Shown here one piece after another: positions 1 through 64,000 of a stretch of 64,000 nt of DNA. Source of the DNA: Tangfeifania diversioriginum (GTDB lineage Bacteria; Bacteroidota; Bacteroidia; Bacteroidales; Prolixibacteraceae). The position numbers and the translations under genes were made by a program. The number at the start of each line of letters is the position of its first letter. Within the stretch, counting starts at the first letter, position 1. Below the pieces are notes generated by a model, which worked only from the letters and a program-made list of their open reading frames with translations, was not told where the DNA came from and searched no databases. The stretch spans positions 62,001 through 126,000 of the forward strand of contig NZ_FQZE01000011.1 of NCBI RefSeq assembly GCF_900141875.1, given 5' to 3'.

Positions 1-124
1 CGGCATCGCTTGAAAGACGAAGATCGGTGGAAATTTTGTCCAGGGAGGCAATGAAAAATAAATCGACAATGCGGGCCAGTAATACAAAACAAACCAACAT
101 TGCCAGGGCAGAAAGCAAAACCAT
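1..124 (-). CDS. Calcium/sodium antiporter, N-terminal fragment
   Basis: Only the first 41 codons are present; the gene runs off the left edge on the minus strand. The ATG is at 122-124. The visible protein begins with a hydrophobic segment (residues 1-28, ending in a Phe-rich stretch) followed by LDKISTDLRLSSDA. A helix followed by a conserved LDK-ia-LKLSSDVAG motif is typical of K+-dependent Na+/Ca2+ exchanger-like (CaCA family) inner-membrane antiporters. The family call rests on this short motif. The gene lies 14 bp downstream of tatA on the same strand, so it could be co-transcribed with it. Confidence 0.55.
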   Translation of the reverse strand, partial: MVLLSALAMLVCFVLLARIVDLFFIASLDKISTDLRLSSDA

Positions 125-138
125 ATTCCCGGGTTTAA

Positions 139-582
139 TTAATCCTCTGTATAATCTTTAATGCCTTTTTTGTCGTCATCTTTTTTGTCTTTGGCATTAT
201 CATCAGCGGACTCTTCTATTTTCTTTCCTAATTTGGTGGTTTCTTTACCAACTTTTTCAGTAGCCTCGTTGGCTTTTTCTTTTACATCATCCGATATTTT
301 CTGAATGTTTTTTTCCACGTCAGAAGTTTGCTCGTCAAATTCGTGCTTCACCTCATCGGTTTTCTTTTTTACGTTGTCTTTAATTTCGTTGAAATCCCTT
401 TTGATATCAGAAGTGTTTTCGTTGATTTCGCGCTTTATTTCATTGGTTGCCTTTTTAAATTCGCGCATTCCTTTTCCCAGGGTTTTGGCAATATCCGGAA
501 TTGCTTTTGCACCAAAAAAAAGCAATGCCAGCAGCATTACCAAAACAAGTTCCCCTCCGCTAATGAATAATATATGGTTCAT
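139..582 (-). CDS. tatA: Sec-independent translocase protein TatA/TatE-like
   Basis: A 147-residue protein with the TatA layout: a short N-terminal membrane helix (about residues 8-23, GELVLVMLLALLFFGAK), a hinge and amphipathic helix (IPDIAKTLGKGMREFKKA), then a long, highly charged, coiled-coil-like tail rich in Lys, Glu and Asp. TatA forms the pore of the twin-arginine translocase for folded proteins. I chose the ATG at 580-582 because the TatA helix starts there and AGAAG precedes it; a longer reading frame back to 666 would run through a terminator hairpin. The tail is longer than in E. coli TatA. No TatC is seen in the window. Confidence 0.9.
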   Translation of the reverse strand: MNHILFISGGELVLVMLLALLFFGAKAIPDIAKTLGKGMREFKKATNEIKREINENTSDIKRDFNEIKDNVKKKTDEVKHEFDEQTSDVEKNIQKISDDVKEKANEATEKVGKETTKLGKKIEESADDNAKDKKDDDKKGIKDYTED

Positions 583-604
583 TCTTCTTTTTTTATTTAG
601 CTCA

Positions 605-612
605 CAAATATA
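605..612 (-). promoter_or_regulatory. Promoter -7 box upstream of tatA
   Basis: On the minus strand this reads TATATTTG, a perfect match to the Bacteroidota -7 consensus TAnnTTTG. It lies 22 bp upstream of the tatA ATG. The -33 element is weak. It sits just downstream of the secDF terminator, so tatA probably has its own transcript. Confidence 0.45.
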
Positions 613-644
613 CAAATTGGAACCATCAATTTTTAATGATGGCT

Positions 645-680
645 TAAAAAAGTAATAGCCCTGCAAAATGCAAGGCTATT
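645..680 (-). terminator. Rho-independent terminator after secDF
   Basis: On the minus strand an 11-bp stem with one mismatch (AATAGCCTTGC paired with GCAGGGCTATT) and a small A/T loop is followed by AC and then six T. It begins 27 bp after the secDF stop codon. Confidence 0.75.
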
Positions 681-706
681 CACTTTATTTGTTATTCTTC
701 AAAGCA

Positions 707-3700
707 TTATTTTTTACGCTTGCTAACAACTTTTGCCACTTTCTTTTGGAACTCGTACGAAATTGGTGTAGCTACAAACAACGATGAGTAGGTACCTACA
801 ACAACCCCCACGAGAAGCGCGAATGTGAACCCGCGAATGGTTTCCCCGCCAAAGAGGAAAATGGCCAGCAACACTACAAATGTGGAAAGCGAAGTACTAA
901 ATGTACGGCGAAGCGTACTGTTCACAGCTTCGTCAACATTTTGTTCCCGGTTCCGTTTCGGGTGCAGTTTCAGGTATTCCCTGATGCGGTCGAAAACTAC
1001 TACCGTGTCGTTAATGGAGTAACCCAAAACGGTAAGAATTGCCGCAATAAATGCCTGGTCAATTTCAAGCGAAAACGGCAGAATGCTGTACAGCAGTGAG
1101 AAAATACCCAGCACAATTATGGAGTCGTGGGCGAGAGCTGCAATTGCTCCCAGGCCATATTGCCAGTTGGTAAACCTGATAAGTATGTATAAAAAGATGA
1201 TTATCAGTGCAAGACTGATTGCCACAACGGCATCTTTTCGGATATCGTCAGAAATTGACGGTCCAACTTTTTGCGAACTCATCTGGTAATCAGAAGTAAA
1301 CTGTTCAAGCGTTACGTTGCTGTCAATCAGTCCTTCTTCCTGAAGCCCCTGCATTAGCAACTCTTCTACTTCGTTGTCAACGTTTTCGCTGTCGTCATCA
1401 ATCTTGTAATCAGTAGTGATTCGAACCTGATTGTCGTCACCAAATGTTTTTACTTCGGGAATTTCGCCATAAACGTTTCCCAGGGCAGTTTGGACATCGT
1501 TCACCTGCACATCCTGGTCGAAGCGTACCACATAGGTGCGGCCTCCTTTAAAGTCGATACCGTAATTTAATCCGCGGAAAGTAAGCGAACCAATAGACAA
1601 AATAATCAGTGCGCCAGAAACGATATATGCAACTTTTCTTTTCTCAAGAAATTTAATGGAAGTATTGCGCAACCAGGTTTCGGTGAATTTCGAACTGAAT
1701 AAAATCTTGTGGTTCTTTTTCAGTTTCCAGTCAAAAATAATTCTTGTTAAGAATATGGCACTGAAAAGTGAGGTGATAATACCAATAATCAGGGTAGTTG
1801 CAAAACCTTTAATCGGTCCTGAGCCGAATACATAAAGTACAATACCGGTGAGCAGCGTGGTTACCTGGCCGTCGATAATTGCGGAATATGCATTTTTATA
1901 CCCATCAGAGATTGCCAGTTTAAGTCCTTTCCCGGCCCTGAGTTCTTCCTGTACCCTTTCGTAAATAAGCACGTTGGCATCAACCGACATCCCAATGGTA
2001 AGCACAATACCGGCAATACCGGGCAGTGTTAACGTAGCTCCCAGCGATGCGAGTACTCCAATAATAAAGAACATGTTGGCAATCAGTGCCACATTGGCTG
2101 TTAGGCCGGCATTGCGGCTGTAAAAGAAGAACATGTAAACCAGCACCAGGATAAATGCAATCAGGAAAGAATAGAACCCGCTGTTAATGGCTTCCTGCCC
2201 GAGTGATGGACCAACAATTTCTTCCTGAATGATACGTGCCGGAGCGGGCATTTTACCCGACTTCAGAATGTTGGCAAGGTCTTTTGCCTCTTCAATGCTT
2301 TCCAGGCCGGTAATGCTTGAACGACCACCTGAAATTTCATTCTGAACGGTTGGAAACGAGCGAACGTAGCCGTCGAGCACGATAGCAATTGATTTGCCAA
2401 TATTTTCTTTGGTCATCCTTTGCCATGTTTTGGCACCTTCGCTGTTCATGGACATCGACACTTCCGGGTTTGAACCAAACTGGTCGAAATCCTGGCGGGC
2501 ATCGGTAATAACGTCGCCATCAAGTGGTGGTTCACCGTCGCGGGTAGTTACTTTCAATGCAATTAAGCGGAAGAAATTTCCTGCCTCGTCAACCGGGTTG
2601 GCTGTCCAGCGAAACATCAAATCCCTTGGGAAAATGTTTTTAATTTGTTCACGGGCCAGTATGTCGTTCACCCTTGCCGTATCTTTAAAATGAGCAATTC
2701 CCACTGCCGGGCCGGGGAATAGCTGTCCCTGCTGGTCAGTGCTTGGGTTTAAGAGAGCAAAAAGCGGATATTCTTCCCTGAAATTTTCAAGGTTATCCAT
2801 TCCTGCTCCGGTAGTGTCATCTGCTGCACCTTCTGAAAGTTCATCGAGTAGCGAACTTTCTGTTTCTGCAGTATCAGCTTCCGCAACTTCTTCGTCGGTT
2901 TCAGCATTTTCATCAACCTGTTCGGTTTCAGTTTCTGTTGTGTCGCTTTCAATCGATTCCAGATCTTTTAACCGTTCATTGGCTTGCAACAGGTACTGGT
3001 AAACTTCCTGGTTTTCGTAAGTTTCCCAGAATTCGAGCATGGCCGTTCCCTGAAGCAGATCGCGCACCCTGTTCTGGTCTTTCACCCCGGGGAGTTCAAC
3101 CAGAATGCGGCCTTTTGTTTGTAGCTGCTGAATGTTGGGCTGCGCAACTCCAAAGCGGTCGATACGCGTGCGGATAATGTTAAAAGCATTGTCGATGGCC
3201 GCATTGGTTTCTTCGCGAATAACATCGAGCACATCTTCGTTGGTTGAATTGATGTTAATTCTGTCGCGAAGTTCGAGTGTCAGGAAAATTGAAGCCAGCC
3301 GCGCGTTGGGATCGATCTCTTCAAATGCTTCGCCGAAAAGTGTAACGTAATCGGTCTGGCTTTCTTTTTGAAGTTCGTTGGCGCGGGCTATCGCAGCGTT
3401 GAACGTGGAGTCAGTGCTGTTGTTCGACAACGATTTGATTAAATCTTCAACTGAAACTTCAAGCGTTACGTTCATACCTCCTTTAAGGTCGAGGCCGAGG
3501 TTAAGCTCGAGTTGTTTCACATCTTTGTAGGTAAATTCTTTCAGGCCCAAGAAGTTATATACAACTTCGCCTGAGATGGAGTCCAGGTATAAATACTCTT
3601 TGTCCGGGTCGCCCTGGGCATACTCCACAGCATCTTTTTCCACTTGTTTGGCTTTCCAGGTAAACGATAGCTGGTAAAGGCAAACAGCGGCAAGCAAGAT

Positions 3701-3733
3701 GGCAAGTGTTAAAATCGCACCTTTGTTTTGCAT
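707..3733 (-). CDS. secDF: Protein translocase subunit SecDF (fused)
   Basis: A 1008-residue fusion of SecD and SecF, the proton-driven RND-type accessory complex that helps SecYEG pull proteins across the inner membrane. The SecD half has an N-terminal helix (about residues 5-22), the LGLDLKGGMN motif near residue 79, the periplasmic P1 head, and a membrane block with GIAGIVLTIGMSVDANVLIYERVQEEL. The SecF half starts near residue 690, repeats the motif as LNYGIDFKGGRTYVVRF near residue 724, and ends in a second six-helix block with VLGYSINDTVVVFDRIRE. Fused SecDF is usual in Bacteroidota. An odd feature is a very acidic, Ser/Thr/Glu-rich insert at about residues 255-310 inside the P1 head. 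Confidence 0.97.
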   Translation of the reverse strand: MQNKGAILTLAILLAAVCLYQLSFTWKAKQVEKDAVEYAQGDPDKEYLYLDSISGEVVYNFLGLKEFTYKDVKQLELNLGLDLKGGMNVTLEVSVEDLIKSLSNNSTDSTFNAAIARANELQKESQTDYVTLFGEAFEEIDPNARLASIFLTLELRDRININSTNEDVLDVIREETNAAIDNAFNIIRTRIDRFGVAQPNIQQLQTKGRILVELPGVKDQNRVRDLLQGTAMLEFWETYENQEVYQYLLQANERLKDLESIESDTTETETEQVDENAETDEEVAEADTAETESSLLDELSEGAADDTTGAGMDNLENFREEYPLFALLNPSTDQQGQLFPGPAVGIAHFKDTARVNDILAREQIKNIFPRDLMFRWTANPVDEAGNFFRLIALKVTTRDGEPPLDGDVITDARQDFDQFGSNPEVSMSMNSEGAKTWQRMTKENIGKSIAIVLDGYVRSFPTVQNEISGGRSSITGLESIEEAKDLANILKSGKMPAPARIIQEEIVGPSLGQEAINSGFYSFLIAFILVLVYMFFFYSRNAGLTANVALIANMFFIIGVLASLGATLTLPGIAGIVLTIGMSVDANVLIYERVQEELRAGKGLKLAISDGYKNAYSAIIDGQVTTLLTGIVLYVFGSGPIKGFATTLIIGIITSLFSAIFLTRIIFDWKLKKNHKILFSSKFTETWLRNTSIKFLEKRKVAYIVSGALIILSIGSLTFRGLNYGIDFKGGRTYVVRFDQDVQVNDVQTALGNVYGEIPEVKTFGDDNQVRITTDYKIDDDSENVDNEVEELLMQGLQEEGLIDSNVTLEQFTSDYQMSSQKVGPSISDDIRKDAVVAISLALIIIFLYILIRFTNWQYGLGAIAALAHDSIIVLGIFSLLYSILPFSLEIDQAFIAAILTVLGYSINDTVVVFDRIREYLKLHPKRNREQNVDEAVNSTLRRTFSTSLSTFVVLLAIFLFGGETIRGFTFALLVGVVVGTYSSLFVATPISYEFQKKVAKVVSKRKK

Positions 3734-3855
3734 GAAAATTAATTTTTAAATTGTTTTATTTTTTTTGAAATTTTTTTCTGAAAAAAGTTGAAAGTTGCTT
3801 TAAAAAGCATTGCTGAAATTCGCTTTTTCAGGAATAGCGAATGCGCCAAATCTGT
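3734..3855. other. Spacer upstream of secDF
   Basis: A 122-bp AT-rich spacer. It contains a 6-bp-stem inverted repeat (TTCGCT/AGCGAA, 3818-3840) and TGCTTTaaAAAGCA, which could end transcription of the small upstream gene on the minus strand. Neither is followed by a clean T-run, so I do not call a terminator. Confidence 0.3.
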
Positions 3856-4269
3856 TTATGACAGCAGCGGATCGTCGTCAGGAAAAGTAAAGTAGTAATG
3901 CCTGAACGTGAGATGGTGGTATGAAAAAATCAAGGGGTTGTGTGGCTTTTTGCTTTCAGTTTTTAGCACCTGGTAGTTTCTAACCTGGTGGTATTGCTGA
4001 ATGTGCTTGTTGTGCGAGTGCTCAAATAATTTTCGCGTAGGAGTTTTTTGAGATGATGTACTGGCACCGCAGGAATTAACAGGGTTGAAGAGGTAAACTA
4101 CGCCAAATTCTGTTGAAGCGTTGGCTGTTTCTTCCATTTCATCCATCTCTACCGGATGGTTCTCAAAATATACATCGAGAAGGACAGCAACTGCGATCAA
4201 TGCAGCAAAAACTGCAATTTTGGCAAGCGCCTTTTTCGATAACCTGATATTTAATTCCAAAGCCTTCAT
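3856..4269 (-). CDS. Small membrane-anchored protein of unknown function
   Basis: I do not recognise this 137-residue protein. It has one N-terminal hydrophobic helix (about residues 16-32, AKIAVFAALIAVAVLLDVYF) after a basic start, so it is probably anchored in the inner membrane with its C-terminus outside. It then has an acidic stretch (VEMDEMEE), a short segment with one Cys, and a His/Tyr/Phe-rich tail. The start at 4267-4269 is preferred because a more upstream ATG (4293) falls inside the promoter described at 4281-4311. No domain could be assigned. Confidence 0.6.
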   Translation of the reverse strand: MKALELNIRLSKKALAKIAVFAALIAVAVLLDVYFENHPVEMDEMEETANASTEFGVVYLFNPVNSCGASTSSQKTPTRKLFEHSHNKHIQQYHQVRNYQVLKTESKKPHNPLIFSYHHLTFRHYYFTFPDDDPLLS

Positions 4270-4280
4270 TTTGAGCGCAG

Positions 4281-4311
4281 CAAATATACCCAAATTGTTC
4301 AGGTTTGCAAA
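4281..4311 (-). promoter_or_regulatory. Strong Bacteroidota-type promoter
   Basis: On the minus strand TTTG, then exactly 19 bases, then TATATTTG, which matches the TTTG-N19-TAnnTTTG consensus of the primary sigma factor in Bacteroidota. The -7 box ends only 12 bases before the chosen ATG at 4269. The transcript would therefore have a leader of only a few bases. Confidence 0.75.
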
Positions 4312-4321
4312 AATGAAAAGT

Positions 4322-4747
4322 TTATAATTTCAATCGGAGCAATTTCTTTTTGTAATCGATTGTTGCCTGGTGTTTCAACAGAAAGTCGCTCCCGATTAAC
4401 CCGCAGATTTTCAGGTTTGTTGCTTTTGAATAAAAGGTGTTGATGTGCGATAAATCGAGCAGCGCCACCCGCAGGTTTTCCACTTTCATTTTGCCCAGCA
4501 AAAACGATTGGAGCCTGCCTGTTTCGGTTTCAATTGGATTTTCGCCAATTCCGGCGGTGTGCACTTCTTCTGTTCCCTGGTTGTCAGTTGAGAAGTTTTC
4601 CGAGAGGGTTTTATCGAACACCGTTTTCGAAGCACCGGTATCGACTACCCACAATCCTTGATTTCCGTCGGGAAGTACCGAGGAAATAACCAGGTGATAG
4701 TTATCGTCTTCCAATTCGATTATTTGCAGGGGAACAGTAATCTTCAT
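4322..4747 (-). CDS. Retropepsin-like aspartic protease family protein
   Basis: A 141-residue protein with the single-lobe retroviral-type aspartyl protease signature: WVVDTGASKTVF near residue 34 (catalytic Asp-Thr-Gly) and a closing LIGSDFLLKHQATIDY segment near residue 120. Such proteins act as homodimers. No signal peptide is visible, so it is probably cytoplasmic; the substrate is unknown. The ATG at 4745-4747 was chosen because the next upstream in-frame ATG (4798) lies in the terminator hairpin of mdh. GGAAG directly abuts the ATG, too close for a normal ribosome-binding site. Confidence 0.75.
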   Translation of the reverse strand: MKITVPLQIIELEDDNYHLVISSVLPDGNQGLWVVDTGASKTVFDKTLSENFSTDNQGTEEVHTAGIGENPIETETGRLQSFLLGKMKVENLRVALLDLSHINTFYSKATNLKICGLIGSDFLLKHQATIDYKKKLLRLKL

Positions 4748-4760
4748 CTTCCAAAAATAA

Positions 4761-4794
4761 ATAAAAAAAACGGCTGCTTCGTAAAACAGCCGTT
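4761..4794 (-). terminator. Rho-independent terminator after mdh
   Basis: On the minus strand AACGGCTG, a 10-base loop and CAGCCGTT form an 8-bp perfect stem whose last bases run into a stretch of eight T. It begins 27 bp after the mdh stop codon and separates mdh from the protease gene. Confidence 0.85.
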
Positions 4795-4820
4795 CCAACT
4801 ATAAGTTATCTGTTATGTTT

Positions 4821-5756
4821 TTACAGGATGTTCATTCCATCCAACACATCCATAACACCTTTAACAGCTTTTGCTGAGCTGTGCAGCATTTCTTTTTCCT
4901 CCTCGTTTAAGGCCACTTCCAGAATTTCCTCCACACCGTTTTTGCCAAGTTTAACCGGAGAACCAACGAACATATCGTTGAGGCCATATTCGCCATCCAG
5001 TTTTACACAGCAGGGGAAAATGCGTTTTTGATCCATTACAATGGCTTCCACCATTTGGGCAGCTGCCGAACCTGGTGCGTACCAGGCCGAAGTTCCCATG
5101 AGGTTAACCAGTTCGCCGCCACCTTTTTTGGTGCGTTCAACAATGGCATCCAGTTTTTCTTTGTCAATTAATTCGGTAACCGGAATGCCCGAAACTGTTG
5201 TATAGCGAGGCAGTGGAACCATGGTGTCGCCGTGGCCGCCCATCAGCAATGCCTGGATATCGCGTGGCGAAACATCCAGCGCTTCGGCAAGGAAAGCACG
5301 GTAACGGGCAGTGTCCAGAATTCCGGCCATTCCCATTACTTCGTTTTTAGGCTTTTTAGCCGTAGCGAAAGCAGCGTATGTCATTACGTCGAGCGGATTG
5401 GAAACGATAATTATTTTTGCTTTCGGAGAATATTTCACTACGTTTTCGGTAACGCTTTTTACAATTCCGGCGTTAATTGAAATGAGATCATCGCGGCTCA
5501 TTCCGGGTTTACGCGGAACTCCCGAGGTGATTACAACTACTTCAGAGTCAGCTGTCTTTGAATAGTCATTGGTTGAGCCAACCAGCCGGGTGTCATAATA
5601 ATTAACCGGGGCTGTTTGCCATAAATCCAAACTTTTCCCTTCCGATACTCCTTCTTTAATATCGAGTAAAACTACTTCCTGAACAATGTTTTTCTCGGCA
5701 ACTATCTGTGCGCAGGTTGCTCCAACATTTCCGGCTCCAACTACAGTTACTTTCAT
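4821..5756 (-). CDS. mdh: Malate dehydrogenase
   Basis: A 311-residue NAD-dependent malate dehydrogenase of the lactate-dehydrogenase-like type, which interconverts malate and oxaloacetate in the TCA cycle. The N-terminus has the Rossmann motif VVGAGNVGAT (glycines 7, 9 and 12). The substrate loop GVPRKPGMSRDDL carries the conserved arginines. The catalytic His is in LMGGHGDTMVPL near residue 175. Length and motifs match the family end to end. The gene is monocistronic by its own promoter box (5821-5828) and terminator. Confidence 0.96.
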   Translation of the reverse strand: MKVTVVGAGNVGATCAQIVAEKNIVQEVVLLDIKEGVSEGKSLDLWQTAPVNYYDTRLVGSTNDYSKTADSEVVVITSGVPRKPGMSRDDLISINAGIVKSVTENVVKYSPKAKIIIVSNPLDVMTYAAFATAKKPKNEVMGMAGILDTARYRAFLAEALDVSPRDIQALLMGGHGDTMVPLPRYTTVSGIPVTELIDKEKLDAIVERTKKGGGELVNLMGTSAWYAPGSAAAQMVEAIVMDQKRIFPCCVKLDGEYGLNDMFVGSPVKLGKNGVEEILEVALNEEEKEMLHSSAKAVKGVMDVLDGMNIL

Positions 5757-5820
5757 TTTAATATTGCGTTTATAACGTTACTATTTAAACAAATAAAATA
5801 CGATTTGTTTTTAAGAAGCG

Positions 5821-5828
5821 CAAAGATA
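5821..5828 (-). promoter_or_regulatory. Promoter -7 box of mdh
   Basis: Minus strand reads TATCTTTG, matching TAnnTTTG. A TTTA lies 18 bases upstream in place of the consensus TTTG. It implies a 5' leader of roughly 60 bases for mdh. Confidence 0.5.
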
Positions 5829-5924
5829 ATCGAATTTATTCAGGTTTAAAAGATTTAAAGACAGGCCCAACCGGTTTAACATTTTGGTAAGAAAAGGCTG
5901 AACTGGTTTGATTTGAAGAGAGTG

Positions 5925-6042
5925 GACAGTCGTAGTCGCAGTCGCAGTGAGCAGTTGCAGTTTGTAGGCAAAAGTAAACAGCGAACGGTAAACAGTGAAC
6001 GGTGAACCTGCAACCTGTAACTTGCAATCTGCAACCCGCAAC
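5925..6042. repeat. Low-complexity degenerate short repeats
   Basis: A non-coding run of imperfect short units: first GTCGTAGTCGCAGTCGCAGT, then AACGGTAAACAGTGAACGGTGAAC, then units of the type GCAACCTGTAACTTGCAATC. It fills the 3' spacer between two minus-strand genes (the DUF5916 gene ends here). It resembles the slippage-prone degenerate repeats seen in spacers of Bacteroidota genomes; no function is evident. Confidence 0.6.
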
Positions 6043-8214
6043 TCAATTAAGCCAATAAGTCATTTTCAGAACCAGCGCCCGGTTTCGCGAGTTCCAGCTG
6101 CCGGGAATGTAATTGTCTGTATATACCAGGTAAATGTCCGAAACCGGTTGGTAACGCCACTGGAACCGCATATTAATGTTCATATTGTCGAGCTGCTCGT
6201 TGTACTGCACAAAAGTGGTCCAGAAAATATTTTTCGAGAAAGTGACATCGAGCTTGGGGCCCAGCAGCCATAATTTGGTATGCTCAAACGGTTGTGGCAA
6301 ATCCATGTCGGTGTAGTTAAAATTCATGGTCAGGTTAACGTAGGGTTGGAAACGATACCCAAGCTGCCCCTGAATGTATTGAATATTGCCGTTGTAGAAT
6401 GTTCCTTTAGCTGCTTCGGCCTGCCAGTTGAACAGGTTTTTTGATGGCGACATGTAATTAATATAAGCCCCGCCAAATCGGTAACTGCTTCCTGCAGCCA
6501 GCGAGTGGTTATTGATATGTGTGGGATCAAAATCTTTTTGAAGTTTTACATACGAATCCTGGTAGCCGAACTCCAAACTTGAACGGTTCTGAAATTCGAA
6601 CATGTAGCTGTAGGTGTAAATGTGCTCAATTTTTTTGTAATCCGGATCGAAATAGTTTTCCAGTTCAACTTCAATGCCGTGGCTTACCACTTTTTTGTTC
6701 GGAACAAACAGGTAGCGGATTTCGGGTCCTAAAAAATTGTATCCTGTGCGGGGCACATAACCGGTTTCGGCGCAGTAATTTTCTCCCACCGATGTTTGCG
6801 AAAGTTCTACCTGGATGTTTTTTGTCTGGTACTCGAGGCGTGCTCCCTGTGAATATTGCTTGTCGGGATTGCCGGGTTGGAAGGAACGGTGATAGAAAAA
6901 TTTGCCTTCCCAGAAATTGTTTTTGCTGGCCAGGTTGTAATCGAAGCCGGCAACGCGGTTAAATAAATTGGTGCTGTCGGGTTGATTCAGGTATTCTTTA
7001 TTCACAAAAATGAACCCGAAATTGGAGCGGGTAAAAACTTTTTTCTGTACTGAAGCTACCGTGAAATTACGTGCCAGGTGCTCACTGGTTTCGCGGGTTG
7101 CCATGTTCATAAACCCAATGCGCCAGTCGTTGCCGAGCTTACCGCTTAATCGTGCACCTGCCAAAACGGGTGCATCCAACCCAATCCGGCGCGAAAAAAA
7201 CGGCGTTACCGTGTGGTAGCCGAACCCTGAAAAGAGGTCGCTGTTCTCGAGGAAAAATTGCCTTTTTTCGGGGAAAAACAGTTCGAAGCGGTCGATGTTG
7301 GTCACCTGCTGATCCACTTCCACCTGGGCAAAATCGGGGTTGTAAGTCAGATCGAGGTTTAAAGCGGATGAGAACCCAATTTTGGCATCGAAGCCAAAAT
7401 CTTTGTCGTACGCTGCGCCGTCACCAAATTCATAATCGTTGGCAAAGCTTCCATAAATGTAGGGAATCAGCGAAAAATTTATTCTTGATTTTGGTAACGG
7501 TTCATCAAAACGCATCACGCCGGTGTAGGCGAGCGATGCAGTTGGAAACTGACGGGGCACGGGCGCCCAGCTCGATTTTTCATTGGTTTTCAAATCGAGG
7601 CGGCTGAAATTTACATTCCAGCGTTGGCCCCCCGAAGGGTAGCGGACCGATTTAAATGGGATTCGCATTTCAGATACCCACCGGTCGTCGTGGTGAACCG
7701 TTTCCGCTTCCCACTTGCAATCCCAGTCGAGGTTTACCGCAGAGCCATCGCTCATAGTGCCGTCCCATTTTGCTCCCGATGCAGATATCCCGAACGAAAA
7801 CCCGTTGGTTTGATCGAGAAATGTATCGAAAAAAGAGAGGAAGTTATCGTTGTTTCCAAAATTGAAATCGCGCCGAAACGATTCCATAATCCGTTTCCCG
7901 GGAACTGTGTCGTAAAACACGAATGCCATGTAAAGCGCTTCGTCGTCGTACGTCATTAAAACTTCCGACTGCTGATAGGCAAAGCCGGTATCGACGGGCA
8001 GCACCCTGTAAAATGGTTGGGCTTTTTGGGCAGCCTGCCAGTCGGGTTCATCAAGCACACCGTCGATGATAATTGACGACTGCGCTTTTTTCACGTTGTA
8101 AACAAAATCTTTGTTGTGTGTGTCATTTATTGTGTCGTTTTTCAGCACTCTCAGTGGGGCGGCATTTAACAGCGAAACGGTTAAAATAAACAAGATGGTT
8201 CCCAAAATTTTCAT
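6043..8214 (-). CDS. DUF5916 outer-membrane protein with CBM9-like domain
   Basis: A 723-residue secreted protein. It starts with a signal peptide (residues 1-18, MKILGTILFILTVSLLNA). A carbohydrate-binding family 9-like domain follows (about 45-220, IIIDGVLDEPDWQAAQ at its start). The rest is a DUF5916 region whose alternating aromatic strands suggest an outer-membrane beta barrel, including the conserved NPDFAQVEVDQ and FPEKRQFFLENSDLF segments. It ends in a short aromatic strand (LVLKMTYWLN), as barrels often do. Function in the family is unknown; a role in binding or moving glycans is only suggested by the CBM9 part. No neighbouring gene appears co-transcribed. Confidence 0.88.
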   Translation of the reverse strand: MKILGTILFILTVSLLNAAPLRVLKNDTINDTHNKDFVYNVKKAQSSIIIDGVLDEPDWQAAQKAQPFYRVLPVDTGFAYQQSEVLMTYDDEALYMAFVFYDTVPGKRIMESFRRDFNFGNNDNFLSFFDTFLDQTNGFSFGISASGAKWDGTMSDGSAVNLDWDCKWEAETVHHDDRWVSEMRIPFKSVRYPSGGQRWNVNFSRLDLKTNEKSSWAPVPRQFPTASLAYTGVMRFDEPLPKSRINFSLIPYIYGSFANDYEFGDGAAYDKDFGFDAKIGFSSALNLDLTYNPDFAQVEVDQQVTNIDRFELFFPEKRQFFLENSDLFSGFGYHTVTPFFSRRIGLDAPVLAGARLSGKLGNDWRIGFMNMATRETSEHLARNFTVASVQKKVFTRSNFGFIFVNKEYLNQPDSTNLFNRVAGFDYNLASKNNFWEGKFFYHRSFQPGNPDKQYSQGARLEYQTKNIQVELSQTSVGENYCAETGYVPRTGYNFLGPEIRYLFVPNKKVVSHGIEVELENYFDPDYKKIEHIYTYSYMFEFQNRSSLEFGYQDSYVKLQKDFDPTHINNHSLAAGSSYRFGGAYINYMSPSKNLFNWQAEAAKGTFYNGNIQYIQGQLGYRFQPYVNLTMNFNYTDMDLPQPFEHTKLWLLGPKLDVTFSKNIFWTTFVQYNEQLDNMNINMRFQWRYQPVSDIYLVYTDNYIPGSWNSRNRALVLKMTYWLN

Positions 8215-8250
8215 TTTCAGAAAAAGTTAATTGATTTAGGCATAAGTACG

Positions 8251-8280
8251 CAAAGATATTCAAATTGTATGAATCCCAAT
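8251..8280 (-). promoter_or_regulatory. Promoter of the DUF5916 gene
   Basis: On the minus strand ATTG, 18 bases, then TATCTTTG (8251-8258), close to the TTTG-N19-TAnnTTTG consensus. It lies 37 bp upstream of the start codon. Confidence 0.6.
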
Positions 8281-8598
8281 GTTACCTGCTTCATGTTTTA
8301 ATGACATAATGGAAATAACCGTGGAAATCAGGTGAAGTTATACTGGTCCAATTTTTTTGAAAATGAAGAGATTATTACCCGTCCAGCGGTTTGGAACCGC
8401 TTGACGGATATAAGGGAAAAAACCTTCTGTTTACTTAGATTTTAATTTTTCGGAAATCCAGTGATATCTTTTTATTCATGAATTTACTCATCAAATCCTT
8501 ATGTTGTAATAGATTTTTTATTCATTTTTCCTAACCCATACTCACATCAAAATTAATGATAAATTTGTAGTTGTGAAATCAAAAATCCAACACCATAG
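8281..8598. other. Intergenic region between divergent genes
   Basis: This AT-rich stretch is the main part of a 508-bp gap between the minus-strand DUF5916 gene and plus-strand genes. It holds one strong hairpin (8379-8407) and a plus-strand -7-like box TAAATTTG at 8560-8567, which could drive the small reading frame at 8599 and the gene at 8723. I see nothing else in it. Confidence 0.5.
8379..8407. repeat. Strong GC-rich inverted repeat
   Basis: A 13-bp stem with one mismatch (CCGTCCAGCGGTT paired with AACCGCTTGACGG) and a 3-base loop, in an otherwise AT-rich gap. Neither side has a T-run, so it is not a standard terminator. It may be a REP-like palindrome or an RNA structure. Confidence 0.6.
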
Positions 8599-8697
8599 AT
8601 GAAACTTGCTGAAATTCTTAAAGATTCCAATTATAAACTTACCCAGTTTAATTTAGTTGAAATTGAAAATTTCAAAACAGGATTTTCAATTGATTAG
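8599..8697 (+). CDS. Possible 32-residue peptide or gene remnant
   Basis: An ATG-started frame of 32 codons beginning MKLAEILKDSNYKLTQF and ending in TAG. It lies 31 bases after a TAAATTTG box and 25 bp before the next gene. The start looks like the N-terminus of a larger soluble protein rather than a secreted peptide, so it may be the stub of a deleted gene. I cannot assign it to a family. Confidence 0.3.
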   Translation: MKLAEILKDSNYKLTQFNLVEIENFKTGFSID

Positions 8698-8722
8698 TTA
8701 ATCGTATTTTAAAGATTGCAGA

Positions 8723-9820
8723 ATGAATAAAATTATCTTATTCTCTATTTTCTTATTATGTTTTGAATTTGGGTTATATGCTCAATGGAATCCTGAAACC
8801 AAAGATTGGACAAAAAATCCTTTACCACAAATCGGAGATTGGGGTTTTAACCATCCGGATTGTCCCAAAGGTCTTTATATTCATGGAGTAACTGCACAGG
8901 AAGGGGAGTCCGTTAATAATCCTGTGATCTACGATAATGATATCGTCGATGATGTATTGGAGGATGAATGGGCCTTTGTGATGGCTGCCTTAGGCAATAT
9001 GAATTTTCAGGGTTACATTTGCACACCCGTTTTGACGGATGGCTGGGGCTTTTACCATCCAGAGTGGAAACAGGAATTTTATGATATGCGTGAAAGAGCA
9101 TTAAGTTCAGGTATTCGCCAAAATTTAATTCCTAAAGTAACCATTGGAACTGAGGCACATACCGAGAAGGAAGCTGAGGGGAAATTATCAGAGGGAGCTG
9201 AGCTTTATGTGAAAATTATTAATGAGCAATATTCAAAAAACCCTGCGAAACCAGTAATTGTAAATATTGGCGGTCAGGCAGCTACGCTTGCTTCAGCATG
9301 GATTATTGATAATAGTATTTCTGAAAAATGCATTGTATATTATACGGCAATCTCAGGATACAACGGTCATTATAAGTGGGCTAGCGAACTAATCGCTCAG
9401 CATTTCCGTGTTATTAATTTTGGGCCTGAATTGGCCTGGTGGCATGATACCGATTGTCAAAATGAATGGAATGTGCTGCCTCGTCCCAATGACTGTGGGG
9501 ATAAGGAAAGAAATGAGAGGAATAGCGGAGAGTGGGCATTGTTGCCTGATAATGAGTTAATGAATTATTTTGTTCATCAACTCCGGTATATGCCATGGTA
9601 TGACGCAACAAACAAGGATGATGCGCACAACTTTGGTAACACTTCAGATGGATATTTTGATGGGACATTTATTCATGCCTGGGCACCAGGTTTATTTACG
9701 GGGGCAGAGTTGTATGATACGCGAAAGGGTAAAGTTCTGTCCATTAACTCTTTTGATCCCGATGTGGCGAAAAATGCAACCTTCCCGGTTCTGATAAATC
9801 CCGATGCATTTGCTCACTAA
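8723..9820 (+). CDS. Secreted nucleoside-hydrolase-like protein
   Basis: A 365-residue protein with a signal peptide (about residues 1-20, ending LYAQ). Near residue 70 it has VIYDNDIVDDVLEDEWA, which resembles the Asp-rich Ca2+-binding N-terminus of inosine/uridine-preferring nucleoside hydrolases, though not the exact DxDxxxDD spacing. VIVNIGGQAATLASAW near residue 190 fits the family's conserved GPxTNxA region, and TSDGYFDGTFIH near the end fits its C-terminal Asp-containing loop. It may be a DUF1593-like relative that hydrolyses a glycosidic bond outside the cytoplasm. It stands alone on the plus strand among minus-strand genes. Confidence 0.6.
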   Translation: MNKIILFSIFLLCFEFGLYAQWNPETKDWTKNPLPQIGDWGFNHPDCPKGLYIHGVTAQEGESVNNPVIYDNDIVDDVLEDEWAFVMAALGNMNFQGYICTPVLTDGWGFYHPEWKQEFYDMRERALSSGIRQNLIPKVTIGTEAHTEKEAEGKLSEGAELYVKIINEQYSKNPAKPVIVNIGGQAATLASAWIIDNSISEKCIVYYTAISGYNGHYKWASELIAQHFRVINFGPELAWWHDTDCQNEWNVLPRPNDCGDKERNERNSGEWALLPDNELMNYFVHQLRYMPWYDATNKDDAHNFGNTSDGYFDGTFIHAWAPGLFTGAELYDTRKGKVLSINSFDPDVAKNATFPVLINPDAFAH

Positions 9821-9862
9821 AGAATGGGTAGTAAATCTGCCCACAACTTATAAAGCTGTGTG

Positions 9863-10432
9863 TTAATTCTTCACCCGTTCGCTGTACGACCGGTCCCGTG
9901 TATCTACTTTTATAACTTCGCCCTCATTAATGAACATGGGGACCATTATTTCGGCACCGGTTTCAAGGGTGGCGGGTTTCAGGGCTGTTGAACTTGCCGT
10001 GTTCCCTTTTTCGCCTTCAATGGTTTGTGTAACCTGAAGCTCCACAAATGGGGGCATTTCAGCTGTCAGTGGCGTTTCGGTTTCGGCATGAAAGTTCACT
10101 TCAATTACCTGTCCTTCTTTTAACAGATCTGCGTTTTCAATCATCGATTCCTGAATGGGAACCTGTTCGAAAGTTTCGGTGTGCATGAAGTTGTACCCCA
10201 TATCGTCTTTATAAAGAAACTGATAAGGGCGGCGTTCTACTCGTACTTCTTCCACTTTTGAGCCCGACGAAAAGGTATTTTCAATCACACGTCCTGTTTT
10301 AACATTTTTGAGTTTTGTGCGGACAAAAGCGGGACCTTTACCGGGTTTTACGTGCAAAAAATGTACGATCGTGTAAATATCATTTTTATAGTTGATGCAC
10401 ATTCCGTTTCTGAAATCTGATGTTGATGCCAT
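9863..10432 (-). CDS. efp: Elongation factor P
   Basis: A 189-residue EF-P, which relieves ribosomes stalled at polyproline. All three beta-barrel domains are present. The tip loop of domain I reads [10 protein letters not shown], with Lys32 as the residue normally modified; no EpmA/EpmB-type modifying enzyme is seen in this window. Domain II carries [21 protein letters not shown], and the C-terminal domain ends with [18 protein letters not shown], the conserved EF-P finish. Length is typical. Confidence 0.97.
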
Positions 10433-10447
10433 GAGTTATATTTTATT

Positions 10448-10472
10448 CAAATTTATAGACCTTGCAAAAATA
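10448..10472 (-). promoter_or_regulatory. Promoter boxes upstream of efp
   Basis: Two minus-strand matches to TAnnTTTG lie close together: TATTTTTG (10465-10472) and TAAATTTG (10448-10455). The nearer one is 15 bp from the ATG. Neither has a good -33 TTTG, so I cannot tell which is used. Confidence 0.45.
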
Positions 10473-10528
10473 AATAAATCGGTTAAAAATGAATGGATTC
10501 AGGAGTTTTTTGATGAAAATTTATCAAA

Positions 10529-11263
10529 TTATTTTGCCACCTGTTCCTTACCGTCTATTTTATAGCTTTGTAAAATTGCCCTTAGTGCGCCTACACGCAT
10601 GTCGAACTCGAGCAGTATCGGCATTTTGGTTTCTTTCGAAATGAAAAACTTTAACCCGTCCGACCGGTTCAACAGTTTTCCTTTCCTCACGGTCGGGGAA
10701 AGAATATAGCAGTCAATCTTGCCCAGATCGGTATCTACTGTTGTTTCCCCGAGGTATTGTACAGTTACGTCGTCAATTTTATCGGCATGGAAAGTTGGAA
10801 GTGTAACCTCTTCACCCTGTTCAATATCTTCCATCAAATGATTGTTAATGAAATAGAAAAAAACTGAGATGATATCTACCAGGTTTTCGGGCGCTTCTCT
10901 GCCTCCTGATTTCAGGCTGTAAATTGAATCGGCATCGTGGAAATACAATGTTTCGTTGTAATACCGGTATTTTCCTTCTTTTATGTTGCGGATTGACTTG
11001 AGCGGCAAGCGTGTTTGGGCATCAACAGTTGTTTCGTAAATATCGTTAACCCCAAACAGTTTGTCGGTTAATCCGGTTGTGCGGCCTGCCATGTAGTAGT
11101 GGAGGGCTTTGGTATTGTTAAAAATGGTATCGGAAATTACCAGTTCAGCCTCGCCGCCTTTAACAAAACCAAATTTCAGGTTGTAGCGAATGCGTTCTTC
11201 CTTTGCTGTTAGCATTTGAACGAGAAGGACTGTTAATACTATGGCTGCAAAATACTTTTTCAT
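10529..11263 (-). CDS. DUF3108 protein, exported
   Basis: A 244-residue protein with an N-terminal signal or anchor helix (about residues 1-20, MKKYFAAIVLTVLLVQMLTA). Its beta-strand-rich body matches DUF3108: RIRYNLKFGFVKGGEAELVISD at the start, DIYETTVDAQTRLPLKSIRNIKEG, then the DFIS-like LVDIISVFFYFIN and the final SDGLKFFISKETKMPILLEFDMRVGALRAIL. DUF3108 proteins are periplasmic beta-barrel-like lipid-handling candidates of unproven function. Its first codons overlap the end of tsaB by 4 bases, so the two are translationally coupled. Confidence 0.85.
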   Translation of the reverse strand: MKKYFAAIVLTVLLVQMLTAKEERIRYNLKFGFVKGGEAELVISDTIFNNTKALHYYMAGRTTGLTDKLFGVNDIYETTVDAQTRLPLKSIRNIKEGKYRYYNETLYFHDADSIYSLKSGGREAPENLVDIISVFFYFINNHLMEDIEQGEEVTLPTFHADKIDDVTVQYLGETTVDTDLGKIDCYILSPTVRKGKLLNRSDGLKFFISKETKMPILLEFDMRVGALRAILQSYKIDGKEQVAK

Positions 11264-11976
11264 TCAATTAATTTGTTTTTAGGAACCGTTGCAATAAAAT
11301 TTTTCAGATAGAACGGTTCAAAATAGGCAACGTCTTCAAAAATGTTTTTGTTGTATTTTTCTACTGCCAGTTTTTGCATAAATCGTGCCGAAGCTTTTTC
11401 GGGGCCTAAAAACAGGGCGTTTGGGTGGTTAAGCGCCTTTTTGCATTTGCGGGCACCATTTCCGAAAAAAAGTATTTTGTTAACCTGAAGTTGGGTTGAA
11501 AAAGAATTGTCGTCAATAATTTTTGCTGAAACGGGTTCAACAACTTCGCTTTTTGTGTTGTAAAGCGCGGTGTAAACTTCCATGCGGCGGGCATCAATCA
11601 TGGGGCAAAAAAGCAGATTTTTTTCAGTGGAAGCTTCCGGGAGATAGTTTTCTGCATTTTGGCTGGTGTAAATTCCCATGGCTTCGAGGGTGCCAATTCC
11701 GATGAGCGGTTTCCCCAGCGCATAGCACAATCCTTTGGCCACCGAAACACCAATGCGTAACCCTGTGTACGATCCTGGTCCTTTGCTCACTGCCACTGCA
11801 TCAATGGAGTTAATAACCAGGTTGTTATCGTTAAAAAGTTCTTCTATGAATACGGTGAGCAGTTCTGAGTGGTTTAATCCTTCACGGCTTTCTTTTTCAA
11901 ACAGCAAATTGCCGTTTTCCGATACATTCACCGAGCATACTTCTGTTGAGGTTTCAATATTTAAAATGAGTGCCAT
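11260..11976 (-). CDS. tsaB: tRNA threonylcarbamoyladenosine biosynthesis protein TsaB
   Basis: A 238-residue TsaB, the non-catalytic partner of TsaD in the complex that puts threonylcarbamoyl on adenosine 37 of ANN-decoding tRNAs. The ASKHA-type start ALILNIETSTEVCSVNV, the HSELL motif and the VSKGPGSYTGLRIGVSVAKGL signature are all present. TsaD and TsaE are not in this window. It is the first gene of a two-gene unit with the DUF3108 gene. Confidence 0.94.
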   Translation of the reverse strand: MALILNIETSTEVCSVNVSENGNLLFEKESREGLNHSELLTVFIEELFNDNNLVINSIDAVAVSKGPGSYTGLRIGVSVAKGLCYALGKPLIGIGTLEAMGIYTSQNAENYLPEASTEKNLLFCPMIDARRMEVYTALYNTKSEVVEPVSAKIIDDNSFSTQLQVNKILFFGNGARKCKKALNHPNALFLGPEKASARFMQKLAVEKYNKNIFEDVAYFEPFYLKNFIATVPKNKLIE

Positions 11977-11998
11977 ATTTTTTCATTTTGAGTGCTGG

Positions 11999-12006
11999 CA
12001 AAAATA
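11999..12006 (-). promoter_or_regulatory. Promoter -7 box of tsaB
   Basis: Minus strand reads TATTTTTG, matching TAnnTTTG, 22 bp upstream of the tsaB ATG. There is no clear -33 TTTG. Confidence 0.45.
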
Positions 12007-12117
12007 CTTAATTGTTCTGAATCTAATTTTTAGTGTAAGTTATAGGATTGAAACAGGCAGAAGAATTATGATATTCTTAACCCAAAAAAGGAAATGCAGT
12101 TGACTGGCTGATTGGAT

Positions 12118-13764
12118 TTAAAAGTGCAGTTTCCCATTTAAAACCGTCCCGGCGAGTTTCATTTTTTTTGCCGCCGCAAGTGCATCTTCAGTGGTGTGCA
12201 CAATTGGCTCATTCCGGGTGTTGAAGGAAGTGTTTATCAGGGCTTTTACATTAAATTTTTCATCGAGGATTTGCAGCAGGTCGAATAGAAAAGGATTTTG
12301 ATTTTTTTCGAAAAGGGTTTGAAAACGTGCCGTTCCGTCGGCATGAACAGCTCCGGCCAGTTCTTTTTGCTTTTGGGGAAGAACTGCAAAATCGATAAGC
12401 ATGTATTTTGAAAGTGGATGGATGCTGTTTTTTTCTGTAAAATACCGGGTGTTTTTCTCAAGCGCAACGGGCGCCAGCGGGCGATACCACTCGCGTTCTT
12501 TTTTGTTGATGCTCAACTCCCGGGCAATTTTTTTTGAATTGGCCCGTGCCAGGATACTTCGGTTGGCCAAAGCTCTTGGGCCGGCTTCGCCAAAACCGTT
12601 GCACACGCCAACAAACTTGTTTTCGGCCAGCATCTTGGCCACAGTCAAAACCGTTTCGGGAGAGTAATTTTCAGAATAGTTTTCAATCCCCCAATTGTTC
12701 AGGTAAGGCCCGTGTTTACTAACCGTGCCGTGTTTTTTCCATTCGGCAAAAGCAGCTGCCCCCAGAGCCAATCCTGAATCTTCGGTACAGGGCGGGATGT
12801 AAACATTTTTGAAAATGTTTTGCTCGATGATTTTGGTATTGGCCACAATATTCAGCGCCGAGCCGCCCGTGTAATATAAATTTTCAGCTTTTGTTTTTTC
12901 AGCAAGTGTTTTTAGTTTGTTTATAATTTGCTGAATGAAAATGTGTTGCAGCGAGGCCGCAACATTCTGAATGAACGGATTTTTTTGGTCGAATGACTTC
13001 AGTTCAATTCCAAAATCGCTTTTGGCTTTTCTGAAAAAATGCGATGTCTTCCCCCAGATATTCTGAAAATAGTTGTTTTCAATGAGCCAATCTTCAATTT
13101 CGGGACGGGGGTTGCCAAAGCCTGCAAATCCCATAAATTTTCCGGGCACTGCATTTTGTTCGGGCAGTTTTGCCCCAATGATGGCAAAAACCAACGCGTT
13201 GGCATTGTAAATTGTACTCATGGGTTTCAAATCCCAATGGTATTCCAGCCATTTCAGTTTTCCGTTGAAGAAATGAGCAGCCGAAAAGTTGCTCACACTG
13301 GCACCACCGTCAAAATGCACCAGCAGGCTGTTCTCTTTGAAAGGGCCGAAAAACGGCAGGCACGAAAAAATATGTGCCAATTCGTGGTTAAGAACATGCG
13401 CTTCTTTCTCCTGTCCAAACCACCAGCATTTTCCTTTTTCAAGGCCTTCCGAAAGCCGGTTGTTTAGCGGAGCTTCAAAACGGGCTTCGCCATCAGATGT
13501 GAGGAAAGTGCGGCCAACCACGTTGTCGGTAAAAACCAAATCGTAATCGCCGTCCAGCAATTTATTCTGCTTCATAATTTCTTTTAAATGAATATGAAGC
13601 GAGTTGTCTCTTTTCCGGCGCGAGATTCGCTCCTGCTGCAGGAAGTGGGTTACTTTTCCGTTGTGCATCAACGCCAGGTTGTGGTCGTGCACATAAAGCG
13701 GATGTTCAAAGTTCCCGCGGTCCTGGATTCCGTAAATGGCCAGAGTTGGTTTTTCTTTTTTCAT
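12118..13764 (-). CDS. NodU/HypF-type carbamoyltransferase
   Basis: A 548-residue member of the NodU/CmcH carbamoyltransferase family, which transfers carbamoyl from carbamoyl-adenylate to hydroxyl groups of sugars or other small molecules. The N-terminal ASKHA-like part has LQQERISRRKRD and VHFDGGASVSNFSAAHF. The middle has NLYYTGGSALN (metal and nucleotide site) and IPPCTEDSGLALGAA. The C-terminal domain has GFGEAGPRALANRSILA, where the usual form is F/MGPRALGNRSI, and RFQTLFEKNQNPFLFDLL. It is the last gene of the DUF2723-purD-DUF6427 operon, 6 bp after the DUF6427 gene. Its acceptor is unknown. Confidence 0.88.
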   Translation of the reverse strand: MKKEKPTLAIYGIQDRGNFEHPLYVHDHNLALMHNGKVTHFLQQERISRRKRDNSLHIHLKEIMKQNKLLDGDYDLVFTDNVVGRTFLTSDGEARFEAPLNNRLSEGLEKGKCWWFGQEKEAHVLNHELAHIFSCLPFFGPFKENSLLVHFDGGASVSNFSAAHFFNGKLKWLEYHWDLKPMSTIYNANALVFAIIGAKLPEQNAVPGKFMGFAGFGNPRPEIEDWLIENNYFQNIWGKTSHFFRKAKSDFGIELKSFDQKNPFIQNVAASLQHIFIQQIINKLKTLAEKTKAENLYYTGGSALNIVANTKIIEQNIFKNVYIPPCTEDSGLALGAAAFAEWKKHGTVSKHGPYLNNWGIENYSENYSPETVLTVAKMLAENKFVGVCNGFGEAGPRALANRSILARANSKKIARELSINKKEREWYRPLAPVALEKNTRYFTEKNSIHPLSKYMLIDFAVLPQKQKELAGAVHADGTARFQTLFEKNQNPFLFDLLQILDEKFNVKALINTSFNTRNEPIVHTTEDALAAAKKMKLAGTVLNGKLHF

Positions 13765-13770
13765 TGTGGG

Positions 13771-14757
13771 TTAACTAAAAAACTGCAGTGCAATAACTAT
13801 AACGAAGAGCAACGAAAAGAGCAGTTCGCCCCAAAACCGGCTTTTCAGAAAAACAAAAAAATTGGATATCTGAAACGTTGCAGGAATGGCAATAATCATT
13901 AGCATCTCCTGCGAAGTTGCCGGAATAAAAACAAAGCTGAAAACCGAAAAAAGGAACAGGAAAAAGAAAACAGTGAAGAACTTGCGGGTACTCACTTTTT
14001 TGGTGTTGTATTGCTGAAGTAACTTCACACTGCCAAGCAGGGTAAATAAAACAAGAAACCCGAGAAAAGCCTGCAAAGCAATATTTCCTTTTAAATAGTT
14101 ATTGGGTGTTACAATATTTAGTTCTAAGATTTTTAATAACTCGAGCAAGTGGTTGGTATAAAAAGCAAAACCAAACGCCAGAATAAATGGGACAAAAACA
14201 CCGGTAATAAGAATAACGAACTCGCGCCACCGGGTTTCGCGGGTTAAAATGCCGGCGCCAATTAAAAAAGCCGGCAATAGAATTATGGCATTGAAATAAA
14301 ATAGTGAAGCTACACCCAGCCATATTCCAGTGTCGAAAAGTGCTGTGTAGGGCTTTGTTTTTCCGAAAGCGCTGAAAAACCGGAAGATGGCAATCAGGTA
14401 AAAAACAGTTGCGAAATAAACCGGGTGAAGTGTGTGCAGTTGGGTAAACCCTCCAATTAGTATTACAAAAAGAGGGGCGGGCAGCATGGTTCTTACACGG
14501 ATAAAACTGTACCGGTTGTTAATTTGAAGGACCAAAAAAGCCATTAAAATGATGAGCAACAAAGATGCGAGGCTTTGCAGAAACGCAGAGTTTTGAAGCA
14601 GCTGCGCAACAGGGCGGTAGAGTAAATTTTCGGTTTCGCCCCTGTAAAACGGATAAACTACGGGTTCTAAAAGGCTTTTCAGCCAGAAAATAACTGCAAC
14701 CAAAGGGAACAGGATGAAATTTACAGCACTGTTTGATTTTAATGTACGAAGTATCAT
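13771..14757 (-). CDS. DUF6427 integral membrane protein
   Basis: A 328-residue polytopic protein with about nine hydrophobic helices spread over its length, starting MILRTLKSNSAVNFILFPLVAVIFW. This layout and start match DUF6427 proteins, which are confined to Bacteroidota and usually lie beside purD, as here. The arrangement recalls small polyprenol-type glycosyltransferases, but no catalytic motif is visible, so function is unknown. It is 7 bp downstream of purD in the same operon. Confidence 0.75.
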   Translation of the reverse strand: MILRTLKSNSAVNFILFPLVAVIFWLKSLLEPVVYPFYRGETENLLYRPVAQLLQNSAFLQSLASLLLIILMAFLVLQINNRYSFIRVRTMLPAPLFVILIGGFTQLHTLHPVYFATVFYLIAIFRFFSAFGKTKPYTALFDTGIWLGVASLFYFNAIILLPAFLIGAGILTRETRWREFVILITGVFVPFILAFGFAFYTNHLLELLKILELNIVTPNNYLKGNIALQAFLGFLVLFTLLGSVKLLQQYNTKKVSTRKFFTVFFFLFLFSVFSFVFIPATSQEMLMIIAIPATFQISNFFVFLKSRFWGELLFSLLFVIVIALQFFS

Positions 14758-14764
14758 ACCTTAA

Positions 14765-16033
14765 TTAAAGGTCGAATCCTAAATCTTTCCGGTAATATTT
14801 TTTATCAAACTGAATGACTTCAGCATTTCTGTATGAAGTTTCCAGTGCTTCCGTTTTGTTGTTGCCTGTAGAGCTTACGGCCAACACGCGTCCTCCGCTG
14901 GTTACCACTGAGCTGCCTTCGGGTTTTGTTCCTGCATGGAAAACCGTACTGTTGGCCACTTTTTCCAAACCGGAAATTTTCAGCCCTTTTGGGTAGCTTC
15001 CCGGGTAGCCGCCAGACACGAGCATCACGGTTGCAGCTGTTTTTTTGTCGATTTCAATTTCTTTTTTGGCAAGCGTTCCGTCGGCAGCGCCTTCTAATAA
15101 ATCAACAAAATCAGATTTCACGCGCAGTAAAATGGCTTCGGTTTCGGGGTCGCCAAGCCGCACATTGTATTCAATAACAAATGGTTCGCCGTCCACATTT
15201 ATTAAACCGAAAAAAATAAACCCCGAATAGTCAATTTTTTCCATTTTCAATCCATTGATGGTAGGCTTGATAATGCGGGTTTCCACTTTATTCATGAATT
15301 CGCGCCCGGCAAACGGTACGGGTGAGATGGCACCCATTCCTCCTGTGTTTAGCCCGGTGTCGCCCTCACCAATGCGTTTGTAATCTTTGGCTTCGGGTAA
15401 AAGTTTGTAGTCTTTGCCATCAGTTATCACAAAAACAGAAACCTCTGTGCCGTTCAAAAATTCTTCAACTACTACTTTGTTGCTTGCCTCCCCGAATTTC
15501 CCTTCCAGCATCTTTTTCAGCATGGTTTCTGCTTCGGAAAGCGAATCGAGAATCAATACTCCTTTTCCGGCTGCCAATCCATCAGCTTTCAGCACATAAG
15601 GCGCTTTTAATGATTTCAGAAAATTAATTCCCTGGTTGAGGTTTGCATTGGTTACCGATAAATATTTTGCTGTGGGGATATTGTGGCGCATCATAAAGTC
15701 TTTGGCAAAATCTTTACTGCCTTCCAGCTGAGCGCCAGCCTTTTTAGGGCCCACCACTTTTACATTTTGAAGCTCGGGATCGGCCGAAATAAAATCGTGA
15801 ATGCCCCCAACCAGCGGCACTTCGGGGCCAACCACCACCATATCTGCCTGCTTTTCAACAATGGTTTTTTTTATATTTTGAAAATCGTTTACTCCAAGGG
15901 GAATGTTTTCACCTAACTCGCTGGTGCCAGCGTTGCCGGGTATGAAAAAAAGTTGTCCGGCTTTTTTGCTTTGCTTTATTTTCCAGCCCAGTGCATGTTC
16001 TCTTCCACCGGAGCCAATGATTAAAATGTTCAT
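14765..16033 (-). CDS. purD: Phosphoribosylamine-glycine ligase
   Basis: A 422-residue PurD (GAR synthetase), the second step of purine synthesis: phosphoribosylamine + glycine + ATP to GAR. The N domain begins MNILIIGSGGREHALGWKI. The ATP-grasp core includes VLKADGLAAGKGVLI and VVEEFLNGTEVSVFVITDGK, then GDTGLNTGGMGAISP and VIEYNVRLGDPETEAIL with the metal-binding Glu/Asn. The sequence is complete and typical. It abuts the DUF2723 gene with no gap. Confidence 0.97.
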   Translation of the reverse strand: MNILIIGSGGREHALGWKIKQSKKAGQLFFIPGNAGTSELGENIPLGVNDFQNIKKTIVEKQADMVVVGPEVPLVGGIHDFISADPELQNVKVVGPKKAGAQLEGSKDFAKDFMMRHNIPTAKYLSVTNANLNQGINFLKSLKAPYVLKADGLAAGKGVLILDSLSEAETMLKKMLEGKFGEASNKVVVEEFLNGTEVSVFVITDGKDYKLLPEAKDYKRIGEGDTGLNTGGMGAISPVPFAGREFMNKVETRIIKPTINGLKMEKIDYSGFIFFGLINVDGEPFVIEYNVRLGDPETEAILLRVKSDFVDLLEGAADGTLAKKEIEIDKKTAATVMLVSGGYPGSYPKGLKISGLEKVANSTVFHAGTKPEGSSVVTSGGRVLAVSSTGNNKTEALETSYRNAEVIQFDKKYYRKDLGFDL

Positions 16034-19000
16034 TTAATTTGAATTATAAGATTCAAAATGTTTTTGCAGCGTTTCGCCTATTTTTGTTGACAGTTCGGAA
16101 TCGCCATGGTTGCGGGCTGTCCTTTCCATTCGTTGCAGATAAAACAGGTTGCGTTGTATTTCTTCATTCACCGACTGCCTGAATTTGCGGTCGAGTGAAA
16201 GGAAGTAGCTCAGTTCGTCGTCGAACGTCGCCACTGCTTCTTCGAAGGCAGCTCTTGCTTTTTCGGGAGCACCGGCGGCGTAATAATTTTCGGCAAGCTG
16301 AATGCCAAAGAATTCATACTGAACAATTTCGGGCGGTACCAACTCAAAGCCACGGTCGATAACAGCAATGGCTGAATCATTTTTGTTTTCGGCAACCAAT
16401 CCGGCGGCCAGCCTGCTGAATGAATTTCGGATGTTAGTCATCATTCTCCGGTTGTTTTCATCAATGTAAACATCCGGATCGTTCATGTTTCCGTAAGCGA
16501 ATTTATTCATCAGGTTATCGTACATTATTTCGGTCTCCACACTTCCGTACGACAGTCGTTCGGCTTCACTCTCGCCTTTAATGGGTACAAACCGGTATCC
16601 AAATCCCTCTACCCTGAAGTAATCCTCCAGGTTCATGTATTTGTTTGTGCCAACTGTAATGGCCCAGTAAATGGGACGTTCCCAGTTATTGGTAGCGAGC
16701 AGATCCAAAATCATCATTTCATCTTTGGGCAGGTAATTCCGGTCCGATAAATCGATAGTGATGGAATCGACAATTTTATCGTAATCTTCCGGTTTCACCA
16801 CGTTGTTTTCAATCACAGCCTCTTTATCCACCTTAAAGCTGATTACTTTTTTGGGTAGGTAGGCTGCATTGTCGGCCTGCCGGAGTTTTGTGGCCGGATT
16901 GTCGTCGGCAATAAAATCCACAGCTTCTTTCAGCCCAATGCTTTCTCTTGAAATCCGTGGGTTATCCATCAGGTAAACCAAATCTCGGGTGCCCTGTCGG
17001 TATTTTTCTTCATCCATAGAAAATGGCATTGGCTCAGAATCGTAGGCTTGCCGGCGCATTTGGTTGATGTACCAATCGGTTTGCAGGTAGCTGAGGTTAC
17101 ACACGCGCACATCGGTGCGTACGCCTTCCACTTCCTGGTTGTACCAGAGCGGGAAGGTGTCGTTATCGCCGTTGGTGAAAATAATGCCGTTGGGCTGGCA
17201 GGTTTTCAGGTAGTTGGCACCCAAATCTCTTGCGGTATAACGATTGGAGCGGTCGTGATCGTCCCAGTTTTCGGCGGCCATTATTCCCGGCACCAAAACA
17301 AGTGTGAGTGCACCTGCAACACCGCCTGCAATGGTTTCGGGCATGTATTTTTTCAGTGCTTCAATAATGCCCAGCACTCCCAGTCCAATCCAAATGGCAA
17401 ATGCATAAAACGAACCGGCGTAGGCATAATCACGTTCGCGCGGCTGATGCGGATACTGGTTCAGGTAAATTACAATGGCCAGGCCTGTCATAAAAAACAG
17501 CAGGAAAACCAGCCAGAGGCCTTTTTTGCCTTCCTTTCCTTTATTGTACTGGTAAAAAATTCCGAGAAGCCCCAACAGTAAAGGAAGGAAATAATAGGTG
17601 TTACGGGCTTTATTGTTGGCAAACCGGTCGGGCAGGTTGTCCTGATCGCCGAGTCGCCATTCATCGATAAAATTAATGCCGCTCAGCCAGTTTCCGTGCA
17701 GTAGTCCACCATGTCCCTGTATATCGTTTTGCCGGCCCGCGAAATTCCACATAAAATACCGGAAATACATGTGCCCCACCTGGTAGCGGAAGAAGAACCG
17801 CATGTTTTCGGAGAACGTAGGTTTTACAATGACTTCGTTTTCGCCACTTTCATTCCGGTGCTGAATTCTGCGTCCCTGAACTTGTCCCCATTGCTGATAA
17901 TCCTGTGCATGAACAGGATCCATGCTGCTCCACATTCGTGGAAAGAAGGTTGTGAATTTATCATCGTAATTTGGCGCAACTTTCCGGTCGGTTTCTACAT
18001 ATTTCCCATCAATTTGGGAATAAACCGGTTTGCCCTCTGTGTAACGCTCCTGCGGATTGAGTGGTGAATTGTAGTATTGACCGAAGAACAATGGCCGCTG
18101 CCCGTATTGTTCCCGATTAAGATAGCTTAACAGCGAGAAAACATCTTTAGGGCTGTTTTGATCCATCGGCGGCATGGCTGCCGAGCGTATAATGATGAGT
18201 GCAAACGAGGAATAACCGATGAGAATTACAGTTACCCCAACAATTACAGTATTCCAAAATACCATCTTCTTTTTAATAGTATAGCGGATGCCATAAACAA
18301 TTGCTGCAATAATCAGGGCAATGTAAAACAAAGCTCCCGATTTGTAAGGAAGTCCGAAAGTGTTGACAAACAGTAGCTCGAACCACGATGCAACCGTAAC
18401 CACTCCCGGGATAATTCCCCACATGATAATTCCTACAATCACCACAGAAATAACCAGTGCAGCAATAAATCCGTTGCGGGTAGTTTCGTATTTTCTGAAA
18501 TAATACACAAAGACGATAGCCGGAATGGCCAACAGGTTAAGCAGGTGGACACCAATTGATAATCCTATGATATAGGCAATGAAAATTAACCACCGGTTGG
18601 CGTGCGGCCGGTCGGCAATGTTTTCCCATTTCAGAATGGCCCAGAATACAATGGCTGTAAGCATTGAGGAGAAGGCATACACTTCGCCTTCAGTTGCCGA
18701 AAACCAAAAGGTATCAGAAAAAGTATAGGCCAGTGAACCTATCGCTCCTGCAGCCATAATGGAAATGAGGTTTCCGGTACTTACTTCATTTTCGTTGGTT
18801 ATCAGTTTTTTTGCCAGGTGGGTAATGGTCCAAAACAGAAATAAAATGGTAAAAGCACTTGCCAGAGCCGACATGGCATTTATCAGCATGGCGGCATTTT
18901 CAGGTTTCCCGAAAAAGGTGAAAAACCGGCCAAATATCATGAATATGGGCGCACCCGGCGGATGGCCTACTTCCAGTTTAAACGATGTGGTAATAAATTC

Positions 19001-19111
19001 GCCACAATCCCAAAAACTGGTGGTGGGTTCAATGGTCATTAAGTAAACAATGGCCGATATAATAAAAATAATCCAGCCGGTAAGCCTGTTTGCCAGTTTG
19101 TATTTTTCCAT
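16034..19111 (-). CDS. DUF2723 protein O-mannosyltransferase-like membrane protein
   Basis: A 1025-residue protein. The N-terminal half has many membrane helices with the DUF2723 start (LTGWIIFIISAIVYLMTIEPTTSFWDCGEFITTSFKLEVGHPPGAP). The conserved WDCGEF and GHPPGAP motifs correspond to the first periplasmic loop of GT-C (PMT-like) glycosyltransferases. The middle, soluble part includes NGDNDTFPLWYNQEVEGVRTDVRVCNLSYL. The last ~130 residues look like TPR repeats. In Bacteroidota this family is linked to protein O-glycosylation; the acceptor here is unknown. It heads a four-gene operon. Confidence 0.88.
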   Translation of the reverse strand: MEKYKLANRLTGWIIFIISAIVYLMTIEPTTSFWDCGEFITTSFKLEVGHPPGAPIFMIFGRFFTFFGKPENAAMLINAMSALASAFTILFLFWTITHLAKKLITNENEVSTGNLISIMAAGAIGSLAYTFSDTFWFSATEGEVYAFSSMLTAIVFWAILKWENIADRPHANRWLIFIAYIIGLSIGVHLLNLLAIPAIVFVYYFRKYETTRNGFIAALVISVVIVGIIMWGIIPGVVTVASWFELLFVNTFGLPYKSGALFYIALIIAAIVYGIRYTIKKKMVFWNTVIVGVTVILIGYSSFALIIIRSAAMPPMDQNSPKDVFSLLSYLNREQYGQRPLFFGQYYNSPLNPQERYTEGKPVYSQIDGKYVETDRKVAPNYDDKFTTFFPRMWSSMDPVHAQDYQQWGQVQGRRIQHRNESGENEVIVKPTFSENMRFFFRYQVGHMYFRYFMWNFAGRQNDIQGHGGLLHGNWLSGINFIDEWRLGDQDNLPDRFANNKARNTYYFLPLLLGLLGIFYQYNKGKEGKKGLWLVFLLFFMTGLAIVIYLNQYPHQPRERDYAYAGSFYAFAIWIGLGVLGIIEALKKYMPETIAGGVAGALTLVLVPGIMAAENWDDHDRSNRYTARDLGANYLKTCQPNGIIFTNGDNDTFPLWYNQEVEGVRTDVRVCNLSYLQTDWYINQMRRQAYDSEPMPFSMDEEKYRQGTRDLVYLMDNPRISRESIGLKEAVDFIADDNPATKLRQADNAAYLPKKVISFKVDKEAVIENNVVKPEDYDKIVDSITIDLSDRNYLPKDEMMILDLLATNNWERPIYWAITVGTNKYMNLEDYFRVEGFGYRFVPIKGESEAERLSYGSVETEIMYDNLMNKFAYGNMNDPDVYIDENNRRMMTNIRNSFSRLAAGLVAENKNDSAIAVIDRGFELVPPEIVQYEFFGIQLAENYYAAGAPEKARAAFEEAVATFDDELSYFLSLDRKFRQSVNEEIQRNLFYLQRMERTARNHGDSELSTKIGETLQKHFESYNSN

Positions 19112-19218
19112 TTCTTTTTATTTACTTTTTTGCAGGAAACATGATTGCTGCGAAGATAGTTGTTTTCGATCAAACTGAAATAGCAGAACCCGTTTTTAAG
19201 AGTTCTAAACAATTTTAC

Positions 19219-19971
19219 TCAGCACAGCATAATTCCGGAAACTATCCTGCCGGTTTCAATCCCTTCGCGGCGGGCCGAGTAATATTTCTTATTTTCTTTA
19301 AAAGTACATTCTCCTGAAATTTCAATGTTTTCGTTCGATAACCCGGCAGCCAGCACTAATTGACGGTTGGCTTCCCAAAGGTTCAGGTGAAACGAACCCG
19401 TTGGATTTTTGTGCAGTGTTTTCTCAGGATTGGGAATGTTTTGGCGAACCTCTTTTACCACTTCGCTCCCCACTTCATAAACTTCGGGGCCAATTGACGG
19501 GCCGATTACAGCCAGCAAATTTTGCGGCAAACTACCGTACAACCTATTCATTTTTTTAACGGTTAAGGTTGCAATTTTTGTTACAGTACCCCGCCAGCCG
19601 GCATGCACTGCTGCAATAGCACGATTATCCGGGTCGAATAAAAGAACAGGGACACAATCGGCTGTTTGAACGCACAGGCAAATTCCGGGCTGGTTGGTTA
19701 CCAGCGCATCAGTTTCTGAAATTTCATTTTCAGGAATGTGGTTCAAATTAACAACACAGTTGGTATGTGTTTGCCTCGGAAAAACCAATTGGCAGGCATT
19801 AATATCCAAAACATTGGCCAGTTGTTCGCGTTTTTTTTGCACCAAGCCGGGCTCATTACCAGTAAAACGTAAATTGCTTCTGCCAGAGAAAGTAGATTTG
19901 GTGGTGCTAAATGCTATTAAGTTGGAATAAGGACCAAATTTTTGGTAGGTAATTAATTTGCTTTTATCCAT
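19219..19971 (-). CDS. pgeF: Purine nucleoside phosphorylase-like (YfiH/LACC1) laccase-domain protein
   Basis: About 250 residues, of the polyphenol-oxidase-like YfiH/PgeF/LACC1 family, with purine nucleoside phosphorylase or adenosine deaminase activity and a role in peptidoglycan editing in E. coli. The metal-site motifs are visible: CVQTADCVPVLLFD, AAVHAGWRGT and VIGPSIGPEVYEVG. I prefer the ATG at 19971 (MDKSKLITY) because family members start near there. An ATG at 19986 in the same frame is possible. The start overlaps the end of the Crp/Fnr gene by 8 bases, so the two are co-transcribed. Confidence 0.88.
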   Translation of the reverse strand: MDKSKLITYQKFGPYSNLIAFSTTKSTFSGRSNLRFTGNEPGLVQKKREQLANVLDINACQLVFPRQTHTNCVVNLNHIPENEISETDALVTNQPGICLCVQTADCVPVLLFDPDNRAIAAVHAGWRGTVTKIATLTVKKMNRLYGSLPQNLLAVIGPSIGPEVYEVGSEVVKEVRQNIPNPEKTLHKNPTGSFHLNLWEANRQLVLAAGLSNENIEISGECTFKENKKYYSARREGIETGRIVSGIMLC

Positions 19972-20641
19972 TTCTGAGCAATTCATTTAGTTTTTGTTTA
20001 TTCAAAAGGGTTACCGTTTTTTTATCAATAATAATGAGTTTCTCTCTTTGCATTTCGCTAATCACCCGCGCCAGCGACGGCCGCGTTACTCCAAATAATT
20101 CGGCCAGTTGCTGTTGCGTGCTGTTCAGTTGAAACGAATGCAACCGGTCGCCGGCTTTTTGCAGCAGGTAGTGGGCTATTTTTTCCTTGATGGTTTTGAA
20201 ACTTAAAAAATGAAGTTTTTGAGAAATAAACTGGGTGCGCGACGAAATACTGTCCAGGTAATTTTTCAGCACCACCGAATTAAGCTGCATTAACCGCAAT
20301 AATTCTGAAATTGAAATCGAAAAAATTTCCACGCTGTTATTGGTAGTAACTGTTACCGGGAACCGGTTTTCGGAACCGAATAAAAATGCTGTTGCCAGCG
20401 GACGCGGAGCTTCAATGTCTTCAATCTTTATTGTTTTACCCGAATAATCAATCATTTCGCCTCGCACACTCCCGGAGAGAATGATGAAAAGATTGGAAAT
20501 TTGCTCACCTGCAATGGCTACAATATCGCCTTTGCTAAATTTCTTCACCTGGTAGTGAACCTGTTGGAGCAATTTGCGGGTTTCGTTTTCGGCAACCCCT
20601 TTAAAAACAGGGCATTCATTCAGAAGTTGATAATTTATCAT
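19964..20641 (-). CDS. Crp/Fnr family regulator, HcpR-like
   Basis: A 225-residue Crp/Fnr-type regulator. Residues 1-125 form the cyclic-nucleotide-binding-like domain (GDIVAIAGEQISNLFIILSGSVRGE), with no Cys cluster for an Fe-S centre. Residues 170-200 hold the winged helix-turn-helix (STQQQLAELFGVTRPSLARVISEMQREKL). It is divergent from a 4Fe-4S protein and hcp, which is the layout of HcpR regulators of nitrosative-stress genes, so I infer that role. The HcpR assignment rests on context; the family assignment is firm. The palindrome at 20654-20669 begins 13 bp from its start codon, suggesting autoregulation. Confidence 0.88.
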   Translation of the reverse strand: MINYQLLNECPVFKGVAENETRKLLQQVHYQVKKFSKGDIVAIAGEQISNLFIILSGSVRGEMIDYSGKTIKIEDIEAPRPLATAFLFGSENRFPVTVTTNNSVEIFSISISELLRLMQLNSVVLKNYLDSISSRTQFISQKLHFLSFKTIKEKIAHYLLQKAGDRLHSFQLNSTQQQLAELFGVTRPSLARVISEMQREKLIIIDKKTVTLLNKQKLNELLRNG

Positions 20642-20653
20642 TTATGTTGAATT

Positions 20654-20669
20654 TGTAACAATTGATACA
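20654..20669. promoter_or_regulatory. Putative operator for the Crp/Fnr regulator
   Basis: A 16-bp near-palindrome, TGTAACAATTGATACA, with 14 of 16 positions symmetric, in the 76-bp gap between divergent genes. Its centre is about 42 bp upstream of the start site inferred from the box at 20691-20698. That is the position used by Crp/Fnr activators contacting polymerase as class II activators. Confidence 0.6.
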
Positions 20670-20690
20670 GTTTACCCAACGGTGTATGCG

Positions 20691-20698
20691 TAGTTTTG
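20691..20698 (+). promoter_or_regulatory. Promoter -7 box for the Fe-S protein and hcp
   Basis: TAGTTTTG, matching TAnnTTTG, 19 bp before the ATG at 20718. There is no good -33 TTTG, as expected for an activator-dependent promoter. Confidence 0.5.
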
Positions 20699-20717
20699 TT
20701 TCACGGAAAAAGAAAAA

Positions 20718-21599
20718 ATGATAAGAGAAATTGTAAAAATAGATGAGGAGCTTTGTGACGGATGCGGACAATGTGTCCCGAATTGTCATGAAGGAGCCCT
20801 TCAGATTATTGACGGGAAAGCCCGGCTGGTGAGTGAATTGATGTGCGATGGATTGGGCGCTTGTCTGGGGCACTGTCCTCAGGGAGCAATTACTGTTGAA
20901 AAACGGGAGGCCGTTGAATACGACGAAGAAGCGGTTATTGCCCAAATGATTGAAAAGGGCAGGGCCACTGTTTTTGCCCACCTGAAACATTTGCAGGATC
21001 ACAACGAGATGGGTTACCTGAAAGAAGCTTTGAATTATCTAAAAGCCAACCGGGAGTCCCTTCCGTTTTCAATAAAAGAGGTACATGAACTGCTTCATGG
21101 TATTGAAAAACCAGTTTCACCCCAGCCCAAAACAGGAGCAACTTGCCCCGGTTCTGCATCTCAATCCTTTAATGCAACAGGATTTAAAATGGCATCTCAG
21201 GCCACTGAGGCTGCCTCCGAACTGGATCACTGGCCAGTGCAAATGCATTTGATTAACCCGGCGGCCAGTTATTTTCAGGGAGCCGATTTGCTTGTAGCAG
21301 CCGATTGTGCCGCCTTCGCACACGGCGATTTTCATCGGAAGTTTATTGCCGGCAAAAAAATGGTAATTGCCTGCCCCAAACTCGACCAGGGGAAAGAAAT
21401 TTATATGCAGAAATTAATTCGCCTGATTGACGAGGCAAAAGTAAATACCATAACTGTGGTTGTGATGGAAGTGCCTTGCTGCGGCGGGTTAACCCGCATG
21501 GTGCAAATGGCATTGGCGCAGGCATCGCGCAAGGTACCTGTAAAAATTGCAATGATTGGAATTAAAGGCGAAGTGTTATCAGAGGAATGGGCCATTTAA
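20718..21599 (+). CDS. 4Fe-4S ferredoxin-type protein paired with Hcp
   Basis: A 293-residue protein with an N-terminal two-cluster ferredoxin domain: C13-x2-C16-x2-C19-x3-C23 (CDGCGQCVPNC), then C43-x5-C49-x3-C53, so the second cluster has a changed spacing. The C-terminal part has further Cys residues in AADCAAFA, IACPKLD and MEVPCCGGL, which may bind another cluster. Proteins of this layout are commonly encoded beside hcp and are presumed electron donors to it. It starts 20 bp after the promoter box and lies 111 bp upstream of hcp on the same strand. Confidence 0.85.
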   Translation: MIREIVKIDEELCDGCGQCVPNCHEGALQIIDGKARLVSELMCDGLGACLGHCPQGAITVEKREAVEYDEEAVIAQMIEKGRATVFAHLKHLQDHNEMGYLKEALNYLKANRESLPFSIKEVHELLHGIEKPVSPQPKTGATCPGSASQSFNATGFKMASQATEAASELDHWPVQMHLINPAASYFQGADLLVAADCAAFAHGDFHRKFIAGKKMVIACPKLDQGKEIYMQKLIRLIDEAKVNTITVVVMEVPCCGGLTRMVQMALAQASRKVPVKIAMIGIKGEVLSEEWAI

Positions 21600-21636
21600 T
21601 ATTTGGGTGAAAATTAGTATAACCGGAACAGGACAA

Positions 21637-21658
21637 ACACGTAAATAGTTTTATGTGT
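21637..21658. promoter_or_regulatory. Imperfect palindrome upstream of hcp
   Basis: Between the Fe-S gene and hcp there is a 22-bp imperfect inverted repeat, ACAC-n-TAAA, 4 bases, TTTA-n-GTGT. It does not match the palindrome at 20654 in sequence. It could be a second regulator site or chance in AT-rich DNA. Confidence 0.25.
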
Positions 21659-21710
21659 CAGTTTAGGAATTGATTCGGGAGAAAATTTTAAACATTAAAA
21701 AAAGAATAGT

Positions 21711-23372
21711 ATGAGTATGTTTTGTTTTCAGTGTCAGGAAGCAGCCAAAGGAACCGGCTGCACAGTAAAGGGAGTTTGCGGGAAAAACGATGATGTGGCC
21801 AACCTTCAGGACACCTTGATGTATGTACTGAAAGGAATCAGCTGGTTTAACGAGAAGCTGAGAGCTAAAGGGTTGAACCCCGGCAAAGTGGATAAATTTG
21901 TGTTCGACGGGTTGTTCAGCACCATTACAAATGCCAATTTCGACAAAACCAGTTTTGAGAAAAGAATAAATGAAGCCCTTGCGCTTAGGAATGAACTGCA
22001 TGAAAAGTGCAAAGAAAACAATATTGAGCTTCCTGAAAACCTTCCAGGGTTTGTAACCTGGAGCGCTTTTTCAGTTGAAGAATTTGAAGAAAAGGCCAAA
22101 GAGGTGGGTGTGTTAAGTACCGAAAATGAAGATGTTCGCTCGCTGCGCGAACTTGTAATTTATGGTGTGAAAGGGCTGGCAGCCTATGCCGAACATGCCT
22201 GGAATCTGGGCCACAAAAAGGATGAAATTTATAAATTCATGCAGCGGGCACTGGTGGCAACCACGGAGGATTTGGACGTTGACGAGTTGGTTGATTTGGT
22301 GCTGGAAACCGGAAAATTTGGTGTGGATGTGATGGCGCTGCTCGATGAAGCGAACACATCCAGCTACGGGAACCCGGAAGCTACACAAGTTAATATTGGC
22401 GTGCGTAACAATCCGGCTATCCTTATTTCCGGTCACGATATGAAAGACATGGAGGAATTGTTGAAACAAACCGAAGGAACCGGTGTGGATGTATATACAC
22501 ACAGTGAGATGTTGCCGGCGCATTATTATCCTGCTTTCAAAAAATACGACCACCTGGTAGGCAATTACGGTGGCTCGTGGTGGAAACAAAAATCAGAATT
22601 CGAGTCGTTTAACGGGCCAATTCTTTTTACCACCAACTGTATTGTTCCACCTTTGAAAAATGCAGGTTACAAAGACAAAATTTACACCACCGGAGCTTCG
22701 GGGCTAAATGGTGCAACCCATATTCCTGAACGCAAAAACGGCAGGATGAAAGATTTCAGTGACATCATCGAGCACGCCAAAGAATGTGACCCGCCACAGG
22801 AAATTGAAACCGGTACAATAACCGGCGGTTTTGCTCATGCACAGGTGTTTGCGCTGGCCGATAAAATTGTGGATGCTGTTAAAACCGGCGCTATCAAAAA
22901 ATTCTTTGTGATGGCTGGTTGCGATGGCCGCATGAAAAGTCGCGAATACTACACCGAGTTTGCTGAAAAACTGCCAACCGATACGGTGATTTTAACAGCC
23001 GGCTGCGCCAAATACCGCTACAACAAATTGCCCCTGGGCGATATTGGCGGCATTCCCCGCGTAATCGACGCCGGGCAGTGTAACGACTCTTACTCTTTGG
23101 CAGTAATTGCTTTGAAACTGAAAAAGGTTTTCGAACTGAATGATATTAATGAGCTGCCCATTGCTTATAACATAGCCTGGTACGAGCAAAAAGCAGTAAT
23201 TGTATTGCTGGCATTGCTTTCTCTTGGGGTGAAAAATATTCATCTGGGACCAACACTGCCCGCATTCCTTTCGCCAAATGTTGCCAATGTGTTGGTGGAG
23301 CAATTCGGAATTGCCGGAATTAACGAACCCGAAGGAGATATAAAAATGTTTATGGAAGAAAGTGCTGCATAA
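21711..23372 (+). CDS. hcp: Hybrid-cluster protein (hydroxylamine reductase)
   Basis: A 553-residue Hcp, the iron-sulfur-oxygen hybrid-cluster enzyme that reduces NO or hydroxylamine under nitrosative stress. The N-terminal cubane ligands are C5, C8, C17 and C23 ([14 protein letters not shown]...GVC). Hybrid-cluster ligands are seen in [44 protein letters not shown] and [10 protein letters not shown], all at the expected order. Length and motifs are those of the class I/II-type enzyme. It is downstream of its likely redox partner in one operon and ends in a terminator. Confidence 0.97.
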
Positions 23373-23393
23373 AACTTTCTGTTAAAAAAAATC

Positions 23394-23429
23394 AAGGCTG
23401 CGCATGAATTTTTAATGTGCAGCCTTTTT
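23394..23429 (+). terminator. Rho-independent terminator after hcp
   Basis: A 12-bp stem with one mismatch (AAGGCTGCGCAT paired with ATGTGCAGCCTT), a 9-base A/T loop and a five-T tail, 21 bp after the hcp stop codon. Confidence 0.9.
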
Positions 23430-23613
23430 GTTTGCCTTAAAATTCTGGAATTGAATTGTGTACATTCTAATAAAATAAAATATAAACGGGTAGGATAATC
23501 TGTAAAGTCAAAAAATATAGAGAAATTATGATTTTTATTTTTGTTGTAAATACTTGTTTATTAGTGCCCTGGTTGTTGTTATTAACAGCAAATTAACTTA
23601 ACCATTGGCATTG

Positions 23614-23646
23614 TCCCAATGTGGGAGAAAATGTCCTAATTTGGAA
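23614..23646. promoter_or_regulatory. Tandem palindromic direct repeats, operator-like
   Basis: TCCCAATGTGGGA (23614-23626) and TCCTAATTTGGAA (23634-23646) are related 13-mers 20 bp apart, about two helical turns. The first is a perfect inverted repeat TCCCA-n3-TGGGA; the second is a decayed version. Each is preceded by TG. The form suggests a site for a dimeric regulator binding twice on one face of the DNA. Confidence 0.4.
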
Positions 23647-23860
23647 ATTAATTTTTCGCAAATTAGAATCTAACAAATACAAAAATACCCCATAAACCCC
23701 AGATTTTCAACATTTCTTTCAATTTATAGTCAATCTGAGTTATTAAATTTCAATAAAATTCCAATCAGGAAATTATTTGAATTGTTGTAACTTTTTTTCG
23801 TGAAAATTTCAATCAGAGCTTTAACGAGTGATAAGTTTTTGTCACATAAACCTGCTAAAA

Positions 23861-23925
23861 AGGTGTGAGTGACAGGCAGGGGACCTCAGTGCCCGTCGCA
23901 AAGCATCATGCTCTAATCTACTGAG
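23861..23925. other. GC-rich island of unknown nature
   Basis: About 65 bases of balanced composition in a very AT-rich leader. On the minus strand it begins with CTCAGTAGATTAGAGCA, which looks like a tRNA D-arm, followed by TTTGCGA. No acceptor stem, T-arm or foldable anticodon stem could be found, so it is at most a tRNA remnant or an unrelated structured RNA. Confidence 0.3.
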
Positions 23926-23994
23926 AATTTTGTCCTTAAAACATTAAAATAGAGATAGTTGGATTTGCTTTTTAACTCATTTTTAAAATTCAAT

Positions 23995-24039
23995 AATTGG
24001 AAAAATTCTCAGGAATTAATGCAAAATTGGAAAAATTCT
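23995..24039. repeat. 15-bp direct repeat, 30-bp period
   Basis: AATTGGAAAAATTCT occurs at 23995-24009 and again at 24025-24039, exactly 30 bp apart, about 130 bp upstream of the first gene of the locus. Each copy is itself partly palindromic (AATT...AATT). It could be a regulatory site. Confidence 0.45.
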
Positions 24040-24165
24040 AAAATTATTTTAAAAACGAAGCAAAAAAACAAATTCTTTTTCAGGTTGTTGGTTTTGAATG
24101 AACTTTAACTATAGCTGAAATCAGGTTTTGTCACTGCGCTAATCATTTACTCAATTTTTAGAAAG

Positions 24166-24432
24166 ATGCCTAAAAAACGTTACAAAGAAACCGAGATTCA
24201 TAAAATTCTTCAGGAATACAAAGATGGTACTTCAATCAGCCGAATAATAGAAAAATATGGAATCAGTCAGGCAACTTTTTACAACTGGAAGTCGAGATAT
24301 GGAAGTTTGTCATCAGCAGATATTAACCAACTCAATAAATTAAAGGAAGATAACGAGCGGCTGAAACGCATGTTTGCCGATTTGAGCCTGGAAAATTTAA
24401 CTTTAAAGGCGAAGTTGAAAAAGAAACATTGA
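24166..24432 (+). CDS. Orphan IS3/IS911 OrfA-like HTH protein
   Basis: An 88-residue protein with the OrfA layout of IS3-family transposases. A helix-turn-helix (KRYKETEIHKILQEYKDGTSISRIIEKYGISQATFYNWKSRYG, residues 3-45) is followed by a leucine-zipper-like helix (LKEDNERLKRMFADLSLENLTLKAKLKKK). No OrfB catalytic (DDE) gene follows and no IS ends are visible; the next gene is the UpxY-like antiterminator. It is either the remnant of an IS3 element or an OrfA-like protein kept as a DNA-binding regulator of the polysaccharide locus. Confidence 0.75.
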   Translation: MPKKRYKETEIHKILQEYKDGTSISRIIEKYGISQATFYNWKSRYGSLSSADINQLNKLKEDNERLKRMFADLSLENLTLKAKLKKKH

Positions 24433-24519
24433 TGTATTGATAATCAGGACATTATTGTGGAAAAAAGAATTTGTATTTAAACTTTAATCTTATTTTAATC
24501 ACTGCAATTTTTTTTGAAT

Positions 24520-25116
24520 ATGTATTTACAGAAACCGGTTTATAAATGGTATGCAATTTATACCAAGGCGAACAACGAGAAAAAAGTATTTGACCGTTTA
24601 AAAGAAGAGAACATTGAATGTTACCTGCCCTTGAAGAAAACATTGAGGCAATGGAGCGATCGAAAAAAATGGGTTGATCTACCCTTGTTCAGGTGTTATG
24701 TTTTTGTGAAAGTAAGTTACATCGAGTATTTCAGGGCTCTCCGAATTCCAGGGGTGGTTTATTATGTGAGTTTTGGCGGTGAACCCCAGTCAATTCCCAA
24801 TAATCAAATTGAATACATAAAAGCCATAGTTCAGCAAACAGAAAAAGAAATTGAAGTAAACTATAAAAACATTCGCAAAGGTTCTGAATGTGAAGTGCTT
24901 GTTGGCCCTCTTAAAGGTATTAAAGGTGAGGTGGTAAGAATAAGTGGCCAGTCGCGTTTGCTTATTCGTTTAGCATCGATGGGAGTTAGCCTGAATGTTA
25001 ATATTTCTAAAGATGAGATCAAGTTAATTAAAAATAAAGCTACCAGAACAGCTCAAAAAAAATATTCTTCGCTAGATCGAATTCCTTACAAGAAAAGCGG
25101 AGCTTCTGTATATTAA
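24520..25116 (+). CDS. UpxY-type NusG-like transcription antiterminator
   Basis: A 198-residue NusG paralogue. The N-terminal NGN domain (WYAIYTKANNEKKVFDRLKEENIECYLPL...FRCYVFVKV) is followed by a C-terminal KOW domain (GSECEVLVGPLKGIKGEVVRI). In Bacteroides, UpxY proteins are encoded first in capsule operons and let polymerase read through the leader of their own operon. Its place at the head of this locus supports the same job. The ATG at 24520-24522 is used; a TTG 6 bases upstream is in frame. No UpxZ homologue follows. Confidence 0.9.
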   Translation: MYLQKPVYKWYAIYTKANNEKKVFDRLKEENIECYLPLKKTLRQWSDRKKWVDLPLFRCYVFVKVSYIEYFRALRIPGVVYYVSFGGEPQSIPNNQIEYIKAIVQQTEKEIEVNYKNIRKGSECEVLVGPLKGIKGEVVRISGQSRLLIRLASMGVSLNVNISKDEIKLIKNKATRTAQKKYSSLDRIPYKKSGASVY

Positions 25117-25232
25117 ATAGGAACCTCAACTTTTGGTTTTTTCATCATAAAGAAAAAATGCAAGTTAAAAACCCTTCCTGCAATTTTGAAATCACATAAC
25201 AATTCATTGAAAAGGAAAACCTTAAAGACCTC

Positions 25233-26588
25233 ATGGCAAAAATCGTTATAATTGGTGGTAGTTTTGCCGGAATGGGGGCTGCTCATTTCCTAAGCAGCCA
25301 TCATTTGGAGGCAACTGTTTTTGAAATGAACGATTTTTCCAACGAAAATGCGATTTCATTTTACAATAGAATGCGATTTATTTTTGATTATAAACCGTAT
25401 ATTTCATTAAAGCAAAATGGTTGGTTTAAATTTTTTGTTCCCAAATCTGTCGATCAGGGAGTAATACCCAATGAGCCAAATCTCGGTCATTTTTGGAAAA
25501 GAAGCTTTGTCAAACATCCACCGATTGTCAACCTCCGGGGGCTTCCCAAAGAGATAGTTGTAAAAGTCATAAATGAGCTTGTTGAGTTAAATCAGGGAAA
25601 TGAAAAGTATGCAAACAATCTTCAGGAATGGTTATATGCGGTTTATGGGAAAATATTTACGGATTCTTTTTTAGAAAAACTTATAAATAAAATTTATACT
25701 CTTCCTCCGGGAAAAATTGAATTATCAGAAATTCGGGAAGAGTTTGAACAGCCAACTTTCGAGGAAATTTTATCTGGTGCTTTAACCATATCTAATGGCT
25801 TAAACAGCAAACAGAATGTATATAACTCAGTGGCTAACAGTTTTTCCGGGTTGATGGGGAAAATTATTTCCAACATTGACCTAAAGCACAACCATAAAGT
25901 TGTATATATTGACACGGAACAGAAGGTTGTACTTTTCGAAAACGGTGAACAAGTAAGTTACAATTATCTTATTTCCTCAATGCCTTTACCTGAGCTGATA
26001 AGCTGTCTGGCCGGTGTTCCTGAAAAAATTTTGTCAGCGGTGAAAAAACTTGCATACACAAATTGTGTAATGGTTAGTATCGGAATTGAACGGCAACAAA
26101 CTTCGGAATTTGATTATGCTTATTTTTACGATAACGATATCCTATTTTCGAAACTCATTTTTTCTCATTCATCAAACGGCGATAAAACCCCCGACAATTA
26201 TGAAATTATTCATGCGATTATAGATTTTAGTCCTAAGTATAAGCCATTGTATCTTTCTCCCAACCATTTTATTGAACCTGTAATCGGTAACCTGGAACGA
26301 TGTAGCATTCTGAAGGAAACGGATAAGATACTTTTCAAGGAGGCCAGTCTGATTCCTTTCGCCAACATAGTTTATGATTTTGACAGGCCACATAATCTAT
26401 CACTTGTGCATGATTACCTGGATGAAATAAACATTTTTTATTGTGGCAGATATGGTGAATGGAAAAATAAAACAACAGATGAATCTTTTGAAAATGGGGC
26501 AGATGCAGCTAAAAAAGTGAAGGATATCCTTACTTTAAAATCCGGGAGCAGGATAACTTCTAATAAATTTTGTTTTTCTGTTCTCTAG
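25233..26588 (+). CDS. FAD-dependent amine-oxidase/UDP-galactopyranose-mutase-like protein
   Basis: A 451-residue flavoprotein. The N-terminus is a Rossmann FAD site (KIVIIGGSFAGMGAAHFLSS). The C-terminus has IFYCGRYGEWKNKTTDESFENGADAAKKV, like the second FAD-contacting segment of protoporphyrinogen-oxidase- and UDP-galactopyranose-mutase-type enzymes. In a polysaccharide locus such a protein may act on a nucleotide sugar, but the substrate is not determined by the sequence. Its TAG stop codon is part of the CTAG target duplication of the inserted element at 26589. Confidence 0.7.
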   Translation: MAKIVIIGGSFAGMGAAHFLSSHHLEATVFEMNDFSNENAISFYNRMRFIFDYKPYISLKQNGWFKFFVPKSVDQGVIPNEPNLGHFWKRSFVKHPPIVNLRGLPKEIVVKVINELVELNQGNEKYANNLQEWLYAVYGKIFTDSFLEKLINKIYTLPPGKIELSEIREEFEQPTFEEILSGALTISNGLNSKQNVYNSVANSFSGLMGKIISNIDLKHNHKVVYIDTEQKVVLFENGEQVSYNYLISSMPLPELISCLAGVPEKILSAVKKLAYTNCVMVSIGIERQQTSEFDYAYFYDNDILFSKLIFSHSSNGDKTPDNYEIIHAIIDFSPKYKPLYLSPNHFIEPVIGNLERCSILKETDKILFKEASLIPFANIVYDFDRPHNLSLVHDYLDEINIFYCGRYGEWKNKTTDESFENGADAAKKVKDILTLKSGSRITSNKFCFSVL

Positions 26589-26736
26589 CCTGAACTATTC
26601 ATAAATTTTAAAAATATGAATAAAGTTCAGGTTAATCCCGACTTAGATGAAGTTGAACTTTTAAAAAAGTTTTACTGAATCTTAGTCGTCCCGATAGTCA
26701 TCGGGAGAGATAGGGATTATTTGTGAATAATCCGGG
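26589..26736. mobile_element. MITE copy 1
   Basis: A 148-bp element, identical to the one at 59747-59896 except for an A6 instead of A8 run. Its ends are imperfect inverted repeats (CCTGAACTATTCATAAAT against CCCGGATTATTCACAAAT, 14 of 18 matching, all four differences being transitions). It is flanked by a direct duplication CTAG (26585-26588 and 26737-26740). Inside it has three more hairpins, including CCCGAT-n4-ATCGGG and GGATTATT-n4-AATAATCC. It encodes nothing, so it needs a transposase in trans. The 26741-26943 stretch that follows holds no gene. Confidence 0.85.
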
Positions 26737-26943
26737 CTAGTTTTTAGCATTTAATCCTATTTATTACTTAATGATGATATCAACTGAAAACGGAAAAGAC
26801 CACAGAATCCTGATTGCCAACTTTTTACTTTATATTGATTGAGAATTAAATTATAAGATTTTTCATAGGACGCTAATTCGTTTAGCCCTGGCTTGAATAA
26901 AAAATTGAAGCTCACTGCCTGAGGGGGATTTAAAACACAAAAA

Positions 26944-27882
26944 ATGGAAATTTTTGAAGTAACACATGAAAAATTTGGCAATATCATTAGCAACCCATTT
27001 TATATATACGGGAATGCTGATTTTAACTACTTGAACAAACATAAATGCGAATCGCTTCATTATTTGCTCTTTAAAGAAAATAAATATCGCTTGGGTATTG
27101 TCGGTGGCGTTAGAGGAGGTGCATTCCTTTCTGCCTTTTCTGCTCCTTTTGGTGGTTTTATACATTTACGTGGCGATATCAAAATATCTTATCTTGAAAA
27201 CGCCATCGATTTGCTTGTTAAATGGGGGAAGTCAAAAAACCTTAAGGCTATTAACTTGATTCTGCCGCCACCTGTTTACGATGAAAACTTTATCTCAAAA
27301 CAGATAAACTGCCTCTTCCACAAAGATTTTTATATTTTGAAAATTGAATTGAATCATATTTTCTTTACAAGAAAGTTCGATGATAATTACAAAAATAATC
27401 TTTGGAGAAATGGCAGAAATAATCTGAATAAAGCACTAAAAAAACACCTGAATTTTCACCTGTGCGAAAACCTTCTTGAAAAAAGAATAGCGTATCAGGT
27501 AATTAAACTGAATAAACAAACCAAACAACTACCTCTTACTATGAGTTGGGAGGAGATTTTGATGTACACGGCCATAATAAATACCGATTTTTTTATTGCG
27601 TATAACGCTAAAAATTTTCCAATTGGTGCCGCCATCGTTTTTCATGTAAGCCAATCTGTTGTCCAGGTTGCTTACTGGGGCGACAACCTGAAATACTCGC
27701 ATTTAAGAACTATGAACTACCTTGCTCATAAAATATTTGAATATTATCATGACGATTTTAAGATTATTGATTTAGGCCCTTCCTCCGAAAATTGTACTCC
27801 CAACGTTGGCTTGTGTAATTTCAAAGAGAGTATTGGATGTGATACTACAACAAAATTCAGCTTTATTAGGAGTCTTACATAA
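26944..27882 (+). CDS. FemAB/GNAT-like acyltransferase
   Basis: A 312-residue protein with the shape of a GNAT-fold, FemAB-like acetyl- or aminoacyltransferase. It has a first half with PFYIYGNADFNYL and a later half with WRNGRNNLNKALKK, then NFPIGAAIVFHVSQSVVQVAYWGDNLKYSHLRTMNYLAHKIFEY, typical of the second GNAT lobe. It ends with LGPSSENCTPNVGLCNFKESIGC, as FemAB-like proteins in polysaccharide loci do. It could N-acylate an amino sugar. There is no signal peptide. Confidence 0.7.
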   Translation: MEIFEVTHEKFGNIISNPFYIYGNADFNYLNKHKCESLHYLLFKENKYRLGIVGGVRGGAFLSAFSAPFGGFIHLRGDIKISYLENAIDLLVKWGKSKNLKAINLILPPPVYDENFISKQINCLFHKDFYILKIELNHIFFTRKFDDNYKNNLWRNGRNNLNKALKKHLNFHLCENLLEKRIAYQVIKLNKQTKQLPLTMSWEEILMYTAIINTDFFIAYNAKNFPIGAAIVFHVSQSVVQVAYWGDNLKYSHLRTMNYLAHKIFEYYHDDFKIIDLGPSSENCTPNVGLCNFKESIGCDTTTKFSFIRSLT

Positions 27883-27943
27883 ATCATTAGATTGATTAAC
27901 GGGTTAATATTAAGTGAACTATACAATTAATTAAGCACAAAAT

Positions 27944-28354
27944 ATGATAATTGCAGTTGATTTTGACGGAACCATTGTAAAACATAAATACCCATCCATT
28001 GGGAAAGAAATACCTTTTGCGATTAAAACATTAGTCCTTTTACAGCAAAAAGGACATCAAATTATTCTCTGGACACATCGTTCAGGCAAAGAATTGGATG
28101 AGGCAGTTCAATTTTGTAAAAAGAGGGGACTTACATTTCATGCTGTAAACAATAATTTTGAAGATGAAGAATTTGATAACTCCTATAGCAGAAAAATTTA
28201 CGCTGATTTATACATTGATGATCGCAACCTCCTGGGCATTCCTGAATGGGGGAAAATATATGAACTCATAATTGATAATGACGATAAGGCCGAAAAAAAA
28301 GTAATTTTTTTTAACAGCAATTTTCTAAAAAAGAAATTAGCAATACATCTATAA
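27944..28354 (+). CDS. BT_0820-like HAD hydrolase
   Basis: A 136-residue small HAD phosphatase. Motif I is VDFDGTIV (nucleophile Asp6 and general acid Asp8), motif II is ILWTHRSG, and motif IV is ADLYIDDRNLLG. It matches the BT_0820-like family from Bacteroides thetaiotaomicron almost along its whole length. The family is common in capsule loci of Bacteroidota, but its substrate is unknown; a sugar phosphate is a reasonable guess. It has an extra basic tail of about 25 residues. Confidence 0.85.
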   Translation: MIIAVDFDGTIVKHKYPSIGKEIPFAIKTLVLLQQKGHQIILWTHRSGKELDEAVQFCKKRGLTFHAVNNNFEDEEFDNSYSRKIYADLYIDDRNLLGIPEWGKIYELIIDNDDKAEKKVIFFNSNFLKKKLAIHL

Positions 28355-28441
28355 CCACTAGATTTAATGGGGGCGGCCTTGTATTAATGCGTCGGGTTTC
28401 AATTTTCGTGGTAGTCCTGATGTTTCAAACTTTAAAATAAG

Positions 28442-28473
28442 GCATACTAACCTGTTATGGGGTAGGTTAATGC
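28442..28473. other. Inverted repeat upstream of the initiating transferase
   Basis: GCATACTAACCT pairs with AGGTTAATGC over 10 bp with a 2-base bulge. It lies 74 bp before the WcaJ-like gene, in a 192-bp gap. There is no T-run. A smaller ATCAC-n5-GTGAT hairpin follows it. Confidence 0.35.
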
Positions 28474-28546
28474 ATTTGCACTAAAAAGATCACGAATAGT
28501 GATACTTCTTTACAATTAATATTTCAGTCAATTAAATTCCGTTATC

Positions 28547-29947
28547 ATGCTTAAAGAAAGAGAACCAGTACTTGAAAAAATAAGCAATGTTTTTCAGGTA
28601 ATTTTGACTTTGGGATGCTTTTGGGCAGCGGTGAAATTAACCCACATCTTTTTGAAACCCATTATGTGGGATCCTGCGCAGTACAAAATAGTGATGTTTA
28701 TCCTTATCCCTGTTTGGATTTTACTTTTGGAGCAGGCTAACCTGGGAAGAGTCGGCCGTATAAAAATGCACTCAATTAGTTTTGTCGAATATTTCACGAT
28801 TATCTTTATTGGGAGCATACTGTTATATGCTTCAGTTGAAATTTTAAATCTTGATTCAATCTCCAGATTGGTACTGGGGGTATTTGCATTATTGGACTTT
28901 ATTGTATTGTACTCGTTCAAATATATTCTATCCGTCGCAATGAAATATCTTAGGCGAAAAGGGAGGAATACAAGGCAAATACTAATTATTGCAGACGCTG
29001 ATTCCTATTATTTTATTGATCGGTTGATTGAAACAAAAGATTGGGGATATCGGGTTTGGGCCATCATGTCAGATGACGAAGCATTAATTAATAAATATAA
29101 AAGCGAATTCAATATCATTCCTTATGAGCATAATCTATCCAGAGTAATTGACGAAAGTACAATTGACGAAGTTTTCTATTGTAAAAGTTCGTTGGATCAG
29201 CATGAGATTCAGAGATTTATTTATTCATGTGCAGAAGTTGGTGTAGTATTTAGAATGCAATCGATGCTATTGAATTACGTAAAAATGCAATCAACGCTCT
29301 CGTTTTTAAACCAGATGCCCTTTTTAACTTTCCGAAATACCCCGGATAATTATTTGGCGTTGAAGTTTAAGGTTATTCTTGATTTCGTATTTTCCCTTTT
29401 CATTCTTGTTATTTTATCTCCACTGTTGTTAATCATTTCCATTTTAATCAAATTGGATGGTGGACCGGTTCTTTTCATGCAAAAACGGACTGGCCTCCAC
29501 GGAAGAGAATTCTATTGCTATAAATTCAGAACAATGGTAGTTAATGCCGAAGAATTACAAAAAACATTGCTGGATAAGAATGAACAGGACGGGCCGGTAT
29601 TTAAGATTAAGAATGATCCGAGGATTACAAAAATTGGCAAATTTTTGCGGAAAACATCGTTAGATGAATTGCCTCAGTTTTTAAATGTGCTTAAAGGGGA
29701 AATGTCAATTGTTGGCCCAAGACCACCTATTCCCACAGAAGTAAAACAATACGAAAGATGGCAACAAAGAAGATTAAGCATGAGACCAGGTATTACATGT
29801 GTCTGGCAGGTTTCAGGACGGAATAATATACCCTTTGATCAATGGATGAAAATGGATATGCAATACATTGATACCTGGTCTCTTAAACTCGACTTCATCA
29901 TTTTATTAAAAACGGTAAAAGTTGTATTAACCGGCGATGGACAATAA
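28547..29947 (+). CDS. Undecaprenyl-phosphate glycosyl-1-phosphate transferase (WcaJ-like)
   Basis: A 466-residue polyprenyl glycosylphosphotransferase that starts repeat-unit synthesis by loading a sugar-1-phosphate on undecaprenyl phosphate. It has four N-terminal membrane helices, a central CoA-binding/Rossmann-like region, and a C-terminal catalytic domain from about residue 270. Catalytic motifs are GGPVLFMQKRTGLHGREFYCYKFRTM, TKIGKFLRKTSLDELPQFLNVLKGEMSIVGPRPP and RRLSMRPGITCVWQVSGRN. Whether it loads glucose, galactose or another sugar cannot be told. Confidence 0.92.
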   Translation: MLKEREPVLEKISNVFQVILTLGCFWAAVKLTHIFLKPIMWDPAQYKIVMFILIPVWILLLEQANLGRVGRIKMHSISFVEYFTIIFIGSILLYASVEILNLDSISRLVLGVFALLDFIVLYSFKYILSVAMKYLRRKGRNTRQILIIADADSYYFIDRLIETKDWGYRVWAIMSDDEALINKYKSEFNIIPYEHNLSRVIDESTIDEVFYCKSSLDQHEIQRFIYSCAEVGVVFRMQSMLLNYVKMQSTLSFLNQMPFLTFRNTPDNYLALKFKVILDFVFSLFILVILSPLLLIISILIKLDGGPVLFMQKRTGLHGREFYCYKFRTMVVNAEELQKTLLDKNEQDGPVFKIKNDPRITKIGKFLRKTSLDELPQFLNVLKGEMSIVGPRPPIPTEVKQYERWQQRRLSMRPGITCVWQVSGRNNIPFDQWMKMDMQYIDTWSLKLDFIILLKTVKVVLTGDGQ

Positions 29948-29999
29948 ACATCAAGATTTATCATCAAAAAAACAAAAAGAAACAGGCATGGGGAAAATA

Positions 30000-30010
30000 C
30001 CCCCCCCCCC
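30000..30010 (+). repeat. Homopolymeric C11 tract
   Basis: Eleven consecutive C between the initiating transferase and the Wza-like gene. An ATG at 29988 opens a frame through the tract that ends at TGA (30018-30020). One extra C would fuse this ATG in frame with the export-lipoprotein reading frame. Tracts of this length slip easily, both in cells and in sequencing. Confidence 0.6.
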
Positions 30011-30020
30011 AGAAAAATGA

Positions 30021-30075
30021 TTATCCGCTGGCCGGCGGAGGCGAGCCTGCCTGACCAGACAGTGCCCCATGTGAT
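30021..30075. repeat. GC-rich imperfect palindromic patch
   Basis: A ~50-base patch (TCCGCTGGCCGGCGGAGGCG at its start, then GCCTGCCTGACCAG) far richer in G+C than its surroundings. It looks like a decayed palindromic repeat sitting just upstream of the Wza-like start codon. I cannot compare it with other copies here. Confidence 0.35.
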
Positions 30076-30103
30076 ACCTTTAACAGTTAATAATTATAAT
30101 TAT

Positions 30104-30961
30104 ATGAAAATGAATAGCTTTACAGAAAAGCATCTGCACATCATTGGAATAACTAAATTCAGCAAGCTCATTAAAGAATTAAGAATATTCCCGATAATGA
30201 TTTTAACTATCATATTGCTTTTTTCGTCCTGTGTATCACAAAGGAATGTGGAATACCTGCGTGATGATTCCAGCCAGCAGGGAAATGTCAAAACCTTCTA
30301 TGATGCCAAAGTGCCGGATTATAAGTTAAAACCTAAAGATGAGCTTTACATACAGATAAAAAGCTTGGACGACCCTTCGACAAATGTTTTTCAACAACTT
30401 GGTGTACAAGAGAGTAACGACATTGATGGAAATATTCAGCCCTATGGAGCCTATCTTATGTCGTATTCTATTGACAGGGAGGGGTTTATACGAATGCCTG
30501 TTGTTGGGAATATTCAGGTTGAGAACAAATCCGTTCCTGAGGTTAGTGCCATTTTGCAAGATTCATTAGAGCATATTTTAAGCCAACCAACAGTTACAGT
30601 AAAATTAGTAAACCGCTTCGTCTCGGTACTGGGAGAAGTTCAGGACCCAGGTCATTTTACATATTCACAGGAAAAATTCACCATATTTGATGCGCTGGGC
30701 CTTGCCGGAGATATTACTGAGTATGGAGACCGTAATGATGTGATTCTTGCACGGAACGAAAAGGGGAAGAATTTACGCATCAACATTGATTTGACATCAT
30801 CCACATTGATGGCATCTGAATACTATTACATTCGGCCTAATGATATGGTGTATGTGAAACCCATGCGCAAAAAATTCTGGGGTATGCGCCAGTTCCCATT
30901 TGAGATTTTGTTATCAACATTGTCAACTGGAATCTTGTTTTACACCGTGTTTGGTCAATAA
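30104..30961 (+). CDS. Wza-like polysaccharide export lipoprotein
   Basis: A 285-residue outer-membrane polysaccharide export protein. After a basic n-region, a hydrophobic stretch ends in the lipobox LLFSSC, with Cys near residue 43. Then come the polysaccharide-export (PES) domain (DYKLKPKDELYIQIKSLD, GFIRMPVVGNIQVENKSVPEVSAILQDSLEHIL) and a SLBB domain (VSVLGEVQDPGHFTYSQEKFTIFDALGLAGDITEYGDRNDVILAR). It ends in a hydrophobic segment. I use the ATG at 30104; an in-frame ATG at 30017 would add residues encoded by the GC-rich patch. Partner: the Wzc-like kinase downstream. Confidence 0.9.
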   Translation: MKMNSFTEKHLHIIGITKFSKLIKELRIFPIMILTIILLFSSCVSQRNVEYLRDDSSQQGNVKTFYDAKVPDYKLKPKDELYIQIKSLDDPSTNVFQQLGVQESNDIDGNIQPYGAYLMSYSIDREGFIRMPVVGNIQVENKSVPEVSAILQDSLEHILSQPTVTVKLVNRFVSVLGEVQDPGHFTYSQEKFTIFDALGLAGDITEYGDRNDVILARNEKGKNLRINIDLTSSTLMASEYYYIRPNDMVYVKPMRKKFWGMRQFPFEILLSTLSTGILFYTVFGQ

Positions 30962-30994
30962 AATTTAAACACACAAATCAATTATAAATTCATT

Positions 30995-33343
30995 ATGAAT
31001 CAGCAGAAGCTACCAGAGCAAAATATCTTGAATATTCAAGATATTTTTAAACTATTTTTTAAAAATATTTGGATTGTCATATCGTGCATTATTGTGGCAT
31101 TGGGTATTGCTTATTTTTACAACTGGTATTCAATACCTACTTTCAAGGTATCCGCCACTCTATTGTTAAAAGATAATTCGGGAAGTAGCAGTTCCAGTGG
31201 TGAATCCAGGTATATAAACAGCGAACTACTCTCCAGGAGTCAAAATATCCAGAATGAATTAGAAATAATTAAATCCTTTCCAAATATTTCGCAAACGGTA
31301 AGAAACCTGAATTTAGAAGTATCTTACTATGAATATAAAAATTACCAGTATTACAATGCCTATAATGAGTCACCATTTAAAGTATTTATTTTTAAGGAAC
31401 ATCCACAACTCGTTGGGCCTGTTTTTGATGTTATTTTAAATTCGGATGGAAGTTATGCATTAAAGGTTGAAAAGCAAGATGCCATGGTTTATAATTATAA
31501 TACCGGGCATAAGATTGGAGAAAGAAAAGATTTGGAGTTTAGTATTAATGGGAATGTGGGGCAAGTTGTTGAAACAGATGATTTTAAGATTTTGGTAACA
31601 ATCAATGAAAACGACAGTTTGTTATCCAGTGATAACCGTCGTTTTGCATTTAAACTTTCCACTATTAAGCAACTGGTAAGCCATTATGAACAAAAGTTGG
31701 AATTTAATATTCCTGATAGGCTGGGCACATTCATCGAAATAAGTATGAAAACTAATTCTGTTCAACTCGGTGAAGATATTATCAACGAGTTAATTCAGGT
31801 TTACTCTGAATCGAACCTGGAGAAAAAGAACCACCTTGCCAATATGACCCTTGAATATATTGATGAGCAATTGGACGAAGTGTCTGCATCTTTGAACCTA
31901 ACAGAAAACAACCTTCAGAAATTTATGTCTCAAAATAAATTAATGAATATCGATGAACAATCGACTAGATTGGCCCAACAGCGATTGGATTTGCAAAATC
32001 AATTGGCTGAACTAATGACGCAGAAGCGTTATTACGATTACATCAAAGAATATAACAGTGATAATTCAGATGATACACAGATTGTGCCCCCCTCAGCTAT
32101 GGGAGTTCAGGATCCGCTGCTCAATAATTTGATAGAAGAGCTATCTACTGCACAAACTCAAAAGGATAACCTTATACAAAATAACCAACAGCGGAACCCC
32201 ATTGTAAACCGCCTTGATATTCAAATAAAAAACCTTAAAAATACCGTTTCAGAGAATATTGCCGCTGCTGCCCGAAGCAATGAAATTTCAATTAACGAAA
32301 TGCAGAGTCGTATTGAACGAATAGAAAGGGAGATGAGTGAACTTCCCGAAACACAAATGCAAATGGGCGGAATTCAGCGAAACTACAATCTCAATAATTC
32401 CATCTATAACTACCTGCTTGAGAAACAAGCCGAAGCTAAAATTACCAAAGCCTCCAATTTACCCGATAACGAGGTTATTGAGCCTGCCCATATGGTTGGG
32501 CTATCACCAGTTTCGCCGAAAAATATGATGAATTATTTAATCGCTTTATTTCTGGGGTTTACTTTTCCATTCAGTATTTTATTATTCAAAAGTTTTTTAA
32601 AATCTACTATTACCACGCAGGAAGATATAGAAAACATTACAAACGCAATTGTGGTTGGGAAAGTATTTCATTTCAGTGAGCGCAAAGAAAAAAACGTTTT
32701 TGTTTCTTCACCGAATGATAAAACAGCAGAGACCTTTCGTACACTGCGGACCAATCTTAATTTTGCGATGAATGGCAGCTCACACAAAACCATTTTGGTG
32801 ACTTCTTGTTTATCAGGCGAAGGTAAATCTTTTAATGCGCTCAATATCGCAGCATCCTATGCACAAATGGGGAAGAAAACCATTTTGCTTGATTTCGATC
32901 TTCGTAATTCGCACTCAGTTATTAAAAAAGTGGACAAAACAACCGGGTTAAGCCTGTTTTTAAACGAAGAGGTGGCGCTGAACGAAATAATCCAAAAAAC
33001 CGAATTTAAAAATCTCGACTTTATTCATTCGGGACCGGTTCCTCCAAATCCGCTTGATTTAATGGAAAAAGAAATGGTGGTAAACCTTTTTGATTTTCTT
33101 AGAAAGAACTATGAGTATATAATTCTTGACTCTCCCCCGTTGGCCCAGGTTTCTGATGCTCTCGCAATAATACGATATTCAAATTTAAATTTGATTGTTA
33201 CCCGCTACAATGTAACCAAAAAGAAATTACTCCGGTTGGTACTCAGTGAGCTTAAAAATAAAGATATTAACAATGTATATATTGTTTTAAACGACAATAA
33301 GCTGGTGAGTGAACAAATGGGATATGGATATTACAAAAAGTGA
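30995..33343 (+). CDS. Wzc-like tyrosine kinase / chain-length regulator
   Basis: A 782-residue polysaccharide co-polymerase. An N-terminal Wzz domain has a first helix near residues 25-45, a long coiled coil at about 280-480, and a second helix near residues 510-530 after LSPVSPKNMM. The C-terminal bacterial tyrosine kinase has Walker A SCLSGEGKSF (about residue 606), Walker A' ILLDFDLRNSH and Walker B YIILDSPP. The C-terminus carries a short Tyr cluster (GYGYYKK) for autophosphorylation. It controls chain length and export with the Wza-like protein, 33 bp upstream. Confidence 0.93.
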   Translation: MNQQKLPEQNILNIQDIFKLFFKNIWIVISCIIVALGIAYFYNWYSIPTFKVSATLLLKDNSGSSSSSGESRYINSELLSRSQNIQNELEIIKSFPNISQTVRNLNLEVSYYEYKNYQYYNAYNESPFKVFIFKEHPQLVGPVFDVILNSDGSYALKVEKQDAMVYNYNTGHKIGERKDLEFSINGNVGQVVETDDFKILVTINENDSLLSSDNRRFAFKLSTIKQLVSHYEQKLEFNIPDRLGTFIEISMKTNSVQLGEDIINELIQVYSESNLEKKNHLANMTLEYIDEQLDEVSASLNLTENNLQKFMSQNKLMNIDEQSTRLAQQRLDLQNQLAELMTQKRYYDYIKEYNSDNSDDTQIVPPSAMGVQDPLLNNLIEELSTAQTQKDNLIQNNQQRNPIVNRLDIQIKNLKNTVSENIAAAARSNEISINEMQSRIERIEREMSELPETQMQMGGIQRNYNLNNSIYNYLLEKQAEAKITKASNLPDNEVIEPAHMVGLSPVSPKNMMNYLIALFLGFTFPFSILLFKSFLKSTITTQEDIENITNAIVVGKVFHFSERKEKNVFVSSPNDKTAETFRTLRTNLNFAMNGSSHKTILVTSCLSGEGKSFNALNIAASYAQMGKKTILLDFDLRNSHSVIKKVDKTTGLSLFLNEEVALNEIIQKTEFKNLDFIHSGPVPPNPLDLMEKEMVVNLFDFLRKNYEYIILDSPPLAQVSDALAIIRYSNLNLIVTRYNVTKKKLLRLVLSELKNKDINNVYIVLNDNKLVSEQMGYGYYKK

Positions 33344-33441
33344 ATTGACTGTATTTAAATTCGCTACAATGTAGTTATGGGAATGAGAAAATCTAAGCTG
33401 TTAAATAAAAAATTAAGAACCAACAATGCAGAAATATTAAA

Positions 33442-34749
33442 ATGGCAACTGAAAAACCTGGCCTTAGCACACGGATAACAAAAAAGATATTTTCTAAACG
33501 ATATCTGGAAAACAAACGATTCAAGCAGGTAATGGCCTTATCAATGGTCAATGTAATTGGTATTCCTTTATCTATTGTTTCCAGTATGATAATAACTCGT
33601 TTTTTAGGGCCAGAATCTTATGGCGACTTCAAATTTTTATTAAATGTTTTTAATTTAGCAGTTGTAATATTTTCATTTGGTTTTTTTCAGGCTGGGAACA
33701 GGGCTTTGGTTTTGAATCATGACTTAATGAAAGGCAAAGAGTATTATGGAGCAATGCTAATAATTCTTAGTATCCTTTTTATTATAATGAGTATTTTTTT
33801 AATAAGTTATGCATTTTTTGATAATAATATTAATGAAAAGGGACTACGAAATACTTTAATATTTATTATCCCATTTTCCTGGATATTTTTATTAGTAGTT
33901 TATTTCGAGGTTTTATTCCAGGCCGATAATAAAATTAAACTGCTTGCCAATTCGAGGTTATACCCTAAACTTGGCTTTTTCATTTCTGTCCTGATAATTT
34001 ATTCATTTTTTCTTAATTATACAGGGAATAAATTGCAAATTATTCTTGGATTTTTCCTAATCACTCAAATTTTAGTATTTATTTATATTATTTATAAAAT
34101 AAATCCATCCTTCAAGAATTTAAATACGAGGATGAGAGAAATTTTTTATTATAATAAAACCTATGGGTTCAATGTTTACCTTGGCAGTCTTTTTTCTGTT
34201 GGCTTTGCTCAGCTGACCGGAATTTTAATTAGCTATTTTGCAAAGGACAATAGTGGGGTGGGCTACTTTTCGCTTGCTGCAACCATCGCATCGCCATTAA
34301 GTTTTATCCCAAATGTAATTGCCACAACCCATTATAAAGATTTTTCAACCAGCAAAAATATTCCCCGAAAGTTAATATGGGTTACCATCCTGATAAGCGC
34401 TTCTGCACTTTTATTGACTCTGTTATTGGTTAGCCCCTTTATCAATATTTTTTACGGGCAGGAGTTTCATCCGGTAATATCGCTTACCTATATTGTTAGT
34501 TTTGGTATTATCCTATCCGGTCTGGCTGATTTTTTTAATCGGTTTCTGGGCGCTCATGGAAAGGGTGGGGCATTGCGAAACAGCTCATTTCTCGTTGGGT
34601 TAAGCACGATGGCATTTAATCTGATCCTAATTCCCCGATTTGGAGAAACAGGCGCTGCCTGTACTCTGTTTTTTTCAGGATTAATCTATTTATCAAGCAT
34701 GAGTTGGTATTATAGAAAGTTGATTATCAGCCTTAAGGACTTTAATTAA
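33442..34749 (+). CDS. wzx: Wzx-type flippase
   Basis: A 435-residue polytopic protein with about 12 to 14 helices and the polysaccharide-flippase start (MALSMVNVIGIPLSIVSSMIITRFLGPESYGDFKFLLNVFNL). It would turn the lipid-linked repeat unit across the inner membrane. Its DNA is very AT-rich. It lies between the export genes and the polymerase, the usual order in Wzx/Wzy loci. Confidence 0.85.
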   Translation: MATEKPGLSTRITKKIFSKRYLENKRFKQVMALSMVNVIGIPLSIVSSMIITRFLGPESYGDFKFLLNVFNLAVVIFSFGFFQAGNRALVLNHDLMKGKEYYGAMLIILSILFIIMSIFLISYAFFDNNINEKGLRNTLIFIIPFSWIFLLVVYFEVLFQADNKIKLLANSRLYPKLGFFISVLIIYSFFLNYTGNKLQIILGFFLITQILVFIYIIYKINPSFKNLNTRMREIFYYNKTYGFNVYLGSLFSVGFAQLTGILISYFAKDNSGVGYFSLAATIASPLSFIPNVIATTHYKDFSTSKNIPRKLIWVTILISASALLLTLLLVSPFINIFYGQEFHPVISLTYIVSFGIILSGLADFFNRFLGAHGKGGALRNSSFLVGLSTMAFNLILIPRFGETGAACTLFFSGLIYLSSMSWYYRKLIISLKDFN

Positions 34750-34852
34750 ATTTGAATAAAGACTTGAAAGGAAAAATTAGTAATATTTTTAACATTTAAA
34801 AAGTTTATCAGTTTAAGGATAAATAAATAACTCTTTTTATTAAAAATTATTG

Positions 34853-36244
34853 ATGAATCAACGGTTCATTGTAGAAAATCAAAAAAATATAAAAGTGTTA
34901 CAAGTATTTTCACAAAATACCTTTTATGACAGTTTCGAAAAAAAAATAGGTTTTTTTGAATATTTCTTTGTTTTGGTCTTAATCTTTTATGCCGGATATT
35001 CCAACACTTTTGTTCGTGAAGCTGCTTCAATCAAGGGTAATTTCATTGGTTATGTAATTCCGGTTGGGTTAAGCGTTGTTTTGGCAATTAAATGGAAAAT
35101 ATGGCCCGACAAACGGTTTTATTTCCTGATATTAGGTCTTGCAATCTATTTCTTGGCCATTTCATTAAAGTACAGTCAGATACGGATTACCATTTTTTTG
35201 GATTATTTTACTTTGTTCGTGATTGTTTATGTGTGTTATAAAGTTTTGAAATTTAATTTTTTACGGATTTATGAATACTGGCTGTTTTATTTGGCAATAG
35301 TGGGATTGATCTTTTGGAGCATTCAATTCGGTTTGGGAGGAGATTCACTTTTTAGCATATTTAGTAAGATCCCGGGCGTAAATTCATTTTCTTTTGTTTC
35401 TGGTGGGGGATTAAATGCCATTGTTTATTCTGTGCAGCCTTTTGATTATAACCTGCGAAATAATTTAGGTTCGGGCATCCCCAGAAATTGTGGTTATGCC
35501 TGGGAGCCGGGAGCATTTGCGGTTTATCTCAGCCTGGCCATATTTATCAATCTTTTTATTACAAAAACCGATAAAAACAGCAACACCCGGTTATGGGTAT
35601 TATTGGCTGCACTTTTTACCACGCAATCAACCACCGGTTTTGCCATGTTACTGATCATATTGCTGCATTATTATTATAATAATAATGTCAAAATTATCTT
35701 AATGGTTTTTCCTGTTGTTCTTATTGGAGCTTATTTAATTCTTTCCTTACCCTTTATGGCCGATAAAATAGTGGAATTAAGTGATGATAGTACTAATATG
35801 GAAATGACCATATTGAGAAGTATTAATAGTGAAGAGCAAATCCATCCACAGCGCTTTGAATCTTTTATGATTGCATTTGAGGATTTCAAAAAAAATCCGA
35901 TGCTGGGTATTATGGGCGGAGGGCCGGAAGCAAGCTGGACAGCTAAAATTGGAGCAAATATCTCTGTGATTTCCGGAATTGGTAATTTGTTGGCACAGAG
36001 TGGGTTGGCGGGGTTTGTTTTTTTTATCTTATTGACTATAAAAAGTTCTTTTTTCCTCTCGGAGCACTATAAATATAGGGGTAAGTTTTTATTGTTCTTT
36101 TTGATTTTATTTATTTCAATAAGTTATTCAATATTACTTTTACCTCTAATTAGCTGCTTTTGGATGTTTGGAAATTTTGAGTCACAAAGAAGATATAAAA
36201 CAAATAACAAGATTGTGCTTTTTAATAAAAGCGCTAATTTGTAA
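34853..36244 (+). CDS. wzy: O-antigen ligase/Wzy-like polymerase
   Basis: A 463-residue membrane protein with around 11 helices. The large periplasmic loop region holds NLGSGIPRNCGYAWEPGAFAVYLSLAIFINL, where RxxGxxWEPGxFA is a hallmark of O-antigen polymerase/ligase-like proteins. A second loop has GIMGGGPEASWTAKIGANISVISGIGNLLAQSGLAG. It would join repeat units in the periplasm. The ATG at 34853 is used (a TTG directly before it is in frame). Confidence 0.8.
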   Translation: MNQRFIVENQKNIKVLQVFSQNTFYDSFEKKIGFFEYFFVLVLIFYAGYSNTFVREAASIKGNFIGYVIPVGLSVVLAIKWKIWPDKRFYFLILGLAIYFLAISLKYSQIRITIFLDYFTLFVIVYVCYKVLKFNFLRIYEYWLFYLAIVGLIFWSIQFGLGGDSLFSIFSKIPGVNSFSFVSGGGLNAIVYSVQPFDYNLRNNLGSGIPRNCGYAWEPGAFAVYLSLAIFINLFITKTDKNSNTRLWVLLAALFTTQSTTGFAMLLIILLHYYYNNNVKIILMVFPVVLIGAYLILSLPFMADKIVELSDDSTNMEMTILRSINSEEQIHPQRFESFMIAFEDFKKNPMLGIMGGGPEASWTAKIGANISVISGIGNLLAQSGLAGFVFFILLTIKSSFFLSEHYKYRGKFLLFFLILFISISYSILLLPLISCFWMFGNFESQRRYKTNNKIVLFNKSANL

Positions 36245-36507
36245 ACCTTTTGTTGGAAATCGCCGATCTTTAATAAGCGACCAGAATAATGTATTTTAAT
36301 AATCCATTGGGTGAAAATATAATAAGACATTCTTTGTATTTTATTTTATAAAAATTAAAAGAAAGTTGTGGGACACAATTTATATTAAACCCTACTTGAT
36401 TTAAAACATATCAGAAGTTAAAATCAAAAGAACTTTTATCTTTTACATTTAATTTAAGTGAACTTTAAAAAAAGATCAATAATAGGAATTGAAAAAATAA
36501 TAATGAA

Positions 36508-37656
36508 ATGAAGATTTTAATCACAGGAGGTGCTGGATTTATCGGATCGTATTTTACAAATCTTTTATATGAAGAAGGGCATGAAGTTTTTATTATTGAC
36601 AATCTCAATCCACAAATACATGGGCAATTCAAATATGATTCTTTTTTATATAAAAGTATTTTAAATAAGGCTGAATTCATCGAGGAAGATATTTTAGAAA
36701 GTAAGTATTTGAATACTATTGTAAATAAAGTTGACTATGTTGTCCATCTAGCAGCGGAAACAGGAACAGGACAATCTATGTATGATATTTCGAACTGTGT
36801 AAAAACTAATTCATTTGGAACAGCAGTTTTACTTGAAAGTATAATTAAAAATAGGAGTAATATTAAAAAATTTATTTTAGCATCTTCCCGAGCAGTATAT
36901 GGAGAAGGCAAATATTACTGTATCGAACATGGAAATGTTTATCCGGATGCTCGTAAAATTGAAGACATGCAAAAGGGACAATTTGAATGTAAATGTCCAT
37001 TTTGCGACAGGGAGGTTTCATCTTTAGCAACAGACGAAAAAAGTGCGATATCTCCAAAATCAATTTATGGAATTACAAAATTTAATCAGGAACAATTGGT
37101 AAAAACATTATGTGAAAGCATTAATCTACCTTATACGATTTTCCGATTTCAGAACGTATATGGAAAGGGACAGTCAGTTAATAATCCATACACTGGCATT
37201 TTAGCAATATTTTCAAAATTACTTTTGGAAAACAAAGAGATAAATGTTTTTGAAGATGGTTTGGAGTCAAGAGACTTTATACATGTTAATGACATAGTTA
37301 ATGCTATTTATTATGATTTACTAATTAATAAAAAAAATAAAATTTATAATGTCGGTACGGGGCAAAAAACGACAGTCCTTGAAATCGTTAATTTAATTTT
37401 TAAAAATATACAGAGTAACGCAGGTTATCAAGTCACAGGTTCTTTCAGAGCAGGTGATATCAGGCATAACTTTGCTGACATTCAGGCTATACAAAAAGAT
37501 TTAAACTTTAAACCTGCAATTAAATTAGAAGAAGGAATTTGTAGTTTAATAGATTGGATCATTATTTCAAATGAAGCAGAAATTTTTAAAAAATATGAAA
37601 AGAGTTTAGAAGAGATGAAAAATTTCAACTTGTATTTTGAACATAACGTGAAGTAG
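36508..37656 (+). CDS. NAD-dependent epimerase, dTDP-rhamnose 4-epimerase-like
   Basis: A 382-residue extended SDR. It has the NAD motif ITGGAGFIGSYF (residues 5-16), LASSRAVYGEG for the Ser, and YGITK for the catalytic Tyr-Lys. Between them is an insert with Cys in YYCIEHG and FECKCPFC, a likely zinc-binding knuckle. This insert and the SSRAVYGEG motif fit proteins described as dTDP-L-rhamnose 4-epimerases, which make dTDP-6-deoxy-L-talose. No rmlABCD genes are in the window, so the donor would have to come from elsewhere. It is very AT-rich. Confidence 0.65.
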   Translation: MKILITGGAGFIGSYFTNLLYEEGHEVFIIDNLNPQIHGQFKYDSFLYKSILNKAEFIEEDILESKYLNTIVNKVDYVVHLAAETGTGQSMYDISNCVKTNSFGTAVLLESIIKNRSNIKKFILASSRAVYGEGKYYCIEHGNVYPDARKIEDMQKGQFECKCPFCDREVSSLATDEKSAISPKSIYGITKFNQEQLVKTLCESINLPYTIFRFQNVYGKGQSVNNPYTGILAIFSKLLLENKEINVFEDGLESRDFIHVNDIVNAIYYDLLINKKNKIYNVGTGQKTTVLEIVNLIFKNIQSNAGYQVTGSFRAGDIRHNFADIQAIQKDLNFKPAIKLEEGICSLIDWIIISNEAEIFKKYEKSLEEMKNFNLYFEHNVK

Positions 37657-37741
37657 TTCAAACTACAGAAAAGCAATCATAATATTTAATATAAATTTTT
37701 ACATTTTTTTTGAAAATATTAACTTTAAATATTAATCCACA

Positions 37742-38716
37742 ATGAATTTAACCAAAGCAAATATTTTATATTTTGATGCAAACAAAACCATTTATACAAG
37801 AGGTATTAAAGAAGCATTTGAAAGAAGTTGCAATTCAGTCGATTTCTTCTCCTATGATGAGTTTAATAGAAAAGGAATTATTGGAAAGGTAGATCATTCC
37901 TCCTATACTAAAGAACGTGAAAGTAAGATAAATGAAATGTTTAACTATATCAAAAAAAGAAGTTACGATATCATTTTGATAAAAGCTCCTTTTATGATCG
38001 AACATGAATTTTTCCAAAGACTTATTTTTCACTTCCCAAACGCAACTAAAATTAATTATAACTGGAGTTCTGTTGAAAAATTTGATTTTCTTCCGTATAA
38101 AAAATATTTTGATATAATTTATTCCTTTGACATTAAAGATTGTGAAAAGTATGAGCTTAATTATCACCCACTTTTTTATTTGCCTGAGTTTAAAAAAATA
38201 GGATTAAATCATCCTAAGAAATTTGATATTTCATTTATAGGTACATACTTTAACAAAGGTAGATATGAATTTTTTCAGGACTTTATTAAGCTATTAAATA
38301 ATAAAAATAAAAAAGTAAAACACAAGTTTTATTTCTATTCACCTAACAAAAAAAAGAATCTCAAATTGTTATTTAAAAACCCATCAACATTTAAATATAT
38401 AGGTTCAAATTTTCTGCCCTTAAATTCAGTAGTAGAAATTATGAGTAATTCAGTGTCGATGATTGATTATCCAATGGATATTCAAACAGGTTTAACCATG
38501 CGCACATTTGAAACTATCGCAGCTGGCTTACTTCTTATTACAACCAATGAATATATTAAAAGAGAACCTTTCTATGATTCGGAAAGGATAAAAATAATTA
38601 AACCAGATTTAAGTGATTTTGATTTTGATTTTATTCATTCTTATATACCAAGTTGGGACCCTTCTTTTGAAAAATATTCAATAGATAATTGGATTAAAAA
38701 CATTACTGATTTGTAG
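37742..38716 (+). CDS. CgeB-like glycosyltransferase
   Basis: A 324-residue soluble protein. Its C-terminal half has the layout of CgeB-like/GT1-type enzymes: KFDISFIGTYFNKGRYEFFQDF, then SMIDYPMDIQTGLTMRTFETIAAGLLLITTN, where the conserved Glu of the E-x7-E-type motif lies. The N-terminal half is Lys/Phe/Asn-rich and not informative. I infer a glycosyltransferase that adds one sugar of the repeat unit. It is very AT-rich. Confidence 0.65.
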   Translation: MNLTKANILYFDANKTIYTRGIKEAFERSCNSVDFFSYDEFNRKGIIGKVDHSSYTKERESKINEMFNYIKKRSYDIILIKAPFMIEHEFFQRLIFHFPNATKINYNWSSVEKFDFLPYKKYFDIIYSFDIKDCEKYELNYHPLFYLPEFKKIGLNHPKKFDISFIGTYFNKGRYEFFQDFIKLLNNKNKKVKHKFYFYSPNKKKNLKLLFKNPSTFKYIGSNFLPLNSVVEIMSNSVSMIDYPMDIQTGLTMRTFETIAAGLLLITTNEYIKREPFYDSERIKIIKPDLSDFDFDFIHSYIPSWDPSFEKYSIDNWIKNITDL

Positions 38717-38833
38717 ATAAACCTTTTTTATGGAAGTCTGGTTTGGCATGGATTTAAATTCTTTAAGAAAATATATTCTTTAAGAAAATTTCACGAATTA
38801 CAATTTAGAATTATTTTAAGTAATCATGTATTT

Positions 38834-39847
38834 ATGGACGAGAAAGAATCAATACTGTTTTTAGGAGATGTGGTCCCACACAAACTATTTAAGTTTATAA
38901 ATCATTATCCAACAGTAATCAATTTGGAATGCCCGATAACAATGGTTGGCAACCCGGTTCCGGGGAAAATAAATCTAAATGCCAGTGAAAATCATTTAAA
39001 CACTATCTTTAATGGTAAATTAATCAGTGTAAGTTTAGGAAATAACCACATTCTGGATTATGGGAAAAAAGGGTTGGAGTCAACTTTAAATGAACTTGAA
39101 AAATATAGGATCAGTTGGTTCGGCTTAAACTTAAAAGCAGAAGATAATTATCAACCCTTAATACTTGAAATTAATCAAAATAAATTTGCTTTTCTATCTG
39201 CAGTATGCCCGTCAACTTCTCCTGTTATTGATATAGAAAATGGCATTCATTTGGATACTCTGGATATAAAAGAATTGATTGACAGTATTATTGAATTAAG
39301 AAAGTCAGTAAACAGAATAGTCATCTATATACATTGGGGGGCGGAAGAATCTTCTTATCCTTTAAAAGAGGAAATTGTAAAAGCCAGGAAATTAATTGAT
39401 GCAGGGGCAGATATAATTATTGGGACCCATGCCCATGCACCTCAGCCGATCGAAAAATATAAAAATGGAATCATCGCATACAATTTAGGAAACTTTATTA
39501 TGCCAGCATTGAAAAATATTCCAACGTATTATGATGAAAGAGGCAATCCTCAATCATCTTATAATAAAAATCTGATGTTATGGAACAGAATATCCTGGGG
39601 AGCATTAATTGATATGAATAGCATGGAATTTAAAGTTAAGAAATACATTTTTATCTTTGACCGGGTTTTTGAATTACCCTTTACCCCGCTCGACAAATAC
39701 ATTCAATTAAGACAAAATCTGGATCATGATAAATATGAACAGATTATACAGAAGCACCTCAAAAAAAGGAAAATTTACAGAAGAATAAGAGACTATATTA
39801 ACAATCCACACATTCCAAATTTAGTAAAAAACATGGTATGGAAGTAG
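38834..39847 (+). CDS. CapA-family metallophosphatase-like protein
   Basis: A 337-residue protein of the CapA (poly-gamma-glutamate capsule) family, with a calcineurin-like fold. Motifs are ILFLGDVVP (metal Asp), NLECPIT, SLGNNHILDYGKKG, IYIHWGAEE and IIGTHAHAPQPIEKYKNGIIAYNLGNF. CapA proteins belong to poly-gamma-glutamate systems and are also found in polysaccharide loci, where their job is not settled. No signal peptide or helix is seen, unlike classical CapA. The last 10 bases overlap the ATP-grasp gene, so the two are coupled. Confidence 0.82.
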   Translation: MDEKESILFLGDVVPHKLFKFINHYPTVINLECPITMVGNPVPGKINLNASENHLNTIFNGKLISVSLGNNHILDYGKKGLESTLNELEKYRISWFGLNLKAEDNYQPLILEINQNKFAFLSAVCPSTSPVIDIENGIHLDTLDIKELIDSIIELRKSVNRIVIYIHWGAEESSYPLKEEIVKARKLIDAGADIIIGTHAHAPQPIEKYKNGIIAYNLGNFIMPALKNIPTYYDERGNPQSSYNKNLMLWNRISWGALIDMNSMEFKVKKYIFIFDRVFELPFTPLDKYIQLRQNLDHDKYEQIIQKHLKKRKIYRRIRDYINNPHIPNLVKNMVWK

Positions 39848-40875
39848 GTCTTCTTTTAAATTCAAATAATCGGTTATGTCCTTACAGTGAGAGATATAAG
39901 GAAATACTGGATGAAAATAATATACATTTTAAACTAATTGATCCTAATTCTTATACATTATTTGATGAACTGCAATCATGTTCGCATTTATTATTTCATC
40001 ATACTCAGGGCGATACAGATATGTTGATTTATGAATCATTATTTTATATTGCACAGAATGTATTTAACATTAAATGCTATCCAAATTTTGAAACTTACTG
40101 GTCATATGAAAACAAAATAAAAGAGTACTATCTGTTAAAAAGTCATGGTTTCCCAATCATTGATTCTCAGGTATTCTGGAATAATAATCACGCTTATAAT
40201 TTTCTGAATGAAACAGAATTTCCAATCATTGCGAAATTGTCAAAAGGAGCAAGTTCAAGCAATGTGGTTATTTTAAATTCTTTTGGCGAAGGGAAAAAAA
40301 TTATTGATCAGGTTTTTAATGATGGCGTTAAGGTAAGAGGCTTACAGAATCGTTCGAATTTAACGTCCATATCCAATGTGGGTTATTTTAATTATGGAAA
40401 AGCAACTTTAAAATCAATTTTATTAAAACTTAATCTGATAAAAGAAAAAATTGAATATCCGGAATGGCAGATACAAAAAGACTCGATTTTGTTTCAGAAA
40501 TATTTGCCAAATAATACTTTTGATACCAGAATAACGATTATTGGGGACAGGGCATTTGCATTCAGAAGATTTGTAAGAGAAAATGATTTCAGAGCCTCTG
40601 GTAGTGGTAAAATTGATGTCAATCCCGATAAGATAGATATCCGCTGTATCGAAATTGCATTCTCTGTTTCAAAAAAGCTTAATTTTAATACGATGGCTTA
40701 TGATTTCATATATGATGAAGAAAAAGAACCATGGATTAATGAAATCAGCTATTGTTTTGTGGATTCAGCTGTTCAAAGTTGTCCCGGCCACTGGGATGAA
40801 AAATTAAACTGGCACAAAGGTCAATGTTGGCCCCAAAAATGTCAACTAGAAGATTTTCTTGAATTAAATATTTAA
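39838..40875 (+). CDS. ATP-grasp ligase
   Basis: A 345-residue RimK-like ATP-grasp enzyme. It has FPIIAKLSKGASSSNVVIL (ATP-binding Lys), IQKDSILFQKYLPNNTFDTRITIIGDRAFAFRRFVRENDFRASGSG, and the closing YDFIYDEEKEPWINEISYCFVDSA with metal-binding Glu and Asn. Such enzymes form amide bonds between a carboxylate and an amine. Its overlap with the CapA-like gene suggests they work on one product, perhaps attaching an amino acid to a uronic acid. That is inference. Confidence 0.78.
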   Translation: MEVGLLLNSNNRLCPYSERYKEILDENNIHFKLIDPNSYTLFDELQSCSHLLFHHTQGDTDMLIYESLFYIAQNVFNIKCYPNFETYWSYENKIKEYYLLKSHGFPIIDSQVFWNNNHAYNFLNETEFPIIAKLSKGASSSNVVILNSFGEGKKIIDQVFNDGVKVRGLQNRSNLTSISNVGYFNYGKATLKSILLKLNLIKEKIEYPEWQIQKDSILFQKYLPNNTFDTRITIIGDRAFAFRRFVRENDFRASGSGKIDVNPDKIDIRCIEIAFSVSKKLNFNTMAYDFIYDEEKEPWINEISYCFVDSAVQSCPGHWDEKLNWHKGQCWPQKCQLEDFLELNI

Positions 40876-40968
40876 ACAAGTAACGACTAGTTTGCATGTC
40901 ATCTATATAATGAAGGGACAGCAATATTATTTCAATTCAAGTAATAAGAAAAACGAGCATTTTAAATA

Positions 40969-42108
40969 ATGAAAATTTGTTTTTGGGGAGATATAGCAAG
41001 TGCGCTTAATGGAAATACTTCTGGGGGAGGTGAGTTGCAGTTGGCATTACTGGCCAAAGCACTGGTAAAAGGCGGGCATGAAGTAGTTATTTTAGATTCT
41101 GATACATCAACAGATTTTATTACCACAGATGGAATAAAGGTCATTAAAATAAAAGGCTGGAATTCCGGTTTGCCTTTTATCAGGGCTTTTACTCATCGTT
41201 TGCCAAAATTATATAACTCCTTAAAAAAACAGCAAGCAGATGTTTATTATTGTCGCATCCGCGATTTCAGGCATCTTCTGGCCTTTTGGGCAGCTCGAAA
41301 GGTAAAGGCAAAATTCATATTAGGAATTGCATCCGACCTTGATGTGTCGAATTTCAGTAAAAGAATTAAATATTTTTATTTGGTAAATCGTTTGAGCTTA
41401 TGGGTAATGTTCAATGGTTTGCTGACTGAGATAATATATCCTTTGCTTTTAAGAAAAGCAGATCTTGTTTTGGTTCAACATTCCGGGCAAAGAAATATTT
41501 TACTTCAAAAGAGTATTAAATCGCAGGTCTTTTCAAACATTTTTGAACAGATTGAAATCCAATTAAAGCAAGATCAAGTGCCGGATCATTTTGTTTATGT
41601 AGGAAGCCTTGATAAAAGAAAAGGAATTGTGGATTTTTATGAAATGGTGAAGAAATCGCCTGCCTACAAGTATAAAGTGATTGGATCGCCCCGCGATAAG
41701 ACCGCCTTACGGATTTATCAAAAACTTAAAAAATTTCGGAATGTATCTCTTTTAGGAAAGTTAACTCAACCGGAGACATTACATCATATTGCAAGTTCAA
41801 AAGCACTTATAAGTACCTCTCCCATGGAAGGATTTCCCAATGTGTTTGTAGAAGCATGGGCTTGCGGGATACCGGTATTATCACTTTATGTCGATCCGGG
41901 GGGTATTATTAAAAGGGAAAAATTAGGTTTTGCAGCGGATGGTGATATTGATAGAATGATAAAAGCAATGAATCGTCTCGGAAATCAAAATGGTTTAGAG
42001 AAAAGAGCTAAAACATACGTGAAAGAATTTCATACTTTAACAGAGAATAAAATAGCCGAAATCAGCAGTCTGTTTTATGAAGTTAAAGAGAATAGTGTAA
42101 ATGTTTGA
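40969..42108 (+). CDS. Glycosyltransferase family 4
   Basis: A 379-residue GT-B enzyme. The N-terminal half has the acceptor motif MKICFWGDIASALNGNTSGGGELQLALLAKAL. The C-terminal half has FVYVGSLDKRKGI and the donor-binding EGFPNVFVEAWACGIPVLSL (the E-x7-E motif of GT4). It is predicted to add a sugar on the cytoplasmic face. Base composition is less AT-rich than the genes before it. Confidence 0.87.
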   Translation: MKICFWGDIASALNGNTSGGGELQLALLAKALVKGGHEVVILDSDTSTDFITTDGIKVIKIKGWNSGLPFIRAFTHRLPKLYNSLKKQQADVYYCRIRDFRHLLAFWAARKVKAKFILGIASDLDVSNFSKRIKYFYLVNRLSLWVMFNGLLTEIIYPLLLRKADLVLVQHSGQRNILLQKSIKSQVFSNIFEQIEIQLKQDQVPDHFVYVGSLDKRKGIVDFYEMVKKSPAYKYKVIGSPRDKTALRIYQKLKKFRNVSLLGKLTQPETLHHIASSKALISTSPMEGFPNVFVEAWACGIPVLSLYVDPGGIIKREKLGFAADGDIDRMIKAMNRLGNQNGLEKRAKTYVKEFHTLTENKIAEISSLFYEVKENSVNV

Positions 42109-42133
42109 TAATATTTGATTTAATTGAATTAAG

Positions 42134-43069
42134 ATGAGTGGTTTAGTGAGTGACTTAAAAGATATAGTATCATCACAATTTCAGAAATTATATTTTAAGA
42201 AATGGACAATCGGAATTTTCCGCGATAATATTGATAATATAATCAAAAATAAATCCTTTGATCCCGACATTTACTGGCTAAATTTAAAATCTCTGGCTAA
42301 ATTTGATGCAGACCCCTTCTTTTTGGAGTCAAATGATGGAAGCATTAGTGTTATTTTCGAGGAATATCTGTACAAAAACAATTATGGTAATATTTCCATG
42401 ATGTCACTTGATCATGACTTCAAAGAAATAAATCGAAAAACAGTTTTAGACATCAAAAGTCACCTTTCATATCCCTTTGTTTATAAGGAGAATAACAAGG
42501 TATATGTTTTTCCGGAATCAAAACAATCGGGCAGTTTGTCGTGTTATGAATATGTTTCAGAAAAGAAATCCCTTGTATTTATAAAAATAATGTTGGATTT
42601 ACCTTTGCTTGATTCCACGATTATAAAGCACAACGGTAAATACTATATTTTTGGGACCACAAGCAAAAACGACAATGAATATTATTTACATCTCTTTTTC
42701 TCAGACAGTTTATTGGGTACATACATTGCTCACCCCAATAATCCGGTGAAAGAAGGACTAAACGGAACCCGGTCAGCAGGTAACTTTATCAGGGTGGATG
42801 GAGTTTTGTACCGACCTGCCCAAAACTGCGAAGAGCAATATGGCAAATCAATAACGATTCAAAAAGTTACAGAATTAAGTGAAACCAAATTTGTTGAGGA
42901 AACATATATGGATATTTGCATCAATAAGATAAAGAATAAAAATATTCATACCATCCATACCATCAATATCATGGATAATATCATTGCAGTTGATGGAATG
43001 CATTGGACATTCCGACCAGTATTTCAGATCAGGGAAATCATTAAACGAAAACTCAGTCTTTATTTTTAA
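42134..43069 (+). CDS. GINT1-N-like beta-propeller protein
   Basis: A 311-residue protein. FDADPFFLESNDGSISVIFEEYL, GNISMMSLD, HLSYPFVYKENNKVYVFPES and LLDSTIIKHNGKYYIFGTTS are repeated blades of a five-bladed propeller. They resemble the N-terminal domain of plant glucosamine inositolphosphorylceramide transferase 1 and its bacterial relatives, which often lie next to formyl- or glycosyltransferases. No glycosyltransferase domain follows here. It may bind or act on a nucleotide sugar. The 273-bp gap after it is AT-rich and I see nothing in it. Confidence 0.65.
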   Translation: MSGLVSDLKDIVSSQFQKLYFKKWTIGIFRDNIDNIIKNKSFDPDIYWLNLKSLAKFDADPFFLESNDGSISVIFEEYLYKNNYGNISMMSLDHDFKEINRKTVLDIKSHLSYPFVYKENNKVYVFPESKQSGSLSCYEYVSEKKSLVFIKIMLDLPLLDSTIIKHNGKYYIFGTTSKNDNEYYLHLFFSDSLLGTYIAHPNNPVKEGLNGTRSAGNFIRVDGVLYRPAQNCEEQYGKSITIQKVTELSETKFVEETYMDICINKIKNKNIHTIHTINIMDNIIAVDGMHWTFRPVFQIREIIKRKLSLYF

Positions 43070-43342
43070 GACTGATTCAGTCATAAGTTTTTAACATTGA
43101 AGATTATAATATTTGTAATCGATTATACCAATATTCAAAATGACCTTTATTTTCCAAAAAAAACTTAATTAGTTGATAGTAGGTGAACTGGATATCAATA
43201 ATCAGCCTTTAATTTTATGATATATTCATGGTAATATTTATATAGTAACTGATTATTTAATCATCATTTTAAGCAATTATTACAGAATTTAATTTTTTTT
43301 ATCAAAAAGTTGGATGCCTAGTATTTTACTTAAAAACTCAAT

Positions 43343-43852
43343 ATGTTTCCTAAATTAATTAAATTATATTACCTCCCATACAGATTATTTAATCAGGTAC
43401 TTTGGGCAAAAAAGATTGGAGTTAAGGTTGGTTCCGATTGCAGATTTTATAAGCTGTCATTCAGCACTGAACCATATCTTGTTGAAATTGGTAATCATGT
43501 TTCTGCTACAAAGGTACATTTTGAAACCCATGATGGTGGCTTATGGATTTTTAGAAAGAGACATCCACACTGGGATAAAATTAGTACAATCAAAATTGGA
43601 AATAATGTTTATTTAGGCTATGACGTTATTATATTGCCAGGTGTAAAAATAGGTAATAATGTAATTGTTGGAGCAAGATCTGTTGTAACCAGAAACATTC
43701 CTGATAACTCAGTAGCAGTTGGTTCACCTGCAAGGGTCATCAAATCAACAGATGATTATTACAATAAAATTAAAAATGAGGTTATTGAAACCAAACATTT
43801 ATCAAGAAGGTCCAAAAAAAAATTTCTGTTAAAGCATTTTAACATTAGTTGA
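43343..43852 (+). CDS. Hexapeptide-repeat acyltransferase
   Basis: A 169-residue left-handed beta-helix acetyltransferase of the CatB/WcaF type. Hexapeptide turns run through IKIGNNVYLGYDVIILPGVKIGNNVIVGARSVVTRNIPDNSVAVGSPARVI. The catalytic His is probably in HFETHDGGLWIF. It would O-acetylate a sugar. A related but not identical enzyme lies at 50616. Confidence 0.85.
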   Translation: MFPKLIKLYYLPYRLFNQVLWAKKIGVKVGSDCRFYKLSFSTEPYLVEIGNHVSATKVHFETHDGGLWIFRKRHPHWDKISTIKIGNNVYLGYDVIILPGVKIGNNVIVGARSVVTRNIPDNSVAVGSPARVIKSTDDYYNKIKNEVIETKHLSRRSKKKFLLKHFNIS

Positions 43853-44004
43853 GGATTAGAACATTATTCAGTATTATTTACAAGGAAGATTATGGTGCGT
43901 TATATTATTTTGACTATTTATTAAAGAATAAGCGAATTCGGTGTGGAATAATAAAATTTTAACATAAACTTCTTATCCTTTTAAATCTTGAGTTAACGAA
44001 CTAA

Positions 44005-45075
44005 ATGAAAAAAATTGTTATCCTCAATAATTGGTTAATAAGCGGTGGGGCTGAGAAACAAGGTCTTATGCTTGCCAAATTTTTAAATAAGTATTTTAAA
44101 GTTTACTATTGTGTTTATTATTCACATAAAATCGAAGAAAAGTTTATGAATGAGATAATGGAACACAATATTGAACTGATTTTATTAAAAGGCAGTCATT
44201 TAAGGAAAATAGTAAGTTTCTTTAATTTTTGTAAACAGAAGAAAATATCAGTTATTATATCTTATCTTTTTATTGGTAATTTAATTAATGCAGTTGTAGG
44301 CTCTGTTTTAAAGGTTAAGCATCGTATCGGTGGCATCAGAAATTCAAAACATTCGGTAATTAAGAATTTTATTCAGCGATTTCTCCACAATCATTTTCTT
44401 ACAATGTCAATCTCCAATAGTTTCAGTGGAAAAGAGGAATGCATAAACTATGGATTCGATGCAAACAAAATGATGGTTATTCACAATTGTTTTGAGTTTA
44501 ATAATAGGGCTGCGATTAAAAAAGATGAAATGTTTATTAGAGTCATTACCGTAGCCCGTTTTGTTCGTCAAAAAGATTATATGACTTCAATTAAAGCTAT
44601 TCATTACGCAATAACAAACTCAAAAAATAAAAACATTCATTACACGATAATTGGGTATGGAGAATTTGAAACCAAAATTAGAAATTGGATAAATGAGTTA
44701 TCTCTTACTAACAATGTATCTTTAGTCCTGAATCCTAAAAATGTGTATCAATATTTAGCAGAGTCAGATGTTTACCTGTCAACTTCACTTTTTGAAGGTT
44801 TATCCAACTCTATTATGGAAGCTATGAGTTTTTCCTTGCCAATTGTTGCTACAAATGTGGGTGATAATGAATTTCTTGTAAAAAATGGATTTAATGGATA
44901 TTTGACGAAACCAGGAGATTTTGAAAATCTCGGAATGCATGTACTGGAATTATCGGAGAATGAAAAATTGAGAACTGAATTAGGTAATAATAGTTATACA
45001 CATTTGAAAGAAAACTTCTCGGTTGCCAGATTTGAACATAATTACCTCACCTTAATTAATCAACTTGTACATTGA
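44005..45075 (+). CDS. Glycosyltransferase family 4
   Basis: A 356-residue GT-B enzyme. It starts with NNWLISGGAEKQGLMLAKFL (acceptor loop) and has RVITVARFVRQKDYMTSIKA and the donor motif SLFEGLSNSIMEAMSFSLPIVATNVGDN. Proposed role: adding one sugar to the lipid-linked repeat unit. It is AT-rich. The next glycosyltransferase starts 5 bp after its stop codon. Confidence 0.88.
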   Translation: MKKIVILNNWLISGGAEKQGLMLAKFLNKYFKVYYCVYYSHKIEEKFMNEIMEHNIELILLKGSHLRKIVSFFNFCKQKKISVIISYLFIGNLINAVVGSVLKVKHRIGGIRNSKHSVIKNFIQRFLHNHFLTMSISNSFSGKEECINYGFDANKMMVIHNCFEFNNRAAIKKDEMFIRVITVARFVRQKDYMTSIKAIHYAITNSKNKNIHYTIIGYGEFETKIRNWINELSLTNNVSLVLNPKNVYQYLAESDVYLSTSLFEGLSNSIMEAMSFSLPIVATNVGDNEFLVKNGFNGYLTKPGDFENLGMHVLELSENEKLRTELGNNSYTHLKENFSVARFEHNYLTLINQLVH

Positions 45076-45080
45076 AGAAA

Positions 45081-46178
45081 ATGAAAATTTGTGTTATCGG
45101 CACAAGAGGTTTTCCCAATATTCAGGGAGGCATTGAAACACATTGCGAAGAATTATACACAAAAATTGCAGATAATTTTAATTGTGAAATAATTGTGTTT
45201 AGGAGAAAACCCTATGTAAAAGAATATAACACAATCTATAAACAGATAAGATTTATCGATTTGTGGGTTCCTAAGAATAAATATCTGGAAACATTTTTAC
45301 ATTCTTTTCTCTCTACCGTTTATACCATTTTTCTAAATCCGGATATTGCTCACTATCACAATACCGGTCCGGGGGCATTTATTCCAATCTTAAAACTTTT
45401 TAATATAAAAGTTGTATTCACTTATCATAATCTTAGCTATACGCAAAAAAAGTGGAACAAAGCTTCTAAATTATTTCTTCACCTGACAGAAAGAATTAGT
45501 ATCAACTTTTCAGATAGTATTATTTTTATTTCAGGTACTATGAAAAATATTTTGGTTGAAAAATATAAATTATCAAAATGGGAGATTATCAGAAACGGAA
45601 TAAAAACACCTAAACGTGCTGTTCATTCTGATTATCTAGAATCATTAGGTCTTGAAAAGTATAATTATATCTTAGCAATAGGAAGGTTTTTGGAAGAGAA
45701 GGGATTTGATTATTTAATTGATGCTTATAAATTGACAGGGGTAAGTGATATTAAACTGGTAATTGCAGGAGATACAGACTATCCCACTACGTATAGCAAA
45801 AAATTAAAAAATAAAGCTAAAGCAAATAATATTATTCTTACTGGATTTATCAAAGGTGAGAAATTACAACAAATATTTTCTTTTTCGCGCCTTTATATAA
45901 TGTCTTCTTTTCAGGAAGGTCTGCCAATTTCCCTTTTAGAGGCTATGAGTTACAATATAGATGTTTTGTCATCAGATATACCTCCTAACTTAGAGGTCGG
46001 ACTTGAAGAAAATGATTATTTTGAGGCAGGTAATTCTGAAGTTTTGTCAAGAAAAATTTTAGCAAAATTACAAAATCCTACAGTTAGAGACTTCGATAAT
46101 AAACTGAATGAAACATACAATTGGGATTCAATTGCATTATCCACTTTTAACGTATATAAAAAAACACTAAACCAATGA
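45081..46178 (+). CDS. Glycosyltransferase family 4 (DUF1972-type N-terminus)
   Basis: A 365-residue GT4 enzyme with the start KICVIGTRGFPNIQGGIETHCEELYTKI, characteristic of the DUF1972/rhamnosyltransferase-like subgroup. The donor motif is SFQEGLPISLLEAMSYNIDVLSSDIPPN. The ATG at 45081 is preferred over an in-frame TTG at 45072. Its stop overlaps the next gene's ATG (ATGA), so translation is coupled. Confidence 0.87.
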   Translation: MKICVIGTRGFPNIQGGIETHCEELYTKIADNFNCEIIVFRRKPYVKEYNTIYKQIRFIDLWVPKNKYLETFLHSFLSTVYTIFLNPDIAHYHNTGPGAFIPILKLFNIKVVFTYHNLSYTQKKWNKASKLFLHLTERISINFSDSIIFISGTMKNILVEKYKLSKWEIIRNGIKTPKRAVHSDYLESLGLEKYNYILAIGRFLEEKGFDYLIDAYKLTGVSDIKLVIAGDTDYPTTYSKKLKNKAKANNIILTGFIKGEKLQQIFSFSRLYIMSSFQEGLPISLLEAMSYNIDVLSSDIPPNLEVGLEENDYFEAGNSEVLSRKILAKLQNPTVRDFDNKLNETYNWDSIALSTFNVYKKTLNQ

Positions 46179-47191
46179 TAAAAGGAGCAATAGTCGGACT
46201 GGGCAAAATGGGGCTTTCCCACGCAGCCATTTTGGGCGCCCAGCCTGATGCAGAAATGGTGGCCGTTTGTGATGCCTCATCGCTGGTATTAAATGCTTTT
46301 AAAAAATACAGCCAGGTAAAAACATACAGCGATTATAAGGAAATGATGAATAAGGAACCACTGGATTTTGTTTTAATCGCCACTCCAACACGATTTCATT
46401 ATCCAATGGTAAAACTGGCACTGGAACGCGGATTGCATGTGTTTTGCGAAAAACCATTCAGCCTCACCGTTTCAGAAGGGGAGGAGTTAGTCAGGTTAGC
46501 TGATGAAAAGGGAGTGTTCAATCAAGTGGGGTATCATAATCATTTTATCGGAACATTCAGGGAACTAAAACGGCTGCTTCAGTCCAGGGTATTGGGCGAC
46601 TTGGTTCATTTTTCAGGAGAAGCTTATGGCCCGGTGGTAGTAAAGGAAAAGGTGGGAACCTGGCGGTCGAAATCTGAGGAAGGCGGTGGATGCCTGTACG
46701 ACTATGCATCGCATGTTATCAATCTGATCCAGGAAATTATTGCCCGCCCGGTAAAGGCAAGCGGCACTCAGCTAAAGCGTATATTCTCAAAAAGCGTTGA
46801 AGATGCCGTTTATGGCACTCTAATATTGGAGAACGGATTAAGTGGGATCTTGTCGGTAAACTGGAGCGATGAAACCTACCGAAAAATGTCAACATCAATC
46901 ACTGTCCAGGGGAAAAACGGAAAAATAATTTGCGATGCCACAGAAATTAAAATATACCTAAACGAACCTGTTGAAAAGGAAGGCCTGGATAAAGGCTGGA
47001 CCATTAAATATATCACCGACCTCGCCATTCCGGTAGATTTCTACCTTCGGGGTGAAGAGTACAGTGCGCAAATCGACAATTTTATCGATTGTATCAAGCA
47101 AAAAAAACAAACAGATTATAACTCGTTTGAACAGGGTCTTTGTACCGATAAGGTTATTGAATTAATTATAGCTGACTACAAAAAACAATAA
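46175..47191 (+). CDS. Gfo/Idh/MocA-family oxidoreductase
   Basis: A 338-residue NAD(P)-dependent sugar oxidoreductase. The Rossmann start is GAIVGLGKMGLSHAAILG. The conserved EKP motif is in HVFCEKPFSLTVSEGEELV. The C-terminal domain has GGGCLYDYASHVINLI, with the catalytic His. It likely oxidises or reduces a nucleotide sugar. It is clearly less AT-rich than the genes before it, so a composition boundary falls at its start. Confidence 0.88.
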   Translation: MIKGAIVGLGKMGLSHAAILGAQPDAEMVAVCDASSLVLNAFKKYSQVKTYSDYKEMMNKEPLDFVLIATPTRFHYPMVKLALERGLHVFCEKPFSLTVSEGEELVRLADEKGVFNQVGYHNHFIGTFRELKRLLQSRVLGDLVHFSGEAYGPVVVKEKVGTWRSKSEEGGGCLYDYASHVINLIQEIIARPVKASGTQLKRIFSKSVEDAVYGTLILENGLSGILSVNWSDETYRKMSTSITVQGKNGKIICDATEIKIYLNEPVEKEGLDKGWTIKYITDLAIPVDFYLRGEEYSAQIDNFIDCIKQKKQTDYNSFEQGLCTDKVIELIIADYKKQ

Positions 47192-47193
47192 AC

Positions 47194-48051
47194 ATGGATA
47201 AAGTTCTATTTGGCGACAACCAGTTTTTTGCGGTAAATCATGCTTCCGACGAAAAAGCAAGAGCACAGTCGATCCGTTTTAAGGAAGATTCGGCCATTAT
47301 TAATGTAATCGATCAGGCCATAGATTTGGGCATCAATACCTTTATGTGCACTACGCACGACCGTATCGGAAATATATGCGACCATATGCGGGCAAATCCA
47401 TTGAGGTACAAAGATTTTAATATTTATCCCTGTATGCCTTATGCGCACAAATATGCTAATGCTGTTACCGAATTGGGGATCATGGGAACAATCAAACAGT
47501 ATGTCCCGGGAAATGTATTCGGTACCTTTGCCAAAGGAGGTTTTGCTTTTATCAGCAAAGACTTTAAGTCTTTGATGGAATTATTGATAGATGCCGAAAT
47601 GAAAATGTTTAGGGGTATTAAAACCCCTGTAATTTTTATTCAAAATGTGCTTGTCGATTTGATTCTTGGATTAAAAATGTTTGAAGTATTTAAGGAATAT
47701 GATGCATACATCCGAAAAAAGTACAATGCCGAACCGGGCTACATTACTATGAATATGCCTGCACTGCTCGATGCCTTGAACTCTGTTGGTATAGAAAATC
47801 CTATAATATGTAGTTCCATCAACAAAATTGGGTTCAGGATGAGTGGCGGCATTGAAGTTTACGAAAAATACCTAAAAGAAAAAGAATTCAGGCCTGTGGC
47901 TATGCAAGTGTTGGCTGCCGGAGCGTTACGACCTGAACAAGCCACTGAATACCTGGGCAGATTTCCGAAAATAGAATCTGTATTATTTGGTGCTTCCTCA
48001 AAAAGCCATATTGAGGAAACAAAAAGTTTAATTGAAACTCATTGTAAATAA
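47194..48051 (+). CDS. TIM-barrel protein resembling aldo/keto reductases
   Basis: A 285-residue protein starting KVLFGDNQFFAVNHASDEKA. Segments such as IDQAIDLGINTFMCTTHDRIG and the end IESVLFGASSKSHIEETKSLI resemble the first barrel strand and the final helix of aldo/keto reductases. The usual catalytic Tyr of that superfamily is not evident, and no NADP-binding motif stands out. It starts 2 bp after the Gfo/Idh/MocA gene, so the two probably act on the same sugar. Function is not known. Confidence 0.55.
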   Translation: MDKVLFGDNQFFAVNHASDEKARAQSIRFKEDSAIINVIDQAIDLGINTFMCTTHDRIGNICDHMRANPLRYKDFNIYPCMPYAHKYANAVTELGIMGTIKQYVPGNVFGTFAKGGFAFISKDFKSLMELLIDAEMKMFRGIKTPVIFIQNVLVDLILGLKMFEVFKEYDAYIRKKYNAEPGYITMNMPALLDALNSVGIENPIICSSINKIGFRMSGGIEVYEKYLKEKEFRPVAMQVLAAGALRPEQATEYLGRFPKIESVLFGASSKSHIEETKSLIETHCK

Positions 48052-48128
48052 TCCCCTCCCCGGACAGGACCTTTCGCATCTAACAGAGGTTTTTACCAAA
48101 CAACATTGTTTAATAAATAGTTAATAAA

Positions 48129-49106
48129 ATGATATCCAACCGCAATATACTGATTACCGGTGGAGCAGGTTTTATTGGTTCCAACTTGTGTGAAAAATTG
48201 ATTGAACTTGGCAATAAGGTAGTGTGCCTCGACAATTTTTCAACGGGTAATATGAAAAATATAGAGTTTCTGCTCCCAAATCCCAACTTTAAACTGATTA
48301 CCGGTGATATCCGAAATCCGGATGATTGCAGGGAAGCCGTCCACGGAATGGATTTTGTTTTACACGAAGCCGCACTGGGATCAGTGCCGCGCTCAATAAA
48401 GGACCCGGCAACAACAAATGAAGTGAACATCAGCGGATTCCTGAATATGCTGATTGCGGCGCGAGATGCCAAGGTGAAAAGATTTGTTTATGCGGCAAGC
48501 TCTTCAACTTATGGCGATTCTGCCGGACTTCCAAAGGTGGAGGATGTAATTGGACAGCCTCTTTCCCCCTATGCCGTAACCAAATACGTAGATGAATTGT
48601 ATGCAAATGTTTTTTCAAAACTTTTCAGTATCGAATGCATAGGCTTGCGCTACTTCAACGTTTTTGGGCGAAAACAGGATCCAAACGGGGCTTATGCTGC
48701 GGTAATTCCACATTTTGTGAAATTGTTGATCAGCCATCAGTCACCAGTAATTAACGGTGATGGCGAATATTCAAGAGATTTTACCTATATCGAAAATGTG
48801 ATTCAGATGAATTTGCTCGCCTTAACGGTAAATAATCCGGATTCCATTAACACAGTTTATAACACGGCATACGGAGAGCGTACCACGTTAAACCAATTGG
48901 CCGGATATCTCAGAGAGTTTCTTTCTGAATACGATCCAGTCATAAAAAATATTCAATTCTTATTCGGGCCGGCCCGAAAAGGGGATATCCCCCATTCCCT
49001 CGCATCTGTGGAAAAAGCTCAAAAATTGCTGGGGTATCATCCTGAATATAACCTGCGCGATGGATTAAAGGAAGCGGTGCAATGGTATTGGGAAAACCTG
49101 AAGTAA
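48129..49106 (+). CDS. UDP-GlcNAc C4-epimerase, WbpP/TviC type
   Basis: A 325-residue extended SDR. NAD motif ITGGAGFIGSNL (about residues 8-19); ASSSTYGDSAGLPK; catalytic Tyr-Lys in YAVTK. The segment LHEAALGSVPRSIKDPATTNEVNISGFLNML is typical of WbpP/TviC enzymes, which interconvert UDP-GlcNAc/GalNAc or their uronic acids. The neighbouring WbpO/TviB-type dehydrogenase, 17 bp downstream, supports a shared route to UDP-GalNAcA. Confidence 0.87.
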   Translation: MISNRNILITGGAGFIGSNLCEKLIELGNKVVCLDNFSTGNMKNIEFLLPNPNFKLITGDIRNPDDCREAVHGMDFVLHEAALGSVPRSIKDPATTNEVNISGFLNMLIAARDAKVKRFVYAASSSTYGDSAGLPKVEDVIGQPLSPYAVTKYVDELYANVFSKLFSIECIGLRYFNVFGRKQDPNGAYAAVIPHFVKLLISHQSPVINGDGEYSRDFTYIENVIQMNLLALTVNNPDSINTVYNTAYGERTTLNQLAGYLREFLSEYDPVIKNIQFLFGPARKGDIPHSLASVEKAQKLLGYHPEYNLRDGLKEAVQWYWENLK

Positions 49107-49123
49107 ATTAAAAAATACTAAAA

Positions 49124-50437
49124 ATGATAGACCAGATTAAAATTGCGATAGTAGGACTTGGATATGTTGGCTTGCCACTTGCCCGGCTATTTGCAACAAA
49201 ATACCCTGTGGTTGGTTTTGATATAAACAGTACCAGAGTTGCTGAAATTATGGGGGGAAACGACTCAACACTTGAAGTAGAACCGGAAAAATTAAAAAAA
49301 GTGTTGACGATAAACAATCCCACGATTACAAAAAATAACGGGGAAAATAGCCCGGGTTTGTTCTGCACAACCGATATTGGGGAAATTCAAAACTGCAATT
49401 TTTACATTGTCACTGTTCCTACACCGGTAGATCGTTATAACCATCCGGATCTGACACCTTTGATAAAAGCCAGTGAAACCATTGGGAAAGTGATATCAAA
49501 GGGTGATATTGTGGTTTACGAATCAACGGTTTACCCGGGAGCAACCGAAGAGGAGTGTATCCCCGTTGTGGAAAGAACTTCGGGATTAAAGTACAATGTT
49601 GATTTTTTTGCAGGATATTCCCCGGAACGTATAAACCCCGGAGACAAGGAGCATACGGTGGAAAAAATTAAAAAGGTTACCTCGGGTTCCACTCCCGAAA
49701 CAGGCCAAATCGTTGATTCCGTTTATCGTTCTGTAATTTTGGCCGGAACACACCTTGCCCCCGCTATTAATGTGGCTGAAGCCGCCAAGGTTATTGAAAA
49801 TAGTCAGCGCGACATTAATATTGCATTTGTTAATGAACTGGCAAAAATTTTTAATTTGATGAATATTGATACATCATCAGTTTTGGAAGCAGCCGGTACA
49901 AAATGGAATTTTCTGCCATTTAAACCTGGGCTGGTCGGAGGACATTGTATTGGTGTTGATCCTTTCTATCTGGCACAGAAAGCAGAGCAATTTGGCTATC
50001 ATCCTGAAATTATCCTTGCCGGGCGCCGACTCAACGACAGTATGGGTAAATACGTGGTGTCTGAATTAGTTAAATTAATGATAATTAATGGATTGTCGGT
50101 AAAAGGGGCTAAGGCACTCATGTTGGGCATTACCTTCAAAGAGAATTGCCCTGATATTCGTAACACAAAAGCCATTGATATTTACCGTAACCTTCGGGAA
50201 TATGGAATGGAGGTTGACGTTTATGATCCCTGGGCGGATCCCGAAGAAGTAAAAAATGAATTTCAGATTCATATGATGAGTAAATATCCGGAGGGAAATG
50301 GTTATAATGCCATTATCCTTGTCGCGGCACATCATGAATTTTTAAAGATTAATATACAAGCTCATAAATCACAGGGCTGTATTATTTACGATGTTAAAGG
50401 TTTGTTCAGTCCCGAATTAGTTGATGGAAGATTGTAA
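49124..50437 (+). CDS. Nucleotide-sugar 6-dehydrogenase, WbpO/TviB type
   Basis: A 437-residue UDP-glucose/UDP-HexNAc dehydrogenase. N-terminal Rossmann motif IAIVGLGYVGLPLARLF; VYESTVYPGATEE; catalytic Cys in KPGLVGGHCIGVDPFYLAQKAE; C-terminal domain with ALMLGITFKENCPDIRNTKAIDIY. Sequence flavour (HCIGVDPYYL, GAT-EE) fits the Vi-antigen/WbpO branch, which oxidises UDP-HexNAc to the uronic acid. With the WbpP-type gene upstream it should yield UDP-GalNAcA. Confidence 0.9.
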   Translation: MIDQIKIAIVGLGYVGLPLARLFATKYPVVGFDINSTRVAEIMGGNDSTLEVEPEKLKKVLTINNPTITKNNGENSPGLFCTTDIGEIQNCNFYIVTVPTPVDRYNHPDLTPLIKASETIGKVISKGDIVVYESTVYPGATEEECIPVVERTSGLKYNVDFFAGYSPERINPGDKEHTVEKIKKVTSGSTPETGQIVDSVYRSVILAGTHLAPAINVAEAAKVIENSQRDINIAFVNELAKIFNLMNIDTSSVLEAAGTKWNFLPFKPGLVGGHCIGVDPFYLAQKAEQFGYHPEIILAGRRLNDSMGKYVVSELVKLMIINGLSVKGAKALMLGITFKENCPDIRNTKAIDIYRNLREYGMEVDVYDPWADPEEVKNEFQIHMMSKYPEGNGYNAIILVAAHHEFLKINIQAHKSQGCIIYDVKGLFSPELVDGRL

Positions 50438-50551
50438 ATGATAAAAAGGTTATTTTAAGGATTTTAAAACATACCTTTTTAAAATGTTTAGTATTGTTGA
50501 ATCTTTAAGCGAATTAAATTTTTGACTCTATCAATTACGGAGGTTCAATTA

Positions 50552-50580
50552 TTTGTTTATCAGTGTTTTATTGATATTTG
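50552..50580 (+). promoter_or_regulatory. Possible internal promoter before the acyltransferase gene
   Basis: TTTG, 17 bases, then GATATTTG: a near match to the TTTG-N19-TAnnTTTG consensus, 35 bp before the ATG at 50616. It lies in a 178-bp gap and could start a new transcript for the end of the locus. Spacing is 2 short and the first base is wrong. Confidence 0.3.
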
Positions 50581-50615
50581 TACTATGGTTAATTATCAAC
50601 AGTAACTGAAATCAA

Positions 50616-51149
50616 ATGAAATTAATTAAAGGATTAATTAAGCAGATATATGAAAAATTATTACTAAGAAGCAGTCCAGAAAAGAGAATTCGTTATCTGC
50701 GAAAACAAGGAGTGAAAATTGGGGAAAATTGCCTGATAAATACCATGCAGTTTTCAACCGAGCCCTATTTAATAGAAATTGGCAACCGGACGATCATTGC
50801 CAGTGATACCGAATTTTTTACACACGATGGTTCTGTTCATTGTTTCAGGGATGAATTTGATGGAATTGTTTGTGGTAAAATTAAAATTGGTAACAATGTT
50901 TTTATAGGAGCTAAAAGCATTATTTTAATGAACACAACCATTGGGGACAATTGCATTGTCGGAGCCGGTAGTGTTGTCCGGGGTAATTTTCCCGATAATT
51001 CAGTTATTATGGGAAATCCAGCCAAAGTGGTGTCAAATTTTCACATTCAGAAATTGATTTTTCGCAATAGCAAAGGCTATTTGAATACGACCAACCTGTC
51101 GCCATCCGAAAAAGAAAGATTAATTAAAAAACACTTTGGTGTAGAATAA
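50616..51149 (+). CDS. Hexapeptide-repeat acyltransferase
   Basis: A 177-residue beta-helix acetyltransferase. Hexapeptide turns are seen in GKIKIGNNVFIGAKSIILMNTTIGDNCIVGAGSVVRGNFPDNSVIMGNPAKVV. FFTHDGSVHCFRD probably holds the catalytic His. It resembles the enzyme at 43343 in layout and in the FSTEPYLIEIGN segment, so the two are paralogues. It would O- or N-acetylate a sugar. Confidence 0.85.
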   Translation: MKLIKGLIKQIYEKLLLRSSPEKRIRYLRKQGVKIGENCLINTMQFSTEPYLIEIGNRTIIASDTEFFTHDGSVHCFRDEFDGIVCGKIKIGNNVFIGAKSIILMNTTIGDNCIVGAGSVVRGNFPDNSVIMGNPAKVVSNFHIQKLIFRNSKGYLNTTNLSPSEKERLIKKHFGVE

Positions 51150-51180
51150 ATTTATTTATAAATTTTCAATTTGTAGTAAC

Positions 51181-52053
51181 ATGAAATTCAATTACTTAAT
51201 ACTTGGAGGTGCAATTTTACTGGTGGCCATCTTATTATTCAGGTTTTTTAACAAGAAGGAATCAGGTAATGAGTATAAAATCCTCTTTCTCCATCACAGC
51301 ACCGGAAATATCATTAAAAATGCCGGCTCCCCACCAATTCGTTACATTGGGAAGCTGATAAATCAAAAATCGTTTGTGGCAAAGTGGCTGGAAGATTATA
51401 ACGAAAAGCATGGAACCAACTATGTTTTTGAGGAACAATTTTTCCCCAAAAAAAAGCCTTATGGCTGGAATAATTACCCGTATGATTATTACAACATCTG
51501 GGTAAAGAATGCCGGTGAAGCACCTTATATGAATGAACCCACCCTTGAGATACTCACAAAAAAATACAACATGATTGTATTCAAACATTGTTTCCCGGTT
51601 AGTGATATCGATGAGGATATCAATCAACCTGATATCAATTCCCCGGAAAAAAGGATCGAGAACTACAAACTTCAGTATAACGCTCTGAAACAAAAAATGC
51701 TGGAGTTTCCCGATACTAAATTCCTGGTATGGACGGGGGCCGCACGGGTCGAAAAAAGCATAACTAAGGAAAGAGCGCAAAGGGCGAAATCTTTTTTTGA
51801 CTGGGTTCGAAAAGAGTGGGATACCCCAGACGATAACATCTATATCTGGGATTTTTATGATATTGAAACTGAAGGTGATCTTTATTTAAAACCGGAATAT
51901 GCAAGTAGCCCGACAGATTCCCATCCAAATAAGATATTAGCCGAAAAAGCTGCTCCTCTTTTGTGTCAACGGATTGTTGAGATAACCAAGTTGAGCAAAC
52001 AGGATTCTTCAGAAGTTGACATGTTGCATGAAAACGTTGCGAAAGTAAAGTAA
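51181..52053 (+). CDS. Membrane-anchored SGNH-hydrolase-like protein
   Basis: A 290-residue protein with one N-terminal helix (about residues 5-23), then a soluble domain. YKILFLHHSTGN carries a possible catalytic Ser40 in an HHST context, a variant of SGNH block I. SSPTDSHPNK near residue 245 carries the Asp/Ser-x-His of block V. This fits an extracytoplasmic esterase or deacetylase acting on the polymer. Other SGNH blocks are not clear. It starts 31 bp after the acyltransferase gene, which would suit an acetyl cycle. Confidence 0.6.
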   Translation: MKFNYLILGGAILLVAILLFRFFNKKESGNEYKILFLHHSTGNIIKNAGSPPIRYIGKLINQKSFVAKWLEDYNEKHGTNYVFEEQFFPKKKPYGWNNYPYDYYNIWVKNAGEAPYMNEPTLEILTKKYNMIVFKHCFPVSDIDEDINQPDINSPEKRIENYKLQYNALKQKMLEFPDTKFLVWTGAARVEKSITKERAQRAKSFFDWVRKEWDTPDDNIYIWDFYDIETEGDLYLKPEYASSPTDSHPNKILAEKAAPLLCQRIVEITKLSKQDSSEVDMLHENVAKVK

Positions 52054-52096
52054 CTTTAAAGATTATAAGAAAATAAAACAAGCAAACTCATTACAG

Positions 52097-54844
52097 ATGA
52101 AAGAAAAAGCTATATCTATTTTTGTTTTTAGCCTGTTTTTTATCTTCCCAATTCAGAATTGTTTTTCGGGCCATAGCAACGAAGAAATTGATCAGAATAT
52201 TTCACAGGATTTTCCCGATGAAATCATATTTTACACCACCGGCAGCTCTTTTTCACCTGTGCTGACCTTGCGTGCCGATGCCGAGGTTACCTGGACATGG
52301 GCTGACAGCACCACGAGTAATTCGCCTGCGCCAGAGAAAGATTACGGGTCAAATGCGTTAAGGGCTAACAGGGTAAAGGTTACTCCCTGGAGTGCAGTGC
52401 GGCGTATAAACATAGGATACGATGCAGGAGATGATGGCACTCCTGATATAGAACTTGTTGAAGATCAGAGAGTTTATTCGGTCGAGAATCTCCACCTGGT
52501 TGCTCCTTATTTAAAAGAATGGTGTTCCTCTTACAACGATATTACTGAATTGGACTTCAGTAACTTTACCGAACTGGAAACGATAGAATGCTTCCTTTCA
52601 ACTACGCTGGAGGAAGTTAATCTTACCAATACAAATAAATTAAAGCGAGCATGCTTTGAATTTAATGGCTTAAAAAATCTTGACTTGAGCGATTCTCCTC
52701 TCTTGCAGGATTTACGTGCGGCTGCCAATAGCTATACTACAATCACATTGCCTAATGAGACTGACAGTTTATGGCATTTATGTGTTCATCATAATGATTT
52801 CTTCAATCAGCACTTTTTTAATGATATGAGCCGATACCCCAATATTGCGGATTTGTTAATAGAATATACCAACCAGCAAGGGGAATTAGTCATTCAAAAA
52901 TCAAATCCAAACAGGAATATTGAGATTCGTGCATTTGGGAATGAATATACTTCTGTCGATTTTCGGGGAGCTCTTAAAAATGAATATCTTTGGGGAATTG
53001 TGGATATGGATCATAACGAGCTTAGCGAAGTAAATATTGAAGGATGCGTTCAGATTAAACAACTGGACCTGAGTTACAATAAACTTACTTCTGCAGGAAT
53101 CGATGATGTATTAAGGCAAATGGATGAGCTTGGTACTGATCCCCAAAACGGCACTATTGATTTACGCAACAATCAGCCGCCAACCTATACAGGGTGGGTT
53201 CATAAAAACAATCTGGAAAACAAAGGATGGACCGTATCTACGGATTTATATGTGCCCGTGGGAAGCATTTCAATAACCGGAGGGAATACAATATCAACCG
53301 ATAACAGCACCTTGCAATTAGAGGCAGAAGTCATGCCCGCCGATGCAACAAACAAAACAGTAGCCTGGTCGGTCAGCAATGAAACAGGAAGGGCGACCAT
53401 AAACGCTTCGGGGCTACTAACAGCCGAAAAGGACGGGACAGTCACAGTTGTCGCCACTGCTGTTGACGGCTCCGGAGTCACCGGAGACCTTCAGGTAACC
53501 ATCTCGAACCAGGTTATTCCCGTGGAAAGCATTTCAATAACCGGAGGGAATACAATATCAACCGATAACGGCACCTTGCAATTAGAGGCAGAGGTCATTC
53601 CCGCCGATGCAACAAACAAAACAGTAACCTGGTCGGTCAGCAATGAAACAGGAAGGGCGACCATAAACGCTTCGGGGCTACTAACAGCTGAAAAGGACGG
53701 GACAGTCACAGTTGTCGCCACTGCTGTTGACGGCTCCGGAGTCACCGGAGACCTTCAAGTAACCATCTCGAACCAGGTTATTCCCGTAGAAAGCATTTCA
53801 ATAACCGGAGGGAATACAATATCAACCGATAACGGCACATTGCAATTAGAGGCAGAAGTCATGCCCGCCGATGCAACAAACAAAACAGTAGCCTGGTCGG
53901 TCAGCAATGAAACAGGAAGGGCGACCATAAACGCTTCGGGGCAGCTAACTGCCGAAAAGGACGGGACAGTCACAGTTGTTGCCACTGCTGCTGACGGCTC
54001 CGGAGTCACCGGAGACCTTCAGGTAACCATCTCGAACCAGGTTATTCACGTGGAAAGCATTTCAATAATCGGAGGGAATACAATATCAACCGATAACGGC
54101 ACCTTGCAATTAGAGGCAGAGGTCATTCCCGCCGATGCAACAAACAAAACAGTAGCCTGGTCGGTCAGCAATGAAACAGGAAGTGCGACCATAAACGCTT
54201 CGGGGCAGCTAACTGCCGAAAAGGACGGGACAGTCACAGCTGTTGCCACTGCTGCTGACGGCTCCGGAGTCACCGGGGAACTGCAAATTACCATTTCGAA
54301 TCAAAAGATTCTTGTTGAAAGTATTGAGATAATCAGTACTATTTCAGGTGATACAATTAGAGGTATTGGGAGACAGGTACAATTTGATGTAATTTTAACC
54401 CCCTCTGACGCAACAAATCAAAACATTGAGTGGTCGGTTGAAAATATTACAGGGGAGGCCATTATAGACAGTACGGGATTATTGACAACACAATATCCGG
54501 GGGTGGTTAAAGTTATTGCAAAGGCAACTGATGAATCAAATCATACAAGTACGAAGGAATATGTTATTGTAATCCCTCTTGGTATAGAACTCAATTCATC
54601 CAAGTTAGGTGTTAAAATTTTCCCAAATCCTACGGAAGGAGAGATGAAAATTCAAATTGAGGGTATTTCTGATCAGGGAGCTGATATTGAAATTTGGGAT
54701 CCCTCAGGTCGATTACTTATGAAGAGAAAAGTTTTTGAAAAACTTTCATACTTTTCATTGGAAAGTTTTGGAGGCAATAATTTCCTCATAATTATTAGAA
54801 CTAATAATGAACTAATAGTTCACAAAGTCATTAAAAACCGCTGA
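52097..54844 (+). CDS. T9SS cargo protein with LRR-like region and Ig-like (BIG2) repeats
   Basis: A 915-residue secreted protein. Residues 1-24 form a signal peptide. About 30-385 is a beta-rich region with leucine-rich-repeat-like units (ITELDFSNFTELETIECFLS, LKNLDLSDSPLLQDLRA, IKQLDLSYNKL). About 387-738 holds four almost identical 88-residue bacterial Ig-like group 2 repeats (ISITGGNTISTDNGTLQLEA). A fifth, diverged one follows (to about 830). Residues 838-915 are a T9SS type A sorting domain (GVKIFPNPTEGEMKIQI). It should be exported by the type IX system and anchored on or released from the surface, probably as an adhesin or matrix protein. The next gene is a paralogue. Confidence 0.85.
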   Translation: MKEKAISIFVFSLFFIFPIQNCFSGHSNEEIDQNISQDFPDEIIFYTTGSSFSPVLTLRADAEVTWTWADSTTSNSPAPEKDYGSNALRANRVKVTPWSAVRRINIGYDAGDDGTPDIELVEDQRVYSVENLHLVAPYLKEWCSSYNDITELDFSNFTELETIECFLSTTLEEVNLTNTNKLKRACFEFNGLKNLDLSDSPLLQDLRAAANSYTTITLPNETDSLWHLCVHHNDFFNQHFFNDMSRYPNIADLLIEYTNQQGELVIQKSNPNRNIEIRAFGNEYTSVDFRGALKNEYLWGIVDMDHNELSEVNIEGCVQIKQLDLSYNKLTSAGIDDVLRQMDELGTDPQNGTIDLRNNQPPTYTGWVHKNNLENKGWTVSTDLYVPVGSISITGGNTISTDNSTLQLEAEVMPADATNKTVAWSVSNETGRATINASGLLTAEKDGTVTVVATAVDGSGVTGDLQVTISNQVIPVESISITGGNTISTDNGTLQLEAEVIPADATNKTVTWSVSNETGRATINASGLLTAEKDGTVTVVATAVDGSGVTGDLQVTISNQVIPVESISITGGNTISTDNGTLQLEAEVMPADATNKTVAWSVSNETGRATINASGQLTAEKDGTVTVVATAADGSGVTGDLQVTISNQVIHVESISIIGGNTISTDNGTLQLEAEVIPADATNKTVAWSVSNETGSATINASGQLTAEKDGTVTAVATAADGSGVTGELQITISNQKILVESIEIISTISGDTIRGIGRQVQFDVILTPSDATNQNIEWSVENITGEAIIDSTGLLTTQYPGVVKVIAKATDESNHTSTKEYVIVIPLGIELNSSKLGVKIFPNPTEGEMKIQIEGISDQGADIEIWDPSGRLLMKRKVFEKLSYFSLESFGGNNFLIIIRTNNELIVHKVIKNR
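53255..54310 (+). repeat. Four tandem 264-bp coding repeats
   Basis: Four head-to-tail copies begin at 53255, 53519, 53783 and 54047, each encoding one 88-residue Ig-like domain; they differ at only a few percent of bases. Copies 1 and 3 share GAAGTCATGCCC and copies 2 and 4 share GAGGTCATTCCC, while copies 1-2 and 3-4 share other variants downstream. This mosaic points to unequal crossing-over or gene conversion. Confidence 0.95.
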
Positions 54845-54942
54845 TGATAGAGTGTCATTTGGCTATTAGTTTTTTTGATCTCTAAAAGAAAAAACAACAG
54901 TTTTTCAGTTTTCAATTTATTTTACATACTAAACCATTACAG

Positions 54943-56895
54943 ATGAAAGAAAAAGCAATAACTATTTTTATTTCCAGCCTGTTTTTTATTTTTCCAATCC
55001 AGGATTGTTTTTCGGGTCTTAACAACGAAGAAACAAACCAGAATATCGCACAGGATTTTTCCGATGAAATCATTTTTTACACTACTGGCAGTTCTTTTTC
55101 ACCTGTGCTAACCTTGCAAGCCGACGCAGAGGTTACCTGGACATGGGCTGATGGCACCACGAGTAATTCGCCTGCACCAACGAAAGATTACGAGTCAAAT
55201 GCGTTAAGAGCCAACAGGCTAAAGGTTACTCCCTGGAGTGCAGTGCGGCGTATAAACATAGGATACGATGCAGGAGATGATGGATCCCCGGATATAGAAC
55301 TTGTTGAAGATCAAAAAGTTTCTTCGGTCGAGAACCTCCACCTGGTTGCTCCTTATTTAAAAGAATGGTGTTCTTCCTACAACGATATTACTGAATTGGA
55401 TTTCAGTAACTTCGCAGAACTGGAAACGATAGAATGCTTCCTTTCGACTACGCTGGAAGAAGTTAATCTTACCAATACAAATAAATTAAAGCGAGCATGC
55501 TTTGATTTTAACAACTTACAAACTCTTGATTTGAGCGATTCGCCTCACTTACAGGATTTACGTGCATCTGACAATAGCTTTACTGCTGTTACATTACCTG
55601 ATAAGACGGATAGTTTGTGGCATTTATGTATTCATCATATCGATTTCTCCAATCAGCATTTTTTTAATGATATGAGTGGATACCCCAATATTGCGGAACT
55701 GTTAATAGACAATAACAACCAGCAGGGAGAATTAGTTATACCAAAATCAAATCCAAACAGGCATATTGAGATACGTGCATATGGGAATGAATATACTTCT
55801 GTTGATTTTAGGGGAGCTTTTAAAAATGAATATCTTTGGGGAATTGTGGATTTGGACCATAATGAACTCAGCGAAGTAAATATTGCAGGTTGCGTTCAGA
55901 TTAAAGAATTAGACTTAAGTTTTAATAAGCTTACTTCTGCAGGAATCGATGATGTATTGAGGCAAATGGATGAGCTTGGTACTGATCCCCAAAACGGCAC
56001 CATTGATTTACGCAATAACCAACCGCCAACCGAAGAAGGATGGATTTATAAAACCAATCTTGAAAATAAAGGATGGACTGTTTACACGGATGTGTATGTG
56101 CCGGTGAAAAGTATTTCGATTAGCGGGGGCAACACAATTTCAACTAATAACGGAATTCTGCAATTACAGGCAGAAGTCCTGCCCGCTAATGCTACAACTA
56201 AAACGGTAAACTGGTCAGTTATTAATGAAACAGGAAGCGCTACCATAAACTCTTCCGGGTTGCTCACTGCTGAAAAAGAAGGGATTGTCCGGGTAATCGC
56301 AAGTGCTACCGACAGCTCAGGAGTGACAGGTGAACTACAAATAACCATTAAGAACCAGACGATTCTGGTTAAGAAACTGGAGATAATCAGCAATATTCCG
56401 GGTGATACAATTAGAGGTATTGGAAAACAGGTACAATTTGATGTAATCCTAACTCCCTCAGACGCAACAAATCAAAAGACGGATTGGTTTGTCGAAAATA
56501 TTACAGGAGAGGCCATTATAGACAGCACGGGATTATTGACAACACAAAACCCAGGTATGGTTAAAGTTATTGCAATGGCTACCGATGAATCAAAATATAC
56601 TAGTACGAAGGAGTATTTCATTGCTATCCCGGTTGGCGTAAAACTCCGTTCATCCCAGCCAGGTGTTAAAGTCTTTCCAAATCCGACGGACGGAGAGATA
56701 AAAATTCAAATTGATCGTATTTCTGACCAGGGAGCCTCCATTGAAATTCGGGATTTCTCAGGTCGGTTACTTATGAAAAAGGAAGTGTTTGATAAACTTT
56801 CAAACTTATCGTTAGTGAATTTTGAAGGCAATAATTTCCTCATTATTGTTGATGCAAATAATGAATTAACGGTTCAAAAAGTCATTAAAAAATAG
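54943..56895 (+). CDS. T9SS cargo protein, paralogue with one conserved Ig-like repeat
   Basis: A 650-residue paralogue of the preceding protein, nearly the same over the signal peptide and the LRR-like region (about residues 1-385). It has only one BIG2 repeat of the common type, a diverged one (to about 565), and a T9SS type A sorting domain (GVKVFPNPTDGEIKIQI, residues 573-650). The pair clearly arose by tandem duplication. The length difference is due to repeat number. It lies 98 bp after the first gene, with a similar leader (CATTACAGATGAAAGAAAAAGC). Confidence 0.85.
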   Translation: MKEKAITIFISSLFFIFPIQDCFSGLNNEETNQNIAQDFSDEIIFYTTGSSFSPVLTLQADAEVTWTWADGTTSNSPAPTKDYESNALRANRLKVTPWSAVRRINIGYDAGDDGSPDIELVEDQKVSSVENLHLVAPYLKEWCSSYNDITELDFSNFAELETIECFLSTTLEEVNLTNTNKLKRACFDFNNLQTLDLSDSPHLQDLRASDNSFTAVTLPDKTDSLWHLCIHHIDFSNQHFFNDMSGYPNIAELLIDNNNQQGELVIPKSNPNRHIEIRAYGNEYTSVDFRGAFKNEYLWGIVDLDHNELSEVNIAGCVQIKELDLSFNKLTSAGIDDVLRQMDELGTDPQNGTIDLRNNQPPTEEGWIYKTNLENKGWTVYTDVYVPVKSISISGGNTISTNNGILQLQAEVLPANATTKTVNWSVINETGSATINSSGLLTAEKEGIVRVIASATDSSGVTGELQITIKNQTILVKKLEIISNIPGDTIRGIGKQVQFDVILTPSDATNQKTDWFVENITGEAIIDSTGLLTTQNPGMVKVIAMATDESKYTSTKEYFIAIPVGVKLRSSQPGVKVFPNPTDGEIKIQIDRISDQGASIEIRDFSGRLLMKKEVFDKLSNLSLVNFEGNNFLIIVDANNELTVQKVIKK

Positions 56896-57002
56896 TTAGT
56901 CGCTGATAATATAACAGAATTGGGCTGTTTGGGGATTTTTATTTATAAGGTGCAGATTTTAAGTTAAGAACAACCATACTACGAAATGTAAATTTTAACA
57001 CT

Positions 57003-57989
57003 ATGAACCTGAAAAACAATAAATCATTTTCACAAGAAATTTTGAAAATTGAAAATGTAGAAGAAGAAGTAAACAGGATATCAAAAAGGTTAAAAAAAGA
57101 TATCACTGAAATTTTAAAACGCAAAGGGGCAGTAGTTGGAATAAGTGGAGGCGTTGACTCTTCGTTAACCCTTGCCCTGGCAGTAAAAGCACTTGGTTCC
57201 GAAAATGTAATTGGTATCATGTTGCCTGAAAAAGACTCCAGTGGTGAAAGCATCGCTTTTGCACAAAAATTGGCTGAAAAATTCAATGTTCAAACCATTG
57301 AAGAAAACATTACAGGTGCCTTAAAAGGATTTGGTTGTTATAAAAGAAGAGACGAGGCGGTGGTTCGTGTATTTCCGGAATACAATCCAGATACCTACAA
57401 AATGAAAATTGGAATTGATAAACGTAGTTTAAATCAATCGTTGCCACCGGTATTTACAATTACAATAGTTAATAGTAATGGTACAGAAAAACGGAAGATC
57501 TTACCCATAAAGGAGTACCTTCAGATAGTTGCCGCATCGAATTTTAAACAACGCAGCCGGATGTCTATGCTATACTATCATGCAGAGAAGTTACATTATG
57601 CCGTAGTTGGAACCCCAAACAAACACGAGGTAGAACAAGGATTTTTTGTAAAATATGGTGATGGAGGAGCGGACATAATGCCTATTGCGCATTTATATAA
57701 ATCGCAGGTTTATCAATTAGCGGAGCATGTGGGTGTCCCAAATGAGATTATCAAGCGCACACCAACAACAGACACCTACTCTGCCGAACAAACCCAGGAG
57801 GAGTTTTTCTTCCAGCTGCCTCATCAGGAAATGGATTTAATTTGGTATGGCATGGAAAACAAAATATCCCCTGATAAAGTTGGAGAAGCTTTGGGAAAAT
57901 CGGCTGAATATATAGAAATAGCGTATAAAAGTCTTGAAAGGAAAAAAAGGACAACTGAATATTTAAGGATGCAACCTCTAAAATATTAG
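57003..57989 (+). CDS. NadE-like NAD+ synthase family protein
   Basis: A 328-residue PP-loop ATP pyrophosphatase of the NAD+ synthase family, without a glutaminase domain. The ATP loop is GISGGVDSS (residues 46-54). Later NadE motifs are VVGTPNKHEVEQGFFVKYGDGGADIMPIAHLYKSQVYQLAEHVGVP and RTPTTDTYSAEQT. It has an insert around residues 115-170 (GCYKRRDEAVVRVFPEYN...) not usual in NadE. Its place in a polysaccharide locus, 4 bp before an adenylate-forming enzyme, suggests an amide-forming role other than routine NAD synthesis. That is inference. Confidence 0.75.
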   Translation: MNLKNNKSFSQEILKIENVEEEVNRISKRLKKDITEILKRKGAVVGISGGVDSSLTLALAVKALGSENVIGIMLPEKDSSGESIAFAQKLAEKFNVQTIEENITGALKGFGCYKRRDEAVVRVFPEYNPDTYKMKIGIDKRSLNQSLPPVFTITIVNSNGTEKRKILPIKEYLQIVAASNFKQRSRMSMLYYHAEKLHYAVVGTPNKHEVEQGFFVKYGDGGADIMPIAHLYKSQVYQLAEHVGVPNEIIKRTPTTDTYSAEQTQEEFFFQLPHQEMDLIWYGMENKISPDKVGEALGKSAEYIEIAYKSLERKKRTTEYLRMQPLKY

Positions 57990-57993
57990 GAAA

Positions 57994-59466
57994 ATGAACA
58001 GTATTGACTACCTTTTCGAAAATACATACGCGTTGGAGAAGGATTTTATTTTAGGTCCTCAGGAAAAGTGTTCCTATGCAACCCTATTCGAAAGTTCATA
58101 TAGATTAGCAGCATATTTGCAAAAATATGTAGGGCAAAATAATAACATTATTCTCATAGCTCAAAATAGCCTGTTTTTTGTTATAGCCTATCTGGCCATT
58201 ATCAAGTCAGGAAATACTTGTATCCCCTTAAATCCAACGGTCGAACAAAAGAATTTTGATTTTATTCGAGAAAAGACAAAATGTTCTTTGGGGTTTATTG
58301 CGAAAAAGGGAGTTCAAAAACTAAATGTAAAAATCGATATAATTTCGGAAGAGAATCTTGAACTAATAATAAATGGCAAAACAACAGAACGTTGTGAGAT
58401 AGAAAAAGATTTTGATGAAAACCGTGTGGCCGAAATAATATTTACCTCAGGCTCCACATCCACTCCCAAAGGCGTTATATTAACGCATAAAAATATAATT
58501 GCCAATACAAATTCAATTATTCAATATCTGGAATTAGAAGAGAATGATATAATGCTGGTTGTTTTACCATTCTTTTATTGCTACGGCCTTTCACTGTTGC
58601 ATACCCACCTGCGGGTTGGAGGCCAATTGGTTTTAAATAATAACTTTATCTTCCTGGCATCAACAATAAATAATATTAACAAATATAATTGTACAGGTTT
58701 TGCCGGTGTTCCAAGTCATTTTCAAATTTTGTTAAGAAAAAACAATCTTTTCAAAAACACAGAATTCCCTTCGCTTCGATATGTAACCCAGGCTGGTGGC
58801 AAATTGCATAATACTTTTATCAAAGAATTTATCCATTCTTTTCCAAATATTCAGTTTTATACCATGTATGGTCAGACTGAAGCTACCGCCCGTTTATCGT
58901 ACCTGCCTCCAGCGAAACTAAAAGAGAAATTAGGTTCAATTGGCAAAGGAATTCCCGGAGTCGAATTAAGAGTAGTAAACTCTAATGGAGACATAGTATC
59001 TAAGGGAGAAGTGGGTGAAATTATAGCAAAGGGGGATAATGTTATGTCGGGGTATTTTGAAGATGCAACAGAAACAAATACAACTCTTCGAAACGGTTGG
59101 CTATACACCGGTGACCTGGCTAAAATTGACGACGAGGGTTATATATATCTTGTCTCAAGAAAAAAGGAAATTATTAAAATTGGAGGCAACAGGCTAAGTC
59201 CCAAAGAAGTAGAAGAGGTTGTCAATATGATTCCGGGCGTTATAGATACTACTATAACGGCTGTAAAGGATGATACTTTTACGCATGCTTTAAAGGCAAC
59301 AATAATAGTATCAGATGGCGCTATGGATTTAACTGAAGAAGTCGTGAAGCAGCACTGCGCCAATAATCTATCCAATTTTAAAATACCTTCTGTAATTCAG
59401 TTTGAAACTGAAATGAAATTTAGTGCAACGGGAAAAAAAATCAATGAAAATGAACTGTCAAATTAG
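57994..59466 (+). CDS. Class I adenylate-forming enzyme (AMP-binding)
   Basis: A 490-residue ANL-superfamily enzyme. Core motifs: IIFTSGSTSTPKGVILTHKN (A3), YGQTEATARLSYLPP (A5), GWLYTGDLAKIDDEGYIYLVSRKKEIIKIGGNRLSPKEVEE (A7-A8) and the C-terminal Lys in FSATGKKINENELSN (A10). It activates a carboxylate as an acyl-adenylate; the substrate is unknown. An acyl carrier protein gene follows by 23 bp, so the acyl group may be loaded on it. Confidence 0.9.
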   Translation: MNSIDYLFENTYALEKDFILGPQEKCSYATLFESSYRLAAYLQKYVGQNNNIILIAQNSLFFVIAYLAIIKSGNTCIPLNPTVEQKNFDFIREKTKCSLGFIAKKGVQKLNVKIDIISEENLELIINGKTTERCEIEKDFDENRVAEIIFTSGSTSTPKGVILTHKNIIANTNSIIQYLELEENDIMLVVLPFFYCYGLSLLHTHLRVGGQLVLNNNFIFLASTINNINKYNCTGFAGVPSHFQILLRKNNLFKNTEFPSLRYVTQAGGKLHNTFIKEFIHSFPNIQFYTMYGQTEATARLSYLPPAKLKEKLGSIGKGIPGVELRVVNSNGDIVSKGEVGEIIAKGDNVMSGYFEDATETNTTLRNGWLYTGDLAKIDDEGYIYLVSRKKEIIKIGGNRLSPKEVEEVVNMIPGVIDTTITAVKDDTFTHALKATIIVSDGAMDLTEEVVKQHCANNLSNFKIPSVIQFETEMKFSATGKKINENELSN

Positions 59467-59489
59467 CAACTTATTAAAAAAACAAAATT

Positions 59490-59744
59490 ATGGAAAAATT
59501 ACTTCAAATACAGGAAAAGATAAGAGCGTTTATCGTGAAGGCTTCTTATGCTGAAGATGGAAAAATCGATAATGACACCTTGATTTTTGAACAAGGAGTT
59601 ATGGATTCGATGGGTTTTATGTCGATTATTGGATTTATAGAAGAAGAATTTTCAGTTACACCTTCAGGTGGAGAACTAACAGAAGAAAATTTTGAATCGA
59701 TAGATGCAATTTCAAATTTTGTACAAAGAAAACTTCAGTCATAA
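59490..59744 (+). CDS. Acyl carrier protein
   Basis: An 84-residue phosphopantetheine-binding protein. The attachment Ser40 is in VMDSMGF (usual DSL/DSM motif), inside the helix II context FEQGVMDSMGFMSIIGFIEEEF. It is acidic, as ACPs are. It sits between two adenylate-forming enzymes and likely carries the acyl or aminoacyl group they activate. The stop codon lies inside the AAAG target duplication of the element at 59747. Confidence 0.88.
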   Translation: MEKLLQIQEKIRAFIVKASYAEDGKIDNDTLIFEQGVMDSMGFMSIIGFIEEEFSVTPSGGELTEENFESIDAISNFVQRKLQS

Positions 59745-59746
59745 AG

Positions 59747-59896
59747 CCTGAACTATTCATAAATTTTAAAAATATGAATAAAGTTCAGGTTAATCCCGAC
59801 TTAGATGAAGTTGAACTTTTAAAAAAAAGTTTTACTGAATCTTAGTCGTCCCGATAGTCATCGGGAGAGATAGGGATTATTTGTGAATAATCCGGG
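59747..59896. mobile_element. MITE copy 2
   Basis: A 150-bp element in direct orientation to, and the same as, that at 26589-26736 apart from two extra A in one homopolymer run. It is flanked by a duplication AAAG (59743-59746 and 59897-59900), different from copy 1, which shows independent insertion. It begins two bases after the ACP stop codon and separates the ACP gene from the second adenylate-forming gene. Confidence 0.85.
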
Positions 59897-59948
59897 AAAG
59901 CGTTTCACTTCATAATCTGTTTGCAACTTTCATTAAAAATATTGAAAC

Positions 59949-61520
59949 ATGTTTTGTAAACCCCAACGCTTGTTGGGAGAAGCTTTGGAGTTTTCGGCAA
60001 GGAAACATCCGGATAAAACGGTGGTAATTTATAGGGGAAAAACCTATAACTACCAGTCGTTGGAAAAGTCCGCCGGCAATTTAGCTTTTTATCTTGTAAA
60101 AGAGGGGATAAAAAAAGGAGACCGTGTGGCAATATTTTTGAATAATTGCTGGCAAAGCGCGGTTTCCGTTTATGGAATCACACTTGCAGGAGGTGTTTTT
60201 CTTGTAATAAATCCAAACACAAAAGCTGAAAAGCTAAATTATATATTGAAGGATTGCAGCGCAAAAATGGTTATTTCTGAAAGTCAGCTTTTGGGTGAGC
60301 TTTCAGTTGCGCTAAATGAATTAGAGTCTGTGGAGCAGGTTATTATTACAGGTGAAATTCATGCTGAATTAAATAATGGTAAAGCGTATAATAATTTTGA
60401 ACAAATTATTCAAACAAATGATCACGAAGCTAATTTGCCCCGTATCATCCCAAATGATTTGGCAGCCTTAATTTACACTTCAGGCAGCACTGGATTTCCA
60501 AAGGGAGTGATGATGACACACCAGGCAATGGTCTTTACTTCATGGAGCCTTGTGGAGTATCTTCGGTTAACCGAGGCAGACCGTATAATGTTGGTATTAC
60601 CATTAGCATTTGACTACGGACTTTACCAATTAATTATGGCTGTTACAATAGGGGGAACTTTAATTGTTGATAACTCTTTTAGTTTTCCTCCTGAAGTATT
60701 TAAACAAGTTGAGATGTATAAACCAACTGTTTTCCCTGGTGTCCCCTCAATTTATGCTTTGATGATTTCGATGCATAAGAAAACCGGAATCACTTTTGAA
60801 AGCATCAAAAAAATAACAAATACCGCGGCAGTCCTTCCTGGAGAATTTATTGTTGATTTAAAAAATATATTTCCTAATTCACTTATATTCAAAATGTATG
60901 GGCTCACTGAATGCAAAAGAGTTTGTTATCTGGAACCTGAGCTAATTGATGTGAAAACCAGTTCTGTGGGGAAAGCTATTCCCGGAACAGAAGTTTTGCT
61001 TTTATCTGCAGATGGTAACCCGGTTCTTCCGAACGAGCCCGGGATATTGTATGTCAGGGGGCCGCACGTAATGTCCGGGTACTGGAATAATGAAGAGTTG
61101 AGTAAGCAAATGTTGAAACCGGGGCCTGTTCCTGGTGAGAGAATGTTGTGTGCGCAGGACTTATTTAAAATGGATGAGGAAGGTTTCCTGTACTTTCTGG
61201 GAAGAAGCGATGATATTATTAAAACCATGGGAGAAAAAGTTAGTCCGGTTGAAGTGGAAAATGTGATATATAAAATTGAAGGGGTAAAAGAAGTTGCAGT
61301 ATTAGGTGCTGCTGATCCAGTACTGGGTGAATCCGTAATTGCATTTGTAACAACACACAACAATGAGCTATTTAATGAAAAGGAGATTCGAAAAGTATGT
61401 TCGTCAAAACTTGAACCGTTTATGGTTCCCCATAAAATTATTTTAGTAGAAGAAATGCCCAAGAACAGTAATGGTAAAATAGATAAAGCGGAGCTAAAAA
61501 AAAGACTTTTAGTTCATTAA
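59949..61520 (+). CDS. Class I adenylate-forming enzyme (acyl-CoA/acyl-ACP ligase type)
   Basis: A 523-residue ANL enzyme. Motifs: LIYTSGSTGFPKGVMMTHQAM (A3), YGLTECKRVCYLEP (A5), the adenylate-binding Asp in MLCAQDLFKMDEEGFLYFLGRSDDIIKTMGEKVSPVEVEN, and the C-terminal Lys in PKNSNGKIDKAELKKR. It is more like a typical acyl ligase than the gene at 57994. It may activate a second acid or load the ACP. The next gene starts 1 bp after its stop codon. Confidence 0.9.
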   Translation: MFCKPQRLLGEALEFSARKHPDKTVVIYRGKTYNYQSLEKSAGNLAFYLVKEGIKKGDRVAIFLNNCWQSAVSVYGITLAGGVFLVINPNTKAEKLNYILKDCSAKMVISESQLLGELSVALNELESVEQVIITGEIHAELNNGKAYNNFEQIIQTNDHEANLPRIIPNDLAALIYTSGSTGFPKGVMMTHQAMVFTSWSLVEYLRLTEADRIMLVLPLAFDYGLYQLIMAVTIGGTLIVDNSFSFPPEVFKQVEMYKPTVFPGVPSIYALMISMHKKTGITFESIKKITNTAAVLPGEFIVDLKNIFPNSLIFKMYGLTECKRVCYLEPELIDVKTSSVGKAIPGTEVLLLSADGNPVLPNEPGILYVRGPHVMSGYWNNEELSKQMLKPGPVPGERMLCAQDLFKMDEEGFLYFLGRSDDIIKTMGEKVSPVEVENVIYKIEGVKEVAVLGAADPVLGESVIAFVTTHNNELFNEKEIRKVCSSKLEPFMVPHKIILVEEMPKNSNGKIDKAELKKRLLVH

Positions 61521-61521
61521 A

Positions 61522-62415
61522 ATGGAGGAATTGTTCATTAAAATCAGTCGGGAATTACGGCATAGCCTTATTTTTCTAAAGGATAAACCTGAAGAAAACA
61601 TTGATTCAACAATAAGGGCATTGTGGCACAAAGCATATGGGAATTCTGTTTCTGCTGAAAAAGCAGTGCATCTCCCACTTCCTCAACTGTCAGTAAATCA
61701 GGAGAATATATTGCAGCAACTGGTCCAACAACGTATGAGAGGGATTCCGCTTGCTCATCTGACTGGTCGCCAAAACTTTATGGGCATTGAATTTAAATGT
61801 GATCCCCGGGCGCTAATCCCCAGAAAAGAAACTGAAATTTTAGGGCGAAAATCACATGAGATTTGCCTAAAACTGTCAAAAGAAAAATCGGTTATTGCTA
61901 TCTTCGATGTCTGTTGCGGATCGGGGAACCTTGGGTTGGCACTCGCCAGTAAACATCCAAATGTAAAAGTATATTTATCGGATCTTTCTCCTGGGGCAGT
62001 TGAACTGACAAAAGAGAATATTGATTTTTTAAAATTAGGGCATAAAGCAACAGCTAAACAAAGTGATTTGTTTGCAGGTTTTGACTCAGCGAAATATTGG
62101 GGCCAAATCGATTTGATTGTATGTAATCCGCCCTATATTTCATCATCAAAAGTTCCTAAAATGAATCCTGAAATTGCATCTCACGAACCTGCTTTGGCTT
62201 TTGATGGTGGAATGATGGGAATTAAACTAATTCAAAAATTAATTAGAGAATCACCAAAATTTCTTTCTGAAAATGGGTGGTTAATTTTCGAAGTTGGTGT
62301 TGGGCAAGGCTCCTTTATCCTTCAAATTTGTGAGAAATCAGGAGACTGGGAATTTGTTACCTCTGCAAAAGATACCTCAGGAAATATAAGGGTTATAGCT
62401 GCCTGCTGTAAATAA
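61522..62415 (+). CDS. PrmC/HemK-like N5-glutamine-type methyltransferase
   Basis: A 297-residue SAM-dependent methyltransferase. It has the HemK-like N-terminal helical part with PLAHLTGRQNFMGIEFKCDPRALIPRKETEIL, a SAM loop IFDVCCGSGNLGLALA, and the NPPY motif (VCNPPYISSS) that binds a planar amide. It ends in a HemK-like C-terminus. NPPY enzymes methylate amide nitrogen, as PrmC does on release factors. It is set between adenylate-forming and AsnB-like genes, so it may be a dedicated amide methyltransferase, not the housekeeping PrmC. Confidence 0.75.
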   Translation: MEELFIKISRELRHSLIFLKDKPEENIDSTIRALWHKAYGNSVSAEKAVHLPLPQLSVNQENILQQLVQQRMRGIPLAHLTGRQNFMGIEFKCDPRALIPRKETEILGRKSHEICLKLSKEKSVIAIFDVCCGSGNLGLALASKHPNVKVYLSDLSPGAVELTKENIDFLKLGHKATAKQSDLFAGFDSAKYWGQIDLIVCNPPYISSSKVPKMNPEIASHEPALAFDGGMMGIKLIQKLIRESPKFLSENGWLIFEVGVGQGSFILQICEKSGDWEFVTSAKDTSGNIRVIAACCK

Positions 62416-62470
62416 AAACACCCATTTCTCTACCGCCATATTTAAAATATAAATAAAACAACCAGATACT

Positions 62471-64000
62471 ATGTGTGGAATCGCCGGAATCTACAATTAT
62501 CAATCGTCAAAAGAGCCATCAACGGAAGGGATTGTAAAAAATATGCTTTCGCTGATTAAACATCGGGGACCCGACGAGAGTGGTATTTTGCAGGATTCAA
62601 ATGTGGGAATGGGCAGTGTTCGGTTAAGTATTATAGATCTTACCTCCGGCCAACAGCCTATGTCGGATCAATCGGGCAGATACTGGATCGTTTATAATGG
62701 AGAAATATTTAACTATACTGAATTAAGGTCAGAATTAATAACAAAAGGTGTTCGGTTTAAAACGACGAGCGATACCGAGGTAGTGGTACAAATGTATGCC
62801 ACTTATGGAGCAGATTGTTTAAAGTACTTTAATGGTCAGTTTGCATTTTGTATTTGGGACAGAAATAAAAAAGAATTGTTCCTGGCGCGCGATCGGGTTG
62901 GTATCCGCCCGCTTTTTTACTGGCACCAAAACAATTCCTTTGCCTTTTGTTCTGAAATAAAAGGACTGCTTTCACTGGAACATGTAGAAAGATCTTTGGA
63001 TGAGGAAAGTCTTTCTCAAATCTTTACTTACTGGACAACTCTAACACCCAAAACTCCTTTTAAAGGTATTTTTGAATTACAGCCCGGACATTACATGCAC
63101 GTGAGTTCAAGAGGAATCCAAATCAATAAGTATTGGAGCCTGGATTACACCTCCACAAAAGAACCAATTGTCAAGAATTTGTCGGACTCGATTGAAGAAT
63201 TAGACAATTTACTCGACGATGCAGTAAAAATAAGATTAAAAGCTGATGTTCCGGTTGGTGCATATTTAAGTGGCGGACTCGATTCAAGTGTTACAACTTC
63301 TTATATTAAAAAAATTGAACCAAACGTTTTAAATACATTTTCAATAGGATTTTCTGAAAAAGCTTATGATGAATCAGGTTATCAAAGTGAAGCGGCAAAT
63401 TTTTTTAATACAAATCACATCGCTTTTTCCTGTACTTCAGAAGAATTGGCCGGAAGTTTTGCCCAAACAATTTGGCACACTGAATTTCCAATTTTGAGAA
63501 CTTCCCCTATCCCTATGTTCTTGTTATCAAAAAAGGTGCGTGAGAACAATATTAAAGTTGTAATAACCGGCGAAGGCGCAGATGAATTTTTTGGCGGATA
63601 TAATATCTTTAAAGAAACAAAAATCAGAAGGTTTTGGGCCTCGCAGCCCAATTCCAAAATCCGCCCGAAATTACTGACAAAACTTTATCCTTATATTCCA
63701 CTGGTAAAAGATGCACCGGAAATTTCATTAAAAATGTTTTTTGGTTACAAATTAAGCGAAACTGAAAATCCGGCGTATTCTCACTTGCTACGTTGGAATA
63801 ATACAAGCCGGTTGAAATCTTTTTTTTCTGATGATATTATCTCTTCGCAGAACAGCAACAGTTCGCCTGGTGCATTAAAAGCACTCCCTGACGGTTTCGC
63901 CCGGTGGAGCGGACTCGCCAAGGCTCAGTACCTTGAAGCAACTATTTTTATGTCCGGGTATCTGTTATCCTCCCAGGGCGATCGAATGGCGATGGGGAAT
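62471..64000 (+). CDS. Asparagine synthase-like glutamine amidotransferase, partial
   Basis: The first 510 codons of an AsnB-family protein; the right end is cut by the window. The N-terminal Cys2 (MCGIAGIYNY) is the class II glutaminase nucleophile, with HRGPDESG and YNGEIFNYTELR following. The synthetase domain has the PP-loop YLSGGLDSSV (about residue 266) and ITGEGADEFFGGY. In polysaccharide loci such proteins (for example WbpS) make the amide of a uronic acid. The WbpP/WbpO pair upstream would supply GalNAcA as the acceptor. Housekeeping asparagine synthase cannot be excluded. Confidence 0.85.
   Translation, partial: MCGIAGIYNYQSSKEPSTEGIVKNMLSLIKHRGPDESGILQDSNVGMGSVRLSIIDLTSGQQPMSDQSGRYWIVYNGEIFNYTELRSELITKGVRFKTTSDTEVVVQMYATYGADCLKYFNGQFAFCIWDRNKKELFLARDRVGIRPLFYWHQNNSFAFCSEIKGLLSLEHVERSLDEESLSQIFTYWTTLTPKTPFKGIFELQPGHYMHVSSRGIQINKYWSLDYTSTKEPIVKNLSDSIEELDNLLDDAVKIRLKADVPVGAYLSGGLDSSVTTSYIKKIEPNVLNTFSIGFSEKAYDESGYQSEAANFFNTNHIAFSCTSEELAGSFAQTIWHTEFPILRTSPIPMFLLSKKVRENNIKVVITGEGADEFFGGYNIFKETKIRRFWASQPNSKIRPKLLTKLYPYIPLVKDAPEISLKMFFGYKLSETENPAYSHLLRWNNTSRLKSFFSDDIISSQNSNSSPGALKALPDGFARWSGLAKAQYLEATIFMSGYLLSSQGDRMAMGN

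Follow-up and report, generated by a model that had tools for sequence, protein, structure and literature searches.

Several described systems share parts with the gene row reported here. In DltABCD, which attaches D-alanine to teichoic acids, a stand-alone adenylating ligase is paired with a small carrier protein, and the operon also encodes an MBOAT protein (DltB) and an SGNH protein (DltD). The exopolysaccharide loci associated with exosortase A (XrtA/PEP-CTERM) include members of the ligase family TIGR03098 and the amidotransferase family TIGR03108, which are the best NCBIfam match of one ligase of the row and a strong match of its AsnB-like protein, respectively. The AsnB-like proteins WbpS and WbtH are linked to uronamides in O-antigens. 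At the level of single enzymes, the NadE fold, with its PP-loop ATP site, serves another acceptor in the Francisella NMN synthetase (3fiu), and an AsnB-type hydroxyamidotransferase (7ylz) by its name targets a small-molecule carboxylate.

The closest experimental precedent comes from Sinorhizobium meliloti, in which the ligase SMb20650 is cotranscribed with the acyl carrier protein (ACP) SMb20651, acylates it in vivo in E. coli, and is unable to replace FadD (PMC7232532). On the megaplasmid pSymB of strain ml45, one of two ACP genes adjoins such a ligase, within an operon of the order asnB-acp-ligase-nadE. SMb20650 and SMb20651 are probably genes of this operon, as judged from gene order and not from locus tags. 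It consists of these four genes alone and lies outside any polysaccharide locus. In the open-access literature searched, the gene combination considered below is not described.

The window analysed here is a stretch of 64,000 nucleotides (positions 62,001 to 126,000 of contig C41) from the 4.78 Mb genome of Tangfeifania diversioriginum, a member of the Prolixibacteraceae. Near its end, adjoining a locus of surface-sugar genes, six consecutive and tightly packed open reading frames lie on the plus strand, separated in order by 4, 23, 204, 1 and 55 bases. A sequence-only reading had placed six genes here; we find them at the same positions, and their family assignments (NF002048, AMP-binding, PP-binding, TIGR03534 and TIGR01536) stand. 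The features, including an accessory gene further upstream, are as follows.

51181-52053, plus strand: membrane-anchored protein or lipoprotein with an SGNH fold, a member of family f8 and accessory to the wider module (by homology and AlphaFold fold match)
57003-57989, plus strand: NadE-like PP-loop amide synthetase, core gene (NF002048, 445 bits against a cut-off of 313)
57994-59466, plus strand: adenylate-forming ligase 1, lig1 clade, core gene in most loci (AMP-binding, 232.7 bits)
59490-59744, plus strand: dedicated ACP, core gene (PP-binding Pfam match)
59949-61520, plus strand: adenylate-forming ligase 2, lig2 clade (TIGR03098, 462 bits, under the cut-off of 592)
61522-62415, plus strand: PrmC-like putative amide N-methyltransferase, optional and tied to lig2 (TIGR03534, 212.8 bits against a cut-off of 199.1)
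62471-64000, plus strand: AsnB-type glutamine amidotransferase/amide synthetase, core gene, 5′ part only in the window (TIGR01536, 511 bits for the full-length protein against a cut-off of 267)

The AsnB-like gene extends past the end of the window (positions 5572-7554 of locus L023, encoding 660 amino acids); it is the last of the row, and genes for large surface proteins come next. Promoter and terminator scans gave signals no better than chance.

The lig1 protein scores 178 bits against a DltA cut-off of 560, the ACP 25.7 bits against 68 for DltC, and the two amide-forming enzymes and the PrmC-like protein of the row have no counterpart in Dlt. The XrtA cut-offs are likewise missed, both by lig2 and by the AsnB-like protein, for which the window fragment scores 358 bits and the S. 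meliloti protein 445 against 817. Moreover, the constant partner in our module is the NadE-like gene, and no other XrtA parts were seen in the family scans made. The probable S. meliloti homologue lacks the PrmC-like gene and lig1 of the window. The closest solved relative of the AsnB-like protein is 7ylz (187 bits), which differs from it in substrate and pathway.

Automatic annotation labels three of the genes NAD(+) synthase, PrmC and AsnB, and they might be taken for chance neighbours with housekeeping roles, as NAD synthase, release-factor methyltransferase and asparagine synthetase. The predicted structure of the NadE-like protein (mean pLDDT 87) indeed matches NadE structures at Z 29 (2e18, Z 29.3; 3fiu, Z 29.0), and the ATP-site residues SGGxDS, RxR, GTxNxxE, GD and K233 are common to both. 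However, the canonical P2-loop signature of NadE (GQTDExELG type) is replaced throughout the family by a near-invariant TDTYSxEQTQEEF, and an extra stretch at about residues 111-170 is specific to the family; in the model, both features fit a new acceptor without proving one. A separate canonical NadE is present in all 13 genomes tested, namely that of the window, where it is a protein of 550 amino acids, and 12 others with the NadE-like gene. This constant company of a second NadE also sets the family apart from NadE and 3fiu, and the NadE-like protein is unlikely to serve as the NAD synthase of its genome.

The same holds for the other two enzymes. The PrmC-like protein is 25% identical to its genome's own PrmC, which lies on contig C57 and scores 269.5 bits against the same family, and 47-63% identical to module copies. 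The AsnB-like protein, which combines an MCGIAG N-terminus (a Cys glutaminase) with an Asn_synthase domain, shares 32% identity with the second AsnB of the genome and about 41-77% with module copies. The NadE-like and PrmC-like proteins are thus paralogues separate from the housekeeping enzymes. Because separate copies of NadE, PrmC and AsnB exist, with identities of 25-32%, and because the genes co-occur in other genomes (see below), the housekeeping explanation fails, and we regard it as having next to no chance of being correct. Database labels such as NAD synthase, asparagine synthase and release-factor methyltransferase therefore mask, under housekeeping names, a cassette that is conserved across several phyla.

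Conservation of the gene neighbourhood was assessed by a scan of genome contigs, which yielded 48 loci, and sampled genomes added others; the co-occurrence was seen in 64 loci. Several of the loci are from metagenome assemblies. Neighbours were counted in the 52 non-redundant loci that extend for at least 6 kb to either side of the NadE-like gene. An AsnB gene is present in 50 of these 52 (about 0.8% would be expected near a random genomic point), a ligase in 49 and a recognisable ACP in 45. Among 395 genomes, 13 have the NadE-like gene, 13 the module-type AsnB (counted by reverse search in the same genomes) and 12 have both (Fisher p=6.6e-21, which is optimistic given that some genomes are related). 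NadE-like, AsnB, ACP and ligase thus form a four-gene core that travels together. Its gene order is shuffled among loci, which indicates a linkage that goes beyond a single frozen operon, and its hosts range from Bacteroidota and neighbouring phyla to alphaproteobacterial megaplasmids. The module is patchily distributed, even inside the family to which the window's genome belongs, in a manner that fits horizontal transfer. Among the alphaproteobacterial copies, which include those on rhizobial megaplasmids, one in Shinella lies amid glycosyltransferase and flippase genes, and one in Nitratireductor adjoins transposition genes and has no glycan genes in the locus read. The idea that the six genes form one module therefore survives in part: a co-inherited amidation/acylation set is present and its families co-occur widely, but the core counts four genes, the PrmC-like gene is optional and only the window has two ligases. 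For this last reason, a fixed six-gene operon was rejected.

The ligases fall into two clades, lig1 and lig2, each with full support in the tree. The pocket motif of lig1 is LPFFYCYGLSLL, with Cys at the key pocket position, and that of lig2 is LPLAFDYGLYQL, with an Asp that is found at this position in most of its clade; the position was equated by eye with the amino-group-binding Asp of non-ribosomal peptide synthetase (NRPS) and DltA enzymes. The closest PDB chains to the lig2 of the window are NRPS adenylation domains. From this kinship and the pocket Asp, the substrate of lig2 is perhaps an amino acid. The ACP has the phosphopantetheine site DSMG, and DS(M/T)G is kept across most loci. 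In the tree, lig1 of the window is sister to that of L133, a locus from the same family, and lig2 to that of the Prolixibacteraceae locus L026, so that the window unites two forms of the cassette; no other module locus has both ligases, and the exact set of six genes was seen nowhere else among the loci compared. The PrmC-like gene accompanies lig2 in 12 of 12 loci and occurs in none of the 52 lig1 loci (p=5e-8, optimistic given shared ancestry), and is thus an optional gene linked to one of the two ligase clades. Since the NPPY motif is retained in all eight module copies examined, formation of an N-methyl amide by the PrmC-like enzyme is plausible.

The surroundings of the module point in part to the cell surface. 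Glycan genes were found near at least 21 of the 52 loci. At 19 loci the neighbours include Wza, Wzc or sugar transferases, and at 17 SGNH or MBOAT proteins (MBOAT at nine). In the window, the protein encoded at 51181-52053, some 5 kb upstream of the row, reaches 56% identity with members of family f8, which are encoded in module loci including L031, L041, L045, L052, L059, L060, L069, L143 and L150-L152. Its AlphaFold model adopts the SGNH fold, reaching Z 13.7 with a hydrolase, and matches polysaccharide O-acetylesterases and OatA, and the family has an invariant Ser in HHSTG and an invariant His in SHP; it is probably a polysaccharide O-acyltransferase or esterase. The acyl-transfer partners vary by lineage, being SGNH and MBOAT proteins in Bacteroidota and a GNAT-like protein of 370 amino acids in rhizobia and two other genomes. 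The GNAT-like partner belongs to no naming family in Pfam or NCBIfam, and N-myristoyltransferase is its top hit in the PDB (E 0.0017). Neither an MBOAT nor a GNAT-like acyltransferase was found in the locus of the window, and the MBOAT matches of its genome lie on other contigs. By analogy with Dlt, the MBOAT and SGNH proteins of related loci could carry a group to a cell-surface polymer.

The main competitor of such a surface-glycan role is a free small molecule. The product could be diffusible, or could modify a lipid or a protein, and the proximity to polysaccharide genes in Bacteroidota would then be secondary. The free-standing four-gene operon of S. meliloti and the Nitratireductor copy speak for this explanation, as does the fact that the nearest solved relative of the GNAT-like partner is a protein acyltransferase. 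The glycan genes searched for are also missing at 31 of the 52 loci, although the search was narrow: its queries were proteins of the window, and the Shinella locus L086 scored negative despite its annotated glycosyltransferases. Against a small molecule stand the Wza, Wzc or sugar transferase genes and the SGNH or MBOAT proteins counted above; in addition, neither a peptide synthetase nor a regulator stands out among the recurrent neighbour families of the module. On this evidence we consider a diffusible or otherwise non-glycan product unlikely, while giving it serious weight.

The sequence-only reading had instead proposed decoration of a uronic acid. The AsnB-like protein, the NadE-like protein or both would amidate its carboxyl group, for example in UDP-GalNAcA, and the ligases and the ACP would add an acyl chain. 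The locus of the window does carry a WbpP/TviC-like epimerase and a TviB-like dehydrogenase, consistent with UDP-GalNAcA, and the association of WbpS and WbtH with uronamides lends this proposal further appeal. Yet a UDP-sugar dehydrogenase lies near just one of the 52 modules and is absent from the S. meliloti, Shinella and Nitratireductor loci read, the S. meliloti operon is outside polysaccharide loci, and the near-constant ACP and ligase are left unaccounted for. On the count of one in 52, a uronic-acid link was rejected as the general role of the module, and we judge the proposal as a whole to be improbable.

For the glycan role, the pathway can be sketched as follows. A ligase would adenylate a small acid (for lig2, this may be an amino acid) before loading it onto the ACP. 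The AsnB-like and NadE-like enzymes would convert a carboxylate of the ACP-borne unit, or of its precursor, to a carboxamide, using ATP and ammonia. In loci that have it, the PrmC-like enzyme would add a methyl group to the nitrogen of the amide, a reaction that PrmC carries out on glutamine. Finally, a transferase would shift the group from the ACP onto a surface glycan. The two ligases of the window would let a single ACP receive two acids; its SGNH protein would work outside the cytoplasm. We regard this pathway, in which an acyl or aminoacyl group bearing an amide is assembled on the ACP and then passed to a surface glycan, as the most likely of the readings considered, at about even odds. 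Counted against it are the two amide-forming enzymes, the need for which it leaves unaccounted for, as well as the lack of an MBOAT or GNAT-like protein in the window's locus, the position of the S. meliloti operon and the 31 loci mentioned above.

More tentatively, and with doubts that outweigh our confidence, we propose an undescribed and widespread pathway on a carrier protein, whereby a re-purposed NAD synthetase would make a carboxamide together with AsnB, a re-purposed PrmC would N-methylate it, and an N-methylcarboxamide acyl or aminoacyl group would come to rest on a surface glycan. If the surface-glycan role is correct, two enzymes of core metabolism would have been recruited for decorating molecules, bacterial surfaces would bear a new type of substituent, and the orphan S. 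meliloti ACP SMb20651 would gain a testable pathway.

A minor observation concerns the taxonomic labels of the loci. L065, labelled as Methanosarcina, falls inside Bacteroidota in the ligase tree and, from this placement, is probably contamination. In the genome scan, Methanosarcina acetivorans, included as a control, gave a signal.

Two neighbouring large surface proteins of 915 and 650 aa are encoded at window 52097-56895, with the SGNH gene on one side and the module on the other. Their sequences are closely alike, with five Big_2 repeats in the first, and the pair apparently arose by tandem duplication. In a relative from the same family (locus L133, 11351-12080), the SGNH family f8 gene is apparently disrupted, split into what look like three fragments.

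Within the polysaccharide locus, a PGA_cap (CapA-like) protein is followed by a protein weakly matching RimK-type ATP-grasp enzymes (window 38834-40875). The WbpP-like epimerase is separated from a Gfo/Idh/MocA oxidoreductase by a 285 aa protein (window 47194-48051), which gave no significant match in Pfam or NCBIfam.

Some relatives of the module carry extra genes. A SnoaL-like protein and a second PrmC-like protein, the latter more distant (about 42%), are encoded ahead of AsnB in locus L026 (14392-15777), and likewise in L135, L137 and L139.

Among the alphaproteobacterial copies, the Nitratireductor cassette (L087, 3301-10428) is located on a plasmid, immediately adjoining Mu/TniB/TniQ-type transposition genes. 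In S. meliloti, the homologue of the GNAT-like protein (L085, 23444-24553, minus strand) is situated ∼10 kb from the asnB-acp-ligase-nadE operon.
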